64,000 nt of DNA from Legionella worsleiensis (GTDB lineage: Bacteria > Pseudomonadota > Gammaproteobacteria > Legionellales > Legionellaceae), in NCBI RefSeq assembly GCF_001467535.1, contig NZ_LNZC01000012.1:140546-204545 (forward strand), read 5' to 3'. Shown here one piece after another: positions 1 through 64,000 of this stretch. The notes below the pieces were generated by a model, which saw nothing but the letters and a program-made list of their open reading frames with translations, did not search any database and had not been told where the DNA came from. Each line of letters opens with the position of its first letter. The stretch's first letter is position 1. Made by a program: the position numbers and the translations under genes.

Positions 1-31
1 AGTTCATATTTTAATTGGACCATCTACTGGA

Positions 32-52
32 TGCCGTGGACAAGCCACGGCA
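32..52. repeat. REP-like palindromic hairpin
   Basis: An 8-bp perfect inverted repeat, TGCCGTGG (32-39) and CCACGGCA (45-52), separated by 5 nt. It lies downstream of the stop codon of the minus-strand glycosyltransferase. It has no T-run, so it looks more like a REP-type intergenic palindrome than an intrinsic terminator. Confidence 0.55.
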
Positions 53-81
53 CGTTGGCGTTGCTGAATTGTCAACAGCCC

Positions 82-1119
82 CTAGTTTTTAATAAACCGA
101 TAGTTTTGACAAACGGTTTCTAAAACCCTATGTAAAACGGGTGCTGTATTGATGCTGGAATAATGTTGTACTCGTTGAAATGCGTTAAATGCCAGTTTTT
201 TGGCTAATTGCTGATCGGTAATGATTTGTTCGAGAGCATCAGCCATACTGATCGGATCTTCAGGTTGTACCAAAAGCGCACTTTGGGTGTCGCCTACAAT
301 TTCCACAGGCCCTGATAATTGACTCAAGACCATGGGTAAAGAGTGCATCATTGCTTCCAGGACGACCAGACCAAAAGCTTCTTCTCGGGAGGGAAGACAA
401 AAAATATCCAGATTTTTGTAAAAAGAATGTCTGTCCTCTATCCATCCTAATAATTGGACGTTTTCATTCAGATCAAGGTCTTGGATTAATGCAATGCAGT
501 GTTCTTTTTCACTTCCATCGCCAGCAATTTGTGCTTTGAATGCAATGTTTCGTTTCTTCAATTCAGCTAAAGCGTTGATGAATACATCTACCCCTTTAAT
601 TTTCGCCAGCCGAGCACATACACCTATAATGGGTACCTTAAATTGTGCGGGTTCTTTGAAGGTTAATTCTTCGGGGATGTGAACCATATTGGGAACGGTA
701 AAAACCCGATCAGCGGCTATACCCGAATTAATGATGTCTTGCCGCATCTGGTCGGTTATCGCAATAATTGCGTCTGTGCCGAAATTGTAGTGACCACGAA
801 CATGACATACGGCAATTTTAGGGACATTGGTTTTGGTTTTGTTTAACAGGTAAGCCGCTCTGTAGCTGTGGGTGATCACACAGTCTGGTTGCTCCTTTTG
901 TATCAGTTGCCTAAGGCGGTATATGGCGAGGTAATCGTATTGGTTAAAGTTATGAATTGTTTTCAAGTGATTTTGAGGGCAGCTGTTTTTTATTTCTGCC
1001 CTGGGATGAATAACGGGAATAACATGATTACCTTGCAGGGTAAGCGCTTTAGTGTAGTTTAAAAATACTTGTTCCAGTCCCCCGTTCACTTTGGAGAACA
1101 TCGCATTGATAATTTTCAC
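82..1119 (-). CDS. Glycosyltransferase, GT4/GT1 family
   Basis: A cytoplasmic or membrane-peripheral transferase, predicted to move a sugar from a nucleotide-sugar donor to a surface glycan or lipid acceptor. The 345-residue protein has the two-domain GT-B pattern. The N-terminus carries a glycine pair after a KVNGG motif. The C-terminal Rossmann half has IIGVCARLAKIKG, then AGDG, then SREEAFGLVVLEAM, which is the E-x7-E donor-binding motif of GT4 enzymes. Length is normal for the family. Acceptor and donor cannot be told from sequence. The stop codon lies inside a 15-bp motif that recurs at 13427-13441, so the 3' end may abut an old mobile-element junction. The gene is transcribed away from the Rieske gene to its right and no glycan cluster is visible here. 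Confidence 0.85.
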   Translation of the reverse strand: MKIINAMFSKVNGGLEQVFLNYTKALTLQGNHVIPVIHPRAEIKNSCPQNHLKTIHNFNQYDYLAIYRLRQLIQKEQPDCVITHSYRAAYLLNKTKTNVPKIAVCHVRGHYNFGTDAIIAITDQMRQDIINSGIAADRVFTVPNMVHIPEELTFKEPAQFKVPIIGVCARLAKIKGVDVFINALAELKKRNIAFKAQIAGDGSEKEHCIALIQDLDLNENVQLLGWIEDRHSFYKNLDIFCLPSREEAFGLVVLEAMMHSLPMVLSQLSGPVEIVGDTQSALLVQPEDPISMADALEQIITDQQLAKKLAFNAFQRVQHYSSINTAPVLHRVLETVCQNYRFIKN

Positions 1120-1159
1120 ACCTAACGCCTCGTTATTATAATTTGGTTAAGAGACCCTT

Positions 1160-1510
1160 TTATAGGTCTATCATGATTTGCCCATCTTCAATGTGGGTTG
1201 GATAGACTCTTAAGTCCTTTTTTGTGGTTATTTTGCCCAATAGAGGTCCGACTACAGGAGGCCATGCAGACCAACATTTGGTTTCTCCGGTATTTAAATC
1301 AAATTCACTTTTATGAAAGGGACAAACTATGGCACAATCATCAGTGATAACGCCTTTTACCAAAGGCAGTTTCAGATGCGGACATTGTGACTGGATTGCA
1401 TGAACTTGCTCTTTATGCCAGATAAACAGTATTTTCTGGTCGTCAATTGTCATCACGTGCCGCTTTTCTTGTTGTAATTGTTTCAGTTCCATTGCCGGTT
1501 TAAACGCCAT
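1160..1510 (-). CDS. Rieske [2Fe-2S] ferredoxin-like protein
   Basis: A small soluble electron carrier of 116 residues. The Rieske cluster ligands are visible as CPH (about residues 43-45) and CPFH (about 63-66), matching the family pattern C-x-H...C-x2-H. No oxygenase catalytic domain or transmembrane anchor is present, so it is a stand-alone ferredoxin of the NirD or dioxygenase-ferredoxin type. The ATG at 1510 is preceded by AGGA at good spacing. It is divergent from the cytochrome/cox cluster. Partner unknown. Confidence 0.85.
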   Translation of the reverse strand: MAFKPAMELKQLQQEKRHVMTIDDQKILFIWHKEQVHAIQSQCPHLKLPLVKGVITDDCAIVCPFHKSEFDLNTGETKCWSAWPPVVGPLLGKITTKKDLRVYPTHIEDGQIMIDL

Positions 1511-1694
1511 GATTCGATTCCTGGTATTAAAAGTTGTACATTATAACAGTGATATGCTTATTCTGTTAGTAAAAAATAAGCAGTTGCGGCACCATTTGCA
1601 TTGATTTTTTGCATATTGGTTAAGTGAAGATGTGCTGAACACATAATATCAAGACAGCATATGAATAAAAGGGTTATTTAAAAACCTGAATACA

Positions 1695-1722
1695 TTGCAT
1701 CTTAACTAGAGAGAAGTATAAA
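1695..1722 (+). promoter_or_regulatory. Candidate sigma70 promoter of the cytochrome c/cox cluster
   Basis: TTGCAT (1695-1700) and TATAAA (1717-1722) are separated by 16 bp. This puts a transcription start about 55 nt before the GTG at 1785. Found by eye only. Confidence 0.4.
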
Positions 1723-1784
1723 ATGCGTCATTTATTCTATCTCCACTAGAGAAGCATACAAAATAAGAACAAATAGGAGGGAGC

Positions 1785-3329
1785 GTGGGCTCTTTGTTTA
1801 GAAAAATGTTTATGGCTGCTGTATCATTAGCGATACTCGGTGTTATGGGTCAACCCGTTTATGCTGAAGAAGTGACAAGTAAGCCTATTGAACCCCTAAT
1901 CGATGGTTATTACCCGGCCTATCCTCCGACAACTCCCGCATCTGGTGTGCAACAGGAGTTGATTCAGCGTGGTGAATATTTGGCAAAAATGGGCGACTGT
2001 ATTGCGTGTCATACTGACGTCAAAGGCGGTACACCAGCTTATGCGGGTGGCTTACCCCTGGAAACTCCTTTTGGAACATTTTATAGCCCCAATATCACCC
2101 CGGATAAGGAAACTGGGATAGGTAACTGGACTGAGCAGGATTTTATTCGTGCGCTTAAAGAAGGTAGAGATCCTCAAGGACGAAATTATTTTCCAGTCTT
2201 CCCCTATATTTATTTTTCGAAAATGACTGATGATGACGCTCGGGCTTTATATGCTTATTTTATGAGCATTCCTGCGGTGAATCAGAAGAATAAGGATTTG
2301 CCTTTCCCCTTTGGCGTTCCCGGGGCACGATTTTCCCTTTGGGGTTGGAATATTTTGTTTTTCTTTCCTGAGGACAATGCCATTGAATATGAAGCGGATA
2401 AGTCTCCTGAGTGGAATCGTGGCCGGTATATAGTTGATACTTTGGGGCATTGCAGTATGTGCCATACCCCATTAAACGTATTTGGCGCTCCCAAGAATCG
2501 ATACTACTTAACCGGCAGTTTCATCGATGGGTATTGGGCTCCTAACATTACCAAATACGGGTTGGAATCGGCTTCAACGGCTGAGGTAGCTGATGTGTTC
2601 AGAAAAAATGAGCTCATAAATAATGCAGGTCCGGTTGCAGGCCCTATGTCTGAGGTAAATCACAACAGCTTACAATACTTAACAGAAGCTGATCAGTTGG
2701 CTATTGCTGCATACCTTAAGACTGTGGTGAGTGAAGAACGCTATGGTGTGTCGCCTTCGGATATGCCCCCAACATTAGCCCGTGGAAAACAGGTTTATTT
2801 GAAGGCCTGTATTATTTGCCATCAGGACAGTCAAATGAGTGCACCTGTGATAGGCGATCCCGCTAACTGGTATGCTCGTTTGAAAGGTAGTGGCCTAACT
2901 GGTCTGTATCGGCATGTCATCAACGGCTACAACTCCATGCCCGTTAAAGGGGCTTGTGTTACTTGTTCTGATAACGACATCATCGCCTCTGTGGACTATA
3001 TCCTGAATAAATCCTTGACACGAGCTCAGTGGCTAGACTTGAAAACAGGCGGAGCAGAAAAATATCCAGCGAATGGAGAAAATACATACAACGAAAATTG
3101 TGCCGTTTGTCACAATGAAGGTAAATTAGGTGCTCCTAAAATTGGCGACAAACAAGCATGGGCTCCTTTAATCGCTAAAAATATGGATGTTTTGATCGAA
3201 AATACGGTTAATGGTAAAGGCCATGTTAAAAACGGTGGTTGTAAAAAATGCACTACAGACGAAGTGATAGAGGCAATCAAATACATCATCAGTCAATCTA
3301 AAACTGAGGGAAATTATTCTCTGTGGTAG
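1785..3329 (+). CDS. Tetrahaem c-type cytochrome
   Basis: A 514-residue exported cytochrome with a signal peptide ending near AEE (about residue 29). Four haem-c sites are visible: CIACH (about 70), CSMCH (about 222), CIICH (about 341) and CAVCH (about 438). The first half resembles dihaem alcohol-dehydrogenase-type cytochromes. The second half is two c5-like domains, each with the c5 hallmark of an extra Cys pair (GACVTCSD and GGCKKCTTD). The start is GTG with an AGGAGG ribosome site at 1775-1780. It lies 78 bp upstream of coxB on the same strand. It probably feeds electrons to the oxidase from the periplasm or membrane surface; this role is inferred from position. Confidence 0.9.
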   Translation: MGSLFRKMFMAAVSLAILGVMGQPVYAEEVTSKPIEPLIDGYYPAYPPTTPASGVQQELIQRGEYLAKMGDCIACHTDVKGGTPAYAGGLPLETPFGTFYSPNITPDKETGIGNWTEQDFIRALKEGRDPQGRNYFPVFPYIYFSKMTDDDARALYAYFMSIPAVNQKNKDLPFPFGVPGARFSLWGWNILFFFPEDNAIEYEADKSPEWNRGRYIVDTLGHCSMCHTPLNVFGAPKNRYYLTGSFIDGYWAPNITKYGLESASTAEVADVFRKNELINNAGPVAGPMSEVNHNSLQYLTEADQLAIAAYLKTVVSEERYGVSPSDMPPTLARGKQVYLKACIICHQDSQMSAPVIGDPANWYARLKGSGLTGLYRHVINGYNSMPVKGACVTCSDNDIIASVDYILNKSLTRAQWLDLKTGGAEKYPANGENTYNENCAVCHNEGKLGAPKIGDKQAWAPLIAKNMDVLIENTVNGKGHVKNGGCKKCTTDEVIEAIKYIISQSKTEGNYSLW

Positions 3330-3370
3330 AGATACAGACTGGTTATAGTAGTTTAATCGATTAAAAACGA

Positions 3371-3386
3371 GCCGGGTCAACCCGGC
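3371..3386 (+). other. GC-rich hairpin between cytochrome c and coxB
   Basis: GCCGGG and CCCGGC flank a TCAA tetraloop. There is no U-tract. It sits 25 nt before the coxB start, so it may be a processing or partial-attenuation element separating the cytochrome and oxidase cistrons. Confidence 0.45.
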
Positions 3387-3410
3387 AACTTGAAGAGATG
3401 AGGGATTGTG

Positions 3411-4619
3411 ATGTTAAACAGGTTAAAGATCTGTAGATTGGTGGTAATGCTGTGCAGTTTTGTATCGGCTCAAGCAGTTTGGGCGGCTGCGGATAACTGG
3501 CAGTTAAACATGTACAAAGGGGTAACACCTTTAAGCCATGATATGTATTATTTGCATATGGTATGTATGGCCGTATGTGCTGTTATTGGTGTCGTTGTAT
3601 TTGGAGTAATGATTTACTCTCTTATTCATCACAGAAAATCCAAGGGGTATAAACCCGCATCATTCCATGACAATCCTCGCCTTGAAATCGTCTGGTCCAT
3701 TATTCCTTTTTTAATCCTTGTTGGTTTGGCGGTGCCTGCTACTCGAGTACTAATTCGTATGGATGATTCCAGTCAGTCCGATGTTACGATTAAGGTTGTT
3801 GGATATCAATGGAGATGGCAATACCAGTATCTTGATCAGGGTATCAGTTATTACAGTAATTTATCGACACCTTACGATCAAATACAAAACAAAGAGAAAA
3901 AAGGTCAGTGGTATCTTTTGGAAGTGGATAAGCCATTGGTTTTACCCATAAATCAGAAAATTCGTTTTCTTGTTACTTCTAACGATGTAATCCATTCCTG
4001 GTGGGTTCCTGAACTGGGTATTAAGCGAGATGCTATTCCTGGTTTTATGTATGAGGCATGGGCCAGAATTGAAAAACCAGGGGTATACAGAGGCCAGTGT
4101 GCTGAATTGTGCGGTATTAACCATGGTTTTATGCCTATAGTGGTTAAGGCTGTAACAGAGAACGAATTTAAGGAATGGGTCGCCAATCAGGAAAAAGTCG
4201 CTGATCAGTATGCAAAAACAGAAGATGAGCCTGGCAAGCAAGCAACGATGACCCGAACTCAATTAATGACTTTAGGTAAGCAAAAATACGAACAATTTTG
4301 TTCTGCTTGTCATAAAGCAGATGGAACCGGGCTTCCACCCATGTATCCTGCATTAAAAGGCAGTTCTGTAGCAGTAGGAAGACCAATAGCACGTCATATC
4401 AATTTGATTCTCGATGGTATTCCCGGATCAGCCGGCATGATGCCTTACAGAGATCAGTTGACCGATGAAGAAATCGCCGCAATTACTACTTACGAACGTA
4501 ATGCTTGGGGTAATAATACTGATGATGAAATACAACCGTCAGAGGTCGCTAAATTACGGCAAAGTACAATTAAAAAACCTACCATGGTTAATAAAGCTAA
4601 AGCAGGAGGTTTACAATGA
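3411..4619 (+). CDS. coxB: Cytochrome c oxidase subunit II with fused cytochrome c domain
   Basis: Subunit II takes electrons from cytochrome c to the CuA centre and passes them to subunit I. After a signal peptide (ending near VWA) come two transmembrane helices, then a cupredoxin domain with CuA ligands CAELCGINHGFM (about residues 229-240). A C-terminal cytochrome c domain follows, with CSACH near residue 297 and a likely Met ligand in the GMMPYRDQ segment. The fused haem makes this a caa3-like subunit. A GTG at 3408 is in frame, but ATG 3411 is better spaced from GAGGGA, so I chose it. It overlaps coxA by 4 bp. Confidence 0.95.
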   Translation: MLNRLKICRLVVMLCSFVSAQAVWAAADNWQLNMYKGVTPLSHDMYYLHMVCMAVCAVIGVVVFGVMIYSLIHHRKSKGYKPASFHDNPRLEIVWSIIPFLILVGLAVPATRVLIRMDDSSQSDVTIKVVGYQWRWQYQYLDQGISYYSNLSTPYDQIQNKEKKGQWYLLEVDKPLVLPINQKIRFLVTSNDVIHSWWVPELGIKRDAIPGFMYEAWARIEKPGVYRGQCAELCGINHGFMPIVVKAVTENEFKEWVANQEKVADQYAKTEDEPGKQATMTRTQLMTLGKQKYEQFCSACHKADGTGLPPMYPALKGSSVAVGRPIARHINLILDGIPGSAGMMPYRDQLTDEEIAAITTYERNAWGNNTDDEIQPSEVAKLRQSTIKKPTMVNKAKAGGLQ

Positions 4620-6232
4620 GCAAGGCATTAGCACATACAGAAGATTCCCATGAGGATCATGGTCCAGAACAGGGTAAAGGATTGATGGGATTTGTAAAAC
4701 GCTGGTTGTTCACCACAAACCATAAAGACATAGGCAGCTTGTATTTATGGTTGGCTATGATAAGTTTTTTTGTCGCAGGCGGTATGGCGTTGATTATCAG
4801 GGCTGAACTTTTTCAGCCAGGTCATAGGTTTGTCGATCCTAATTTTTACAATCAAATGACCACCATGCACGGGCTGATTATGCTATTTGGTGTTGTAATG
4901 CCTGCTTTTACAGGGATGGCAAACTGGCAGATACCATTGATGATTGGTGCTCCCGATATGGCTCTTCCACGACTAAATAACTGGAGCTTCTGGATATTGC
5001 CTTTTGCTTTTTGTCTGTTGTTTTCAACTATGTTCCATGCGGGTGGCGGTCCTAACTTTGGTTGGACTATGTACGCACCTTTATCCACCAAATACGCACC
5101 GCCAAGCACCGATTTTATGATCTTTGCCATTCACATGATGGGGCTTTCATCGATCATGGGATCTATCAATATCATCGCAACGATTTTGAACTTGCGGGCT
5201 CCTGGTATGACTTTGATGAAAATGCCCATGTTTGTGTGGACTTGGCTGATTACTGCGTTTTTATTGATAGCGATTATGCCGGTACTGGCTGGTGCGGTAA
5301 CCATGATGTTGGCTGACAGACATTTTGGAACCAGTTTTTTTAATGCCGCAGGCGGTGGGGATCCTATTCTGTTTCAGCATATTTTCTGGTTTTTTGGTCA
5401 CCCTGAAGTGTATGTATTGGTACTCCCTGCATTTGGCGTAATTTCAGAAATTATACCAACATTTAGCCGTAAGCCTCTGTTTGGCTACCATTTTATGGTT
5501 TATGCAACAGTGAGTATTGCGTTGTTGTCCTTCATAGTTTGGGTGCATCATATGTTTACCACTGGTGTTCCTCTTGGTGCCGAACTCTTTTTCATGTATA
5601 CCACCATGCTGATTGCCGTTCCAACGGGGATTAAAGTATTTAACTGGGTGAGTACCATGTTCAAAGGAGCAATGACGTTTGAAACGCCTATGCTTTTCGC
5701 ACTGGGTTTCGTATTTCTGTTTACCATAGGCGGGTTCACCGGTTTAATGCTTGCTTTAGTGCCTGCTGATTACCAATATCAGGACAGTTATTTCGTAGTC
5801 GCACATTTCCACTATGTTTTGGTTCCTGGCGTTATATTTTCCCTATTTGCCGCAACGTACTACTGGCTGCCAAAATGGACGGGGCACATGTACAATGAGT
5901 GTATGGGCAAATGGCATTTCTGGTTATCCGTTATTTCGGTTAACCTGACATTCTTCCCCATGCATTTCCTTGGCTTAGCCGGTATGCCGAGAAGGATTCC
6001 TGATTATGCCTTGCAATTTACTAATTTTAATATTATTGCAACTGTCGGGGCTTTCATTTTTGGCCTGTCGCAATTATTGTTTTTAGCCAACGTCATCCTT
6101 ACTATACGCAAAAAAGGCACTAAAAAAGACGTGGTCACAGATCGTGTTTGGGAGGGGTCGCATGGTTTAGAATGGACTTTACCGTCTCCGCCGCCTTACC
6201 ATACTTTTTCTACTCCACCTGAGATTCACTAA
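4616..6232 (+). CDS. coxA: Cytochrome c oxidase subunit I
   Basis: The catalytic haem-copper subunit, 538 residues with about 12 transmembrane helices. Visible motifs are the haem a ligand region TMHG, GHPEVYVLVLP near residue 260 (CuB His, cross-linked Tyr and the conserved Glu of A1-type oxidases), HHMF (CuB) and AHFHYVL (haem ligands). It pumps protons while reducing oxygen. The start overlaps the coxB stop (ATGA), pointing to coupled translation. It is followed by ctaG after 12 bp. Confidence 0.97.
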   Translation: MSKALAHTEDSHEDHGPEQGKGLMGFVKRWLFTTNHKDIGSLYLWLAMISFFVAGGMALIIRAELFQPGHRFVDPNFYNQMTTMHGLIMLFGVVMPAFTGMANWQIPLMIGAPDMALPRLNNWSFWILPFAFCLLFSTMFHAGGGPNFGWTMYAPLSTKYAPPSTDFMIFAIHMMGLSSIMGSINIIATILNLRAPGMTLMKMPMFVWTWLITAFLLIAIMPVLAGAVTMMLADRHFGTSFFNAAGGGDPILFQHIFWFFGHPEVYVLVLPAFGVISEIIPTFSRKPLFGYHFMVYATVSIALLSFIVWVHHMFTTGVPLGAELFFMYTTMLIAVPTGIKVFNWVSTMFKGAMTFETPMLFALGFVFLFTIGGFTGLMLALVPADYQYQDSYFVVAHFHYVLVPGVIFSLFAATYYWLPKWTGHMYNECMGKWHFWLSVISVNLTFFPMHFLGLAGMPRRIPDYALQFTNFNIIATVGAFIFGLSQLLFLANVILTIRKKGTKKDVVTDRVWEGSHGLEWTLPSPPPYHTFSTPPEIH

Positions 6233-6244
6233 AGGTGGAGTTGT

Positions 6245-6787
6245 ATGAGTAATGCAAAGAAGCAACGAAAATTACTGATTGTACTGACTCTTGTTGTTTT
6301 AGGTATGTTTGCTTTTGGTTTTGCACTGGTGCCCATATACAATACCCTGTGTCGTACATTGGGCATTAACGGTAAAACAAACCCGCAAGCCATAGCCTAT
6401 GATGTAACTAAAGCAAAAATCACTAAAGACAGAGTGGTTTTAGTTGAGTTCGTTGCAACGAACAACAGCGGCATACCGTGGGATTTTTACCCAAAAATCT
6501 CCAAAATTAAAGTGCATCCGGGAGAGATAGCCAAGCTGTCTTTTTATGCTGAAAATAAAACAGATCATAGAATGACCGTGCAAGCAATTCCAAGTGTTAC
6601 ACCCGGTATTGCAGCTAAATATTTAAAAAAGACTGAATGTTTTTGTTTTACACAACAAACTCTGAACGGCCATGAAGCGATGGATATGCCTTTGTTATTT
6701 CATTTGGATGCGGACTTGCCAGAACAGATTAATACAGTAACCTTGTCTTATACATTATTTGATGTATCAGAACGTATGATGAATTAG
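6245..6787 (+). CDS. ctaG: Cytochrome c oxidase assembly protein CtaG/Cox11
   Basis: A copper chaperone that delivers copper to the CuB site of subunit I. The 180-residue protein has one N-terminal transmembrane helix (about residues 11-30) and a periplasmic Ig-like domain. The copper motif CFCFTQQTL is visible near residue 138. A strong GGTGGAG ribosome site precedes the ATG. It lies between coxA and coxC as in many proteobacterial cox operons. Confidence 0.95.
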   Translation: MSNAKKQRKLLIVLTLVVLGMFAFGFALVPIYNTLCRTLGINGKTNPQAIAYDVTKAKITKDRVVLVEFVATNNSGIPWDFYPKISKIKVHPGEIAKLSFYAENKTDHRMTVQAIPSVTPGIAAKYLKKTECFCFTQQTLNGHEAMDMPLLFHLDADLPEQINTVTLSYTLFDVSERMMN

Positions 6788-6927
6788 AACATGGCGTTTT
6801 ATTCATAAAGTGCAAGATGGAGTTCTAAAGCTCTCTAATTGCAAATGAACAGAATGTCATGAAATATAAACAGACCCGGGAATCAGCATTTGTAGACTGA
6901 TTTATTGACACAGGAGATTAAAATACA

Positions 6928-7797
6928 ATGGGAGCGCACGGTACTTATTATGTCCCCAAGCCCAGTCACTGGCCTTTGGTGGGCTCAATTGGATTACTGA
7001 CTACCCTCGTTGGAGCGGCATCCTGGCTTCATGTTGATTGGTATGGTCCGTACATATTTACAGCTGGACTTTGTATTATGATCTTTATGATGTTTGGCTG
7101 GTTTGGTCAGGTAATATATGAAAATGGCAAGGGACTTTATGATCTGCAAGTTGATCGCAGTTTCCGCTGGGGAATGTGTTGGTTTATTTTTTCCGAGGTG
7201 TGTTTCTTCGGAGCGTTTTTTGGTGCGTTGTTTTTTGCACGTTTTTGGGTAATACCTTTACTAGGAGGTGAGGTTCATCCCATCACTCACTTCACTTTAT
7301 GGTCTGATTTTAAAGCGTCATGGCCTTTACTGGATAACCCGAATAATCAGATTTTTGCAGGTGCTCATGAAGCCATGGGGGCATGGGGTCTGGCTGCTAT
7401 TAACACTTTAATTCTTTTGACATCAGGGGTAACCATAACCTGGGCTCATTGGGCATTGAAGTTAAATAAACGTACCCAGTTACTGGTTGGCATGTCTTTG
7501 ACTATTGCTCTTGGTATTCTCTTCTTGATGTTACAGGCTTATGAATATCATGAAGCTTATGAAGAAATGAATCTGACATTGGCATCAGGAATCTACGGAA
7601 CAACCTTTTTCATGCTGACTGGTTTTCACGGTTTACACGTGACCCTTGGAACCATCATGCTGATTGTCATATTAATTCGCTGCAAACGAGGACATTTCAC
7701 ACCTGAACGCCATTTTGCTTTTGAGGGTGTAGCATGGTACTGGCATTTCGTGGATGTGGTATGGCTGTTTCTCTTCCTCTTTGTTTATTGGCTGTGA
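6928..7797 (+). CDS. coxC: Cytochrome c oxidase subunit III
   Basis: The third core subunit of the oxidase, 289 residues with about seven transmembrane helices. Family features visible are YYVPKPSHWP at the N-terminus, the SEVCFFGAFFGALFFARFW helix, TGFHGLHV and the C-terminal WYWHFVDVVWLFLF segment. A CAGGAG site precedes the ATG. A 140-bp gap separates it from ctaG. This is the last recognisable cox gene here; no SURF1, ctaA or ctaB gene follows. Confidence 0.96.
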   Translation: MGAHGTYYVPKPSHWPLVGSIGLLTTLVGAASWLHVDWYGPYIFTAGLCIMIFMMFGWFGQVIYENGKGLYDLQVDRSFRWGMCWFIFSEVCFFGAFFGALFFARFWVIPLLGGEVHPITHFTLWSDFKASWPLLDNPNNQIFAGAHEAMGAWGLAAINTLILLTSGVTITWAHWALKLNKRTQLLVGMSLTIALGILFLMLQAYEYHEAYEEMNLTLASGIYGTTFFMLTGFHGLHVTLGTIMLIVILIRCKRGHFTPERHFAFEGVAWYWHFVDVVWLFLFLFVYWL

Positions 7798-7818
7798 GTT
7801 AGATACGCATAGAGCAGG

Positions 7819-8103
7819 TTACAACCGGGTGTCGATTAGTAAGCCCGGTTTGAACTGAATGTGCTCAACTTCTAATTTAAACGTGAAATAGTATTTGATG
7901 AATTCTATTTCACGTACAGTCCCAATACCCCTAAAGTAATGCGCTGTAAACAAAACCCTTAAGTCTTTTTCGAGATAATCATGGCCTGTTAAAGTCAATT
8001 CTGTATCAGAAAGGCTTATCATGTGGCATTCATGAACGATATCGCCAGTTTTGATGGTCACGTTTACTGGTTGTACCGGTTGTATCAACACGGTAATCTC
8101 CAT
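7819..8103 (-). CDS. Small orphan protein, beta-rich (PilZ-like?)
   Basis: A 94-residue soluble protein convergent with coxC. Alternating hydrophobic strands and a GIGTVREIEF turn followed by FKPGLLI faintly recall PilZ-type beta-barrels, but the RxxxR and D/NxSxxG c-di-GMP motifs are missing. I would not assign c-di-GMP binding. The ATG at 8103 has an unremarkable context. A perfect 11-bp inverted repeat lies inside the coding sequence. Confidence 0.55.
   Translation of the reverse strand: MEITVLIQPVQPVNVTIKTGDIVHECHMISLSDTELTLTGHDYLEKDLRVLFTAHYFRGIGTVREIEFIKYYFTFKLEVEHIQFKPGLLIDTRL
7823..7850 (+). terminator. Possible terminator hairpin after coxC
   Basis: AACCGGG (7823-7829) and CCCGGTT (7844-7850) form a 7-bp stem with a 14-nt loop, 25 nt after the coxC stop. 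No T-run follows, and the hairpin overlaps the 3' end of the convergent gene. Weak call. Confidence 0.3.
7881..7915. repeat. Perfect 11-bp inverted repeat inside a coding region
   Basis: ACGTGAAATAG (7881-7891) and CTATTTCACGT (7905-7915) are exact reverse complements with a 13-nt spacer. The arms contain the CGTGAAA half of the ParB site consensus, but the halves are arranged inside out relative to a parS site. Confidence 0.6.
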
Positions 8104-8232
8104 CAGGTATTCAAACTACTGTACCTTTAGCCTATTCTTTAACAGAATAGAAAAAAGTCTTATCCTCCTATTATTGTTCTTTTTAAAACAATTTAAATAA
8201 TTAATGTTCATATGTATAAGTTTAGTCTATAT

Positions 8233-8769
8233 TTATAGATTAAGTAAATTACTTCCTTGACTAGTTTTTAACAATGTCGATTCATTAATGTGATCATTAA
8301 TCCGGTGCTGTTCTTCTTCTGACAAAGGCTGCTTTAATTCCAGGCTTTCCAGTTGACACGTATCGCTACTAAGAAATGTGAGGAGACTGCTGAAGAAGCG
8401 TTCATCCCAATTCTGATTGTGTACTATTAAATGTTTTAATGAACGCATGTTTTCTAATTGGGTGGCTTTGATATAGCTGCCTTGTTTGTTTAGAGGTTTG
8501 GGAATTGATTTAACAAAGTCATTGCTAAGCTCCAGAGTTTCAATAAAGGGGTTATTTTTGATGGCATCAAATACCTGTTGCGTATTGGCTGATGTTTTTT
8601 TCCAGAAAGAGGTTTTTTTAGGGTTAATATGAATTAATGCGAGTCTTTTCGTGTCGGTGTAGGGCAGTCGTTTCAACAGATTTTGCAAATTTCTATTTGA
8701 ATACTCCGTGCAATTAAGTATCCACTCTTCAAGAAAGCCTTTTTGGACATTGTCTTCCTGACTTGACAT
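8233..8769 (-). CDS. Orphan protein with leucine-rich-repeat-like segments; effector candidate
   Basis: A 178-residue soluble protein. The middle and C-terminus hold three spaced leucine-rich strands (IETLELSND, LKHLIVHN, LESLELKQ), about 60-80 residues to the end, like a short irregular LRR array. The start is clear: AGGAGGAAAGG lies just before the ATG at 8769. A dispersed repeat shared with another orphan gene lies 136 bp upstream. No export signal. An effector role is an inference from LRR content and orphan status. Confidence 0.55.
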   Translation of the reverse strand: MSSQEDNVQKGFLEEWILNCTEYSNRNLQNLLKRLPYTDTKRLALIHINPKKTSFWKKTSANTQQVFDAIKNNPFIETLELSNDFVKSIPKPLNKQGSYIKATQLENMRSLKHLIVHNQNWDERFFSSLLTFLSSDTCQLESLELKQPLSEEEQHRINDHINESTLLKTSQGSNLLNL

Positions 8770-8904
8770 GATTCCTTTCCTCCTGATTATAAAACATCCC
8801 TGAATTCGATGATGTACGATTTAGTTTAGCTTGTGTGTTGGTTTATGTCAGAATCTTTTAGATGACCAAGTACTGTTCGCTATGATAACGGAGTGATAGT
8901 AGTT

Positions 8905-9066
8905 GATGCAGCGCAGCGCAATCAAGGTTTTAAGTGCACTGGCCATAGCGCTATTCTCGCAGGTGAAAGCCTTCTGTGAGCTGGTTTAAACCTGTTCACC
9001 AGAAGAGCAAGGGTTTGCATTGTGAGGTGAAAACTGAATATTAATTGAAGGGGGCAAACTAAATAA
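8905..9066. repeat. Dispersed intergenic repeat, copy 1
   Basis: About 160 bp matching 19192-19352 in the same orientation at roughly 80% identity by eye. Conserved blocks include ATGCAGCGCAGCGCAATCAA, GGTTTTAAG, TTCGCAGGTGAA (TCTCG in this copy), CTGTTCA, GAGCAAGGGT, CATTGTGAG and ATTAAT. Internal pairing is possible (GGTGAA with TTCACC; GGTTTAAACC is a palindrome). A 27-codon open frame starts at 8906 here but stops early in copy 2, so it is unlikely to be a conserved gene. With its flanks it fills the 354-bp gap at 8770-9123. Confidence 0.75.
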
Positions 9067-9123
9067 ACTTTTTAAATATCATGCGTACAAACGGAGCATT
9101 ATAAAGCCAAAGTACTAGCTTCC

Positions 9124-10080
9124 TTAACTAAACAGACTGGAAAGCCTTGAAATACAGCCACAGCATTCCTCAGAAGGAGGTGCTCTTCTGGCTTGGGGAA
9201 TTTTTGTATTATGTAAGACTTGAACAGGTAATCTCGCTCCAGAAAATAATTTTTCATCTGAAAAGATTTGTATGAAGAAATATTGGTCAGTATGACGTTG
9301 GGTTTTAATTCTGATCTTAAAATCTTTCATTACATTAGCAGCTGGTCCATTGGGAGATCTGCTTGCCCGGTTGTGCAACATGAGTATCGTTTCTTCTATG
9401 TTAACTGTGGGGTGAAAAATTGCATTTATCGCCCTTGGATTGTTACTGTATCGGCTATAACAAGCCAACAGACTTGGATAATCTAATGGGCGAACATAAC
9501 TACGAGTTGGGATATAAATACTTGGAGTTGGGCGGGGAGGAGGCGTGGGAATTTTCCTTTTCGGTTTTGGTTGTTGATAAAAAGATCCATAAGACGTTGT
9601 TGCTACCTGCTCCCGCATGGGGAGTACCTTATTTCGAGCATCTACTCTATAGGATGTTTGGTAGGAATGGGAACCGGCGCTAGAGGTTTTTGAGTTAGCA
9701 AAAATTCTGTGTTCGTCATCTTCATAGGTAGTCGTGCAAATTTCCGAATCGTCTTTAAGTAATGATGAACTCGAGCTACCCACTTTTTTTCCATTGATAT
9801 TATAATAAACTGTTTTATATTTAGGGACATATCCATCCGAAAAAGTACTTATTGATGTGCCGCATTGAGCTCCAGTATGATCGAAATAGGTAGTACGAAA
9901 CTCGGTTGATATCCCAGCAAGTAACTTTTTTTCTACAGCACTTCTAACAGAAGTTCCACATAGTGTTCTTTTCGATTGATCGTCATAGTAATGCGTTTCA
10001 ACTTTTTTACTGAACGGGGATTTTTTAATTTGAGCAAATTTTGCATGAATACCGAACATAAAAAGAGCATCACCGCACAT
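9124..10080 (-). CDS. Orphan protein with N-terminal YY-D-G-GTS-type repeats
   Basis: An unrecognised protein of 318 residues from the chosen start. The N-terminal half has at least three related units: HYYDDQSKRTLCGTSVRS, TTYFDHTGAQCGTSISTF and TVYYNINGKKVGSSSSSL, spaced about 30-35 residues, then a weaker TTYEDDEHRIF unit. The pattern of aromatic, Asp/Asn, Gly and G-[TS]-S resembles short beta-hairpin repeats. The C-terminal half has a proline-rich linker (KRKIPTPPPRPTP), then a mixed domain ending in CCGCISRL. An in-frame GTG at 10113 is possible. ATG 10080, with GAGG 9 nt upstream, fits better. Function unknown. Confidence 0.5.
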   Translation of the reverse strand: MCGDALFMFGIHAKFAQIKKSPFSKKVETHYYDDQSKRTLCGTSVRSAVEKKLLAGISTEFRTTYFDHTGAQCGTSISTFSDGYVPKYKTVYYNINGKKVGSSSSSLLKDDSEICTTTYEDDEHRIFANSKTSSAGSHSYQTSYRVDARNKVLPMREQVATTSYGSFYQQPKPKRKIPTPPPRPTPSIYIPTRSYVRPLDYPSLLACYSRYSNNPRAINAIFHPTVNIEETILMLHNRASRSPNGPAANVMKDFKIRIKTQRHTDQYFFIQIFSDEKLFSGARLPVQVLHNTKIPQARRAPPSEECCGCISRLSSLFS

Positions 10081-10516
10081 AAAAAACTGCCTCAATAAGT
10101 GTAATAAACTCACATTCCAGAAATTTAAATTTTCTGCCAGTGTGTTGACATTACGGGGTTGACAACGAAATTTGGAAAACCAGGTCTACAATCATGGGGG
10201 TTAGATGTTATCGAATTCACTACTTGTCTCAACTAATAATTCAAATCTGTTATAAGTGATTTTTTAACAAATTATAATTGAATGAGCCGTTTGTGTTTCC
10301 CTTGGCTTGCCAAATTAACATTTTAACAGGTAACCAGGTGGATTTTATAACCGTATAAAATACGGGGTTCTATCAAGAAATAAAGACATACGCATAGGAT
10401 TGCTGGAAATAACCGCTTTTTAACTCATTGATACATCCTCAATCTCACTTTACTTGCTCATTTACTAAGCTATATCTTGCAATTCCCTGCAATTTTATGC
10501 ATAATATTAAATCAAA
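10081..10516. other. Divergent intergenic region upstream of the orphan and LuxR-type genes
   Basis: No gene seen. It holds two palindromes: CAGAAA...TTTCTG at 10118-10136, close to the minus-strand gene start, and ATTTTATA-accg-TATAAAAT at 10342-10361. Either could be an operator. No convincing promoter was identified. Confidence 0.5.
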
Positions 10517-11245
10517 ATGATATATAAAAATTCACGGACCAACCGAAATACGAATAAAATGCATACACACCTTTTGCTCGATCAAATTCCAGGTTATTTT
10601 TCAATATTAGATGCAAATTCCAACTTTTTATTCGGTAACGCCTTTTCTCTCAAGGTATCGGGTTTTAGAACCTTAGATAAAATGCAGGGTCGCTCTTATT
10701 GCGATATGAAATGCAAGGCCTCAGAGCAACATAGCGAGTTTTTTCGTCAAGATAGGCTGGTTATTCAGCAAAAAAAGACGCTAAGAATTCTTGGTCGTTA
10801 TTGTTACCACGATGATAATTGGCGAATAGTATACGGCGAAAAATTCATACTAAAAAATGAAGACAACCAGTTATCTTCCATTGCCCAACATTTTTATGAT
10901 GTCACTCACACCAATGTATTTAATTTAATGATTCTGTGCGAATTTGATTCGAAATCAAACAAATCATTGGGGCAACAAAGTTTTATCATCGAAGATAATT
11001 ATCCTGAAATAAGCCTTTCTGAACGGGAAACAGAATGCTTTTTTTATCTACTAAGAGGACATTCAGCAAAATCCGTCAGCACCAAATTGAACCTGTCGGT
11101 TAGGACGGTCGAATCTTATTTGGAAAATATAAAAAATAAACTTAATTGTACGACTAAATCAGAACTCATTGAAAAAGCATATTCGTTAGGATATTTGCAC
11201 ATCATTCCTAAAGCACTATTTCAAATCAACTCTGACCAGGCATGA
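10517..11245 (+). CDS. PAS-type sensor with C-terminal LuxR HTH, transcriptional regulator
   Basis: A 242-residue DNA-binding regulator. Residues about 15-130 look like a PAS fold: the IPGYFSILDANSNFLFGNAF opening is typical, and a YHDDNWRIVYGEKFIL strand follows. Residues about 165-230 are a LuxR/GerE HTH, with LSERETECFFYLLRGHSAKSV and then LSVRTVESYLENIKNKL. No receiver phosphorylation site or autoinducer-binding domain is seen, so the PAS part probably senses a small ligand or redox state. It stands alone, with no kinase beside it. It may regulate neighbouring orphan genes; this is only positional. Confidence 0.8.
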   Translation: MIYKNSRTNRNTNKMHTHLLLDQIPGYFSILDANSNFLFGNAFSLKVSGFRTLDKMQGRSYCDMKCKASEQHSEFFRQDRLVIQQKKTLRILGRYCYHDDNWRIVYGEKFILKNEDNQLSSIAQHFYDVTHTNVFNLMILCEFDSKSNKSLGQQSFIIEDNYPEISLSERETECFFYLLRGHSAKSVSTKLNLSVRTVESYLENIKNKLNCTTKSELIEKAYSLGYLHIIPKALFQINSDQA

Positions 11246-11479
11246 CTCCATCAAAAAAGCCTAAACCGAATTAAAAGACCTTGCCAAAATCCTCAGAAAT
11301 GATGATCTAATCTCCTGGGTTGAAATGATATTACATTCAGTGTTCTGACCTAAAACAATCACCAAGAGTTAGCGTTTTATTACAGTCTAATCAACTGAAT
11401 ACTAGGACAGGGGATTAATTGACTTGGTCTAATGGATTTTAACATCCCAGTTAAGAGATAATGTACTTAACTGAAAAAA

Positions 11480-11590
11480 ATGGCAGCAGGAAAGCAATAT
11501 TCTAAAGAATTTAAACTTCACGCAGTGTGTCTGGTATCAGAGCAGTGCTATGGCTGCACAAAAGCTGCTAAAAGATTGGGGATTCATTAA
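11480..11590 (+). pseudogene. IS3-type transposase OrfA remnant
   Basis: A 36-codon frame begins with AAGKQYSKEFKLHAVCLV and ends at AAKRLGIH-stop. This is the N-terminal helix-turn-helix of IS3/IS911-family OrfA, which normally continues to about 90-100 residues. The match stops abruptly near 11590, so only the first third remains. The 234 bp between the LuxR gene and this remnant holds no gene I can see and may be the rest of the element's left end. Confidence 0.7.
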
Positions 11591-12155
11591 ATGAGGATGA
11601 CGTTGGAGTTTCCTCACCCACATCCAATTTTATTAATTCTTCATTAATTTTACTTGCCAGTAATTCAATAAATATAGGAGCATTTTCCCGAACACTTTCC
11701 ATTGTTCTGCGAGCTGCTTTTATTACATCCTCATTAAAAGTGGCACATCGAGCAAACTGTCTTAATAATTCTTCTGGATTGATAGTTATTTTAGAATCAA
11801 TTTGACACTTGGGATGCTTGTACAACTGCAATATTTTTTGATTTAAATTTTCGAGGCTCGCCTCTGTTATTTCTACGCTAATGGTGTAATGTACAGGACC
11901 TGAATTAAAAGAGATATCAACTGCTCTCGATGCTTGATTAATATTTAGTGAAAACATTGATTCTGTTTCATAAGAACTTTGTTTTGTAAAAAAACTAAAT
12001 GATAAATTCTTTACTGTTTCAGTTGCATCGAGTGCAATGAGGAGATGCGAATGAAAAGCTAGAGGATAATAATATGCCGCAGATAATACACCGTTAAATG
12101 CACAGTATTTTGTATACATACCTACGGTAGTTCTATCTGAAAAAAATCTTATCAC
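11568..12155 (-). CDS. Orphan protein, C-terminus abutting a transposase remnant
   Basis: A 195-residue unrecognised soluble protein. It has a beta-rich N-terminal two-thirds and a helical region from about 130 to 175, then a Ser/Thr/Glu-rich tail (EETPTSSSFNES) like Dot/Icm secretion signals. The start is GTG at 12155 behind TAGGAG. The last few codons and the stop lie inside the IS3-type remnant on the opposite strand. The original C-terminus may therefore have been replaced when the element inserted. Confidence 0.5.
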   Translation of the reverse strand: MIRFFSDRTTVGMYTKYCAFNGVLSAAYYYPLAFHSHLLIALDATETVKNLSFSFFTKQSSYETESMFSLNINQASRAVDISFNSGPVHYTISVEITEASLENLNQKILQLYKHPKCQIDSKITINPEELLRQFARCATFNEDVIKAARRTMESVRENAPIFIELLASKINEELIKLDVGEETPTSSSFNESPIF

Positions 12156-12339
12156 AATGAGCTCCTACAGTGTAAGTTAGCGAAAATACAACATAAGTTC
12201 ATTTATTGTCAAATTCTAGTCTCGTAACTTTATCAAGCAGCGTATAAAAAGAATTTAGTAACGTAATTTGACTCGATTCGGGACGGAAATGAATGTCTTG
12301 GAATAATAGGTTGAAGAGCATTTTAAATAGATAAGATAT

Positions 12340-12561
12340 TTAATCGTAAATCCCCATCCCGAGCGCATTGAGGGATCTCCCTGCTGTGGCACACTCTCTA
12401 ACATAACGAGCTATATGAAACGATATTGTACGGGGTGGTTTGTCTAACCCATCACTGGATGGTGGCTTTGAGCTGTTGCTGCTCTTCGTGTTCAGATGTT
12501 TTTCCAGTTCAGTACTCTTTGCCAAAAGCGTTGTGATAATTTGTTCGTAGTCTTTCATCAT
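12340..12561 (-). pseudogene. IS66-type transposase N-terminal fragment
   Basis: The first part of this 73-codon frame, up to SNSSKPPSSDGLDKPPRT, is the conserved N-terminus of IS66-family TnpC, a protein of about 500 residues. After about residue 45 the similarity ends. The remaining codons read through a palindromic repeat that has an inverted partner at 12616-12667. Decayed, non-functional element. Confidence 0.75.
12345..12392. repeat. Inverted repeat, left copy
   Basis: About 48 bp containing TCCCCATCCCGAGCGCA and GATCTCCCTGCTGTGGCAC. Read on the minus strand it matches 12616-12667 (GTGCCAC-GCAGGG, CTCCCT, GCGCTCGGGAT, AGTTAC/TTTAC) with a few mismatches. The two copies flank the IS66-type fragment. 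Confidence 0.65.
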
Positions 12562-12615
12562 TTATTTGCTCATAACCTCATAATTTTTCTAGTGTTTTTT
12601 ACACTATTTTAGTAT

Positions 12616-12667
12616 GTGCCACTGCAGGGGGATATCTCCCTGCGCTCGGGATAAGGTAGGGAGTTAC
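12616..12667. repeat. Inverted repeat, right copy
   Basis: The partner of 12345-12392 in opposite orientation. It contains the near-palindrome CAGGGGGATATCTCCCTG and the GCGCTCGGGAT block. The pair encloses about 220 bp with the IS66-type remnant, as a miniature element or a dispersed palindromic repeat would. Confidence 0.65.
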
Positions 12668-12674
12668 ATGAAAA

Positions 12675-13013
12675 TTATTTTTGAAATATTATGGATAAAA
12701 GATCTAATACCTTAATTTGGGTTTCCTTTTCAATTACGCCTATTTTTTTTACAATACGAGTTCGATCAATTGATCTCAGTTGATCTAGCGCTATCTGCCC
12801 CTTCTTATCTTTAAATTCTGTCAATATTCTTGTTGGAAAATTGTCTTTGATTGTACTGGTCATCGGTGCAATTATAACTGTTTTTAGCCTGCTTAAATTC
12901 ATTGAGTCTGGCGATATAATCACTGCTGGACGTGTTTTTTTTATTTCAGAACCAATTGTTGGATCGAGGTTTACTAAAAAAATATCAAACCTTTTTATTT
13001 TTACCATGTCCAT
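12675..13013 (-). CDS. mazF: MazF/PemK-family toxin
   Basis: A predicted ribosome-independent mRNA endoribonuclease that arrests growth when free of its antitoxin. The 112-residue length is normal for MazF. Family features are the early FDIFLVNLDPTIGSEI strand-loop, the KKTRPAVIISPD core (conserved Arg-Pro) and GQIALDQLRSIDRTRI. The start overlaps the antitoxin 3' end by about 13 bp; a second ATG at 13007 is also possible. The overlap is the usual arrangement for coupled toxin-antitoxin translation. Confidence 0.88.
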   Translation of the reverse strand: MDMVKIKRFDIFLVNLDPTIGSEIKKTRPAVIISPDSMNLSRLKTVIIAPMTSTIKDNFPTRILTEFKDKKGQIALDQLRSIDRTRIVKKIGVIEKETQIKVLDLLSIIFQK

Positions 13014-13258
13014 TCATCCATATCGAAATCATTGTTTAGATTTAAATGAGCTTCATCGCTACTGTTGTCTACAACAGCATTGAATTGCTCTAACCATCCT
13101 TCCTGCCGATTTTTGATTGGGATTAATGTAAGCACGCCCTTTTCATCGGCTCTAATTTCCAATTCTTCTCCAGGATGTAAATGAGCTTCTTTAATGATAA
13201 CTGCAGGAATTCGAATTCCGATTGAGTTTCCCCATTTCGTTAGAATAACTTTAGACAT
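13001..13258 (-). CDS. mazE: MazE/AbrB-family antitoxin
   Basis: An 85-residue DNA-binding antitoxin that neutralises the adjacent toxin and represses the operon. The N-terminal SpoVT/AbrB swapped-hairpin domain shows LTKWGNSIGIRIP and LHPGEELEI. The acidic, Trp-rich C-terminus (NNDFDMDEWTW) is the toxin-binding tail. I chose ATG 13258: the upstream in-frame extension is hydrophobic, and its DNA is the palindromic operator region rather than coding sequence. Confidence 0.88.
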   Translation of the reverse strand: MSKVILTKWGNSIGIRIPAVIIKEAHLHPGEELEIRADEKGVLTLIPIKNRQEGWLEQFNAVVDNSSDEAHLNLNNDFDMDEWTW

Positions 13259-13270
13259 GACAACCCCAAA

Positions 13271-13296
13271 TATGTATATACATAGTATAATTATAC
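13271..13296. promoter_or_regulatory. Palindromic operator region of mazEF
   Basis: Two perfect palindromes lie side by side 13 bp upstream of mazE: TATGTATATACATA (13271-13284) and GTATAATTATAC (13285-13296). A further ATATATACAT half lies just to the right. AbrB-fold antitoxins autorepress at such alternating TA palindromes, and the TATAAT-like core suggests promoter overlap. Confidence 0.6.
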
Positions 13297-13413
13297 AATA
13301 TATATACATTTATTCTAGCATTTCAGTACGGAAATGAATTTCTCAGAACGACCTCTTTGGGGATATAAGGCAAGGTCATCGATTTTCTCTAATTCATCGA
13401 TTTTACGATGTAC

Positions 13414-13441
13414 TAGGGTCCAGATATGTCAACAGACCCTA
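13414..13441. repeat. Inverted repeat with motif shared with the window start
   Basis: TAGGGTC (13414-13420) and GACCCTA (13435-13441) form a 7-bp inverted repeat. The right arm is part of TGTCAACAGACCCTA, which matches 70-84 at 14 of 15 positions. Possibly an old insertion-sequence end. The rest of the 13310-13528 gap shows no gene. Confidence 0.45.
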
Positions 13442-13528
13442 AGGCGCTCAATTTGAGTAATGCTATCCAAAGTACCATCCCGCTAATAATCAAGCCGAGT
13501 TTTTCCAAGATCAAATTATTCAAATTAA

Positions 13529-16500
13529 TTAAGACAGTGTTGGGTTTGTCTCCGCATCGTTTGCAGGTGGATCTTTGGGTTCCATGGCTTCCTGAGGAGA
13601 TACCTCGGGTTCTTTTGCGGCTTCAGGTTTTGCTGTTAACCACACTTTAAGTTCTTCGATTAAGCGACTGATTGTGGCACGCAGGTTAGCAAACAAAGGC
13701 CGTTCACCACGTAGAGTCGCCATCACATCTGGAAACAGATCGCCTCGTCCTTCTTTCCATGCACGAAAATCAGCAAACCAGGCTCTTTCTCCTTTTAAGG
13801 TGGCAATTTCCTTGGCAAACAACGTTGAATAAATTCGTGCCTGACCGTCGTCGCCTACATCGTATTTGCGTTGCTCTTTGATGGGTTTTCTGGTTTCTTT
13901 AAAAAATCCTTTATGCTGTAATAAAGCAGCATAAACTATAGGTGCTTTTTCAGTAGTGAACGATTTTTCTTTGTTCACAAAAGTAAGTTTGCCTTCCCAT
14001 TCCTGGGTAAAAGCGCTGAATGCGGCAATAAAGTCATCTTGCTTGTTGTGTTCAATCAAATCCAACAGTCCTACTCTCTTGATATCCCAATCTTTTTGCA
14101 CCTCACTTAAATAGTTTTGCCAATGTTGCAGCAATTCTAAATGCTCAGCATTTGGAGTATTTGTTAAGCTGGTTAGGAACTGTTGATGCACGTGCTCCAG
14201 GAATTCGGCGTATAATTTGGCAATTTCTTCCTGATTCACCGCATTAATTGCCATTGATTTTTGTATTCTGTCTATTTCATTATCTATGTTGTGGGTGTTT
14301 CCGTTTATAGGGCAGTCTGGGTCGGACATGTTGGGTATCATGCGGTATTGTCCCTTTTTTCCTGCCCGGGCAGTACGTCCTTTAATTTGTTTTTCATCTT
14401 CAAAAGTAGGAACGTACAGGGAAGAAACAAATAAATTATCCGCATTGATGTCGACGCCCCGACCGAACATTCCTACGGTAGAAATGGTAATCGTACCGGG
14501 ATTTCCTGCTTCTTTAATTGCCTTCACTTCATCATTTTTTTCGGTTAAGCCATGTACACGAGTGCATGCTTTAACCAAAGTCATGAGTTCTTTATCGGCC
14601 ACTAGGGCATCATGAATGCGTTTGCTTTGTTTGTCGTTTTTACAAATAAGCAAAACGGGACGTTGGGGTCTTTTATTGAGTTGTTCTCGAACACTGTGTT
14701 TCATGAATTCTATTTGTTGCTGTTCGTCTTTAGCCAGCCAAATGTTACGTTCTTTGCGGCGAACAGTTTTGTGGCGTGGTACAATCAGATAAGTGTACTG
14801 TTCGTAATTAATGTCTTTATGTGCAGAGGGTGCTTCATGCCGTGCGGTGCCACTAACGCCATAAATAGCGCCTTTATCATACCGTGCCATAAACGTGACA
14901 GGGAACGAAGAGCGTTGTGTTTCATTTTCCGGTAATATCACAAAGGCTTCTTTGTCTGCTTTTTGATTTTCAATAGCACACAAACATTGGTGTACGCCCA
15001 AAGCAAAGGTAGCCCCCTCCACTGGACGTCCTGAATCGAGAACCAATATCTGGCGGGTGTAGCGGGTGTAGCCCTCTGCGTCACGAACCCGTTTGAGTTG
15101 ATCGTCTACATCTGCAGTAACTTTGTAATCATGGTCTTCTTTCATATGCAATGCAGTGTGGGCTGAATTCAACCAGGTGATTAATTGTTTTGGATTATGT
15201 GAATTTAAATGATGTACGCTGGATTGATGCAATTCATCAATATCGTGAATGCCAACATACTCAACGAATTGCTCCGTTAATGCGGCTGCATTAAATGCAT
15301 CCTTGGGATTTGCTCCTCTTTGTTCGCGGACAAAATTAACCAGGTGTGGATAAATCCAGGCGTATCCTTTTAATTCTTTGGATGGGGAGGCGTAGTTATA
15401 AGAGTCTTTTGCTTTATCGTGAATGAATTTATCGGCCTCATCTATGAGCAGACAACGTCTTTCAGGCTCCTCTTCCAGGAAGGCAAACGGTTCTTGAACA
15501 ATATCACTGCGATTGCGCAGTAACAGCAACTGGCTGTTATCAGTAAAATTAACGCCTCCTCGCTGGTATAATTGCTTGGGTGTGTTTAGAGAAATTAAAC
15601 TGGTTCTTATATCTAAAGAACTAAAGAAGGCGTTATACGTTAAAAAATCACGTTCGGCCAAGGCCATATCGCTGGTCATAAAATCAACGGTTTTTCCTTG
15701 AGCTACCTGACAAGCCGCAAGAATCATGGTGATACGGGATTTCCCCTCACCCGTTCCTATTTCACTGATTAACCGGGTGCTGGGATTAGTCAGCATGGCA
15801 TATAATGCCATGACCTGAGTTGTGTTTAATTCCTGACTGATGGCTTTGGGAGGAATTTTGTCGTCTAACTGTGCAGTGGTGCGGGCGAGCATTTCAATAC
15901 AGGCACACAAGAGTTGCATTTTTTGCTCATTATTCAGCGGCATTGGCCCCGATCTTAGTGTGTGCACCTGTTCTCTTAAATCGTGAATGCTGGCAGTTCT
16001 ATTCGTTTCTAATTGGCGATTAAGCTCGTTTGCCCGTTCATCAGTGAAGAAGTTATCTTCTGTGCCTTGGAACAGTGATTTTTGCTCATCAAAATGGGTG
16101 CGGTCAAAGGCAAAATCAAGCCTGCGTTCACCATAGGGCAGCATGCAAAATTGCTGATAGTGTGTTTGGAAGTCATCGGTTTGTAGCCAGGAGTTAATCT
16201 GGTGTATGCTGGGGTAAGGCGGTTTGGTGCATTGATTAACCAGTATATCGAATTTTTGCGGTTGCGACTTAATGGTTTCAATTAATGCCCCCAGATCGGA
16301 TACCTCTTGATTATTTTCTATTAAATTGTTGGCTAATTCCAGAATGAATTTTCGCTGTTTTGGTTCTGTTAACTGGGTTATTTTGTTCCAAAGCACAAGG
16401 AGCTCCATAGGATTTTTATGGAAATGAGCCAGTAAAGCATAGACAGTGAGCATGTTTTTTTGTGCTTCTTCGTCCTCGCCTGCAGGTAAAACAGCAGTAA

Positions 16501-19066
16501 TTTGCTCTATACATGCGACAAAATCGATCACATGGCCGAAGTAGTGATTACTTTGTTTTTCGGGAATATGATTCAATGCATCCAGGAGATGGAGTTGCAA
16601 GTGCGGATTTTTTGCAATAATGGCACTTAAAGAAGCGAGTTGTTCTTCCATTTTTGCAATAAAACCGTCTTGGTGAACGGTTGCCAAATCACTATTTAAA
16701 ACAAGGCTTGCCATTAACTCCTGGACAACAGGAACAGGGATAGAGCCAATATTCTTTGCTTTGGTTACCAAATGTTCAATAAAATAGATGTATTTGGGAA
16801 TTAATGAGTTATTGGTACACTGCTCGATTTGATTGCGGTAATAAATTTGTCTGAATGATTCTATGGAGCGTTTATTACTCAACAGTTGAATGAGGTAGCT
16901 CATCTCTGCAATGTTCCGGGGGGCTTCTTTAGGAGTTGAAGGGAGTTTTTCCAACAAGAAGGTGAAATCTGCAGCAGTTATCAGACGGCTTAGCCTCACC
17001 ATGTGATCATTGAGCGCACGCAGTTGCTCATCGGTGGTCGCAGGATTTTGGCGCAGTATTGCCGACTCAATACGAATCAGCATCTGCGTTTGTTCTGAAG
17101 AAAGTTTCAGTTCCTGGATTGCACGAATTTGTTCTTCATTAACTCCATACTGTGCATTGACTAAGGCTTCCTTTTTCTTTGCCAGATGGCCTTGCTCAAA
17201 AGCCTCTGAAAAATGGGTTTCGACATATTCTAAAGTAGAATCCATTGAATCAAACGGAGTCGTTCGGTTATGAACTTCATCAATGATTTTAAACAAATCG
17301 TGTTTGGCAAGGGGGCGTGTCACGTCATTAAACAAGGAGAGACAAAATGTCAAATCCTTGTAATCTTTTTTACCTGCTTTCTCAAGGCGTTCAACCAGTT
17401 CATTGACATCACTGAGTTTTAATATATTAAAAGTGCTTAAGAGGGGAACAATAGTAGACCAGAATTGTTCAGGTATTCCACGGGAACGATGAGGTGATGA
17501 GATTTTGTGAATACGCCATTGTAAGTCTATGTATTTTTGCAAATCAAGCTGCCGCCAATTCTGATCGATGAAGTAAAAGCGAGCGCCTTGGTAAAAAGCA
17601 GATTTGTGTTGATTTAAAAGAACGTCCAGCTTCTTATTAAATTTCTCCAGTTTTTTAAAAGGGTTTTCTCCCTTTGCGATTCCAACTAATAGCTCGTTAG
17701 TGCCTATTTCTTTTAGAAGCTCTGTCATTCTAAGGGCAACGCTGTTTAAAAAATTAACATTAGGTAGTCGTTTCAGCTCAAATATATAATGTGCAAAAAC
17801 CCCATGAAAATGTTTATTCCCAAGGAGTTTTGAGGCCGTTGCTATGGCAAATGTAACTGATGAGCTGTTATTAACCAATTCACAAAACTGATACCAGTAT
17901 TCAAGTTCTTTTTGTTCTTCTTCCAGATTTTGCGCTTGATGAGCTTGACCTGTGGAGCTTGCCAGAAGCAAAGATCTCATTTCATTTTTGGCTTTTTTAG
18001 ACAAATTCATAGCGGCAATTTTTGCTAGTCCTTTTTGGTAATAATCCAGCGAATTACGCTGAGGCTGGTAAGCAAGATAACGCCAAAATTCATCATTATG
18101 GTTTATATGTTTAATTTTTAATCTATCATAATATTTTGAAAAATTTAGGTAAGGAATATTGTGATATTTTTTATTTGTAGTAATCCATTGGCCGTTTTGA
18201 TATTTTTTCGGCTCAAACAACTCAGGCACTAAAAAGCCGCATGGGTTATCGGTGCCTTCATAGTCACTTATTGCACGTAAAGCGCCATAGCCTGAAGTTA
18301 AATGCAATTGTAACAAGCAGTTGAATTGACTGTTGATGTCTTCATTTTTTAGATTGGGTTGGGTTAATACAGTATTCCAGCGGCTTAACAGGACTATAGG
18401 ATTAAATTCTTTGGCAAAGGTTTTAAAATCAGGTTCATAAAACGCTAAACCCAGCCGTTTGACTGTATTGGAAAAAGCAATAAATGCTTTTTTTAATTCC
18501 TCTTCTGAACAATAGGTTGTCGTTTCTGACTGTATTTTTGTGCGTAAATAGTCATACCATAGGGATTGAGGGGGTTGGAAATGGTGTTGTTGGAGTGCGT
18601 CAACAGGTTTTTTTTCTGACAGAACAACAGCCAGAGGGTTGGTTTGCGGATTTTGTTCTGCTAAAAAAGCGCTGTAGTGTAATACGTCACGAACCCCACC
18701 TCCTACAGGATTTTTGGTGAGAAAAAAACCTGAGGGCAAGTGATCAAAGTCTATGCCACTGAGAAAAAGTTTGTAATGTTGTAATATTTTTTCACAAGAG
18801 TCACCCGTTAGATAACGGACTGATTCATTTTCCCCTTCAAACCTCCTAGAGGCTTTAGCGGGATAATTACCGAATAAAGCATCCCATATAAGGTTAGGGT
18901 CATTGGTGCTGTCGGGATAAGTTTTTTTGAATAATCGTTCAAAATTGATACGGTCAACAATCAGCAGAAAGGCAGAATCGTCTGTTACATTTGCTTCCTG
19001 ATCAACATGAATTTCAGTTTGTAAATCGACCACAAAATCTGTTTGAATATAGGCTTTATCGGGCAT
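13529..19066 (-). CDS. Giant protein with SecA-like DEAD motor; effector candidate
   Basis: An 1845-residue protein. The first 1050 residues or so are mostly helical with no family I recognise. Residues about 1105-1600 are a SecA-like ATPase: Walker A GTGEGKS (about 1105), DEAD box LLIDEADKF (about 1209), a SecA-like GVSGTAR, then FGRGVDI (about 1534) and KGRTARAGKKGQYR (about 1564), which is the arginine-finger helicase motif. The tail is acidic, Pro/Glu-rich and ends NPTLS, as in Dot/Icm substrates. It is not housekeeping SecA: it is twice the length, with the motor at the C-terminal end. It probably acts as an ATP-driven remodeller, perhaps in a host cell. The ATG has AGGGGAT upstream. Confidence 0.8.
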   Translation of the reverse strand: MPDKAYIQTDFVVDLQTEIHVDQEANVTDDSAFLLIVDRINFERLFKKTYPDSTNDPNLIWDALFGNYPAKASRRFEGENESVRYLTGDSCEKILQHYKLFLSGIDFDHLPSGFFLTKNPVGGGVRDVLHYSAFLAEQNPQTNPLAVVLSEKKPVDALQQHHFQPPQSLWYDYLRTKIQSETTTYCSEEELKKAFIAFSNTVKRLGLAFYEPDFKTFAKEFNPIVLLSRWNTVLTQPNLKNEDINSQFNCLLQLHLTSGYGALRAISDYEGTDNPCGFLVPELFEPKKYQNGQWITTNKKYHNIPYLNFSKYYDRLKIKHINHNDEFWRYLAYQPQRNSLDYYQKGLAKIAAMNLSKKAKNEMRSLLLASSTGQAHQAQNLEEEQKELEYWYQFCELVNNSSSVTFAIATASKLLGNKHFHGVFAHYIFELKRLPNVNFLNSVALRMTELLKEIGTNELLVGIAKGENPFKKLEKFNKKLDVLLNQHKSAFYQGARFYFIDQNWRQLDLQKYIDLQWRIHKISSPHRSRGIPEQFWSTIVPLLSTFNILKLSDVNELVERLEKAGKKDYKDLTFCLSLFNDVTRPLAKHDLFKIIDEVHNRTTPFDSMDSTLEYVETHFSEAFEQGHLAKKKEALVNAQYGVNEEQIRAIQELKLSSEQTQMLIRIESAILRQNPATTDEQLRALNDHMVRLSRLITAADFTFLLEKLPSTPKEAPRNIAEMSYLIQLLSNKRSIESFRQIYYRNQIEQCTNNSLIPKYIYFIEHLVTKAKNIGSIPVPVVQELMASLVLNSDLATVHQDGFIAKMEEQLASLSAIIAKNPHLQLHLLDALNHIPEKQSNHYFGHVIDFVACIEQITAVLPAGEDEEAQKNMLTVYALLAHFHKNPMELLVLWNKITQLTEPKQRKFILELANNLIENNQEVSDLGALIETIKSQPQKFDILVNQCTKPPYPSIHQINSWLQTDDFQTHYQQFCMLPYGERRLDFAFDRTHFDEQKSLFQGTEDNFFTDERANELNRQLETNRTASIHDLREQVHTLRSGPMPLNNEQKMQLLCACIEMLARTTAQLDDKIPPKAISQELNTTQVMALYAMLTNPSTRLISEIGTGEGKSRITMILAACQVAQGKTVDFMTSDMALAERDFLTYNAFFSSLDIRTSLISLNTPKQLYQRGGVNFTDNSQLLLLRNRSDIVQEPFAFLEEEPERRCLLIDEADKFIHDKAKDSYNYASPSKELKGYAWIYPHLVNFVREQRGANPKDAFNAAALTEQFVEYVGIHDIDELHQSSVHHLNSHNPKQLITWLNSAHTALHMKEDHDYKVTADVDDQLKRVRDAEGYTRYTRQILVLDSGRPVEGATFALGVHQCLCAIENQKADKEAFVILPENETQRSSFPVTFMARYDKGAIYGVSGTARHEAPSAHKDINYEQYTYLIVPRHKTVRRKERNIWLAKDEQQQIEFMKHSVREQLNKRPQRPVLLICKNDKQSKRIHDALVADKELMTLVKACTRVHGLTEKNDEVKAIKEAGNPGTITISTVGMFGRGVDINADNLFVSSLYVPTFEDEKQIKGRTARAGKKGQYRMIPNMSDPDCPINGNTHNIDNEIDRIQKSMAINAVNQEEIAKLYAEFLEHVHQQFLTSLTNTPNAEHLELLQHWQNYLSEVQKDWDIKRVGLLDLIEHNKQDDFIAAFSAFTQEWEGKLTFVNKEKSFTTEKAPIVYAALLQHKGFFKETRKPIKEQRKYDVGDDGQARIYSTLFAKEIATLKGERAWFADFRAWKEGRGDLFPDVMATLRGERPLFANLRATISRLIEELKVWLTAKPEAAKEPEVSPQEAMEPKDPPANDAETNPTLS

Positions 19067-19191
19067 TATTATCCCCTGATTTATAAATTATTTTCACTTT
19101 GTAATAATATAGCACATATTCTGGTGTGGTCTCTGAGTCATATCCAATGTGTCTATGCTGTAATTTTTGTAAATTCAGCCTGAGTAGCCTT

Positions 19192-19352
19192 AATGCAGCG
19201 CAGCGCAATCAAGGTTTTAAGCGCACTGGGTATCGCATAATTTTCGCAGGTGAACGTCTTTTGTGGGCTGGTTCAAGCCTGTTCATCAGTTGCGAGCAAG
19301 GGTATCCATTGTGAGATGAAAACGGAACATTAATCTAAGGGAGCTAAATACA
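19192..19352. repeat. Dispersed intergenic repeat, copy 2
   Basis: The partner of 8905-9066, same strand. ATGCAGCGCAGCGCAATCAA starts at 19193. It lies 127 bp upstream of the SecA-like gene start and ends about 10 bp before the stop of the 812-residue gene. The paired arms are partly kept (GGTGAA with TTCATC, allowing G-U). Confidence 0.75.
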
Positions 19353-19362
19353 TAAATCGTGA

Positions 19363-21801
19363 TTACATTGAGCACTGAGCATGACTCTTTGAGTCGTCTT
19401 TTAATATGGATAATTGTTTGATTGCTTGCTGATAGATGGCATCAACTGCAGCGAATAGATGAGTAAAATAGGGATTACCTGTGTTAATGTAGATTTTGCT
19501 TTTTGTGGTGTTATTACGATAACCCTCCATGATTTTATTAATTTCGATGAGATAATCACATACAAGGCGTATAGAGGCAACAATGTCATCTAAGGATTCG
19601 GTGCCAATACTAATTCTTATGGCATCAGCAGATCCGGGCATTCTGATATATACTTTCGTTGTTTGACTGAATCCAAATCCATCTCTTCCTTCAATGCCTG
19701 ATTCCATTAAAACCCTATTTACACTGGTAAAGATATGATTGTGAATGTTGCCTGCAAAAAATGCGTTTTTATTGCATTTTATAATAATAAATCCACAACT
19801 ATTTTGCAGGGTGGTGCAAGAGGGGGCCAAATGTTTGTATGTTGCATTTGAAACAGGATTATCGATAGTAAAATAGCCTGAATTATTCACCAGTTCTTTA
19901 GGAATAGAATTAAATACATGCCAGGTTCGTTGGCGAATCAGAGAAGAATAGGCCAGAATTTCTTCTTTTCCATGTTTTAAAAAAGCCTTTGTTAATAACA
20001 CTGTAGGCGAGCTGTAATCGAAATCACCAGGCCCCCATCTAAGTTCCTCATTAATTAAGGCATCCATCTGGGTAAAATAATATGGGTTGTAGTAACCATA
20101 CATGAGGGCGGCTAACGCTTTGTCTGTGCCTAAGTGTACGTATTTATTGCCACTGTGAGAAATCAACACGCATAATGTCCCTGAGTTAATTTCTTCGTTA
20201 AATTCCATTAAAAAAAACGGAAGATAAACATCATCAAAATCACTCATGGTATTATCGATTATCACGATTAATGGTTTGTCATGTTCTTGTTTCACTCTTC
20301 GCAAACGAAATTGATTTTCTACCAATGCATTAATGTCTGTAAATTCAATTCCATTACTATTAAACTGAATATTGGACTCAAAATTGGTGATGATCAAATC
20401 GTACATAACGTCGGAAGAATAGGGTATTTCTTCACCAATAAAATCTGTTGAAAAGATATTCGAAGATATTGCAGTGCTTAAATCCTGTTCATGCTGGTAT
20501 AAAGGCAGATGAAACAGTTTTTTCAGTATATTAACCACTTCAAAATAAATGGTGTGCGGTATAAAAACCGTAATGGGTTTATCCGGTTCTTTGTCTCTAA
20601 AATAAGCAAGTGCCATATCAAAAGAAGACCAGATGGCTTGCATTGCAGATGACCTAAGAGTCATCATTTGTGGGGTAATGCCTACTGTATCTGTAATAAA
20701 TTGTTTGGCTATTTCAGATGTTTGCGAAGCAGCTTCTGCTTCTTGGTTATAGTGTAGTAGTGTCAATAAAATCGTAATTTCATCAATACACGCCTCTATG
20801 GTACGTAAGAAGGCGGGATAGGATAGTGCCGTACTGTTTTTTAGCATTTTTTTTATTCGCTGTAATGAAAACAACGAGTGCAGCTGAAGTTGTAAATCAG
20901 AAGTGGCTTCGTCAAAGGAAATGGCATGAATTAATTTCGTTAAAAATTGGCTGTAAAATAATCTCTGTTCTTTTTCCATGCCAGTACGATAGCATTGATT
21001 GTGATGATTTAAATGCATTAAGAGGGTGTTTTTTTGCTCTTCATAAGAACCGTGTGTATTTTTGATGCGTAGTGCTTGATCCATTTGGGGAATTTGATCG
21101 ATATACAGAATGGACATGAGGTATAAATAACGATCACGCATCTCTGTGACACTGTCGTATCGTTCTGCAAAATATTTAAGCTGCCAGTCCCGGTTCGGTA
21201 AGGCACCTAACATGCCTAAATGATGCAGGATATTGTTTGTTTCCTCACCAGGTATTTGTATTAGCACAACGTGCTCTGTACATTTCAGGTGTTTTATTGG
21301 TAAAAGATGGCGAATAAACGTATAAATACCTTGTCCACCACTTTTCATTAATAAATAGCGATAAATGAGCGGTAATAGGAAACGCACTACTGGAATCAGT
21401 TTCTTTGTCGAATCTGGTGTAGCAATAATGCAGCTTGATTGAGTAAGACTTAAAACTGCATTTGTCTCAAAAAAAGCTTCACGATGGTAGGCATCGTGAA
21501 AGAGTGATATTCCATGTTTTTTGTATTGGGGTATTCCTGAATTGGCTCGACCTGTATCAACCATTTGATACAGTAGTTTTGCAGATCCCCTAGCGAAGGA
21601 TGCCGGAGGAATATCCGCAATTGATAGCTCCTTGGGCAATTCCATTTTGCATTTCCCCAAGGCCGAAAAACCAGCGCTCAGAGTCATGACTCGCATCGCT
21701 TGCGCTTTAAAAATACGGTCCAATTCATGTTCCGTTTTAGACACGTTGTTCGGGTCAGTAGTTGATGAGGCAGCGCTTGAAGCGCTTTTTTTTGTAAGCA
21801 C
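19363..21801 (-). CDS. 812-residue protein with PLP fold-type-I-like C-terminal half; effector candidate
   Basis: The N-terminal 350 residues or so are helical and unrecognised. The C-terminal half resembles Cys/Met-metabolism PLP enzymes: LIVIIDNTMSD (about 513, like the family's vvDNTfa), LISHSGNKY (about 550, Ser-x-x-Lys with the likely Schiff-base lysine), and RISIGTESLDDIVASI (about 730, like the vRlSiGlEd motif near the end of such enzymes). The spacing between motifs fits. Activity is not proven and substrate is unknown. The start is GTG, 16 bp after the parB stop, with no clear ribosome site, so it may be read through from the par operon. The tail (DDSKSHAQCSM) is not distinctive. Confidence 0.6.
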   Translation of the reverse strand: MLTKKSASSAASSTTDPNNVSKTEHELDRIFKAQAMRVMTLSAGFSALGKCKMELPKELSIADIPPASFARGSAKLLYQMVDTGRANSGIPQYKKHGISLFHDAYHREAFFETNAVLSLTQSSCIIATPDSTKKLIPVVRFLLPLIYRYLLMKSGGQGIYTFIRHLLPIKHLKCTEHVVLIQIPGEETNNILHHLGMLGALPNRDWQLKYFAERYDSVTEMRDRYLYLMSILYIDQIPQMDQALRIKNTHGSYEEQKNTLLMHLNHHNQCYRTGMEKEQRLFYSQFLTKLIHAISFDEATSDLQLQLHSLFSLQRIKKMLKNSTALSYPAFLRTIEACIDEITILLTLLHYNQEAEAASQTSEIAKQFITDTVGITPQMMTLRSSAMQAIWSSFDMALAYFRDKEPDKPITVFIPHTIYFEVVNILKKLFHLPLYQHEQDLSTAISSNIFSTDFIGEEIPYSSDVMYDLIITNFESNIQFNSNGIEFTDINALVENQFRLRRVKQEHDKPLIVIIDNTMSDFDDVYLPFFLMEFNEEINSGTLCVLISHSGNKYVHLGTDKALAALMYGYYNPYYFTQMDALINEELRWGPGDFDYSSPTVLLTKAFLKHGKEEILAYSSLIRQRTWHVFNSIPKELVNNSGYFTIDNPVSNATYKHLAPSCTTLQNSCGFIIIKCNKNAFFAGNIHNHIFTSVNRVLMESGIEGRDGFGFSQTTKVYIRMPGSADAIRISIGTESLDDIVASIRLVCDYLIEINKIMEGYRNNTTKSKIYINTGNPYFTHLFAAVDAIYQQAIKQLSILKDDSKSHAQCSM

Positions 21802-21817
21802 GGATAATTACATCAAA

Positions 21818-22681
21818 TCAATTCATTAACTGCTCAATAATATTTTGCAAGACACTCGCATTTTCATAATGAATAACCAGAGAGCCTTTGCCCGCTTTTC
21901 CAGGCTTAAGTTTAATTTGCGTTTGCAGACGTTGTGCCAAATCACTCAACTTGTCTTTATACAATGGTGTTGGTTCTTGTTCTACTTTTTGTTCAATTAT
22001 GCCCGCTTTTACTCGTTCAACCAGTTTTTCGGTTTCTCGTACGGATAAATTTTTGGCGATAACGATTTGTGCCACCTGGGTTTGTTGTTCTTCATCCAGC
22101 ATCAGTAAGGCACGAGCGTGTCCCATATCTATATCACCGTGTTCTAACAGCTTTTTAACCGAAGATGACAGGGAGAGTAATCTTAGGAAATTACTTACGG
22201 CGGTTCTTGATTTACAGAGCAGATCAGCAACTTGCTGATGTGTCAGGGCAAATTCGCTGGTGAGCCTGTGCATGGCGCGAGCTTGATCCATTGCATTTAA
22301 ATCCTCACGTTGCAAATTTTCCACTAAAGCCATAGCCATAGCAGTTTCATCATCAACTTGCTTGACTATCACCGGTACTTCGTCAAGACCTGCAATTTGG
22401 CATGCTCGCCAACGTCGTTCTCCGGCAATGATTTCATACCGACCATCGTTTATTTCACGTACCAAAAGAGGTTGCAACACGCCTTGTTTTTTGATGGATT
22501 CGGCCAACTCGTTTAAAGGAGCTTGCTCCATTTCGCCACGAGGTTGATATTTTCCTGGTTGCAGGCAGTTTAGTGCTAATTTAAGGTTATCTGTTTTTGG
22601 TTTCTCATGGAGTAGCGTACTTCCAGATGTGCTTAACAAAGCGGATAGATTACGTCCCAGGCTGCTGCGTTTTACTGTCAT
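21818..22681 (-). CDS. parB: Chromosome-partitioning protein ParB
   Basis: A CTP-dependent clamp that loads at parS sites and organises the origin region. The 287-residue protein has the N-terminal CTPase motifs (QPRGEM and GERRWRA), a central HTH (LTHQQVADLLCKSRTAVSNFLRLL) and a C-terminal dimerisation helix. It is last in the mnmG-rsmG-parA-parB run, 13 bp after parA. Length and domain order are normal. No clear parS site was found by eye in the window. Confidence 0.96.
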   Translation of the reverse strand: MTVKRSSLGRNLSALLSTSGSTLLHEKPKTDNLKLALNCLQPGKYQPRGEMEQAPLNELAESIKKQGVLQPLLVREINDGRYEIIAGERRWRACQIAGLDEVPVIVKQVDDETAMAMALVENLQREDLNAMDQARAMHRLTSEFALTHQQVADLLCKSRTAVSNFLRLLSLSSSVKKLLEHGDIDMGHARALLMLDEEQQTQVAQIVIAKNLSVRETEKLVERVKAGIIEQKVEQEPTPLYKDKLSDLAQRLQTQIKLKPGKAGKGSLVIHYENASVLQNIIEQLMN

Positions 22682-22694
22682 AAATTACCTCAAA

Positions 22695-23465
22695 TTAACC
22701 TGCTACGGTTTGTTTGCTTATCACTTCAGAGGCAAGTACCATATAAGCTGCGGCTCCTGGAGATGATTTGTCATAATGTAAGGCCGGTAAGCCATGGCTT
22801 GGTGCTTCTGCCAGCCGGACATTGCGCGGAACGACTGTCCTGTACACTTTACTTGCAAAATGCTCCAATAATTGTTTGGATACTTCAGCGCACAGTCGGT
22901 TGCGTGCATCGTACATAGTCCTGAGAACCCCTTCAATATGCAATCGAGGATTTACCGTCGATTTTACTTGCTCTATAGTGGTTAATAATGCGGCCAAGCC
23001 TTCCAGAGCATAGTATTCACATTGCATGGGTATTAAGACAGAATCTGCGGCTACAAACGCATTAATCGTTAATGTATTTAACGCAGGTGGACAATCAATA
23101 AGAATAAAATCGTAATTATTTTTTATGGGTTGCAGCGCTTTAAACAAGAAGGTCTCACGATGATTGCGGTCCATGAGGCTGACCTCAGCTACAGTTAAAT
23201 CACCATTTCCCGGAATTAAATCATAGCCGCAGCTGGTAGACAGGCACGCCTGTTCTGCCAGACAATCACGCAACAAGACGTCATTGGTTGTGTGTACCAA
23301 TTGATTTTTATCCACTCCACTTCCCATGGTTGCATTACCCTGAGGATCCAGATCAATAAGCAATATCTGTTGGCGGTTTGCAGCTAAAGAAGCCGCTAAA
23401 TTAATGGCGGTAGTGGTTTTGCCCACTCCTCCTTTTTGATTCGCAATGGCAATGACTTTCGCCAT
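22695..23465 (-). CDS. parA: Chromosome-partitioning ATPase ParA
   Basis: A Walker-type ATPase that binds DNA non-specifically and moves ParB-parS complexes. The 256-residue protein begins IAIANQKGGVGKTTTAINLA (deviant Walker A with signature Lys). DLDPQGNA and IDCPPALN (Walker B) follow. It lacks an N-terminal HTH, so it is the chromosomal (Soj) type. It starts 2 bp after the rsmG stop. Confidence 0.96.
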   Translation of the reverse strand: MAKVIAIANQKGGVGKTTTAINLAASLAANRQQILLIDLDPQGNATMGSGVDKNQLVHTTNDVLLRDCLAEQACLSTSCGYDLIPGNGDLTVAEVSLMDRNHRETFLFKALQPIKNNYDFILIDCPPALNTLTINAFVAADSVLIPMQCEYYALEGLAALLTTIEQVKSTVNPRLHIEGVLRTMYDARNRLCAEVSKQLLEHFASKVYRTVVPRNVRLAEAPSHGLPALHYDKSSPGAAAYMVLASEVISKQTVAG

Positions 23466-23467
23466 AA

Positions 23468-24094
23468 TTATTCCTTGGTTGTGTTTTCAATAATGACGCA
23501 GCAGCGCTCACCCTCAACACCGGCAACAGTGTATTGTTCAACATGATAATTTTGGTGAATCATCGATAATTCCGTATCCGGGTAGCGTCCTTTCATTGCC
23601 AACCAAATTCCGTTGTCGGCAATAAGATGTTGAGTCCAATAAATCATTTGATCCAGGCTGCTGAATGCTCTACTTGTTACTGTATCAAAACCTCGAGCCG
23701 GGTGGTAGTTTTCGACTCGAGATTGTACAATTTCAAGATTTTCCAAGTCAAGTTGTCGTTTTACTTCATTTAAAAAACGAATTTTTTTTCCATTGCTGTC
23801 TAAAAGTACGAACTGTTTATCCGGTTGGGCTATGGCCAAAGGAACGCCAGGCAAACCGGCTCCAGTGCCAACATCCAAAATCCGTGTTCCTTTGAGCCAG
23901 GGTATGACTGCAAGGCTATCTAAAAGATGCTTGCTTATCATCTCCTCAGGCTTACGGACAGCAGTCAGATTGTAGGCAGTATTCCATTTTTTTAATAAAA
24001 GCAGATACTGCCATAACGAATCACCAACGGAGTTTAAGTGACATTGTTGCAGCCCACTGTCCAGTATATCTCTAAGGATTTCATCATTATTCAT
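23468..24094 (-). CDS. rsmG: 16S rRNA (guanine527-N7)-methyltransferase RsmG
   Basis: Methylates G527 of 16S rRNA using SAM. The 208-residue protein has the SAM-binding motif [17 protein letters not shown] (about residues 68-84) and the VTSRAFSSL catalytic-face segment. The start overlaps the mnmG stop (ATGA). This is the classic gidAB-par order near bacterial replication origins. Confidence 0.96.
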
Positions 24095-25965
24095 GCGCTA
24101 AGCCGATTCTTTTTCAAATGAACCAGCAACAGTGACAACGCTGCGGGAGTAACCCCGGAAATACGGCCTGCCTGTGCTAGCGATTTGGGTTTTATTTGAG
24201 CCAGTTTTTGCATCACTTCACTGGAAAGGCCAGTTACCTTGGAGTAATCGAGATGCTCCGGAAGAATGGTGTGTTCGTACTTACGTAATTTCTCAATATC
24301 CTGTTCTTGTCGCTCTATGTATCCGGCATATTTGTTTTGAATTTCAATTTGCTCGGTAACGTCCTGGGGTAGCTCAGGTAAATTCAGTTCTTCGAGCATT
24401 AATAAATGCTGGTAATTAATTTCCGGGCGCTTTAAAAATTCAGCTGCTCTATTATCATGCTGCATGGGTTTTTCAAGTACGTGTTGCAAGGCATCATTAT
24501 GACCCACTCGCACCCAGGTATTGTGCAGTAAAGTCTGGGTTTTTTCTATGGCTTCTTTTTTATTACTAAAGCGTTCCCAGCGGGCATCTCCCACTAATCC
24601 CAACTCTCGCCCTTTTGTCGTCAGGCGCAGATCGGCATTGTCTTCACGCAGCAGCAGCCTGTATTCTGCTCTTGAGGTAAACATTCGGTAGGGTTCTTGA
24701 GTGCCGCAGGTTACCAAATCATCTATGAGCACGCCGATATACGCTTCATCACGGCGAGGACACCATAAGTCTTTACCTTGCACTTGTAAGGCTGCATTCA
24801 TTCCGGCAATAATCCCTTGGGCCGCCGCTTCCTCATAGCCGGTAGTTCCGTTGATTTGACCCGCAAAAAATAAATTAGGTATGGCTTTGGTCTGGAGAAA
24901 AGAGGTTAATCCTCGTGGATCAAAATAATCGTATTCTATAGCATATCCAGGCCTGGTGATGTGGGCGTTTTCAAATCCTTTGATGGTTCTGATGAATTGG
25001 ACCTGAACTTCCAGGGGCAAACTGGTGGATATACCATTCGGATAGATTTCCTCGGTAGTCAGTCCTTCCGGCTCAACAAAAATCTGATGCGATATTTTGT
25101 CAGCAAAACGGACCACTTTATCTTCTATGGACGGGCAATACCGTGGTCCTACTCCTTCTATAACACCTGCATACATAGGTGATTGATGCAGATTGTTACG
25201 AATGATGTCATGGGTTGCTTCTGTGGTATGGGTGATATGACAAGGCACCTGCAGTGGATGATCACTGACTGAACCCATATAAGAAAATACCGGTAACGGT
25301 GTGTCGCCTGGTTGTACCGTCATTTGGCTGAAATCAAGGGAGCGACGGTCTATTCGCGGTGGGGTTCCGGTTTTTAAACGGCCAACCGGCAATTCCAGAT
25401 CCCGCAGGCCCTTTGCTAATTTAATCGCTGGGGGATCGCCCGCTCGTCCACCGGCATATTGATTCATTCCAACGTGAATTGTTCCACCCAAAAAAGTTCC
25501 TACAGTGAGTACTACTGCACGAGCACGCAGAGTAAAGCCCATTTGGGTTATCACACCGGCAACGTTACCATTTTCGATTAATAAATCATCTACAGCTTGT
25601 TGGAACAAAACCAGATTCGGTTGATTTTGTAATTGCTCTCTTATCGCTTTTCTGTACAGTACTCTGTCTGCTTGCGCTCGTGTTGCCCGAACCGCTGGCC
25701 CTTTGGACGCATTAAGTATGCGAAATTGAATTCCGGCTTTGTCTGCTGCTCGAGCCATAGCACCATCCAGGGCATCAATTTCTTTTACCAGATGCCCTTT
25801 GCCTATTCCGCCTATGGCTGGATTACATGACATTTGGCCGAGCAAGTCCATATTGTGGGTAAGCAGCAGGGTTTGCATACCCATTCGAGCTGCTGCAAGG
25901 GCTGCCTCGGTTCCTGCGTGCCCCCCACCCACTACAATGACGTCATATACTTGTTGAAGATTCAT
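24091..25965 (-). CDS. mnmG: tRNA uridine-5-carboxymethylaminomethyl modification enzyme MnmG
   Basis: An FAD enzyme that, with MnmE, makes cmnm5U34 in tRNA. The 624-residue protein begins [20 protein letters not shown] (FAD dinucleotide fold). [19 protein letters not shown] and [13 protein letters not shown] are family motifs. I chose the ATG at 25965 because it gives the family's usual N-terminus; an in-frame 11-residue extension to 25998 has no homologous character. It is first gene of the operon; mnmE is not adjacent. Confidence 0.97.
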
Positions 25966-26056
25966 GTCTGACCATTTATTGTGTAACAAAAAGAGCAATT
26001 ATACACTTTTTTAGCAATTGTCCCAACCAAAATCCGGTTTAACCGGGACAATTTAT

Positions 26057-27946
26057 TCAGGCAAGGCCAGCGCATGGCCCTGGTTTGGGTTCCAGAAATG
26101 AGTGATTTTCTTCTTCAATATCGTATTTTGATTCTGCTGACAAGTCCTCTGGCTTGGGTTCCGGTTTGAAGAATTGTGGTGCTTTTGGTACTGATTTTTT
26201 CCCCCAATTATCCGGATCAGTGCAAAAAGTTTTATATTCTTCTTCGTCAAAATGTTTGATCTTGGCTTGTTCTGGATTATACAGATCGTCAATCAGCGAA
26301 TTAGTATAAATAGCCAGAACAAGTGCTGCGCCCAATACAACAAGGCCAGTACTTAGAGGTAAAAATACCAGGCTGGTAAAAATAAGAGCGGGCATTAAGG
26401 TCTCTATGATTAACGACCTGACAAGATGCAAGGATTGAAAAACGACAATTTGCATCTGATAATCGGTTTCTGCCAAGGTTTTTTTGATCTCAAGAAACAG
26501 CATTTTCTTCTGATTGTCTTCCAGATCAGGATTAGTCAGTACTAAATCATGGAACTCGGCCACTTTCGCTTCATACTCGAGTTGGGCTTCTTTTTTGGAT
26601 TGGTAGGATTTGTACAGCTCCATTCCTCCCTTTGCGGCGTTATTGAGTACTGTTAAGACAAAACAGATAACGGTTCCTGTGACGCTTAAAGTAACAAGTG
26701 CCGCACCTGTAATGGGGAGAAAAGGTAGTGCAACTAAAGCGAATGCCAACATTAAACCTACAGCATATCCTATATTAATTCTAAGGCTTATATTCTGATA
26801 ATCCCAGTCTTTCTGACACTGCTTTTGGGCTTTTTCAAGGCATTGCAATTGCAGACGATATTCTTTTAATTTCTTTTTTTCTGTTTCAGTAGCGTCTGGA
26901 TCGTTATTTATTTGTTTTATACGTTGTTTAATGGCTTTGATGTCTTCTTCGTAATGAAGCATTTCATTCAAGAATTGGGTTTTATTCTCTTCATATTCCC
27001 AAACGGCGAGCCCAATATCAAAAGCCAGAAGAGCCAGGGTCAGCACGTCGCCCCAGGTTCCCAATGCCCCGCTTCCGGTGAGAATAAAGTAGCACAGGCA
27101 GTTTCCTGTCGCCCAGACAAAATCATTGAGTAGGGTAAACTTTCTTTGATTCCATTGGGTTAAAAATCGTTCAGTCCACGGAATGTTGCTCTCTTCTTCG
27201 CTCATCCATGAACCTTTGATGGTGTGCTTCAGTAATAAAAACAAATTTAAGGAGCCACGAAAATAATACAATCCCCAGCTGATGGCACCAGTATAAGGCG
27301 CAGGCGCTTGCACTGCTTTTGCTGCATTGCCCACATTAAAAAAATCGGCGGGAACGAGTTCAAGTGCCTTGATGAGTAAGCCGCTTTCCCACACCCAGTA
27401 TAGTCTTTTTTCATTAAACCAACCCATAGCTTCTTTGATGGTTTTAGTTTTACGGCTGGCCATTTCTTCTATTTTTTCACCAAACCAAATTCCTAATTCG
27501 ATGAAGAGGTATTTTATTGGATAGCCATCGGTTGCACATTCGTTAGTCTCTACTGGTATTATCTGTTCTTCTTTGCAATATTTTTGGTATCCCAAGGCAT
27601 CGATGAGTTTTTGACATTTAGCGATGTAATATTCGTAGAATTGAATGTTTTCTGTTTTTTGGTGAGTGGATTCATGTCTTTTCTGCGCAAGAAGCAGTAA
27701 ACAGGTTACTTGAAGTTGGCGCAGAAGCTCTTCTTTCTTTTCTTCTGTCATGAAGGCAAACATGACTTTTTGCGTATTTTTAAGTAAGTCGAGATAATAA
27801 CCAAGAGGGGTGAGAAAACCAACACCGCCCAGATTTTGGTTATACGCTATCAGATCAGCCACCATGTCTTCACAGCGAAGCTCATTCATCATATCCCTAT
27901 CTATTGTTAGACTGTAGGATTTGCGAATTAAGCTGCTTGTTGGCAT
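26057..27946 (-). CDS. Orphan multi-pass membrane and coiled-coil protein; effector candidate
   Basis: A 629-residue unrecognised protein. Hydrophobic segments lie at about residues 270-310 (one or two helices), 390-430 (two helices, IGYAVGLMLAFALVALPFLP and a second) and 515-560 (two helices). Charged helices at about 320-375 look like a coiled coil (EEDIKAIKQRIKQINND). The C-terminus is acidic and Pro-rich (YDIEEENHSFLEPKPG), resembling an E-block secretion signal. The ATG at 27946 has AGAGGTGATC upstream. The pattern of paired hairpin helices flanking a coiled coil is common in Legionella membrane-acting effectors; the role is inferred only. Confidence 0.6.
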   Translation of the reverse strand: MPTSSLIRKSYSLTIDRDMMNELRCEDMVADLIAYNQNLGGVGFLTPLGYYLDLLKNTQKVMFAFMTEEKKEELLRQLQVTCLLLLAQKRHESTHQKTENIQFYEYYIAKCQKLIDALGYQKYCKEEQIIPVETNECATDGYPIKYLFIELGIWFGEKIEEMASRKTKTIKEAMGWFNEKRLYWVWESGLLIKALELVPADFFNVGNAAKAVQAPAPYTGAISWGLYYFRGSLNLFLLLKHTIKGSWMSEEESNIPWTERFLTQWNQRKFTLLNDFVWATGNCLCYFILTGSGALGTWGDVLTLALLAFDIGLAVWEYEENKTQFLNEMLHYEEDIKAIKQRIKQINNDPDATETEKKKLKEYRLQLQCLEKAQKQCQKDWDYQNISLRINIGYAVGLMLAFALVALPFLPITGAALVTLSVTGTVICFVLTVLNNAAKGGMELYKSYQSKKEAQLEYEAKVAEFHDLVLTNPDLEDNQKKMLFLEIKKTLAETDYQMQIVVFQSLHLVRSLIIETLMPALIFTSLVFLPLSTGLVVLGAALVLAIYTNSLIDDLYNPEQAKIKHFDEEEYKTFCTDPDNWGKKSVPKAPQFFKPEPKPEDLSAESKYDIEEENHSFLEPKPGPCAGLA

Positions 27947-28314
27947 ACGATCACCTCTAGGTTGAAGGGTTTTTATGGTGACTACCTGTTAATTATACAA
28001 GGAAAAGAACAGAAGTGTATTTTTTTATAACATAGCATTTAATTTAAAAACAAGCTGATTATTTGCAGATTTACAGAATTGATACCAAAGTTTTCAAAAA
28101 TTTCAGGAAATAGACTGGTACTCTTTGAGTGCGCACTGTAGCCTGGTTTTGTTCGGTGGAATTTGCCAGGCCAATTCATAATGACCTGCAAGAATACCGT
28201 TAAATATTCTTGCGCAGGCCTCATAGCGAATGTGATTTTGCAATGAACGTTTGTTAACAAGCGATTTTTTTAACCAGAGATTTTGTTTCTATTGTTTTAA
28301 ATGCAAAGCTTCGC
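27947..28314. other. Intergenic region with imperfect hairpin
   Basis: No supported gene. An inverted repeat at 28185-28218 pairs CCTGC-AAGAATA with TATTCTT-(GC bulge)-GCAGG. It has no T-run. A 73-codon minus-strand frame covers it but lacks a ribosome site and family signal. Confidence 0.4.
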
Positions 28315-29754
28315 TTAAGCCGGTTCGGGTTCAACTGTCCTTCTTGAATAAACGTCATCAAAGCGTCTGATATCATCCTCACCGAGATAGTTGCCACTTT
28401 GCACTTCAATAACATACAGCGGGGTATCACCTGGATTACTTAACCGGTGCAGGGTTTTTTGGGGAATATAGGTGGATTGATTCACTGATAAGTTAATTTT
28501 TTGTGTTCCGTTGATGATTTCTGCCTGTCCTTCCACGACAACCCAGTGTTCCGCTCGGTGCTGGTGCATTTGCAAGGATAATTTAGCCCCCGGCTTCACC
28601 ATAAGGCGCTTCACTTTAAAGGCTGAGCCTTCTGCTAAAATTTCGTAGTATCCCCATGGCCGGTTTACTCTTTGGTGATCCTGAGTCAGATGGTGGTGAT
28701 CTTTACGTAATGAATTAACCAGCTCCTTAACTTGCTGCGAATACCGTTTATCGGCAACCAGAACGGCGTCGCTGGTTGCTACAATAATTTGATTTTGAAT
28801 CCCTACGGTAGTGACCAACAGATGTTCACTGTTTATCAGGCAATTATGGCTGTCTTGTGCGATGACTTTGCCGTTGAGGGTATTGCCGTTCTCGTCTTGT
28901 TCATTGGCATCCGCAACAGCAGTCCAACAGCCCAGATCACTCCACTGCATGGCAACGGGAATAACAACTGCTTTATCCGTTTTTTCCATAATGGCATAAT
29001 CTATAGACTCATCCTTGCATTGCGCAAACACATCCGGTTCGAGACGAATAAAATCATGATGATGTTGGGCGTGAATCAAGGCTTGCTCACTGTGTTGATG
29101 AATACTGGGTTCAAATCGCTTTAATTCATCCAGATAAACGCCTGCGGTGCAGACAAACATGCCACTGTTCCAAAAATAATTACCCTCAGCAATAAATTCA
29201 GCAGCACGTTGTGCATCTGGTTTTTCTCTAAAGCTTAATACCTGCTTTACATTTGGCGTTAATTGCAAACCGGATTCTATGTAGCCATAGCCTGTTTTGG
29301 GGCTGTCCGGCTCAATACCAAAGGTCACTATTTTTTTATGCTCCAGAGCGTACTGAATCCCGGTAACCATAGCGTTTTTCCAGGCACGGTCATCGGCTAT
29401 CCAGTGATCTGAGGGCAACACCAGCATTACCGCATCTCTTCCGGCACTTTGAACCAGGTGATGGGCAGCGCAGGCGATTGCCGGTGCCGTATTACGAACA
29501 CAAGGCTCAAGCAAATAGGTCGTCTGATTGGCAAAATCCTGCAATTGCTCCTGGCAAAGGAAATAATGAGCATCGTTGCTGACTATGATTAAGCCCTCAC
29601 TGTGCAAGGTCATGGCTCTTGCCATGGTTTGTTGCAACAAAGAACATTCACCATTTAACGTGAGAAATTGTTTTGGAAAATTCTGGCGAGACAAAGGCCA
29701 TAGGCGAGTGCCTGAACCTCCGGCAAGAATTACAGGAAAAAGAGTAGTCGTCAT
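28315..29754 (-). CDS. manC: Mannose-1-phosphate guanylyltransferase / mannose-6-phosphate isomerase
   Basis: A bifunctional enzyme giving GDP-mannose for LPS or capsule sugars. The 479-residue protein has the nucleotidyltransferase domain first: VILAGGSGTRLWPLSR (GTP loop) and FREKPD (usually FVEKP, mannose-1-P site). A C-terminal type II PMI cupin domain follows, with RPWGYYE and LQMHQHRAEHWVVVEG (metal ligands). I chose ATG 29754 because the next residues match the family start. It stands alone between orphan genes. Confidence 0.94.
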   Translation of the reverse strand: MTTTLFPVILAGGSGTRLWPLSRQNFPKQFLTLNGECSLLQQTMARAMTLHSEGLIIVSNDAHYFLCQEQLQDFANQTTYLLEPCVRNTAPAIACAAHHLVQSAGRDAVMLVLPSDHWIADDRAWKNAMVTGIQYALEHKKIVTFGIEPDSPKTGYGYIESGLQLTPNVKQVLSFREKPDAQRAAEFIAEGNYFWNSGMFVCTAGVYLDELKRFEPSIHQHSEQALIHAQHHHDFIRLEPDVFAQCKDESIDYAIMEKTDKAVVIPVAMQWSDLGCWTAVADANEQDENGNTLNGKVIAQDSHNCLINSEHLLVTTVGIQNQIIVATSDAVLVADKRYSQQVKELVNSLRKDHHHLTQDHQRVNRPWGYYEILAEGSAFKVKRLMVKPGAKLSLQMHQHRAEHWVVVEGQAEIINGTQKINLSVNQSTYIPQKTLHRLSNPGDTPLYVIEVQSGNYLGEDDIRRFDDVYSRRTVEPEPA

Positions 29755-30131
29755 CACAATCCAGATTGCGGCATTATTGGCCAGCATTCTAACAGGAAAT
29801 TTTAAGAGCAGGCAATGCTCAAATTCAGGTATGAGACCAAAGACCTTATTCCCCCTTAGGTCAAATCGTAACCACCTATTTTTATTGATTTTTTTTGTTC
29901 ATTTCACCATTCTGCAAGATGTCTTTTAAAAAGACGCTAGCGCAATAATTTGGGCAATAAAAAAGATTTATGTGCAGCTAATGTCGCTGGTTAGATAAAT
30001 ATAGTTCACATTCGATCAAAGAAAAACCAATTTAATTTACACTTTTGTTACAACATCTTGCGTCTTTTTTATTCTCAATCAGGTACATGGTTGTTACAAT
30101 CCGCTTGAATTTATAACTTTGGAGTAACATT
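29755..30131. other. Divergent intergenic region, manC / 251-residue orphan
   Basis: AT-rich, no gene seen. It must hold promoters for both flanking genes. TTGTTA at about 30091 and TATAAC at about 30112 are a possible but badly spaced pair for the rightward gene. Confidence 0.35.
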
Positions 30132-30887
30132 ATGACATTTAAGGATTTTGTAAAAGGCGTAGCTTATGCTCCCGCCTGGATTCTTTCCGGTATATTCAAA
30201 CTCATCCTGGGTTACACCTACCTCGATAAAGACGGTCAAGAAAAAAAAGGGACTGGTTTGTTTAGCATTGTGACTGCTGGTTTAGACATTCTTGCTCAAG
30301 GAGTTATTGCTGCTGTTGACTACGTCGCAAGGGGTTTTTCTGGGTTGATAGCCAATCATGCTAAAGCAATATCCGTCGCATTTTGGACTTCATTGGCTGT
30401 TGCTGGTCTTGCCGTATTGTCTGTTGCGTTTTGGCCTGCTGCTCTTGCTGCGGTTGTTAATTTCACTGTTGCTGGTGTTTCCATCGCTTCTCTGGTTGGT
30501 GCAGGCTATGTGCCACAACTTCTTGCTGTTGGTGGCTTGGCATATTTGGCGACAAGTGCATCAGTCTATGTGGTTGCTGCGGTGGTCAATACTATCAACG
30601 GTATAAGAGATTTCTTCACCAAGCCAAGATCATCTCGTGGCCTGGACGATCACTCTGCTTACGATGCTCATTCGAATTTAGATGCAGACTTTTCAAGTAC
30701 CCAACGTATGCAAAAGGCTATGCAAAACGCTATGGAAATTTTAGAACCTAAAGCATCCGACGATTTTCATGCAGGTGATGCAGAGCCTCAACACTCTCAA
30801 CCCATCTTTCAGGCGGCTGCTCAAGTTGCAGATCAACCCGCTGCTACGAGTGACCTGGACGCTGCGCCAAGCCCTACCAGAAGCTAA
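30132..30887 (+). CDS. Orphan membrane protein with disordered tail; effector candidate
   Basis: A 251-residue unrecognised protein. Hydrophobic, Ala/Val-rich helices span about residues 45-70, 77-105, 107-130 and 133-155. A polar, low-complexity tail of about 90 residues follows (AQVADQPAATSDLDAAPSPTRS), rich in Ala, Asp, Ser and Pro. No signal peptide. The ATG has TTGGAGTAA upstream. A strong terminator ends the unit, so it is monocistronic. The Ser/Asp-rich tail is compatible with type IV secretion; function unknown. Confidence 0.6.
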   Translation: MTFKDFVKGVAYAPAWILSGIFKLILGYTYLDKDGQEKKGTGLFSIVTAGLDILAQGVIAAVDYVARGFSGLIANHAKAISVAFWTSLAVAGLAVLSVAFWPAALAAVVNFTVAGVSIASLVGAGYVPQLLAVGGLAYLATSASVYVVAAVVNTINGIRDFFTKPRSSRGLDDHSAYDAHSNLDADFSSTQRMQKAMQNAMEILEPKASDDFHAGDAEPQHSQPIFQAAAQVADQPAATSDLDAAPSPTRS

Positions 30888-30906
30888 TGCGCTAAGCAGG
30901 TTTCGT

Positions 30907-30938
30907 ATAAAAAATGCGGCTGAGGCCGCATTTTTTTT
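30907..30938. terminator. Bidirectional intrinsic terminator
   Basis: AATGCGGC (30913-30920) and GCCGCATT (30925-30932) form a perfect 8-bp stem with a TGAG loop. T8 follows on the plus strand, and an A-run on the other side serves the convergent ubiX transcript. Confidence 0.9.
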
Positions 30939-31506
30939 AATCTTCTCCCCACCGTTTAATCAGGCCACTTTCCAAATCAAACATATCCAATACCCTGCCA
31001 ACCGTTTCATCGACTATATCGGCAATAGTTTGTGGTTTGGTATAAAAAGCAGGCACAGGTGGGTAAATAATGCCGCCCATTTGAGTGATGCTAACCATAT
31101 TGTTCAAATGACCGAGATGCAGCGGTGCTTCACGAGGAATCAAGACCAGTTTTCTGCGTTCTTTCAACACAACATCAGCTGCCCGGGAGAGTAAAGAGCT
31201 GCCCACACCGTGGGCAATTTCTCCAAGAGTTTTCATAGAACATGGCGCAATTATCATGCCCATGGTTTTGTATGAGCCGCTCGCAATACTGGCGCTAATA
31301 TCAGAACAAGGATGATAGACATCAGCCAGGGCTTTCAGTTCGGGTAAACTGAGTTCTGTTTCATAAGCACGAGTTAACTGGCCTGCTTTACTGACCACCA
31401 AGTGGGTTTCTATGGCTAATTTTCGTAACACTTGCAGTAGCCTGATGCCGTAAATGATTCCTGAAGAACCGCTAATTCCTATAATAAGACGTGGTTTGTT
31501 GGTCAT
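30937..31506 (-). CDS. ubiX: Flavin prenyltransferase UbiX
   Basis: Makes prenylated FMN, the cofactor of the UbiD decarboxylase in ubiquinone synthesis. The 189-residue protein begins IIGISGSSGIIYGIRLL (FMN-binding) and has APCSMKTLGEIAHGVGSSLLSRAADVVLKE and LIPREAPLHLGHL, all conserved in UbiX/Pad1. The length is typical. It converges on the 251-residue orphan gene through a shared terminator. Confidence 0.95.
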   Translation of the reverse strand: MTNKPRLIIGISGSSGIIYGIRLLQVLRKLAIETHLVVSKAGQLTRAYETELSLPELKALADVYHPCSDISASIASGSYKTMGMIIAPCSMKTLGEIAHGVGSSLLSRAADVVLKERRKLVLIPREAPLHLGHLNNMVSITQMGGIIYPPVPAFYTKPQTIADIVDETVGRVLDMFDLESGLIKRWGED

Positions 31507-31888
31507 GTTATGTCACTTTGGATATTAGAAGATGAGATTTTACCAAATTATTGGGCATAAAACGTGTTTTGATTTATTTCTTTGGAGCCAGGATCATTAC
31601 GTAACGAAAAATTTAATTATGCCATCAGTGAATTCTGTATGATATGGAATTTCACTCATCAAATTTCATAACAACTGAGTCGCTGTCTGGAAATGATTGG
31701 GGCAAGGTTTGAGGAATAAAAACTGGAGGAATTTTTTTGATTATCCATCATTAACAAAGTATCATCATTGGGAATAGTCTTTCTTGGACGAGCTTATAGT
31801 CAAATATCCAATACAGGTCTTAAGCTCAATCACCTCTATACTGATGGGGTGCTATGGAATCTCACTTATCTGAGGTAAGGATACCAGT
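31507..31888. other. Intergenic region upstream of the delta-60 repeat protein
   Basis: No gene seen. A degenerate motif, ATGGAATTTCACTCATC (near 31643) and ATGGAATCTCACTTATC (near 31854), occurs twice and may be a regulatory repeat. It contains the promoters of ubiX and the repeat protein, not resolved. Confidence 0.35.
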
Positions 31889-34660
31889 ATGTTTATAAAA
31901 AACCGAATATTTTACATTTACCAGGTCTTGGTTGGATTATTTTTATTGTTTTCGGCCATGTCCATGGTGCACGCAGCTAAACCCTTATGGACGTTTACTC
32001 CGGCAGTAGGCTCTAATCCTACCCAGGTGGTACCGGCAAACGGCAGTGCCACAGTACAGTATATCATCGAGAATCAATCCCATAAATCCAAACGGTTGGC
32101 CATTTTGGCGTTACCAGGTGTGACCCAAACCACTCTTTGCGTATTAGCCCCCAAAGGACAAGCGGGCAGCAGTTGTACGTTAAATCTTATCATTACTGGC
32201 AGCGCTTTGCCTCAAAACGGTGTTCATGGCGGCCCGGTCTTATGTCAAACCAATCCTGACGGCAGCCCTAATCGCAATCAATGTAATCAGCCAAGCCCGG
32301 GTAATCAGCTCAACATCACCTTAAGTACGGCACCCCCGACGCCACCAGCACCCAGTGCAACGATTTCCGTTAGTGGGTCGCCTCTGTTATTAATTCCAAA
32401 TACGACAGGGTCATTAATTGTGACCAATACGGGCAGTAATACTGCACTGAATGTAATGGCAAGTCTGCCTCCTGCTTTAATGAGCGACGTCACTCAAGAT
32501 GCCAGCAATTGCGCCATATTAATAGCAGGGGAGAGCTGCAACCTTCACTTTACTGTCAATGCGCAATCCCATCCGCCAACGGCAATTACTATTGCGGGCA
32601 CCAATACCAATACAGTTGGGGCAACGATAACCCTGACCTTGCCTTATGTGACTAATGGGACTGTGAATGCAGTTGTATTGGATGCGGCTAATAACTTCAT
32701 CTATATAGGAGGGGCTTTTTCTTTAGTAGGCCCTAACGTTGGCAACGGAGTCCCTCTTGACAACAGTACAGGCTTACCGGTGGCCACTTATCCACTCGTG
32801 AATGCGGTTATTCATGCGGTGGTGGCTGATGGCAATGGTGGTTGGTATATAGGTGGGTCTTTTACCAACGTGGGTGGTGAACCCCGCAATAGTCTTGCCC
32901 ATATTTTAGGCGATGGTTCTGTGGATCTCACCTGGAATCCTAACGTCAACGTCGGCGGCACCGTCTTAGCCTTGGCTGTCAGCAGCACCACTGTCTACGC
33001 TGGCGGGGTATTCACCTCCGTAGGCGGCCAAGCACGCAGTAACATTGCCGCCGTGGATATCACCACAGGCAATGTCACCGCCTGGAATCCCAACGCCAGT
33101 AGCAGTGTCACTGCCCTTGCTGTCAGTGGTGCCACGGTTTACGCCAGTGGGACCTTCACTACTATAGGCGGTCAGGCTCGCAATCGCATTGCCGCCCTGG
33201 ACGCCAGCACTGGCAACGCCACCGCCTGGAACCCTAACGCCAACAACAGCGTCGATGCCCTTGCCGTCAGCGGCTCTACCGTTTACGCTGGCGGTAGTTT
33301 CACCTCTATAGGCGGTCAGGCCCGCAGTCGCATAGCCGCTCTGGACGCCAGTACTGGCAACGCCACCGCCTGGAATCCTAGCGCCAGCACTACCGTTTCT
33401 GCTCTTGCTGTCAGTGGCAGCACTGTCTACGCTGGCGGGAATTTCACTAGTATAGGTGGCCAGGGACGCAACCGCATAGCCGCCCTTGATGCCACCAGCG
33501 GCAATGCCACAGCTTGGAACCCCAATGCCAATAACAGCGTGTTAGAACTTGCTGTCGACGGCAGCACCGTCTACGCTGGTGGGCTCTTCACCTCTATTGG
33601 CGGCCAAGCACGCAATTTCATTGCCGCTTTGGACGCTACCAGTGGCAACGCCACTGCTTGGAATCCCAATCCCAATAGTGGAATCGGCGCTATTGGGGTC
33701 AGCGGCTCCACTGTCTATGTTGGTGGAGTATTCACTTTCATGGGCGGTGATACACGTAATAACATTGCCGTTCTGGACGCCACTAGTGGCAAAGTCACCT
33801 CCTGGAACCCCAATGCCAACGGTACCGTCTCTGCCCTTGCTGTCAGTGGCGCCACGGTCTACGCCGGAGGGGCCTTTACCTCCATAGGTGGTCAAGCACG
33901 CAATCGTATAGCCGCCCTGGACGTTACCAGCGGTAATGCCACCGCCTGGAATCCTAACGCCAACAACACGGTCTCTGCTCTTGCTGTCAGTGGCACCTCC
34001 ATCTACGCTGGCGGTAGTTTCACCTCTATAGGTGGTCAAGCACGCAATAACATTGCCGCCCTGGACGCCGCCAGCGGCAACGCCACCGTCTGGGACCCCA
34101 ATGCTAACGGCAGCGTCGGTGCCCTTGCTGTCAGCGGCAGTACCGTTTACGCTGGCGGCGCCTTTACTTCCATAGGTGGTCAAGCACGTAATCGCATAGC
34201 CGCCCTGGATAACACCAGTGGCAACGCTACCGCTTGGGACCCTAATGCCAACAATACCGTCTCTGCCCTTGCGGTCAGCGGTACCACCGTCTACGCTGGC
34301 GGCAGTTTCACCTCTATAGGTGGCCAAGCACGCAATCGCATAGCCGCCCTGGACGCCACCAGTGGTAACGCCACCGCCTGGGATCCCAATGCTAACGGCA
34401 GCGTTTTTGCCCTTGCGGTCAGTGGTACCAGTGTCTACGTTGGCGGATCCTTCTCCTTCATAGGCGGTCAAACACGCAATAACATTGCCGCTCTGGACGT
34501 CACCAGTGGCAACGCTACCGCTTGGGATCCCAACGCCAACAACACCGTCTCTGCCCTTGCGGTCAGCAGTAGCACCGTCTACGCTGGTGGTGCCTTCACC
34601 AGGTTAAATAACGTACCATTTTTGAGATTTGCCATCATTCCTATGGAACTGATTCCTTGA
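31889..34660 (+). CDS. Secreted delta-60 (DUF5122)-type beta-propeller repeat protein
   Basis: A 923-residue exported protein. A signal peptide ends near VHAA (about residue 30). Two Ig-like all-beta modules with Cys pairs occupy about 30-250. About 14 repeats follow; the last 12 have an exact period of 43 residues (129 bp). The unit is ALAVSGSTVYAGGSFTSIGGQ, followed by ARNRIAALDATSGNATAWNPNAN. Fourteen units would fit two seven-bladed propellers. The coding sequence is visibly more GC-rich than its neighbours and the units are near-identical, as with recombining tandem repeats. The final unit is degenerate (LNNVPFLRF). No sortase or autotransporter domain is seen. Probably a surface or secreted binding protein. 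Confidence 0.8.
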   Translation: MFIKNRIFYIYQVLVGLFLLFSAMSMVHAAKPLWTFTPAVGSNPTQVVPANGSATVQYIIENQSHKSKRLAILALPGVTQTTLCVLAPKGQAGSSCTLNLIITGSALPQNGVHGGPVLCQTNPDGSPNRNQCNQPSPGNQLNITLSTAPPTPPAPSATISVSGSPLLLIPNTTGSLIVTNTGSNTALNVMASLPPALMSDVTQDASNCAILIAGESCNLHFTVNAQSHPPTAITIAGTNTNTVGATITLTLPYVTNGTVNAVVLDAANNFIYIGGAFSLVGPNVGNGVPLDNSTGLPVATYPLVNAVIHAVVADGNGGWYIGGSFTNVGGEPRNSLAHILGDGSVDLTWNPNVNVGGTVLALAVSSTTVYAGGVFTSVGGQARSNIAAVDITTGNVTAWNPNASSSVTALAVSGATVYASGTFTTIGGQARNRIAALDASTGNATAWNPNANNSVDALAVSGSTVYAGGSFTSIGGQARSRIAALDASTGNATAWNPSASTTVSALAVSGSTVYAGGNFTSIGGQGRNRIAALDATSGNATAWNPNANNSVLELAVDGSTVYAGGLFTSIGGQARNFIAALDATSGNATAWNPNPNSGIGAIGVSGSTVYVGGVFTFMGGDTRNNIAVLDATSGKVTSWNPNANGTVSALAVSGATVYAGGAFTSIGGQARNRIAALDVTSGNATAWNPNANNTVSALAVSGTSIYAGGSFTSIGGQARNNIAALDAASGNATVWDPNANGSVGALAVSGSTVYAGGAFTSIGGQARNRIAALDNTSGNATAWDPNANNTVSALAVSGTTVYAGGSFTSIGGQARNRIAALDATSGNATAWDPNANGSVFALAVSGTSVYVGGSFSFIGGQTRNNIAALDVTSGNATAWDPNANNTVSALAVSSSTVYAGGAFTRLNNVPFLRFAIIPMELIP

Positions 34661-34685
34661 GGTATTTGCAGGGCTCAGGTATTCG

Positions 34686-34716
34686 GGCTCTTGGTGTTTG
34701 CGTACCAAGAGCCTTT
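34686..34716 (+). terminator. Intrinsic terminator after the repeat protein
   Basis: GGCTCTTGGT (34686-34695) and ACCAAGAGCC (34704-34713) form a perfect 10-bp stem with an 8-nt loop, followed by TTT. It lies 25 bp after the stop codon. Confidence 0.75.
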
Positions 34717-34831
34717 GACTAAATGCAGGTTCATTAGTTTGAAAAATTTTATTACCCTTCATGGGGTATAGATAAAAAAATGATTTTAGATCAGCTGGGA
34801 AAGATGCTGCATTAGAACTGGGATCCTAATA

Positions 34832-35683
34832 TTAAACGCCCTTTTTTTTAAACACCTCTACCAGTATCATGTGAGGTAAAGTAAGTGCTGCCAACAGGTA
34901 TACCGTTAAAAAAAAACCAGCGCCCTGCCAATCCAGGCTACTTGGTAAAAAAGCATATGCTGTTATTGAAAAGATGTAGGTTAGCAAAGTCATTGGCAAT
35001 AAATCTTTAACGAATGCTCGATAGGATGAATACCCCATATTTTTATAGAGCATAGCAAAATATTTACATGAATGAATACCCACAAAATAAACGGTTAAAA
35101 AAGCCAATGGCGGTACTAAAAGTGCAGCCACAAGCACGATAATAACCTCATGAGCACTATCTTTTTTTAAAGTAAAAAGCCCGAGACTAGTTACTGGCAA
35201 TAAACCACATGCAGCCGACTGCAAAAAATGAGCATATAACACGGCGTGTTCTGAACCGATTAGGTAGGAAAACAAGACACCTATTTGTTGAGTATGAAGT
35301 AATGCAGGCAGACAGATAATAGATAAACCAATAACTAAAGCTAAAAAATAACGGTAGAATTTTGCCTGAAAAAAACTTGAATCATAGTAATCCATACCAA
35401 AATGATAGGCAGAATACACTAAAAAAAAACCAAAAAAGAAAGAAGAAAACCAGTAAAAACCAAGAAAAACCCCAATCGCCAATGACAAATAGGCAATGAA
35501 TAACCCAGTTGTTTTAAAACGGCTAATTGCAAATCGTTTTCTTAAAATCCACAAGTCTAAGGCACCATGAGGGATACCAATAAGAAACACCATTACTAAA
35601 AAAACGATCATCGCCAATGAGGGAAACAATACGGTCAATAAAGACATCATCATGAAATGTGTAATTAAGACAATAGACTTCAT
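34832..35683 (-). CDS. blh: Beta-carotene 15,15'-dioxygenase, Brp/Blh family
   Basis: Cleaves beta-carotene to two molecules of all-trans retinal, the rhodopsin chromophore. An integral membrane enzyme of 283 residues with about eight hydrophobic helices. Family features are GIPHGALDLWIL near the N-terminus, YSAYHFGMDYY, and GIHSCKYF late, supplying the conserved His/Asp metal ligands. I chose ATG 35683 because its ATGA overlaps the crtY stop, and the longer frame has no family signal upstream. It is last gene of the rhodopsin operon. Confidence 0.88.
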   Translation of the reverse strand: MKSIVLITHFMMMSLLTVLFPSLAMIVFLVMVFLIGIPHGALDLWILRKRFAISRFKTTGLFIAYLSLAIGVFLGFYWFSSFFFGFFLVYSAYHFGMDYYDSSFFQAKFYRYFLALVIGLSIICLPALLHTQQIGVLFSYLIGSEHAVLYAHFLQSAACGLLPVTSLGLFTLKKDSAHEVIIVLVAALLVPPLAFLTVYFVGIHSCKYFAMLYKNMGYSSYRAFVKDLLPMTLLTYIFSITAYAFLPSSLDWQGAGFFLTVYLLAALTLPHMILVEVFKKKGV

Positions 35684-36801
35684 AATACTGCCTTGATAAA
35701 TGGCCAACTTGGCATTGCTCTTATCACACTCCAGCGTAAAGACCATTCGAGTGTTCCATTCATAAAGCGAGCAAACTGAGATGGATTTAATCTTGAGGCC
35801 AATAGCATGAATAGCTTAGGCGAAAGAGGCATTTGACGTAAAAGAACACGACAAAAACACAGATCCATCCATCTGTCTATAGCCAAGTCTAATACCGGCT
35901 CCTTTAACGGTTTATTCATTGCAATTTGCTGAGCATGATGCCAGGCTCGCTGTTGGATGCGTAAAAAACCATAGCCGCTTGATGCTCTTAATGACCCTTG
36001 GTGCTGGGCAAAAACATGGCATGACTTGGGATCTTGAGCACCTTGCGTAATGCCCATAGGCAAAACGGCGGCCTCTTCCCGTAGGGTATCAAATTCAGTC
36101 GCATAGTGATGAGTGAGTTTAAGACATTCTTGCATCAGTTGTTTGGGTTCATGATACGTTGAACTAAATCGTGTTACTTCGAGCAATGCATGATAAGGAC
36201 TGAATGGTAAGACATAATCAAATTGGCAATAAATATCGTTAGCAACAAGATTATTCATCAGATGAGCTGATGAAGGATCAAAAACAGGTTTTTGGGTTTT
36301 TATCTCAACACCATAAAAGATTTGATGCAGCTTTGCTTTGTTTCTAAGGATGGATTGATTGGGTCTTGTATCGATCACCTGACGAGCAACAAATTGACCA
36401 ATAGAGGTATCCACCACGAAGCAATTTTTTTCTTTGTTTATAGCGAACACTTTGGTGTTCAAGTGTAACTGTTGCCTTGGATCATTTTTGATAGCTGCGC
36501 ATACTTTATCGTAGTAATCTTTGCTCTTGATGATGGCATAAGGGCTGTCATAATCAGTGTGTTCAACAGTTTTTGAGCCGCAACTTAAGCTCCACCTGGG
36601 CCATTGATGAAAAATGATGTCTTTATGGGGAAATTGGGGCATGCTCAACCAAAAACACCAACTGCGATCATCAACATAAGATTCACGTTGTTCCAGAATA
36701 TGAATGGTCTGTGCTCCCGGTGTTTGACTGTAAAAAAAAGCAGTCGCCAAACCAGCACAGCCTCCACCAAGAATTAATACATCACAGTGGTGCGAGGGCA
36801 T
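35680..36801 (-). CDS. crtY: Lycopene beta-cyclase, CrtY type
   Basis: Cyclises both ends of lycopene to give beta-carotene. The 373-residue FAD-fold protein begins DVLILGGGCAGLATAFFY, with the DDRSWCFWLS segment, a VIDTRPN motif typical of bacterial CrtY, and HGSLRASSGYGFLR-like sequence (QGSLRASSGYGFLRIQ). I chose ATG 36801 as the closest start to the FAD loop; the frame continues upstream to 36822. It overlaps the end of crtB by about 20 bp and blh by 4 bp. Confidence 0.9.
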   Translation of the reverse strand: MPSHHCDVLILGGGCAGLATAFFYSQTPGAQTIHILEQRESYVDDRSWCFWLSMPQFPHKDIIFHQWPRWSLSCGSKTVEHTDYDSPYAIIKSKDYYDKVCAAIKNDPRQQLHLNTKVFAINKEKNCFVVDTSIGQFVARQVIDTRPNQSILRNKAKLHQIFYGVEIKTQKPVFDPSSAHLMNNLVANDIYCQFDYVLPFSPYHALLEVTRFSSTYHEPKQLMQECLKLTHHYATEFDTLREEAAVLPMGITQGAQDPKSCHVFAQHQGSLRASSGYGFLRIQQRAWHHAQQIAMNKPLKEPVLDLAIDRWMDLCFCRVLLRQMPLSPKLFMLLASRLNPSQFARFMNGTLEWSLRWSVIRAMPSWPFIKAVL

Positions 36802-37633
36802 GATGGTATTTTCCAAAAACAAAATTAAAACCAGCCCAACTGGCCAGGGTTATTTTTTTGAAATTTGGTATGGATAAACGGCCACTCCAGTATTCATATT
36901 CCCCTTTTGCAACACTTAGTCCAATATGCCGGTAGAGTCTCATGGCAATAAAGACAGTAAAACGAGAGCGCATCGGTATGAACTTTAAGCCGTGGCATGC
37001 GCTTTGGTAATAAGTTTCGGCCAAATTTAGGGTTTTTTTCATTGCCAACTGAGTGGGTAACCGATACTCTTTTTTTAGCACGCAGCCTGGGTCATCAAAT
37101 CCCAGCCATTCCACCGGTAGGTACAAGCGATTCAGCTTGGCATCTTCCATTACATCACGAACAATATTGGTTAATTGCATGGCAACACCTAAGTGACAGG
37201 CATATTGAGTTGCCTGAGCGTCAACACAGCCCAATATGGGACACATCATCTCTCCAACTGTTCCTGCGACCTGATAAGCATATTGAATAAGATCAGGTTG
37301 ATTGCGAATTCTCACTGTTCCCAGATCCTGTTTTATTCCTTCCAGCAAATTTAAGGCTGAGTTTAATGGAACGTTTTGGTGATTAATGAGTTTAATCATA
37401 CCTTGAAGCATTACATCATCAGAGCGGTTTACAGATAATGCGCCAGAAATGGCATCTAACTTTAATAGTGCATCAGTTTTTTGCTTATCATCTACAGCAT
37501 TATCTGCCAAATCATCACAATAGCGGCAAAAAGCGTACAGTTCTGAAGCATGAGCATGTGTCGTTTGTGGCAATAACGTGGCCGCAAAACTAAATGTTTT
37601 AGCGTGCTCCTTAAAGACAGTCTTGGCATCCAT
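36782..37633 (-). CDS. crtB: Phytoene synthase
   Basis: Condenses two GGPP to phytoene, the first committed carotenoid step. The 283-residue trans-isoprenyl synthase fold has both Asp-rich metal motifs: YCDDLADN (about residue 33) and NIVRDVMEDAKLNRLYLP (about 158). A squalene-synthase role is unlikely given the neighbours. It begins 9 bp after crtI. Confidence 0.94.
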   Translation of the reverse strand: MDAKTVFKEHAKTFSFAATLLPQTTHAHASELYAFCRYCDDLADNAVDDKQKTDALLKLDAISGALSVNRSDDVMLQGMIKLINHQNVPLNSALNLLEGIKQDLGTVRIRNQPDLIQYAYQVAGTVGEMMCPILGCVDAQATQYACHLGVAMQLTNIVRDVMEDAKLNRLYLPVEWLGFDDPGCVLKKEYRLPTQLAMKKTLNLAETYYQSACHGLKFIPMRSRFTVFIAMRLYRHIGLSVAKGEYEYWSGRLSIPNFKKITLASWAGFNFVFGKYHHALAPL

Positions 37634-37642
37634 GTAGTGCTC

Positions 37643-39121
37643 CTAAATTGCTGCTTGAGGAAGTAATTTCTCTACCAGCTTGGCAGATGATAATACCCCG
37701 GGTATTCCGGCACCCGGATGTGTACCTGCCCCAACCAGATACAGCCCATTAATTCCTTCAGCCTGATTGTGGTGGCGGAACCAGGCTGATTGATAAAATA
37801 AGGGCGCTACAGAAAATCCGCTTCCCTGGAACGCATGATAATCTGTCTTAAAGTCCATAGGGGTTTTGCTGATGCTGACCGTCAGGACTTCAGACAAACC
37901 AGGTAAACAGGTCTGCTCCAGTTTTCTTATCATTCGCTTGATAAAAGGATCTGTTTGTTTTTGCCAGTCAATGTCACTGCTGAGATTGGGCACAGGGCAC
38001 AGGCAATAGAACGCATCGTGACCATCCGGTGCCATAGTCGAATCAGTTGCTGTGGGGCGATGCAAATAAATCGCCATATCGTTTGACAGGACTTTCTTAT
38101 GAAAAATATCAGCCAGCAGACTTTGATAGTCATCGCCCATAATGATGGTGTGATGGGGCACCTCGGTATATTGTTTTTTCGTACCAAAGTACCAAACAAA
38201 AAGCCCCATAGATGGCTTACTTAAAGCCGTTTTCCATTTAGATACTAAAGGCTGATGCCGGGCATCGATCATGTAACGGTATAAATGCAGGGGATCAGCA
38301 TTAGAAATAACCACATCACAAGCAACACGCTCACCGTTCTGTAGGATTATTGACTGGACTTTTTTATCCACTATTTCAATGTGTTCTACCGGGCAATTCA
38401 AGTGAACCCCGATACCCACCTCGTTCATCAATACTGCTAAGGCTTTAATCAGCTGTCCTGTGCCACCCATCACATAGTGAACCCCCCACTTGCGCTCTAA
38501 ATAGTGAATGAGGCTGTAAATAGAGGTTGTTTCCATAGGGTTGCCACCCACGAGCAAAGGCTGTACTGAGAAGGCTTGTCTGAGGACTGGATGCTTGATA
38601 AAGTCACATACCCACTGCCATACACTTTTGTAAGATTTTAATCGAATCAAGCTTGGTATCAGCTTTGCCATTTGCGTAAACTGATGAAAAGGATGGTCGG
38701 CAAGCTGCTCAAATCCGATTTCATAAATCTCTTTGGAATGAGCTAATAATTTAAGGTAGTTGTCTTTATCTTCCGGTGAAATACGACCAATTTCAGTCAG
38801 CAGTTCTTCTAGTGAACCACCATAATTAAATATCATCCCATCCGGATATAAAAAACGATACCAAGGTTCTATAGGAACCAAGGTGACGTAGTCTTTCAGT
38901 TGACGATCGAATAAAGCAAACAATTCCTCTAAAAGAAAAGGCGCCGTTATTACGGTCGGCCCAGCATCAAAAGTATAACCCTCTTTAACATAGACTTGCG
39001 CTCGACCTCCCAGCATGGGGCATTGACAATACAGATCCACTTCATACCCTTTTGCTCTGGCGCGTAGTGCGGCAGCTATACCTCCTAACCCCCCGCCTAT
39101 AACCGATAATTTTTTGTTCAC
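37643..39121 (-). CDS. crtI: Phytoene desaturase (lycopene-forming)
   Basis: Introduces four double bases of desaturation, phytoene to lycopene, using FAD. The 492-residue protein begins SVIGGGLGGIAAALRARAKG, has YTFDAGPTVIT, and ends with the CrtI signature GLYLVGAGTHPGAGIPGVLSSAK. The ATG overlaps the crtE stop by 4 bp. Bacterial CrtI acts alone, so no zeta-carotene enzymes are needed. The number of steps is inferred from the cyclase and cleavage genes that follow. Confidence 0.95.
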   Translation of the reverse strand: MNKKLSVIGGGLGGIAAALRARAKGYEVDLYCQCPMLGGRAQVYVKEGYTFDAGPTVITAPFLLEELFALFDRQLKDYVTLVPIEPWYRFLYPDGMIFNYGGSLEELLTEIGRISPEDKDNYLKLLAHSKEIYEIGFEQLADHPFHQFTQMAKLIPSLIRLKSYKSVWQWVCDFIKHPVLRQAFSVQPLLVGGNPMETTSIYSLIHYLERKWGVHYVMGGTGQLIKALAVLMNEVGIGVHLNCPVEHIEIVDKKVQSIILQNGERVACDVVISNADPLHLYRYMIDARHQPLVSKWKTALSKPSMGLFVWYFGTKKQYTEVPHHTIIMGDDYQSLLADIFHKKVLSNDMAIYLHRPTATDSTMAPDGHDAFYCLCPVPNLSSDIDWQKQTDPFIKRMIRKLEQTCLPGLSEVLTVSISKTPMDFKTDYHAFQGSGFSVAPLFYQSAWFRHHNQAEGINGLYLVGAGTHPGAGIPGVLSSAKLVEKLLPQAAI

Positions 39122-39951
39122 ACAACATCCTTAATCAGTCGAGGCTGAATATTATGGTACAGTTGCAAAAAAGGTTGCCGTATATCCTGGGGTAATTGGT
39201 GAATGATTGCCTGAGCTTGATGTAAGTGATTACTTGCCAACTCCTGTGCTTGAGACAGCAATATGGGGTTATCCTGATTAAATACGTTAAAAATAGAAAA
39301 ATTAAGCTGGTTTTTGTCTTCTTCCATGTCCGTTATGTCATCAACAATTTGATAACTAATCACTAAGTGACGAATGATTGCTTCGAATAATGAGCACTCA
39401 GTGAGGTGCTCGCTGATAAGTGTCGCAAGCTTAATGCCCAGCATCATTAACTGGCCAGACTTGAGCCAGCAAATATTCTCATAATGGGGTAGCTGAGGTT
39501 TCTTAAGTGTTATTGCGTTAATATCTCGAACTTGGCCTGTGATTGTCTTTGTGACACAGTGATGAATGAGTCGCACAGAGCTACCGATACAGCTATAGGG
39601 TAGAAGAGATGTTGTATGATAAGCCATGGAAATAAGCAGATCACCGTATGCTAGCGCTTTAGCAAGACCAAATTGTTGACACAAAGACTTTTGACCACGG
39701 CGAAAAACGGCATTATCCTGGATGTCATCGTGTATCAAAGAGGCATTATGAAGCATTTCAACAAGAGCTGCACAATGAATGGCTGTCTCAAAGGGAAGTT
39801 GCATGGCTATGGAACAGTTAAAGGTGAGTCGTGCTCTGGTTAGGCTACCGGGTTGTTGAAAGTGAAAACGACTTATTTGCAGCATCTCTTCATCCAGGTC
39901 GTTTTCTATCAGCTGTTTGAATTGAGTCATAAATCCATGTGAATCAAACAT
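39118..39951 (-). CDS. crtE: Geranylgeranyl diphosphate synthase
   Basis: Extends FPP or shorter prenyl diphosphates to the C20 precursor. The 277-residue protein has the first Asp-rich motif IHDDIQDN and the second QIVDDITDMEED. The first motif is DDxxD-like with two residues between, typical of type II GGPP synthases, but short-chain specificity is not certain from sequence. I chose ATG 39951 with AAGG upstream; a GTG at 40008 would add 19 residues. It follows the rhodopsin gene directly. Confidence 0.9.
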   Translation of the reverse strand: MFDSHGFMTQFKQLIENDLDEEMLQISRFHFQQPGSLTRARLTFNCSIAMQLPFETAIHCAALVEMLHNASLIHDDIQDNAVFRRGQKSLCQQFGLAKALAYGDLLISMAYHTTSLLPYSCIGSSVRLIHHCVTKTITGQVRDINAITLKKPQLPHYENICWLKSGQLMMLGIKLATLISEHLTECSLFEAIIRHLVISYQIVDDITDMEEDKNQLNFSIFNVFNQDNPILLSQAQELASNHLHQAQAIIHQLPQDIRQPFLQLYHNIQPRLIKDVV

Positions 39952-40023
39952 TGGTATGTAACCTTGAGTCAAGACGGTGAGAGATATACCCAATGCCTTT
40001 AGCAGCACTGGGTATAGAACAAA

Positions 40024-40779
40024 TTAAGCTTCAGCGTACCCTTCTTCCGCTGACTTGCTTCGGGCAATAAGAAAAATGAGTATTCCGAAACCCGCTTTGG
40101 CAACGATGTCAGCGATAGAGTAGCCTACTTGTAGCGCTACATAACCATCACCACCTGCAAACCCTAAGTTTGGCAGCAAATAAACAATAGGGTAAAAACA
40201 CCAGGCGAAGACAGTCAAATAACACGCCTTGCGAACGAGTGGTTGTGTTTTATGAGGCTGTTTGGAGATGGATGCACGCAGACCAAAGAAGAGCTCGTAA
40301 ACGATATACAGGAAAGGAATCATAGACAATACCCACCACATTAAGCGAGTGGTCATATCAGTTGAAATCTCACCAGGGTAACCCAGCATCACCATTACCG
40401 CAGCTGCCAATCCTAATTTGATTGAACGAGAGCTTGTCTCTTCGTGTGATAACTTCATCACCAGAATAAGCTCTACAAGCAGTAGTGGCACAGTTAACAA
40501 CCAGTCTACATAACGGTAGGCATCGTTAAACGGTTTACCCGATAAAGTAACGGTCTCACCCATGACATTATAAGCATGTTCAAATGAGAAAAAGATTTGA
40601 AGGTAATGATAAGCTGCAATAAAGGTAACCAGACCGGTGATTGAGATGGCCAGACGATATTGGGCAGAAACACGTCCCAGGTTCAACCAGAAAAATAGCG
40701 TTGCCGCCATCATTAAAGCAAATGTAAATGAAAAAACATTATAAAGTAGGTTATACCCTATAAGCCCCATATTATCCAT
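40024..40779 (-). CDS. Light-driven proton-pumping rhodopsin (proteo/xanthorhodopsin type)
   Basis: A seven-helix type I rhodopsin, 251 residues, using retinal to pump protons out of the cell. Visible functional residues are the His partner H58 (AAYHYL), helix C R89, proton acceptor D92, T96 and carboxylate donor E103 (RYVDWLLTVPLLLVE), and the Schiff-base lysine K228 (SIADIVAKAG). This is the D-T-E signature of outward proton pumps. The residue matching the proteorhodopsin colour switch (position 105) is L100, predicting green absorption. The helix C sequence is xanthorhodopsin-like. The ATG has GGAG 8 nt upstream. It is first gene of the operon with all retinal genes behind it. Confidence 0.95.
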   Translation of the reverse strand: MDNMGLIGYNLLYNVFSFTFALMMAATLFFWLNLGRVSAQYRLAISITGLVTFIAAYHYLQIFFSFEHAYNVMGETVTLSGKPFNDAYRYVDWLLTVPLLLVELILVMKLSHEETSSRSIKLGLAAAVMVMLGYPGEISTDMTTRLMWWVLSMIPFLYIVYELFFGLRASISKQPHKTQPLVRKACYLTVFAWCFYPIVYLLPNLGFAGGDGYVALQVGYSIADIVAKAGFGILIFLIARSKSAEEGYAEA

Positions 40780-40999
40780 AATTTATTCTCCAATATAAAT
40801 TTTTTCAAGTGACAACATTTACCAAAACTTCATCAAAATGCCTACATTTTAATTTTATTAAGACAGGAACGTTAAATGTTATTACAACAGTCAAATATAA
40901 AATAAAGGTACTAAAATCAGGCAGTTAAAAGAAGCATCATTGGATAACCTAGCAGAAAAAAAAAGTAAATACAATCCGGCCTGAACATAATCGTTTGTG

Positions 41000-41031
41000 T
41001 TGCAGCAATTAATGTGTCTTTACGTTATAAT
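41000..41031 (+). promoter_or_regulatory. Candidate metG promoter
   Basis: A consensus TATAAT lies at 41026-41031, 34 nt before the metG ATG. TTGCAG at 41000-41005 is a possible -35 but the 20-bp spacer is long. The rest of the 286-bp divergent region must also hold the rhodopsin promoter, which I could not place. Confidence 0.4.
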
Positions 41032-41065
41032 AGAGTGTTTTTCTACTAACGAGTTTTAGAGATCT

Positions 41066-43078
41066 ATGTTGACTGAACGTAAAATGCTGGTAACCAGCGC
41101 TCTTCCTTACGCCAATGGGCATCTCCATCTGGGGCATCTGGTGGAACACATTCAAACCGATATTTGGGTACGTACCCACAAAATGCTGGGCATTATGTGC
41201 CTCAGTGTCTGTGGTGATGATGCGCATGGAACTCCTATAATGCTTAAAGCCGAGCAAATGGGCATTACCCCTGAAGAGTTGACTGCCCAGATCAAATTAA
41301 GTCATGAGCAGGATTTTAAAGCCTTCGCTATAGACTATGATTGTTACCACACCACACATTCCCCTGAAAATCAGGTTTTGGCTTCCGCCATTTATGAACG
41401 GTTACAAGCCGGCGGTGATATCGTAAAAAAAACCATTAGGCAGGCATTTGATCCTGAAAAAAAGATGTTTTTGCCTGACCGTTATGTTAAAGGTACTTGT
41501 CCCAAATGCAGCGCACTGGATCAATACGGTGATAACTGCGAAGTGTGTGGGGCAACCTACTCCCCAACAGAATTGATTGATGCCGTATCGGCTATTTCCG
41601 GAGCAAAACCAATAGAAAAAGATTCGGAACATTATTTCTTTGATTTGCCAAAATACGAAGCATTATTAAAAGAATGGACTGCCAGCGGGCATTTACAAAC
41701 AGAAGTTGCCAATAAACTGGAGGAGTGGTTTGCTGCCGGATTAAAACAATGGGATATTTCTCGTGATGCGCCTTATTTCGGATTCCCTATTCCGGGGACG
41801 AAAGATAAATACTTCTATGTTTGGCTGGATGCGCCTATAGGTTATATGGCCAGTTTTAAAAAATATTGCGATGAGCAAGGTATTTCCTTTGATGAATTCT
41901 GGAATAAGGATTCCAAAACAGAGCTTTATCATTTTGTTGGCAAAGACATCGTGTATTTCCATGCCCTATTTTGGCCAGCCATGTTGGCAGCCAGCGATCA
42001 TCGTATGCCCACAGCCGTTTATACCCACGGGTTTTTGACGGTTGACGGGCAGAAAATGTCTAAATCACGGGGAACATTTCTCGAAGCCCGTACCTATCTC
42101 GAGCATTTGCATCCTGAATATTTGCGTTATTATTTTGCTGCTAAATTAAATGGACGAGTTGACGATCTGGATTTGAATTTTGATGATTTTACCAATAGGG
42201 TTAATGCCGATTTAGTGGGTAAAGTGGTGAATATTGCAAGTCGTTGTGCGGGTTTTATCAACAAACGCTTTGATAACTGTTTGAGTTCTTCTTTGGCTGA
42301 ACCGCAGTTGTATGCCGATTTGCTTGCCGTTAGAGAATCGGTAATTGATTCTTTCGTTTCCCGAGACTACGCCCGAGCCATCAGGCAGATTATGGACTGT
42401 GCTGATAAAGTCAATCAATACATCGATGCAAATAAACCCTGGGTTTTGGCAAAAGACGACACCAGGCTGGCGGAAGTTCATGCAATTTGCACCATGGGAA
42501 TTAATCTGTTTCGTATTTTAATGACTTATTTAAAACCGGTTATACCCATGATGGCTCAGGCTGCAGAGCAGTTTTTGGCTTGTGATGCGTTGACCTGGGA
42601 TTCGGTGAATCAACCATTATTAAATCATCGTATCAATACGTTTAAGCCTTTGATGGTTAGGGTAGAAAAAGAAAAAATTGATGCGATGTTTGCACAAATC
42701 AGGGAATCGTCCATGACAACAGCAGCAGTAGAAAAAAAACAAGACTCGATAGAACAGACCATCAGCATTGATGATTTTGCCAAGGTCGATTTGCGTATAG
42801 CTAAAATCATTTCCGCATCACCGGTTGAGGGCGCAGATAAACTATTGCGCCTGACCCTGGATTTGGGCGATTGTCAAAAACAGGTTTTTGCCGGAATTAA
42901 AAGTGCGTATGCTCCTGAAGATTTAATTGGACGATTAACAGTAATGGTCGCAAATCTGGCGCCACGAACCATGCGCTTTGGTGTTTCAGAGGGAATGGTT
43001 CTGGCTGCAGGTGATGGTAAAGGCATTTATCTGCTGCAACCTGATTCTGGAGCGCTTCCGGGCATGAAGGTGAAATAA
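41066..43078 (+). CDS. metG: Methionyl-tRNA synthetase
   Basis: Charges tRNA-Met. The 670-residue class I synthetase has the HIGH-type motif NGHLHLGHL (about residue 18), zinc ligands [17 protein letters not shown], and KMSKS ([10 protein letters not shown], about 332). A C-terminal EMAP/Trbp tRNA-binding domain (from about 570, [11 protein letters not shown]) dimerises the enzyme. Full length. The stop overlaps the rnfB start (TAATG). Confidence 0.97.
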
Positions 43079-43686
43079 TGGCAACAGTAAAAGAGGTTGA
43101 TGCGCTTTTGCCACAAACGCAATGCGGCGAGTGTCATTTTTCCGGTTGCATGCCTTACGCCGAAGCCCTGGTTCAGGGCACTGCCTTAATTAATCAATGT
43201 CCACCGGGTGGCGTTGAAACAGTTAAGGCCTTGGGTGCTTTGTTGCATGTTGATCCTGTACCTTATCTGGATGAAGCCCTTAAACGAACACGTCAACCCT
43301 CTGTTGCCGTGATTCGCGAAGCTGAATGTATTGGCTGCACCAAATGCATTAAGGCTTGTCCTGTAGATGCCATTATCGGTAGCGGTAAACTAATGCATGC
43401 CGTCATTACTCATGAATGTACTGGATGCGGGTTATGTGTTGAACCATGTCCTGTAGATTGTATCGAAATGGTCACTTTGGAACAGGCACAATACAACAAA
43501 GACAGGGCGCGCCAACGATACCATGCTCGAGAAGCACGTTTGTTGCGAGAAGAGCATGAAAAACAACAGCTTTATCGGGAAAAGAGTCAATTGGCACAGC
43601 AGTCACAAGATCTGCTGGATGATAAAAAAGCAAAACAAAATTACATTCAACAGGCGTTGGCTCGGGTTCAAGCAAAAAAAAGATGA
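43078..43686 (+). CDS. rnfB: RnfB-like iron-sulfur protein, orphan
   Basis: A 202-residue electron carrier. The N-terminus has the 4Fe-4S domain of RnfB ([17 protein letters not shown], then CPPGG). Two ferredoxin clusters follow ([16 protein letters not shown] and [17 protein letters not shown]). It lacks the N-terminal membrane helix of true RnfB, and no rnfA, C, D, G or E gene is near. The C-terminus is a charged helix. It lies between metG and nth, overlapping both. It may support Fe-S repair or delivery to Nth, which is only a guess from position. Confidence 0.88.
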
Positions 43687-44348
43687 TGAATAAACAAAAA
43701 CGACGAGAACTGTTTGAGCGTTTTCGCAATCACAATCCTCATCCAACAACGGAGTTAAATTACCGCTCTTCTTTTGAGTTATTAATTGCGGTGATTCTCT
43801 CTGCCCAGGCGACCGATGTGAGCGTGAATAAGGCTACAGAACAACTCTATTCTGTAGCGAATACGCCACAAAGTATTCTTGATTTAGGATTGGAGCGGCT
43901 GAAAAGTTATATTAAAACCATAGGATTGTATAACAGTAAAGCGCTTAATATTCTTAAAACCTGCGAGATTTTGATAAAGCAATATCAGGGGGAAGTACCT
44001 AATCAACGAGACGCTTTGGAGTCTTTACCTGGAGTGGGCCGAAAAACGGCCAATGTCGTTCTGAATACGGCTTTTGGGCAGCCCACTATGGCAGTGGATA
44101 CCCACATATTCCGAGTGGCAAACCGAACAGGATTAGCAAAAGGTAAAACTCCCTTGGCTGTTGAATTGGCGTTGCTAAAAAGAATTGAACCTGAGTTTTT
44201 ACATGATGCCCATCATTGGTTGATATTGCATGGCCGCTATATATGCACCGCCCGAAATCCAAAGTGTACCGTTTGTCCTGTGAGCGATTTGTGTGAATAC
44301 AAAAGTAAAAATACATCCATTAATCATTCATCAATGGATGATGAATAG
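43683..44348 (+). CDS. nth: Endonuclease III
   Basis: A DNA glycosylase and AP lyase for oxidised pyrimidines. The 221-residue protein has the HhH motif [17 protein letters not shown] with the catalytic Lys (K in GRKTA), [11 protein letters not shown] with the catalytic Asp, and the 4Fe-4S ligands C-x6-C-x2-C-x5-C ([17 protein letters not shown]). The start overlaps the rnfB stop (ATGA). The C-terminal [10 protein letters not shown] tail is slightly longer than usual. Confidence 0.96.
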
Positions 44349-44522
44349 ACAGTGAATTTGATTTTAGGTCGTTAGAACACGTTAAATGTGCAGTCAATTT
44401 TTATAGTGCGTTTTGTTCCTGAGCATTCTTTTTAATAATTTTCATTAAATTGTTCTTTTAAAACACCAATATTTGTGATTTATTATCCTGGAACGTAATT
44501 CTGTGCGAGCAAGGAGAGCTTT

Positions 44523-46238
44523 ATGAGTTGGTGGTCAGTAGTTGATCGAGTTGTGGCTGTGGGTGCGAAGTTGAAAAATAGCGCACTATGGGTTTGGAAT
44601 AATGCCTCAATAGCAAAAATTAAAACAACCTTATACGATTACACGAAAAATACATTGTCACAGATAGTTCAACAAGGCAAAGCCTTGCGTCAAGCAATTC
44701 CAAACTTAAGAAATAATCCTGCCGCAAGAGAAGTGGTTAATGGCATGGCCTATGTTGTCGTAAAGGGTGTAATGCCCATCCTTGCTTTGAATTGTGCGAA
44801 TAATTCCGTACAAAATTACTTTCGTGAAGGCCACGAAGCCGATTCCTGGCTTGAGCCATATTCTGTTTTTTTGGCCGGTTTGTCTTTGGTGGATTATGGA
44901 GTTGAGGCTTATACCTACAGGCAAGGTGTGCAATCATTAATTCATATAACCACTCTTGATGCGGTAGGTCCTGCGGCATTTAATGCCAATAAAATAACGC
45001 CCCCTCCTTCTTTGTGTAAGGAACTGGATTGTAATTTCAAGAGGATATCCAAAGGCATGTTGCGTGAGCCTTTTATCTTGGCTGCCAATGATTTAATGAC
45101 CTGGGCTATAAGTACTGTTCCTTATGGTGGTCAAGCAGCATCTCAGATTATGCGGATATTTTTTAACGGTCGCTATATTACTCGGCTGGTTACTCCTGAG
45201 CGTTGTGAGCGACACAAGGCGATGATGCAGGAGTCTGTTTTTGCCTTAGGATTAACCTATGAAGCATCAACCTTCATCATGGACTATTTGTTGGAAGCGA
45301 CGGTTGGAATTCCTCCTTTTCTATTTCATAGAACTTTGAAGCATTTGATTTTGCTAATGCATGTTAACATGGCCGCTCATATGAATATTCCTTTGGTTGA
45401 GAATAGAGATACAGCATCGGTAATTGATCCTTTAGATCTTTATGAACGAGTCTGTCGCTTTATTGCTGATGTGATTTTTGCTGGATTAATGAAAAGAATA
45501 CCTATTGATTTTAAACCGATAAAAGGTGCCCCTCCTTTAATCCCATTATCTCCGGCATTAAAATTTGGTACCGCATTGTTAAATAATGATAAAGAGCGGG
45601 AAATTAAAAAGGCGCCAGGGTTTTTTAATAAGGCAGTGCACAGGGTTATTCCCTGGATAGTTCCTCCTGTTTTTCAGAGTTGGCGAGATTTTATTAATGA
45701 TCCTATCATTGCGACCTATTGGCATGAAATCCAGAAAGGCAGTTTAAATACGGTTCAGATTATACTTAGTTACAAAGAAAGCAAAACTTCATCGACTTTA
45801 AGATGGATTCCTCCTAAAGCAGTTGCGGTTGCAATTAATCTTAAGTTTGGCATACCGAAAAAACTGACTCAGTTTTTGATTATGTTAAGTAAAGAAGGCG
45901 ATTTTTGGGATTTTTTAGAGGCGTTAAAATCCTGGCTGGAACGAAATGGCGTCAAGGGTGAAGTAGTACTGCTTCCTCATAGTGGTATTGATTTACCAGG
46001 AGAGAGAAAGCTGGCGGCTGTGCCTGTAGAGCTGAATCAACAACCCGTAGAGGCTCCAGAGCAATTGATTTCGACCCGGGCAGAACAAGACGCCATCCCA
46101 GTGGAGCAATTTTTCACTAGAGCACAACCATTAGAGCACGATAATGACATCATTTCTGCTGCAAGTTTATTTGCCCGAAGAAGGGAACTTCCAGATAGCG
46201 AGCCGGTTAAAGGCCAAGCTGTTGGCTATTTTGTGTAA
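44523..46238 (+). CDS. Orphan 571-residue protein; effector candidate
   Basis: Unrecognised. No signal peptide. Moderately hydrophobic helices occur at about residues 78-95 (GMAYVVVKGVMPILALN), 120-135 and around 240-300, but few look like full membrane spans. The last 90 residues are Glu/Pro-rich and polar (VELNQQPVEAPEQL). A clear AAGGAGAG site precedes the ATG. It is monocistronic, with its own hairpin terminator. An effector role is inferred from its size, orphan status and tail. Confidence 0.6.
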   Translation: MSWWSVVDRVVAVGAKLKNSALWVWNNASIAKIKTTLYDYTKNTLSQIVQQGKALRQAIPNLRNNPAAREVVNGMAYVVVKGVMPILALNCANNSVQNYFREGHEADSWLEPYSVFLAGLSLVDYGVEAYTYRQGVQSLIHITTLDAVGPAAFNANKITPPPSLCKELDCNFKRISKGMLREPFILAANDLMTWAISTVPYGGQAASQIMRIFFNGRYITRLVTPERCERHKAMMQESVFALGLTYEASTFIMDYLLEATVGIPPFLFHRTLKHLILLMHVNMAAHMNIPLVENRDTASVIDPLDLYERVCRFIADVIFAGLMKRIPIDFKPIKGAPPLIPLSPALKFGTALLNNDKEREIKKAPGFFNKAVHRVIPWIVPPVFQSWRDFINDPIIATYWHEIQKGSLNTVQIILSYKESKTSSTLRWIPPKAVAVAINLKFGIPKKLTQFLIMLSKEGDFWDFLEALKSWLERNGVKGEVVLLPHSGIDLPGERKLAAVPVELNQQPVEAPEQLISTRAEQDAIPVEQFFTRAQPLEHDNDIISAASLFARRRELPDSEPVKGQAVGYFV

Positions 46239-46258
46239 GATTGCAATGGGTATGGCTG

Positions 46259-46302
46259 CTGAAACAGTCTGCATCATGCAGCCTGTTTCAGAATAGCTTT
46301 TT
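46259..46302. terminator. Intrinsic terminator between convergent genes
   Basis: CTGAAACAG (46259-46267) and CTGTTTCAG (46283-46291) form a 9-bp stem whose loop contains a second small hairpin (CTGCA-TCA-TGCAG). AATAGCTTTTTA follows. It overlaps the 3' end of corA on the other strand. Confidence 0.7.
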
Positions 46303-47352
46303 ACGTTTAAAGTAAAACAGCATTGATACTGCCAGCGCTACCATTCCTGTTAGGACTAGCGGATAACCATAACGCCATCTGAGTTCGGGCATGAACTCAA
46401 AATTCATTCCATAAACACCCACGATGAATGTTAAAGGAATGAAAATACTGGCAAACATGGTAAGAATCTTCATGGTCTCATTCATTCGGTTATTTAACGT
46501 TGAAAGATAAATATCCAGCATGCTGGAAGACATCTCTCGATGCAAATCTATAGACTCTACCAGGCGAATGCAATGATCATAGAGATCTCTAAAGTAAAGA
46601 TTGTAGCGATTTTTTATAAATCCACCGTCATCGGTCAATAAAAGATGAACAATATCTCGCAGGGGTGCTATGGTTTTTCTTAGCGTGATGGTACGTCTTT
46701 TGATGGTATAAAGTGATTGGAGTTCCACGAATTCGGGTTTTTTGATTAATTGATCTTCTATTTTTTCTAATAAAACGGATGTTTCCTCAACAAAATTAAA
46801 GTAATCGTCCACAATATAATCCATGACAAGATAGGTGAGATAATCACTTCCGTGCTCCCTTACCAAAGAGTGCTCGGCACTGAGCCTTTTATAGATAGGG
46901 GATAAATCATAGCTATCTGATTCTCTAAAGGTGATGAGCAGGTTTTGTTTAATGATTAAACTGAATTGCTCCGTAGAATAGGTAAATTGGTCTACAGGTG
47001 TTTCTAATAACTTAAAAACAATGAACAAATAATCTTCAATGATATCGATCTTCGGTCTTTGCCTGGTATTGAGCAAATCTTCAATTACCAGGGGGTGAAT
47101 TGCGTACTCATTACATATGTGGGTAATTTTGTTGCTGTCTTCAAGCCCTGCAACATCAATCCAGATGTGTTTTCCTTCTCGCAGAGCCGCATTAATTGCC
47201 TCAATATGAAACGTATTAAGCATTTTATAGCTCTGGGTATCGTAAATGTGAACATAAATATGAGTAGGTTTAGGTGGATTTTCGCCAACGTAAACAGCAG
47301 TTCCTGGTAATAATCCTGTTTTTGAAGACGCATGTTTTTTGTGATGACTCAT
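46288..47352 (-). CDS. corA: CorA-family magnesium/cobalt transporter
   Basis: A pentameric Mg2+ channel of the inner membrane. The 354-residue protein has an N-terminal cytoplasmic funnel domain, a long coiled stalk helix, and two C-terminal membrane helices joined by the YGMNFEFMPEL loop, the universal GMN selectivity motif. It ends in KRKK. I chose ATG 47352: the upstream 30 residues of the longer frame are not CorA-like. It stands alone. Confidence 0.92.
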   Translation of the reverse strand: MSHHKKHASSKTGLLPGTAVYVGENPPKPTHIYVHIYDTQSYKMLNTFHIEAINAALREGKHIWIDVAGLEDSNKITHICNEYAIHPLVIEDLLNTRQRPKIDIIEDYLFIVFKLLETPVDQFTYSTEQFSLIIKQNLLITFRESDSYDLSPIYKRLSAEHSLVREHGSDYLTYLVMDYIVDDYFNFVEETSVLLEKIEDQLIKKPEFVELQSLYTIKRRTITLRKTIAPLRDIVHLLLTDDGGFIKNRYNLYFRDLYDHCIRLVESIDLHREMSSSMLDIYLSTLNNRMNETMKILTMFASIFIPLTFIVGVYGMNFEFMPELRWRYGYPLVLTGMVALAVSMLFYFKRKKLF

Positions 47353-47692
47353 ATAATAATCCCGGTTGGGTAAATTCAAAGGATATTCCAACTGGATAGG
47401 GTGTCTGAAATTAAATAGCCTACCCGGTATACAAAGTAACAAAAATCCTTGGCTTACTCTGGTTTTATGTAATTAATGATTAGCTTAGCAGGATTTTTAG
47501 GGTGCAGTCGACCAGATTATGCAGGCGTTAAAAATCGCTTAATTTGCTCTACTTGCTTCATCAAAGACTATGATGTTATATTTGCAATCTTACTAGCCTA
47601 ATAAAGCGCATTTATTTTAGAGAACACGACAGCACCATCGCTTTGTGTTGAGCAAATGCAGTCTGGCGAACCAAGATCGTTAAGATAGGGTC

Positions 47693-49018
47693 GTGAGTTA
47701 TTTAATGGAACAAACTCTGAGAATGAAGCAATCCTTGCCAGTACATCACACTTCAGGGTTCTTGTTTTTGGCGATTAGCGTTATTACCTGCTTGCTTTTA
47801 TTAATCAATGTATCGTTTAAAATAATAATTGTTCAGGGGTTGGTCTGCTCCATAAGTTCTTTGCTTTGTCCTTTAATTGCAGGAATATATTTATTCATAC
47901 TCAGACATTGTACCTTAAGAGAACAGCGTCACATTCTGAATATTTCCTTGATGGCATTATATATTTATTGCATTGGGGTTTATGTTTTGGTGAATTTACC
48001 TGCTGCTGAATTCATGCACGATAATCCAGTGTATGAAATTGTATTTGAAGACATTCCTAAAAAATTTTTTGCAACGACTCTTTCTTTTTTATTAAGTTTT
48101 TATTTGCCCCATTTATTTTGGTGTACCACAAAAGGTACATTATTGTCTGCGCCGCAACAAAGTGTGACTTTAGCGATTTTAGGTGGGGTTTGTTTTTTTA
48201 CGATTGATTTTTATTTACTCTTCTCTAACCCTCATGCTCATAGTTTTAAACAGATTTTTATAGATTCATTCATGATAGCCTCTGCCGTATTATTGATTAT
48301 TGGCGTGAGCTATTTATCCTTTACCTGGCATAAAAAACAACCCGTCTCAAAACAGATGAATGGGCATTCAAATGAGCCTCTGCCTCTTTATCACTATCTG
48401 CTGTGTTGTGCACTTGCGGTCTTGTTTATGTGCCTGGCTTGCGAATATCGCATTGTGTCTTTGACCAAAAATTGTGTTCTTGCAGCCAGTTGTATTTTTT
48501 TTCCAATTACCATGACCGTGAGTACGGTAATTGGTGAGTTGTGGGGCTATAAAGCCCATTTAAGATTGGCTCTGACCTTGATTGCGGCACAGTTGGTTTT
48601 TGATGTCTTGCTTATGGGGATAGTTGCTCTTCCCTCTCCCAATTTTTATGATTTGAATCCTTTTTACAATTATATTTTACCCCGAAGAGTACCGGCTGCT
48701 TCTTTGTCTTTATTTGTTACTTTTTTAAGTAATGCCATGTTGCTGCATTATTTAAAGCGTTTGAGATGGCAGCCAAGCACTGCTGTACGTATCCTGATTG
48801 CTAATATTTTTGCCAATTCTCTTTTATGTCTTGTTGATTACAGCGTGCTGTTCGGTGGCATTTATTCTTACGAGCACATCATGATTTTGGTCATTAATGT
48901 CTGGCAATATAAGCTGTTGATGACCGTTATTTCTTTACCTTTTATTCTTTGGTTATGTCACAGGCTAAGAAAAAATAGTGCGCCAGTTTATTGTGCATTA
49001 CAAAATCAGATTCATTGA
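47693..49018 (+). CDS. Duplicated VUT/YhhQ-like membrane protein
   Basis: A 441-residue protein with about 12 hydrophobic helices. The C-terminal half resembles VUT-family (queuosine-precursor) transporters: CIFFPITMTVSTVIGELWGY, then FYDLNPFYNYILPRRVPAASLSLFVTF in two parts. The N-terminal half shows the same plan in weaker form: LLCPLIAGIYLFIL, then HDNPVYEIVFEDIPKKFFAT. NP-x-Y, the Pro and the Ala-Ser/Thr-Leu stretch recur, so an internal duplication is likely. The substrate is unknown; the acidic residue of the C-half is lost in the N-half. The start may be at GTG 47693 or the ATG of residue 4. Confidence 0.65.
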   Translation: MSYLMEQTLRMKQSLPVHHTSGFLFLAISVITCLLLLINVSFKIIIVQGLVCSISSLLCPLIAGIYLFILRHCTLREQRHILNISLMALYIYCIGVYVLVNLPAAEFMHDNPVYEIVFEDIPKKFFATTLSFLLSFYLPHLFWCTTKGTLLSAPQQSVTLAILGGVCFFTIDFYLLFSNPHAHSFKQIFIDSFMIASAVLLIIGVSYLSFTWHKKQPVSKQMNGHSNEPLPLYHYLLCCALAVLFMCLACEYRIVSLTKNCVLAASCIFFPITMTVSTVIGELWGYKAHLRLALTLIAAQLVFDVLLMGIVALPSPNFYDLNPFYNYILPRRVPAASLSLFVTFLSNAMLLHYLKRLRWQPSTAVRILIANIFANSLLCLVDYSVLFGGIYSYEHIMILVINVWQYKLLMTVISLPFILWLCHRLRKNSAPVYCALQNQIH

Positions 49019-49194
49019 CCTGCAACAAAAAAAGAGCAGTCCAAAATACCACAAACAAGAACCGATGCGAGGGCGCTGAAGTATTTAAAAACACTGGCTG
49101 CTGATAAGATAAAGTCACTCCTCAGTACTACGCAGAGTTGTAAGACGAGCAGTATGTGGCTCAGTCGTACAGCTCTGCCAGCGATAGGTTCGTG

Positions 49195-50577
49195 TTATTT
49201 TTCTTGTTTTTCCGGTCTTTTCCATCCGTAAAGGGTTTTTTGTCTTGATTCGGTTAAGGTCAGTTCTTCGGGCGGAACATTTTTGCGGATGGTGCTTCCT
49301 GCTCCTATAGTGGCGTTTTTTCCTAGGGTTACTGGCGCAACCAATTGCGTATCCGAACCAACAAAAACCCCATCTTCAATAACCGTTTGATGCTTATTGA
49401 CGCCATCGTAATTACAGGTAATCGTACCGGCACCAATATTCACTTTTTTGCCTATGGTGACATCACCCAAATAACTTAAATGACTGGCTTTACTGCCTGC
49501 ATCAAAGACCGCTTTTTTGGTTTCAACAAAATTACCAATTTTACATTCAGCAGCCAGTTGTGTACCTGTTCTGAGTCGGGCAAAGGGGCCAATGTCGCAA
49601 TGATTGCCTATCTGACATCCTTCCAGTACGCTGTTTGCGTAGACAGTACATCCAGCCCCCAAAGTGACATCTTTTAAGCAGCAGTTAGGACCTATATTGC
49701 AGCCATCCCCTAACACTACAGTGCCGGAAAAGACGCAGTTAACGTCTATGAATACGTCTTTACCACAGACAAGATCTCCACGCAGATCAAAGCGACTGGC
49801 ATCTGCCAATCCCACGCCTTGTTCCAAAAATTGCTCGGCCATACGTTGTTGCCATATCCTTTCAAGCTGCTGCAATTGCAGGCGGTTATTAACTCCCTGG
49901 ATTTCATAATGATTGTGGGTAGTTAATGAGGTAATGGGTGTTTGATTTTCTACTGCCAGAGCAATAATCTCGGTTAGGTAGTATTCACCCTGAGCATTGT
50001 TGTTGCCTAATTTGGGCAGCCATAGAGCCAAATCAGCAGCTTTTGCGCAACAGATGCCAGTGTAAATTTCTTTTATTTTCTTTTCTTGCTCGTTAGCATC
50101 TTTTTCTTCTACAATGGCCTCGATTTCACCCTTGTTGTTTCTGATAATACGTCCTAGACCACTAGGGTCTTCTAGGTGGGCAACCAAAAGCGCAAGAACG
50201 GATTGATGTGCCTGGGCTGATTTGCTGCATTCAAGCAGTGCTTGGAGGGTATTCGTCTGAATGAGTGGCACGTCAGCAGACAATACAATAACCTGTGCAT
50301 CAGGTGGAATATGGGGCAAAGCCTGCATTACAGCATGACCGGTGCCCAGTTGCTCTGCTTGATGAACCCAGTGAACTGGTAAATCAGGGAGGGATTTTTT
50401 TATTAGTTCACCACCATGGCCATAAATAACATGGATTACATCGGGGTTGAGTTGTAACGCAGTTTCTACTACACGGGTAAGCATTGTTTTACCAGCCAGC
50501 TGATGCAGAACCTTAGGTGTATTGGAATACATTCTTTTTCCTTGGCCTGCCGCTAAAATAATAATTTGTAAATTCAT
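49195..50577 (-). CDS. glmU: Bifunctional GlcN-1-P acetyltransferase / GlcNAc-1-P uridyltransferase
   Basis: Makes UDP-GlcNAc for peptidoglycan and LPS. The 460-residue protein has an N-terminal nucleotidyltransferase with IILAAGQGKRMYSNTPKVLH, and a C-terminal left-handed beta-helix of hexapeptide repeats with NFVETKKAVFDAGSKASHLSYLGD (in parts) and CNYDGVNKHQT, the acetyltransferase site. Full length. glmS is not adjacent. Confidence 0.97.
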   Translation of the reverse strand: MNLQIIILAAGQGKRMYSNTPKVLHQLAGKTMLTRVVETALQLNPDVIHVIYGHGGELIKKSLPDLPVHWVHQAEQLGTGHAVMQALPHIPPDAQVIVLSADVPLIQTNTLQALLECSKSAQAHQSVLALLVAHLEDPSGLGRIIRNNKGEIEAIVEEKDANEQEKKIKEIYTGICCAKAADLALWLPKLGNNNAQGEYYLTEIIALAVENQTPITSLTTHNHYEIQGVNNRLQLQQLERIWQQRMAEQFLEQGVGLADASRFDLRGDLVCGKDVFIDVNCVFSGTVVLGDGCNIGPNCCLKDVTLGAGCTVYANSVLEGCQIGNHCDIGPFARLRTGTQLAAECKIGNFVETKKAVFDAGSKASHLSYLGDVTIGKKVNIGAGTITCNYDGVNKHQTVIEDGVFVGSDTQLVAPVTLGKNATIGAGSTIRKNVPPEELTLTESRQKTLYGWKRPEKQEK

Positions 50578-50697
50578 AAGATTTGTGATTTCCTTGGTTA
50601 GGTTACATAAACGGGCGTTGAAAATAAGCAGTCTGGTTCAAAGTTACTGACTTAAAGACAAGTATAATAAACAAGTTGCAGTTAAAGGAGTAGGGCA

Positions 50698-51558
50698 ATG
50701 ACAATATTTCTAAAAGCGTTAATTCAACTGATCAGAGATAAATTAAATGCTCTGTCGGCTAGACTGGATTATCAAGCAAGTCATCCTGGATTGTATAATA
50801 TGACATTATCTTTAGAGAAAAAGAGCATTGTTGCTGTTTTAGATAAGAAACTATTAGATTTTACTGGAACTGGTCATGATCAGAATGATTATAAGACTAT
50901 CATTGATTGGGTAAATGAGAGTCACCAACACATCTTGGCAGCGCAAGTAAAACATTCTAAATCTAGCGATGGTGATACTCTAAAATTGATTGCTGATTTG
51001 GCATTTCAAATTCGCCGTTTTTTTGAAAAAATAGACACCTGCAACCATGCGACTGAATCAAATGCTGCAAGTTCGGCATGCCCGGCGAGATTGCAATTAA
51101 TTAATCATCCCTACCGCCAAACACCAGAACATATTGTTTATTATTATGCTGCAATATATCTAGGGGAAGAAATTTTTCAGCCCCATGATTGGGCTAAACC
51201 CGATATTCGAGATCTCAAAGAAAAAGCTGTAATTGATCGAATTCAATCTATCAGTCTCAAAATTCAATCACAGTTTAGCTTGGAGGCCAGGAAAGAACAG
51301 GTTTTAAAAGAGCTTAATGATTTATTGAGAGACAATCATGATATCGTCACTCCAAAATCAACTTCCAGCATAGGGATTCCATTTTTTGACATCGCCTCTT
51401 TGATAAAAATTCGAGTACCAACTACATTTTTTGATCCCGGTGAGGGGCGTTTGGCGAGAGTGTTTGGTTTGGCTAAAATCGAGGTAATGCACATGACAGA
51501 AAGTAATTTTCAGCCTGAGGTGCATGAAGATAACGTTGCGGCTTCGTCAACGCTATAA
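50698..51558 (+). CDS. Orphan 286-residue helical protein; effector candidate
   Basis: Unrecognised soluble protein. It is mostly helical, with an SLEKKSIVAVLDKK segment and a longer helical stretch at about 170-230. No signal peptide or membrane helix. The tail, MTESNFQPEVHEDNVAASSTL, is acidic and ends in small polar residues, like Dot/Icm signals. The ATG has AAAGGAG upstream. A small palindrome, TTACCC-gtat-GGGTAA (51562-51577), follows the stop. Confidence 0.55.
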   Translation: MTIFLKALIQLIRDKLNALSARLDYQASHPGLYNMTLSLEKKSIVAVLDKKLLDFTGTGHDQNDYKTIIDWVNESHQHILAAQVKHSKSSDGDTLKLIADLAFQIRRFFEKIDTCNHATESNAASSACPARLQLINHPYRQTPEHIVYYYAAIYLGEEIFQPHDWAKPDIRDLKEKAVIDRIQSISLKIQSQFSLEARKEQVLKELNDLLRDNHDIVTPKSTSSIGIPFFDIASLIKIRVPTTFFDPGEGRLARVFGLAKIEVMHMTESNFQPEVHEDNVAASSTL

Positions 51559-51687
51559 GCATTACCCGTATGGGTAACTCGGCATCATATCCGGTCGTTG
51601 TGAACAAAGACTATAGAGTTTTAGTTGATTATGAGTATGGGGTGTTGAACCCTTATTAAGATGGTATGATGTTGTTTCATTACCAAA

Positions 51688-51713
51688 CGTCACAATGTCC
51701 CGTTATTGTGACG
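51688..51713. terminator. Possible bidirectional terminator hairpin
   Basis: CGTCACAAT (51688-51696) and ATTGTGACG (51705-51713) form a perfect 9-bp stem with an 8-nt loop, between convergent genes. No strong T-run on either side. Confidence 0.45.
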
Positions 51714-51754
51714 CTTGCGTAAAACGATCCATTTTCGCAAAAAGTACATTTTAT

Positions 51755-52777
51755 TTATGGAGTCAGGGAGTGATGCAATTCCCCACACAAATCGGTATCC
51801 ATTAATACCTTAATTTGGGAGATGTCTGTGTTTTTGCTTAATAAATACAAGAGTTTACAATGAGCTGCCTCAGGGGTCATATCGTGGCCGCTGATTAGGC
51901 CAGCCTCTTTTAGCGTATGTCCTGTTGCATAGTGACTCATTTCAACATGGCCTTGTTGGCATTGGGTGCAGTTTACAATGATGACCCCTCTCTTGCAGGC
52001 ATCAGTAAGGAGTTGTAAAAAACGAGGATCGTTATTCTGAGCATTTCCGGCACCGTATGTTTCCAGGATTAATCCTTTTAGGGGTTGGTTGAGGATATAG
52101 GCTAAAACGTCGGTTGCAAAACCAGGGAATAAGCGAAAATTAGCGATAAATTGCGGCGTTATGGTTTGCAAATGAAATGGCTTTTGCGGTGGTTTTTGTA
52201 ATAAATGCTGATGCAGTTCAATGTCTATCCCCACGGTTGCCAGATGAGGAAAATTCGGAGAGTCAAAGGCATTAAATCGTTGCGCACTGATTTTTTGGGA
52301 GCGATTGCCACGTAATAAGCGTTGATTGAAATAAATACACACTTCGTTAATGGGTTGATGGGCGCATAACCAGAGAGAGGTGATGACGTTATCCAGGGCA
52401 TCGTTACGCACTTCAGATAATGGAATTTGCGATCCGGTGACGATTACGGGCTTGCCCAAGTGTTCCAACATAAAAGATAAAGCAGAAGCCGTATACGCCA
52501 TGGTGTCGGTGCCATGAAAAACAACAAACCCATCGAAATGATCATACTCGTTGGCAATGTCACTTGCGATGCGATTCCACTCATGAACGGTCATATTGGA
52601 GGAATCCAGCAGCGGGCAATATTCCTTAATCACGTATTCAGGCATGTCCTGATGTCTTAACGCAGGGATTTGCGCCATGGCTTGAGCGACGTAATGCGCA
52701 GAGGGTTCATAGCCATGCGGTGTTTTGATACTACTGATGGTTCCACCGGTATTAATAATTAATATGCGTTTGTTCAT
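51755..52777 (-). CDS. ansA: Type I (cytoplasmic) L-asparaginase
   Basis: Hydrolyses asparagine to aspartate and ammonia. The 340-residue protein shows INTGGTISS near the N-terminus (first catalytic Thr) and FHGTDTMAYTASALSFML (second Thr-Asp pair). No signal peptide, so cytoplasmic. Length matches AnsA-type enzymes. Its neighbours are orphan genes and give no pathway context. Confidence 0.92.
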   Translation of the reverse strand: MNKRILIINTGGTISSIKTPHGYEPSAHYVAQAMAQIPALRHQDMPEYVIKEYCPLLDSSNMTVHEWNRIASDIANEYDHFDGFVVFHGTDTMAYTASALSFMLEHLGKPVIVTGSQIPLSEVRNDALDNVITSLWLCAHQPINEVCIYFNQRLLRGNRSQKISAQRFNAFDSPNFPHLATVGIDIELHQHLLQKPPQKPFHLQTITPQFIANFRLFPGFATDVLAYILNQPLKGLILETYGAGNAQNNDPRFLQLLTDACKRGVIIVNCTQCQQGHVEMSHYATGHTLKEAGLISGHDMTPEAAHCKLLYLLSKNTDISQIKVLMDTDLCGELHHSLTP

Positions 52778-52953
52778 GAAAATCTATTAAAGTTATTTTT
52801 GTTTATTATATCCTGCTTTTTCCGGTATAGCGAAAGAAGCATCTTTATCGGGTTTGCCTGGAATCAATCCGCTTTTTTCCCCTGATACTACTTGACAGTT
52901 ATGGAAGGGCTCATGTAGAAATTAAAGCCAGGATGGATGTCAGGGAGATGATG

Positions 52954-54090
52954 ATGCTGAGTAAATGGGATTCAACACGTGTGGTCGAGTTGCAACAACG
53001 GATAAAAGCGGTTGCCGATCCGCTTTTGACCAGACATGAGCATTATAAAAGTGCTACGACAACAATGTTAACCAGTGTAATCAGTCATTTTTTCAACGAA
53101 ATGAATAAAGACAAAATCCTGGAAGTGACGCAATTTGTGGCGAATAACCCAGATAAGGCGCCGGTTAACCAAGGTTTTTTACAAAAGCGATTTGCCAGTC
53201 TGGACGATTTTACGCAAACCATCCTGGAATCAGGGCTAGGCCTGGAAATAGACCAAGACAGTGATTTTTTTGAATTCAGGCATTCAGAGGGCTTAAACCC
53301 TGATGCGGTTGAATTAATGAATAAAATGGCAATAGTCCTGAGCGCATGTCGAGTTTGTATTGGTATAGAGCAAATTTATGCCACCATCCTCAACAGCCCT
53401 CATCTTAAAACCGATGAATACCAACATTTTGGCGATGAGGCTAAAGAATTAAAGCAAAAATATTATGCCGGATTATCATCAGGTTTTGCTGACAAAAGTT
53501 ATTTAAGATCCCATTATCAGCAGGCTTTGTTCATTCAGTCCCGATTGAATGAGCAGCACATCAAAGTGAATGCATGGAAAGAATCTTTTGCAGAACAATT
53601 GCAACGCGCTTTAGCCTCAATTTGTCAGGCGATTAAAAGTACTGGTTCAAAATTAATTGCAGCACGAACGGCTTTCCCCGATAAAACATGGCTTGGTGAT
53701 GGTTGGCGTTCTTTGGTAACGGGGTTGCTCAGTGTACTGGTTAACCGTTATTACAGTTATTCTTATGTGATTGGCGGAGAATTGTCTTTGAATCTTGAGT
53801 ATTGCGTCGTTTTATCTTCTGAATTGTCCAATTTTTCGCTCACTATGCAAGATCAGATGGAGCATTTGAAGCTTGCTCTGTTAGACGATGCTGATATTGA
53901 GTTAGGTGACTTGATTCGACACATTCAAGGTCAAGCGGCTTTGTTTCAAATCGATTTGGCTCCTAAAGCACAAGAGGGTGTTTATGCTGGCCACAATATG
54001 CATTTATTTTACTCCGCCTCAGTTGGTCAGGATGCACAAAGAAGGTACTCTGCGGTGCAATATGTATGCTCTGACCATGGATTTCAATAA
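52954..54090 (+). CDS. Orphan 378-residue helical protein; effector candidate
   Basis: Unrecognised. Almost entirely amphipathic helices with possible coiled coils (VVELQQRIKAVADPLL; YLRSHYQQALFIQSRLNEQ). No signal peptide or definite membrane helix; a moderately hydrophobic stretch lies near GWRSLVTGLLSVLVN. Three ATG codons follow AGGGAG; the third, at 52954, has the best spacing, so I dropped seven residues of the longer frame. It precedes rppH by 80 bp on the same strand but is probably separate. Confidence 0.55.
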   Translation: MLSKWDSTRVVELQQRIKAVADPLLTRHEHYKSATTTMLTSVISHFFNEMNKDKILEVTQFVANNPDKAPVNQGFLQKRFASLDDFTQTILESGLGLEIDQDSDFFEFRHSEGLNPDAVELMNKMAIVLSACRVCIGIEQIYATILNSPHLKTDEYQHFGDEAKELKQKYYAGLSSGFADKSYLRSHYQQALFIQSRLNEQHIKVNAWKESFAEQLQRALASICQAIKSTGSKLIAARTAFPDKTWLGDGWRSLVTGLLSVLVNRYYSYSYVIGGELSLNLEYCVVLSSELSNFSLTMQDQMEHLKLALLDDADIELGDLIRHIQGQAALFQIDLAPKAQEGVYAGHNMHLFYSASVGQDAQRRYSAVQYVCSDHGFQ

Positions 54091-54170
54091 TATTTTCAGA
54101 ATTAATTGCCAAGGTCTTGTACTTTGTGAAAAAATCAGGATATTAACGGTTTAGTCTAAGCAGTGACATC

Positions 54171-54695
54171 ATGGTGATTGATCGTGCCGGTTACAGGTTG
54201 AATGTGGGAATTATCCTCGTCAACAGTTCGAATAGAGTATTTTGGGGTAGACGCAGTGGGCATGATGCCTGGCAATTTCCACAAGGTGGATTGGCTGCGG
54301 GCGAAACGTCGCTCCAGGCGATGTTTCGAGAGTTGCATGAAGAAGTGGGCTTGGACAAGCATGACGTGGAGGTTTTGGGTTCTACCAAACGTTGGCTTAA
54401 ATATCGGCTTCCCAAGCAATATTTGCGGCATGGCAGTGAACCTTTGGTGATTGGTCAAAAGCAAAAATGGTATTTATTAAAGCTTGTTTCCAGTGAGCAA
54501 AAGGTGCGATTGGATTTAAGTGATTCACCCGAGTTTGATAGCTGGCGCTGGATAGATTTTCATGAGCCAGAGCAACAGGTGATTTTTTTTAAAAGACAAG
54601 TGTATGTACAGGCTTTAAAGGAATTGGAACCCTTATTAAAAATTCGCCGTACACCCTACGGTATGAAACGGAAAAGAGGTAATCATAGGCCATAG
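54171..54695 (+). CDS. rppH: RNA pyrophosphohydrolase
   Basis: Removes 5' pyrophosphate from mRNA and so starts decay. The 174-residue Nudix protein begins MVIDRAGYRLNVGIIL, typical of RppH, and has the full Nudix box GGLAAGETSLQAMFRELHEEVGL (in parts G-x5-E-x7-REL-x-EE-x-G). It is followed by ptsP with no gap, the common gammaproteobacterial order. Confidence 0.95.
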   Translation: MVIDRAGYRLNVGIILVNSSNRVFWGRRSGHDAWQFPQGGLAAGETSLQAMFRELHEEVGLDKHDVEVLGSTKRWLKYRLPKQYLRHGSEPLVIGQKQKWYLLKLVSSEQKVRLDLSDSPEFDSWRWIDFHEPEQQVIFFKRQVYVQALKELEPLLKIRRTPYGMKRKRGNHRP

Positions 54696-56990
54696 ATGCT
54701 AAAAGTACTTAAACGGATAGTTCAGGACGTCACCACCGCCGATCATTTAACCGAGGCTCTCGGTATATTGGTGCAACATATACATAAAGCCATTAATGCA
54801 GAGGCCGTCTCCGTTTACCTTATTGATAATAAAAACGCTGAATACGTTTTAATTGCCACCGAAGGATTAAACAAAGAGGCTGAATTTCGGGTACGTATCG
54901 CTCTTGATAGCGGACTAATTGGTCAGATTGGTCGCCGCGAAGAGCCAATTAACATGAAAGATGCGCCCACGCATCCCGATTTTTATCATAACCCCTTATT
55001 GGGTGAAGAGCATTTGAATGCCTTTCTTGGCGTTCCAATTATTCAGCATCGCAAACTTTATGGTGTTTTAATTGTACAGCAAGTGGAACAACGCTGTTTT
55101 GATGATGCTGAAGAATCCTTTTTAATTACCCTGGCAGCTCAGCTAGGCGGCATTATAGCCCATGCTGAAGCAACTGGTGAATTAGCTGAGTTGACTCAGC
55201 CCAAGCCTTTGGGGGCCGTAAGCAAGGTTGAGGTCACCCAGACTGCGCTCACGGGAATTGGCAGTGTCCCCGGAATAGGTATTGGTACTGCTGTAGTTGT
55301 TTACCCGCAGGCGGATATTGATGCGGTACCTCGAAATCCTGTTGAAGAACTGGATGATGAAGTACGTTCTTTTTATCAAGCTCTGGAATCTGCCAGAGAC
55401 GATATGCGTCGTTTAAGCAAGCGCATGAAGGCTACAGTAGCTGAAGAAGAACATGCCTTATTCGATGTTTATTTGCGTATTTTGGATAATGACAGTCTTG
55501 GCGCTGAAGTGGAACATGTTATTCGTGAGGAAAAAATCAGCGCTCAGGCGGCATTGGCTACGGTAATTAAAAAACACGTATCCCAGTTTGAAAGCATGGA
55601 AGATGATTATCTGCGTGAACGTGCCAGCGATTTTCGTGATTTGGGCAGAAGAGTACTGGCGGCATTACAATGGTCGCAAAGAGAGGAAATCGTCTATCCT
55701 AAACGCACTATTCTGATTGGTGAAGAAGTCACTGCAGCAGCACTTGCCGAGGTCCCTGAGGGGCAGCTTGCCGGGGTTGTTTCTGCAAAAGGTTCAAACA
55801 ATTCACACGTCGCAATTCTTGCCAGAGCCTTAGGTGTGCCGACCGTAATGGGGCTTCGTGGGTTAAAGGTTGAACTGGTTTCTCGTCGAGCTTTAATCGT
55901 TGATGGTTATTATGGCCATGTGTATGTTTCTCCTTCTAAAGCAACTTTGGCTGAATTTAAGCAGTTAGCTCAGGAAGAGCAGGAATTAAATCAAAGTCTT
56001 ATCAGTTTGCGAGACAAGCCAGCAGAAACTACAGACAGCTATCGTGTTTCTCTGCAAGTCAATACAGGGTTGGCTATGGATGCCGGTTTATCCATGAGCG
56101 TTGGCGCAGAGGGGGTTGGGCTATATCGCTCAGAAGTTCCTTTTATGAGTCGGGATCGTTTTCCATCAGAAGATGAGCAAACCATCATTTACCGCCAAAC
56201 ACTCAAGGCTTTTGCCCCTCGTTCTGTAACCATGCGCACCCTGGATATAGGGGGCGATAAGGTGCTTCCTTATTTTCCTGTTGAAGAGGAAAACCCTTAC
56301 CTTGGCTGGCGTGGTATTCGCATTACCCTGGATCACCCTGATGTTTTTCTTGTTCAGGTTCGTGCCATGATGCGCGCCAGTGAAGAGTTGAATAATCTGC
56401 GCATTATGCTGCCTATGGTTACCAATTTAAGTGAGGTTGAAGAAGCGACCTATTTAATCGAACAGGCGTTTGAGGAGTTGCTGGAAGAAGGTTGCGTTAT
56501 AGAAAAACCGAAACTGGGGGTAATGATAGAGGTTCCTGCAGCTGCTTATCTTGCCAGAGAAATGGCCAAACGAGTTGATTTCATTTCGGTTGGCAGTAAT
56601 GATCTGACCCAATATTTATTGGCAGTGGACAGAAATAATGCCCGAGTCGCAGGTCTTTATGACGCACTACATCCTGCTATGTTGCGTGTCTTGCTCAAGG
56701 TTGTTGAAGGTGGTCATGCTGCCGGAGTTGAGGTCAGCATTTGTGGCGAAATGGCCAGCGATCCATTGGCCGTAATTTTATTGATTGCCATGGGTTTTGA
56801 TACGTTAAGTATGAATTCTGCAAGTTTACCTCGAGTGAAATGGGTGATCAGGAATTTTGCAATTGCCAATGCCCGTAAGATCCTTGCCGAAGTTTTGGAG
56901 TTTGAGCACCCGGCTGAAATACGTTTGCATTTGCAGAAAGCTCTGGAAGAAGAGGGCTTGGGTGGTTTGATCCGGGCAGGAAAGTCATGA
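54696..56990 (+). CDS. ptsP: PEP-protein phosphotransferase of the nitrogen PTS (EI-Ntr)
   Basis: Transfers phosphate from PEP to NPr, a regulatory phosphorelay. The 764-residue protein has an N-terminal GAF domain (about 1-150), the swivelling phosphohistidine domain (GSNNSHVAILARALG, about 365-380) and the PEP-binding barrel (GLYRSEVPFM and SICGEMASDP with the catalytic Cys). The length is normal for PtsP. The start follows the rppH stop directly, and the end overlaps the TauE gene (ATGA). Confidence 0.96.
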   Translation: MLKVLKRIVQDVTTADHLTEALGILVQHIHKAINAEAVSVYLIDNKNAEYVLIATEGLNKEAEFRVRIALDSGLIGQIGRREEPINMKDAPTHPDFYHNPLLGEEHLNAFLGVPIIQHRKLYGVLIVQQVEQRCFDDAEESFLITLAAQLGGIIAHAEATGELAELTQPKPLGAVSKVEVTQTALTGIGSVPGIGIGTAVVVYPQADIDAVPRNPVEELDDEVRSFYQALESARDDMRRLSKRMKATVAEEEHALFDVYLRILDNDSLGAEVEHVIREEKISAQAALATVIKKHVSQFESMEDDYLRERASDFRDLGRRVLAALQWSQREEIVYPKRTILIGEEVTAAALAEVPEGQLAGVVSAKGSNNSHVAILARALGVPTVMGLRGLKVELVSRRALIVDGYYGHVYVSPSKATLAEFKQLAQEEQELNQSLISLRDKPAETTDSYRVSLQVNTGLAMDAGLSMSVGAEGVGLYRSEVPFMSRDRFPSEDEQTIIYRQTLKAFAPRSVTMRTLDIGGDKVLPYFPVEEENPYLGWRGIRITLDHPDVFLVQVRAMMRASEELNNLRIMLPMVTNLSEVEEATYLIEQAFEELLEEGCVIEKPKLGVMIEVPAAAYLAREMAKRVDFISVGSNDLTQYLLAVDRNNARVAGLYDALHPAMLRVLLKVVEGGHAAGVEVSICGEMASDPLAVILLIAMGFDTLSMNSASLPRVKWVIRNFAIANARKILAEVLEFEHPAEIRLHLQKALEEEGLGGLIRAGKS

Positions 56991-57796
56991 TGGTGTCGCA
57001 TCTCCTCATAGAACAAGCGGTTTATCTTTTAATTGGCGCTTTTGCCGGTTTAATGTCGGGGGCCTTAGGCATAGGTGGTGGAATAATTGTCGTTCCAGGA
57101 CTTGTTTTTGTTTTTCAGTACAATCATTTGCTGCCCGCAGACAGTATTATGCGTGTTGCCGCCAGTTGTTCCATGGCTGTGATGATTTTCAGTTCTTTAT
57201 CTTCACTCCGGGTGCATTCTAAAATGGGTGACATCCTTTGGCCCTTGTTTCATACCCTTTGGCCCTGGCTGGTTATGGGCGTTATTAGTGGGGTCATTAC
57301 TTCCGATTTTGTTTCAACCAGCGGATTAAAAACGGTGTTTGGTATTTTTTTACTTTTGGTTGCGATGCGGATGCTTTTTATCAAGTATTTGACAAGTTCA
57401 GATCGATTTCCAGGTTTTTGGATACACGGCTGTATTACCTACGTTATAGGCATTATTTCCGGGCTTTTGGGCGTTGGCGGCGGCGTTTTAATTGTTCCTT
57501 ATCTGGAGTATTGTGGGGTCGTTATTCGTAAAATATCACCGGTTTCCAATTTATGTACCCTTGTTGTTGGTGTGATAGGATCACTGATATCCGTGTTTAC
57601 CGGATATAATGAAATGGCCGCTGTACCTTATACAACGGGCTATATTTATTGGCCGGCTGTTTTTTTAGTAGGTCTAAGCAGTAGCCTGATTGCTCCTTTT
57701 GGTGCTAAATTAAATTATATTCTGCCAGTGAATCAATTAAGATACGCATTCATCGTTATTTTAATTTTAACGGCAACTAAAATGTTGTGTCATTAG
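56987..57796 (+). CDS. TauE/SafE-family membrane transporter
   Basis: A 269-residue inner-membrane protein with about eight helices. Two internally related halves carry the family motif: GLMSGALGIGGGIIVVPGL near the start and GIISGLLGVGGGVLIVPYL in the middle. The family exports sulfite or other sulfonates/organic acids; the substrate here is unknown. It is translationally coupled to ptsP and followed by lgt after 14 bp. Confidence 0.9.
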   Translation: MMVSHLLIEQAVYLLIGAFAGLMSGALGIGGGIIVVPGLVFVFQYNHLLPADSIMRVAASCSMAVMIFSSLSSLRVHSKMGDILWPLFHTLWPWLVMGVISGVITSDFVSTSGLKTVFGIFLLLVAMRMLFIKYLTSSDRFPGFWIHGCITYVIGIISGLLGVGGGVLIVPYLEYCGVVIRKISPVSNLCTLVVGVIGSLISVFTGYNEMAAVPYTTGYIYWPAVFLVGLSSSLIAPFGAKLNYILPVNQLRYAFIVILILTATKMLCH

Positions 57797-57810
57797 GAAT
57801 TTTATAAACC

Positions 57811-58584
57811 ATGTTCATCTTTCCAAATATTGATCCTGTTGCTTTTTCTTTGGGTGCTGTAAAAGTGCATTGGTATGGTTTGATGTATTTGATAGGTTTT
57901 GTTAGCGCCTGGTTACTGGGTAGTTGGCGCATAAAACACTATTCTCTGGATTGGACCCCGGAACAGCTTGGTGATTTAATTTTTTATGCTGCTCTTGGGG
58001 TTATTCTTGGGGGACGTATTGGTTATATGCTTTTTTATAACATTCAGGAACTGCTGCATCAACCTTGGATGTTATTTAAAATTTGGGAAGGAGGCATGTC
58101 TTTTCACGGGGGCTTGCTTGGCGTATTGATCGCTGTTTGGGTATTTGCTCGAAAGTCAAACAAGACTTTTTTGGCGGTTGGCGATTTTGTTGCGCCTTTG
58201 GTTCCAGTAGGATTAGCTGCTGGACGAATAGGTAATTTTATCAATGGGGAGCTGTGGGGGCGCACAACAGAGGTTCCCTGGGCTGTAGTGTTTAGTCATG
58301 TGGATAATCAGCCACGCCATCCTTCGCAGCTCTATGAGTTTGGTCTGGAAGGCGTGGCGCTTTTTATCTTGATCTGGTGCTATGCGTCCAAACCACGACC
58401 AACTGGTCGGGTATCCGCTTTGTTTTTAATCGGTTATGCAGGATGCCGGCTGATAGCGGAATCATTTCGCCAACCCGATCCTCAATTGGGTTTTGTCGCT
58501 TTTGGTTGGTTAACTATGGGGCAGATTTTATCTATTCCCATGCTATTATTAGGGTTTTGGTTATGGTGGTGGGCTAAACGATGA
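57811..58584 (+). CDS. lgt: Prolipoprotein diacylglyceryl transferase
   Basis: Adds diacylglycerol to lipobox cysteines at the inner membrane. The 257-residue protein has seven helices and the Lgt signature [14 protein letters not shown] (about 143-156). HGGLLGVL and RHPSQLYEF are also conserved. The end overlaps thyA (ATGA). Confidence 0.97.
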
Positions 58585-59375
58585 AAACTTATTTACAATT
58601 GCTGGAGCATATTTTACAGCATGGTCATGAAAAAATGGACAGAACAGGTACGGGTACTCTGTCGGTTTTTGGTTATCAAATGCGTTTTGATTTGCAACAA
58701 GGCTTTCCGTTGGTCACTACAAAAAAACTGCATATGCGCAGCATAGTGCATGAATTATTATGGTTTTTACAGGGTGATACAAATATTGCTTATTTAAATC
58801 AGAACGGTGTGACCATCTGGGATGAATGGGCTGATGCACATGGAGATTTAGGGCCTGTGTATGGGAGACAATGGCGAAGTTGGCCAACTGCTGATGGGCG
58901 GACCATCGATCAGTTAAGTGATGTGGTGCACCAAATAAAAACCAATCCTGATTCTCGTCGTCTACTGGTTAGTGCCTGGAATGTTGGCGAACTGGATAAA
59001 ATGGCATTAATGCCTTGTCATGCTCTATTTCAGTTTTATGTCGCCGATAATAAATTATCTTGCCAGTTGTATCAGCGTTCCGCCGATGTGTTTTTGGGGG
59101 TTCCTTTTAATATCGCCTCTTATGCCTTATTAACGCATATGATTGCGCAACAATGTCGTCTTGAAGTCGGTGATTTTGTGTGGACAGGCGGAGATTGTCA
59201 TTTATATCTCAATCATTTGGAGCAAGCAAAGACGCAGCTGGCTCGCGAGCCATTTCCTCTTCCATCATTAAATATCAAAAGAACTCCGGCGTCTTTATTT
59301 GATTACCATTTTGATGATTTTGATTTTGTAAATTATCAATGTCATCCGGCAATTAAAGCGCCTATTGCGGTTTAG
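58581..59375 (+). CDS. thyA: Thymidylate synthase
   Basis: Methylates dUMP to dTMP with methylene-THF. The 264-residue enzyme has the catalytic Cys in [14 protein letters not shown] (about 146), the [16 protein letters not shown] phosphate/folate segment and a C-terminal AIKAPIAV. Full length. It is the last gene of the rppH-thyA run, with a terminator at its stop. Confidence 0.98.
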
Positions 59376-59388
59376 GCGTTTTATTATT
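59355..59388 (+). terminator. Intrinsic terminator overlapping the thyA stop
   Basis: CGCCTA (59359-59364) and TAGGCG (59373-59378) form the core stem, extended by flanking A and T runs (AAAG/TTTT). TTTTATTATTTT follows. The thyA stop codon is in the right arm. Confidence 0.75.
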
Positions 59389-59428
59389 TTGTTGACTTAA
59401 ATTGGGATTAAAGCGACTGGGCACGTCA

Positions 59429-59824
59429 TTATGAAAACAGAGTGCGCAAGCGCTCTGGTAAGGGTATGGATTTGTTTTGGGTATAATCAACCCAGACAAT
59501 TTTACTGACACCTTGAGCCATGAGAACCTCGTTTTGATACAGATCGTGATCCATGATCATACTGGAATTGCCGAGGCTGTGTATGGCGCTGATAATAGTC
59601 ACTGCAGCAGGATATATCACCGGTTTTAAAAAGGTACAGGCTACATGAATGACTACTGGGCCAGTTTGTTCTGTCATGGTAATGTTCAGCTCGCTTAGCC
59701 ATTCAATGCGTGCTTCCTGAAAATAGTCAAAATAACGTGCATTATTGACATGCCCTAATGCATCCATATCTCCCCAGGCTATATTAAACGTTTTTTTATG
59801 CACAGTAATTTTTGTGTTGGTCAT
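59429..59824 (-). CDS. Acyl-CoA thioesterase, 4HBT/YbgC-like
   Basis: A hot-dog-fold thioesterase of 131 residues. The catalytic motif WGDMDALGHVNNARYFDYF (conserved Asp, then GHVNN) is clear near the N-terminus. The substrate is not predictable. It starts within the last bases of priA (ATGA overlap), so it is coexpressed with it. No tol-pal genes are near, unlike true ybgC. Confidence 0.88.
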   Translation of the reverse strand: MTNTKITVHKKTFNIAWGDMDALGHVNNARYFDYFQEARIEWLSELNITMTEQTGPVVIHVACTFLKPVIYPAAVTIISAIHSLGNSSMIMDHDLYQNEVLMAQGVSKIVWVDYTQNKSIPLPERLRTLFS

Positions 59825-61998
59825 GATAAGTCCATAGGATCAACGTCCACATTCCAGCGAACACCATTGCTTGGTTTATTTATTGTTAACCAGTTGCGAA
59901 GTTGCGTCAATGAACTTTTCAGCGCTTTTCTTGAAGAGGATTTGATGAGTAATTGCATGCGATACTGATTGGCTTTACGAGGAAGCGGGGCCGGAGCTGG
60001 ACCCATGACCGTCACTGGGTTAAGCTGAATCTGCTCTTTAGCAGTATGCAAAAAGGTTAATACGTTGCTGATGGTTTTACTCTGCGCTCTAATGACCGCC
60101 AAATAATGAAAAGGCGGTAATTCTGCTTCTTTACGAGAGGTCAACAACGCATCAGCAAACTCATTGTACCCTTGTTTGATGAGTAAATTAAGCAAAGGAT
60201 GATTGGGTACATGAGTTTGAATCACTACCTGGCCTGGGTGCTCAGCCCGTCCTGCCCGCCCAGAAACCTGGGTCAATAATTGTCCCAAATGTTCCATAGC
60301 TCTGAAATCCTGATTATACAATCCTGCATCGGCATCAAGAATGACTACTAGTGATAATCTTGGAAAGTGATGACCTTTGGCAAGCATCTGGGTGCCAACA
60401 ATTAGTTGCACCTCGCCTTTGGAAATTTTATCCAGATGCTCGTTCAGTGCATTTTTTTTGCGAATGGCGTCTCGGTCTATGCGCAGGGTATTTACCTGCG
60501 GAAAGTGCGCACTTAAAAATTCATGAACTCTTTGAGTGCCTGCGCCAACAGGGATTAATTCCTTACTGCGACATTTTTTACACGCAACAGGCATCCTTTG
60601 TGCTAATCCGCAATGATGACAGAGCAATTGCCCTGAGTGTTTATGCAAAGTCAAATGACTGTCACAGGCTTTGCAATCGGCCATCCACCCACATTCATGA
60701 CACAATAATACAGGAGCAAATCCTCGGCGATTGATAAATACCAACACCTGGTTGTTTTTATTTAAATGTTCAGCAATGATTTTTAGTGTAGGCGCTGCCA
60801 AGCCATGCTGGAGGGGCTGGGAACGCATATCGATGAGTTGATAGTGAAGAGGAGTGGTTGACAAGGCTTTATGATTTAACCGCAATAAGGTGTATTTGTT
60901 TTGCTTGCAATTATGCACGCTTTCCAGGCTGGGAGTGGCAGAACCGAGAATAATAGGAACATTGGCCAGGTGAGCGCGCATCAATGCGGTATCCCGTGCC
61001 GAATAACGCACACCTTCCATTTGTTTCAAAGAGCTGTCGTGTTCTTCATCGATAACGATTAATCCAAGTTTGGGCATAGGAGTAAATACTGCGGCTCTTG
61101 TGCCAATAATTATTTTTACCTGATTTTCTTTGGCCAATTGCCAGGCAATTTGGCGTTCTGTTTCATTCAAATTGGAATGAATTACCGCCATGGGCTCTCT
61201 AAATCGGGCACTAAATCGGGCTAATAGTTGAGGCGTCAAACCGATTTCAGGAACCAGAATAAGAACCTGTTTGTCTTGTGCCAGAACTTTTTCTATGACG
61301 TGTAAATAGACTTCGGTTTTGCCGCTTCCGGTGATCCCCTGTAATAAAAAACAGTGAAAATAATGCAGATGTTCTGACAACACAGACACAGCAACGGCTT
61401 GTTCGGGATTGAGATTCAGTGGTGGGGAACACCTATCCGCATCGTTTTGGGGTAGAAGCACCTGTTGCGACAGAGTAATAATTTTTGCAGTGGCCAAAGC
61501 CAAGAGTTGACTGGAATTGAAGCCTTTACGGGTTAAATCGTGTTTTGCGACGGGTTTGTGATGTGCGCTGAGTAACTCAATTAATTCCAGTTGTTTCCGA
61601 GAGCGAGTTGAAATAGTGCTGCGTGCTATTTCAACAGGTACCGCTAATTGGTAAAAATCCCCGGTAGGCAGACTGCAGGCCTGTCCTAATCTGTATTTTT
61701 TTGGTAAAGCCAAAGGCAAAACTTCGGAAAGAGGCGATTGATAATAGCCAGCCATCCACAAGCACAGACTTAGTAGTTCCTGATCTATTACAGGATGCTC
61801 GTCTATCACTTCGGTAATGCTTTTTAAGGATGTTGCAGCCTGTTCTATCGTGTTGATGCCAACAACGATTCCTAATTTGGTTTGGTTACGAAATGGAACC
61901 CAAACTCTTGAGCCTACGCAGGGTGTAACATCATCGCCAGTGTAGTCAAAAAAATCACGGCTGGTATGAGGGATGCATACCTGATAAACAACCTTCAT
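59821..61998 (-). CDS. priA: Primosomal replication helicase PriA
   Basis: Restarts collapsed forks by loading the replisome. The 725-residue protein has an N-terminal DNA-binding domain, helicase Walker A GITGSGKTEVYL (about 222), Walker B VIDEEHDSS, and zinc ligands in CHECGWMADCKAC and CHHCGLAQRM...CKKC, as in PriA. Full length. It is directly downstream of the PTPS gene, with no gap. Confidence 0.97.
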   Translation of the reverse strand: MKVVYQVCIPHTSRDFFDYTGDDVTPCVGSRVWVPFRNQTKLGIVVGINTIEQAATSLKSITEVIDEHPVIDQELLSLCLWMAGYYQSPLSEVLPLALPKKYRLGQACSLPTGDFYQLAVPVEIARSTISTRSRKQLELIELLSAHHKPVAKHDLTRKGFNSSQLLALATAKIITLSQQVLLPQNDADRCSPPLNLNPEQAVAVSVLSEHLHYFHCFLLQGITGSGKTEVYLHVIEKVLAQDKQVLILVPEIGLTPQLLARFSARFREPMAVIHSNLNETERQIAWQLAKENQVKIIIGTRAAVFTPMPKLGLIVIDEEHDSSLKQMEGVRYSARDTALMRAHLANVPIILGSATPSLESVHNCKQNKYTLLRLNHKALSTTPLHYQLIDMRSQPLQHGLAAPTLKIIAEHLNKNNQVLVFINRRGFAPVLLCHECGWMADCKACDSHLTLHKHSGQLLCHHCGLAQRMPVACKKCRSKELIPVGAGTQRVHEFLSAHFPQVNTLRIDRDAIRKKNALNEHLDKISKGEVQLIVGTQMLAKGHHFPRLSLVVILDADAGLYNQDFRAMEHLGQLLTQVSGRAGRAEHPGQVVIQTHVPNHPLLNLLIKQGYNEFADALLTSRKEAELPPFHYLAVIRAQSKTISNVLTFLHTAKEQIQLNPVTVMGPAPAPLPRKANQYRMQLLIKSSSRKALKSSLTQLRNWLTINKPSNGVRWNVDVDPMDLS

Positions 61999-62493
61999 CT
62001 AATCTCTATGCCATTCATGGCTGGCTGATTGTCCAGGAGCCGAGAAGACTTTGACCACAACTTTATCAATACGATGTTTATCCAGTTCTTCGTGTTCCTT
62101 GATTAATTCATTAACAAACCAGCGAGACAGCTCTTCAACCGTAATGTTGGTAAGAGGCATGAGCGTTACGTCCTCTTTCAGGAAGGGAATTTTTTTTCCG
62201 TTGAAGGTGAAATAATAATATTCCTCATCCTCAGCATACTGTAAAAATGGTGAGAATTGGGGCATAAGAAAGGTTTGGTTCAACTGGCGGCATAATTTAT
62301 GAATACGTTCTTTATAGTAACGGTAATCAAAAGTCATCCCGTTTTCTTCAACCCAGGTGGATAAGGCCAGATAAACGCCATACATGTGTCCATGCAGAGG
62401 TTCTCTTTCGGTTGCAGAGAAAATCGTGGTATGACCTGCAGAAAATTTCATGGATTCTTTTTGTAATTCTACAGTTGTCAGGTATTTTTTCAT
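61999..62493 (-). CDS. 6-pyruvoyl-tetrahydropterin synthase / QueD family protein
   Basis: A 164-residue T-fold enzyme acting on dihydroneopterin triphosphate or a close relative. Zinc His ligands are visible (KFSAGH, and LHGHMYGV). The segment before HGH is FSATEREPLHGH, with no Cys at the position of the catalytic Cys of classic PTPS/QueD. The Glu-rich form resembles subfamilies with altered chemistry (some accept Glu instead). It sits 2 bp after the MidA-type gene and just before priA. It may work with the pteridine reductase-like gene at 63646. I leave queD unassigned. Confidence 0.82.
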   Translation of the reverse strand: MKKYLTTVELQKESMKFSAGHTTIFSATEREPLHGHMYGVYLALSTWVEENGMTFDYRYYKERIHKLCRQLNQTFLMPQFSPFLQYAEDEEYYYFTFNGKKIPFLKEDVTLMPLTNITVEELSRWFVNELIKEHEELDKHRIDKVVVKVFSAPGQSASHEWHRD

Positions 62494-62495
62494 TT

Positions 62496-63608
62496 TTATA
62501 AACTCACTCGCTTGTCGATCAATAGAAAACCTGCCAAATCAATATCGAGATTTTTGGTTAAGGCTATAACTTTAAATAACTCGCCCATCTCGCTTGGATC
62601 GGTTAATTGTTTTATTGCTTGTTTGGCACGAAAAAGCTCTTTTTCATCATCCACAGACTGAATCAAGCTTAACAGACCATTAGCCAGCAAAAAAGAGGCT
62701 TGATTGGTGTAACCTGCAATATGAAATCCGGCCTGCTGTCCGGCTTCGGCAACGTGGGTGAAATCCACATGCGCCGTGATGTCTTGTTCTCCGGGATGCA
62801 GCAAGGGGTTGGGATGAGTCCGATGCTGGTAGTGACACATGATGGTGCCTTGACTGCGATCGGGGTGATAATATTCGTGCCTTGGGAAGCCATAATCGAT
62901 TAAAAATACGGCACCATGATTTAACATTTTATAAATATTGGCCAGCCAATCGTCAATAAACAAATTCACTTCAGAGACGTAATCCGTTGCCAAGTGAGGC
63001 AGGTTGTTTTTAACGTAAGCGCACAATCTTTGGTTTTGACACGGTTTAAATTGTTCTGATAAATTCCCATCAGGTAGCAAAACAACATAACTTTCGAGTA
63101 CTTCCTGATCTTTGATCATGAATCGGTTGACGGGCATGGCATCCAGTACTTCATTAGCAATGACGACACCGTTAAACGGAATCTCAGGCCAACGATCCAG
63201 CCAGGAAATCCGGTCTGCCAGGTGAGGAATTTTTTGCTGAATTAAATCCTGCTGGCGGCCTCTTAAGTCTGAGCTTACTTCCAAAATATAATAGGTTTGG
63301 GGTAAACAGTTTAGATGTTCCAGTTGTTCTAAAAGTGCGACACACAGAGCTCCAGTGCCTGCACCAAATTCAAATAATACGGGTTGTTCCAGGGACGCCA
63401 GAATTTGCTGGCATTGATTAGCCAGCGTTTGGCCAAAAAGGGGCGTTAGTTCTGGCGCCGTAATAAAGTCACCCTGTTGTCCCAGTTTGGGTAATCCAGA
63501 ACTGTAGTATCCTTCTCCTGGAGCATATAAAGCCAGTTGCATGAACTCCATAAATGGCAGTTCTTTTTGCTCTTCAAGTTGAGTACGTAATGTATGTATT
63601 AAGCTCAT
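62496..63608 (-). CDS. MidA/NDUFAF7-family SAM-dependent methyltransferase
   Basis: A 370-residue protein (DUF185). The family's N-terminal FMQLALYAPGEGYYSSG and GDFITAPELTPLFGQ are clear. The SAM loop is LFEFGAGTGALCVALL (about 79-94), and VIANEVLDAMPVNRF is also conserved. Mitochondrial relatives methylate an arginine of complex I subunit NDUFS2; the bacterial target is not established here. It is divergent from the pteridine reductase-like gene, 37 bp away. Confidence 0.92.
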   Translation of the reverse strand: MSLIHTLRTQLEEQKELPFMEFMQLALYAPGEGYYSSGLPKLGQQGDFITAPELTPLFGQTLANQCQQILASLEQPVLFEFGAGTGALCVALLEQLEHLNCLPQTYYILEVSSDLRGRQQDLIQQKIPHLADRISWLDRWPEIPFNGVVIANEVLDAMPVNRFMIKDQEVLESYVVLLPDGNLSEQFKPCQNQRLCAYVKNNLPHLATDYVSEVNLFIDDWLANIYKMLNHGAVFLIDYGFPRHEYYHPDRSQGTIMCHYQHRTHPNPLLHPGEQDITAHVDFTHVAEAGQQAGFHIAGYTNQASFLLANGLLSLIQSVDDEKELFRAKQAIKQLTDPSEMGELFKVIALTKNLDIDLAGFLLIDKRVSL

Positions 63609-63645
63609 AATCGATTACACTAGCTAAAAAAAAGGGAACCATACC

Positions 63646-64000
63646 GTGAATCAGAACAACAAACAAGAAGCAAAGGTCGCATTGGTTACTGGGGGTGCAA
63701 GGCGCATTGGCGCAGCCATAGTTAGAATATTGCACGCAGCAGAATATAAGGTTGTCATCCATTGCCGTTTTTCTTTAAGCGAGGCGCATGCATTAGCTGT
63801 TGATTTAAATAATAAACGTGCGAATAGTGCTTTTGTTTTGCAAAGAGAATTGACTGAACATAACGCAGCTGCTGAGCTCGTTAATGCCATAACCCAATGG
63901 AGCGGGCGCCTGGATTTATTGGTGAATAATGCGTCCGTTTTTATTCGCAATGATGCAGATTCATTCAACGAAGCGGACTGGCAAACCTTGTTTGATATCC
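63646..64000 (+). CDS. Pteridine-reductase-like short-chain dehydrogenase, partial at window edge
   Basis: Runs off the right end; only about 118 codons are visible. The start is GTG at 63646 with AAAGGGA upstream. The N-terminus has VALVTGGARRIGAAIV: the TG-x3-RIG cofactor loop, with an Arg that marks NADPH-dependent PTR1/FolM-type SDRs rather than common TGxxxGIG enzymes. LDLLVNNAS follows. Likely reduces a dihydropterin or folate, which would fit the PTPS-family gene at 61999-62493. The catalytic Tyr-x3-Lys lies beyond the window. Confidence 0.82.
   Translation, partial: MNQNNKQEAKVALVTGGARRIGAAIVRILHAAEYKVVIHCRFSLSEAHALAVDLNNKRANSAFVLQRELTEHNAAAELVNAITQWSGRLDLLVNNASVFIRNDADSFNEADWQTLFDI

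What the first reader, a model, noticed from the sequence alone, without database searches (positions are those of the whole stretch)
34832..40779. Self-contained rhodopsin-to-retinal operon in a Legionella-type genome
Six minus-strand genes in order rhodopsin-crtE-crtI-crtB-crtY-blh, joined by short gaps or ATGA overlaps, encode a proton pump and every enzyme from GGPP to retinal. The families and order of steps are established; the joint function is inferred. Each cistron is intact with its catalytic motifs. No crtZ or crtW is present, so the visible pathway stops at beta-carotene and retinal. A facultative intracellular pathogen with light-driven proton pumping would change ideas about its environmental survival.
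Basis: partly seen in the sequence, partly recalled or inferred. Interest (0 to 1): 0.9.

Follow-up and report, generated by a model that had tools for sequence, protein, structure and literature searches.

The report
Mobile light-pump operon in Legionella relatives
This stretch holds an intact, known type of six-gene kit for a light-driven proton pump and its retinal pigment; what is notable is that it sits in a relative of Legionella and seems to have been passed sideways among a few members of that family.

Summary
In detail: six intact minus-strand genes, rho-crtE-crtI-crtB-crtY-blh, at 34832-40779. The system itself is known: a subgroup II xanthorhodopsin operon. The same order is in 18 of 78 non-Legionellaceae loci and in print as XR-crtEIBY-brp (Tardiphaga, PMC7701988) and for Rhodobacter calidifons (PMC9231093); the latter lists a Legionella hackeliae genome among 31 tree rows. 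Pump residues are kept; Trp replaces antenna-site Gly156 in 6 of 6 Legionellaceae, so an antenna is unlikely.

New is the spread. It occurs in 6 of 143 family genomes. Window 31564-41000 is an insertion absent beside metG in 8 of 8 compared genomes. Among G000, G002, G124 and G142 operon dS is 0.19-0.79, while metG and mnmG are saturated, and the operon tree rejects the same-genus pair G000+G002. In G002 the operon lies between two direct IS6-family copies. dN/dS 0.08-0.37 indicates selection for function. Activity and expression are inferred, not shown.

The parts
40024..40779 (-). rho: xanthorhodopsin-like proton-pump-type rhodopsin, 251 aa; D92, T96, E103, L100, H58, K228 kept; Trp149 at the position of XR Gly156
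39118..40008 (-). crtE: polyprenyl (presumably GGPP) synthase, 296 aa, GTG start; DDIQD and DDITD motifs (motif meaning recalled)
37643..39121 (-). crtI: phytoene desaturase, 492 aa; GTGA overlap with crtE
   Evidence: nearest solved chain 4dgk phytoene dehydrogenase
36782..37633 (-). crtB: squalene/phytoene synthase family, 283 aa; DDLAD and DVMED motifs (meaning recalled)
35680..36801 (-). crtY: lycopene cyclase, probable ATG at 36801 (TTG at 36822 also open)
34832..35683 (-). blh: Brp/Blh-type beta-carotene 15,15'-dioxygenase, ATGA overlap with crtY
40780..40976 (-). upstream stretch shared with the G002 and G124 copies; probable promoter region (inference)
31564..41000 (.). insertion between orf189 and metG relative to eight compared genomes; holds orf923 and the operon
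31889..34660 (+). orf923: DUF5122 beta-propeller protein inside the same insertion, not part of the operon; 54% G+C
30937..31506 (-). orf189, flavoprotein family: left neighbour, adjacent to metG in six of the eight compared genomes
41066..43078 (+). metG: right neighbour and core-gene yardstick

Best explanation
A complete subgroup II xanthorhodopsin operon (XR-crtEIBY-blh) that reached this genome by lateral transfer. CrtE makes GGPP, CrtB joins two to phytoene, CrtI desaturates it to lycopene, CrtY cyclises it to beta-carotene, Blh cleaves that to retinal, and retinal binds Lys228 of the rhodopsin, which in green light moves protons out of the cell (D92 acceptor, E103 donor), without a carotenoid antenna because Trp closes the site. 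Shown: gene content, family of each product, the residues, purifying selection, the insertion at the metG site, and transfer among Legionellaceae lineages after they had diverged. Inferred: the enzyme activities, pumping, expression, the antenna-free state, and the benefit (most likely extra energy for survival outside a host).
For: Families. Best PDB relatives psXR 3.4e-72, GR 1.9e-67, Kin4B8 3e-65, XR 1.2e-63. Pump residues kept in 84 of 84 rows. Tree apart from XR, GR, Kin4B8 and actinorhodopsins at 100/100. Octadecabacter subgroup II proteins acidify the medium in light when made in E. coli (PMC3646047). Insertion absent from 8 of 8 compared metG sites. Operon dS 0.19-0.79 against saturated metG and mnmG in all six pairs of G000, G002, G124, G142; dN/dS 0.08-0.37. 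AU test rejects G000+G002 in the operon tree, p 3e-73, while core genes put both in one clade at 100/100. Two direct IS6-family copies around the G002 operon.
Against: No activity or expression data. G+C of the operon equals that of the window (41.6 and 41.7%), so composition gives no sign of a foreign source. No IS near the window copy and no 8-bp target duplication around the G002 unit. Only two core genes were compared in all pairs, five for G000-G002. The G142 copy lies on a 9.6-kb MAG contig and may be mis-binned. G101 and G085 copies are as divergent as core genes. CrtB's top solved relative is CrtM. The source of IPP is unresolved.
Confidence: 0.85

Rival explanations
1. The operon is ancestral to Legionellaceae, was lost in most lineages, and the present copies descend vertically.
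For: Legionellaceae operons form one clade, 5 of 5 at 100/100. G101 and G085 copies are about as divergent as core genes. Composition fits the genome.
Against: Operon dS 0.19-0.79 between genera whose metG and mnmG are saturated; operon tree against the species grouping; different chromosomal surroundings, with none of the window's flanking genes beside the operon in L008, L009, L010 or L012 and only a 29% match in L011; empty site in 8 of 8 compared genomes.
Confidence: 0.06
2. The operon is a non-working relic.
For: crtE is broken in G142 and no crtE match was found in G085, so decay does occur; 137 of 143 family genomes have no rhodopsin match.
Against: All six window genes are open and dN/dS is 0.08-0.37. 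Precursors could come from another prenyl synthase where crtE is lost (inference).
Confidence: 0.05
3. The rhodopsin is a sensor or a pump for another ion.
For: None found; rhodopsins can change function by few residues (recalled).
Against: Acceptor Asp, Thr and donor Glu kept; chloride and sodium pumps score far lower (1.4e-25 and 7.2e-23 against 3.4e-72); no transducer gene beside it.
Confidence: 0.04
4. It is an antenna-bearing xanthorhodopsin of the Salinibacter/Gloeobacter kind.
For: Same broad family; 48.5-50.0% identical to XR, GR and Kin4B8.
Against: Trp at position 156, and T160, L197, A198, G201 also changed; no carotenoid-modifying gene in the operon.
Confidence: 0.03

Closest known systems
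Subgroup II xanthorhodopsin gene clusters (Octadecabacter; PMC3646047, passages and sections 19 and 21 seen)
   Same: Clustered retinal genes, pump residues, position in the tree; Trp at position 156 is the majority state of subgroup II there.
   Different: Octadecabacter itself has Gly156; the host here is Legionellaceae.
Tardiphaga XR-crtEIBY-brp operon with horizontal operon transfer (PMC7701988, passages and section 6 part 1 seen)
   Same: Same six genes in the same order, lateral transfer of the operon, insertion sequences nearby.
   Different: There a tRNA-side insertion, an integrase and an IS630 composite; here an insertion beside metG, and IS6-family copies in one carrier only.
Rhodobacter calidifons M37P xanthorhodopsin cluster (PMC9231093, passages and sections 9 and 14 seen; L045)
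   Same: Same order; its 31-row tree includes a Legionella hackeliae genome.
   Different: Gly at the antenna site; the paper regards it as antenna-bearing; Legionella is not discussed in the sections and passages seen.
Comchoano/UBA7916 rhodopsins (PMC9418006, passages seen)
   Same: Proton-pump-type rhodopsin in a protist-associated relative of Legionellales.
   Different: Proteorhodopsins, and Comchoano lacks retinal synthesis; here the pathway is present and the rhodopsin is xanthorhodopsin-like.

Membership tests
Subgroup II xanthorhodopsin (PMC3646047) | Groups apart from Salinibacter XR, Gloeobacter rhodopsin and actinorhodopsins, with Octadecabacter-type proteins | tested here: met
   100/100 branch, (51 rows; L025-L027 and L060-L092 left out; long-branch warning among the reference rows)
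Subgroup II xanthorhodopsin (PMC3646047) | Rhodopsin gene clustered with retinal synthesis genes | tested here: met
Subgroup II xanthorhodopsin (PMC3646047) | Keto-carotenoid slot not conserved | tested here: met
   6 of the 7 positions looked at differ from XR (156, 160, 194, 197, 198, 201; only 205 kept)
Subgroup II xanthorhodopsin (PMC3646047) | Asp/Thr/Glu proton-pump residues and Schiff-base Lys | tested here: met
Subgroup II xanthorhodopsin (PMC3646047) | Light-driven proton pumping | not testable with these tools
   No bench data; shown for Octadecabacter in PMC3646047
Antenna xanthorhodopsin (subgroup I) | Gly at XR position 156 | tested here: not met
   Trp
Proteorhodopsin | Closest to proteorhodopsins among solved chains | tested here: not met
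   Best proteorhodopsin chain 2.7e-27 against 3.4e-72 for psXR
IS6-family pseudo-compound transposon (G002 copy) | Two direct copies of an IS6-family element around the cargo | tested here: met
   L008:7396-8214 and 14881-15699, 3 differences in 821 nt, transposase NF033587 240 bits
IS6-family pseudo-compound transposon (G002 copy) | 8-bp target duplication around the unit (not always present; recalled) | tested here: not met
   Outer flanks differ
IS6-family pseudo-compound transposon (window copy) | IS6 element or its ends beside the operon | tested here: not met
   0 matches to the IS in G000; 3 terminal-repeat-like sites with 3 mismatches in the window, none at the edges of the insertion

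The most novel reading that the evidence does not exclude
A phototrophy cassette of about 6.2 kb is circulating among protist-associated Legionellaceae, helped by IS6-type elements, and gives otherwise heterotrophic, Icm/Dot-bearing bacteria an antenna-free light-driven proton pump for life between hosts or inside light-exposed protists.
Probability: 0.35. Interest if true: 0.72.

Novelty: new member of a known kind. Interest (0 to 1): 0.5.

Why it matters
Legionellaceae are known as bacteria of protists (recalled). None of the listings shows a paper on the function of a Legionella rhodopsin (open-licence library; listings, with passages of a few papers seen). A complete, selected and laterally moved rhodopsin-to-retinal operon makes a question testable: does a host-associated bacterium gain from light? 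It also shows a metabolic trait moving as one operon between genera of this family.

Tried and rejected
Antenna xanthorhodopsin: not supported, Trp in place of Gly156.

Viral carriage: 28 stretches matched a pattern, none encoded a relative. Plasmid carriage: 3 records, best identity 54.5%, from Polymorphobacter and Frondihabitans.

Composition as a sign of foreign origin: no contrast for the operon. Promoter scan: 15 sites against a mean of 17.0 in shuffles; terminator-like sites 12 against 6.0, sd 2.6, which I did not pursue. Terminal repeats of the G002 element: 0 matches in each of L009, L010 and L011.

Testing G142 for mis-binning with a flanking gene: that gene matches only G142 among 134 genomes, no answer. 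The transfer claim also stands on G000, G002 and G124.

Precursor route: PF01154 gave no match; the two PF13292 matches, though over the Pfam cut-off, are a PDH E1 alpha subunit and a transketolase by NCBIfam. Unresolved.

Structure prediction was not run: 48.5-50.0% identity to solved rhodopsins settles the fold.

One origin of all Legionellaceae rhodopsins: the tree needs two changes (8% of 200 bootstrap trees have one) and that leaves G085's copy open; unresolved.

Rows dropped: L007, L013 and L019 as duplicates of the window, L009 and L012; L060-L092 from the tree; these and L025-L027 from that; one search used the 24 loci with all of crtI, crtB, crtY and blh plus the window. The broken crtE of G142 was left out of the dN/dS figures. 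The genome-contig scan kept the best 80 of 103 relatives.
Full report
What is there. The minus strand at 34832-40779 holds six open genes in the order rho, crtE, crtI, crtB, crtY, blh, each matched by Pfam over its cut-off. CrtI and Blh also pass NCBIfam cut-offs; CrtE, CrtB and CrtY match only below them and the rhodopsin has no NCBIfam model. CrtI's nearest solved relative is 4dgk, phytoene dehydrogenase; CrtB's are a CrtM and then a phytoene synthase, so its C40 specificity is inferred. Blh and CrtY had no solved relative at E 0.01, CrtE none at 1e-20. Overlaps of 4 nt (crtE/crtI, crtY/blh) and 20 nt (crtB/crtY) and gaps of 9 and 15 nt suggest one transcript (inference; starts).

What the rhodopsin is. 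PDB relatives rank psXR, Gloeobacter rhodopsin, Kin4B8 and Salinibacter xanthorhodopsin first. It is 48.5-50.0% identical to GR, XR and Kin4B8, and 62.2-62.7% to L016 and L014, among its closest relatives outside Legionellaceae. In a tree of 51 rows it lies with Octadecabacter-type proteins, apart from XR, GR, Kin4B8 and actinorhodopsins at 100/100, with a long-branch warning for the references. That is subgroup II of PMC3646047, in which the retinal genes are clustered and most members have Trp at position 156. Acceptor Asp, Thr, donor Glu, His, tuning Leu and retinal Lys are kept in 84 of 84 rows. At XR position 156 six of six Legionellaceae have Trp; of 78 other relatives 74 have Gly and 4 Trp: L014, L015, L020, L035. 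PMC3646047 states that Trp there abolishes keto-carotenoid binding, and PMC13093654 calls the conserved Gly the residue that defines the fenestration. An antenna is therefore unlikely.

How common it is. Rhodopsin matches occur in 2 of 45 genomes of the genus, 6 of 143 of the family (5 of 117 of good quality) and 21 of 369 drawn from the class, 18 over the cut-off. Of the six carriers, G000, G002, G124 and G101 hold all six genes; G142 has a broken crtE; G085 shows no crtE match and its contig ends inside crtI. tblastn with the window's proteins found the same six genes in the same order in 18 of 78 non-Legionellaceae loci; those loci are part of the best 80 of 103 relatives, and many are short or distant. 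The order is printed for Tardiphaga and Rhodobacter calidifons; the latter paper lists a Legionella hackeliae genome among its 31 tree rows. Whether that is one of the six carriers was not tested.

How it got here. In six of eight compared genomes orf189 and metG are neighbours; in the other two, G002 and G124, no orf189 match lies beside metG, but orf923 and the operon are absent there as well. Homology with G003 and G018 stops at 31563 and resumes at 41001, so about 9.4 kb was inserted, holding the operon and orf923. Homology with the G002 and G124 operons runs from 34842 and 34764 to 40975 and 40976: the shared block is the operon plus about 200 nt upstream. The window copy lies in a 486-kb contig with flanks syntenic to relatives, so contamination is very unlikely.

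Transfer within the family. Among G000, G002, G124 and G142 (three GTDB genera) operon genes have dS 0.19-0.79, while metG and mnmG are saturated in all six pairs. Between G000 and G002, rnfB, nth and manC have dS 3.38, saturated and 3.15; even the close relatives G003 and G018 lie at 1.35-2.15 from G000 in these three genes. Fourfold-site identity is 58-86% in the operon (G142's crtE remnant left out) against 21-36% in metG and mnmG. Core genes put G000 and G002 in one clade at 100/100; the operon data reject G000+G002 as a clade, p 3e-73, and reject less strongly (p 0.027) a grouping of G000, G002 and G124 without G142. G142 is a MAG with the operon on a 9.6-kb contig, so mis-binning is possible; G002 and G124 are in 3 and 2 contigs. 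The G101 and G085 copies are as divergent as core genes and may be older.

Vehicle. In G002 the operon (L008:8764-14732) lies between two IS6-family elements in the same orientation, 821 nt with 3 differences. Of the 20 matches listed for that genome three are full-length, all within 13 kb at the operon; 40 of 44 candidates were scored. No 8-bp duplication surrounds the unit, and the window copy shows no such element. IS6-mediated movement is thus supported for one carrier only. G142 has a transposase-family gene at L009:12-410.

Function. dN/dS of 0.08-0.37 across operon genes indicates that the products are used. The route GGPP, phytoene, lycopene, beta-carotene, retinal follows from the families. 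Expression, retinal, pumping and benefit are not shown. A farnesyl diphosphate synthase and one further polyprenyl synthase are in the genome, but no DXP synthase or HMG-CoA synthase was recognised. An IcmL/DotI gene agrees with a host-associated life; pathogenicity was not tested.

In print. Ten literature searches were run. Their listings show no paper on rhodopsin function in Legionella; the one direct link seen is the tree row in PMC9231093. The library holds open-licence papers only and mostly listings were seen, so this is no proof of absence.

Noticed in passing
window 31889-34660: 923-aa DUF5122 beta-propeller repeat protein with 54% G+C against 42% for the window; shares the insertion with the operon and has no match at the metG site of the eight compared genomes.
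   Followed up: partly
whole genome G000: Neither DXP synthase nor HMG-CoA synthase recognised with PF13292 and PF01154, so the route to IPP is unclear.
   Followed up: partly
L009:2004-2210 and L012:6885-6954: crtE is broken in G142 and has no match in G085 while rho and crtI are kept; perhaps another prenyl synthase supplies GGPP.
   Followed up: partly
L014, L015, L020, L035 (rhodopsin): Trp at the antenna position also outside Legionellaceae, in four of 78 relatives.
   Followed up: no
L009:12-410: Transposase-family gene (HTH_Tnp_1) at the contig end upstream of the G142 operon.
   Followed up: no
L008:2703-3521 and 8453-8502: A third full IS6-family copy and an end remnant near the G002 operon.
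   Followed up: partly
L011:15135-16652: A sugar-transporter-family gene follows blh closely in G101.
   Followed up: no
window 13529-19066: A 1845-aa open frame, not examined.
   Followed up: no
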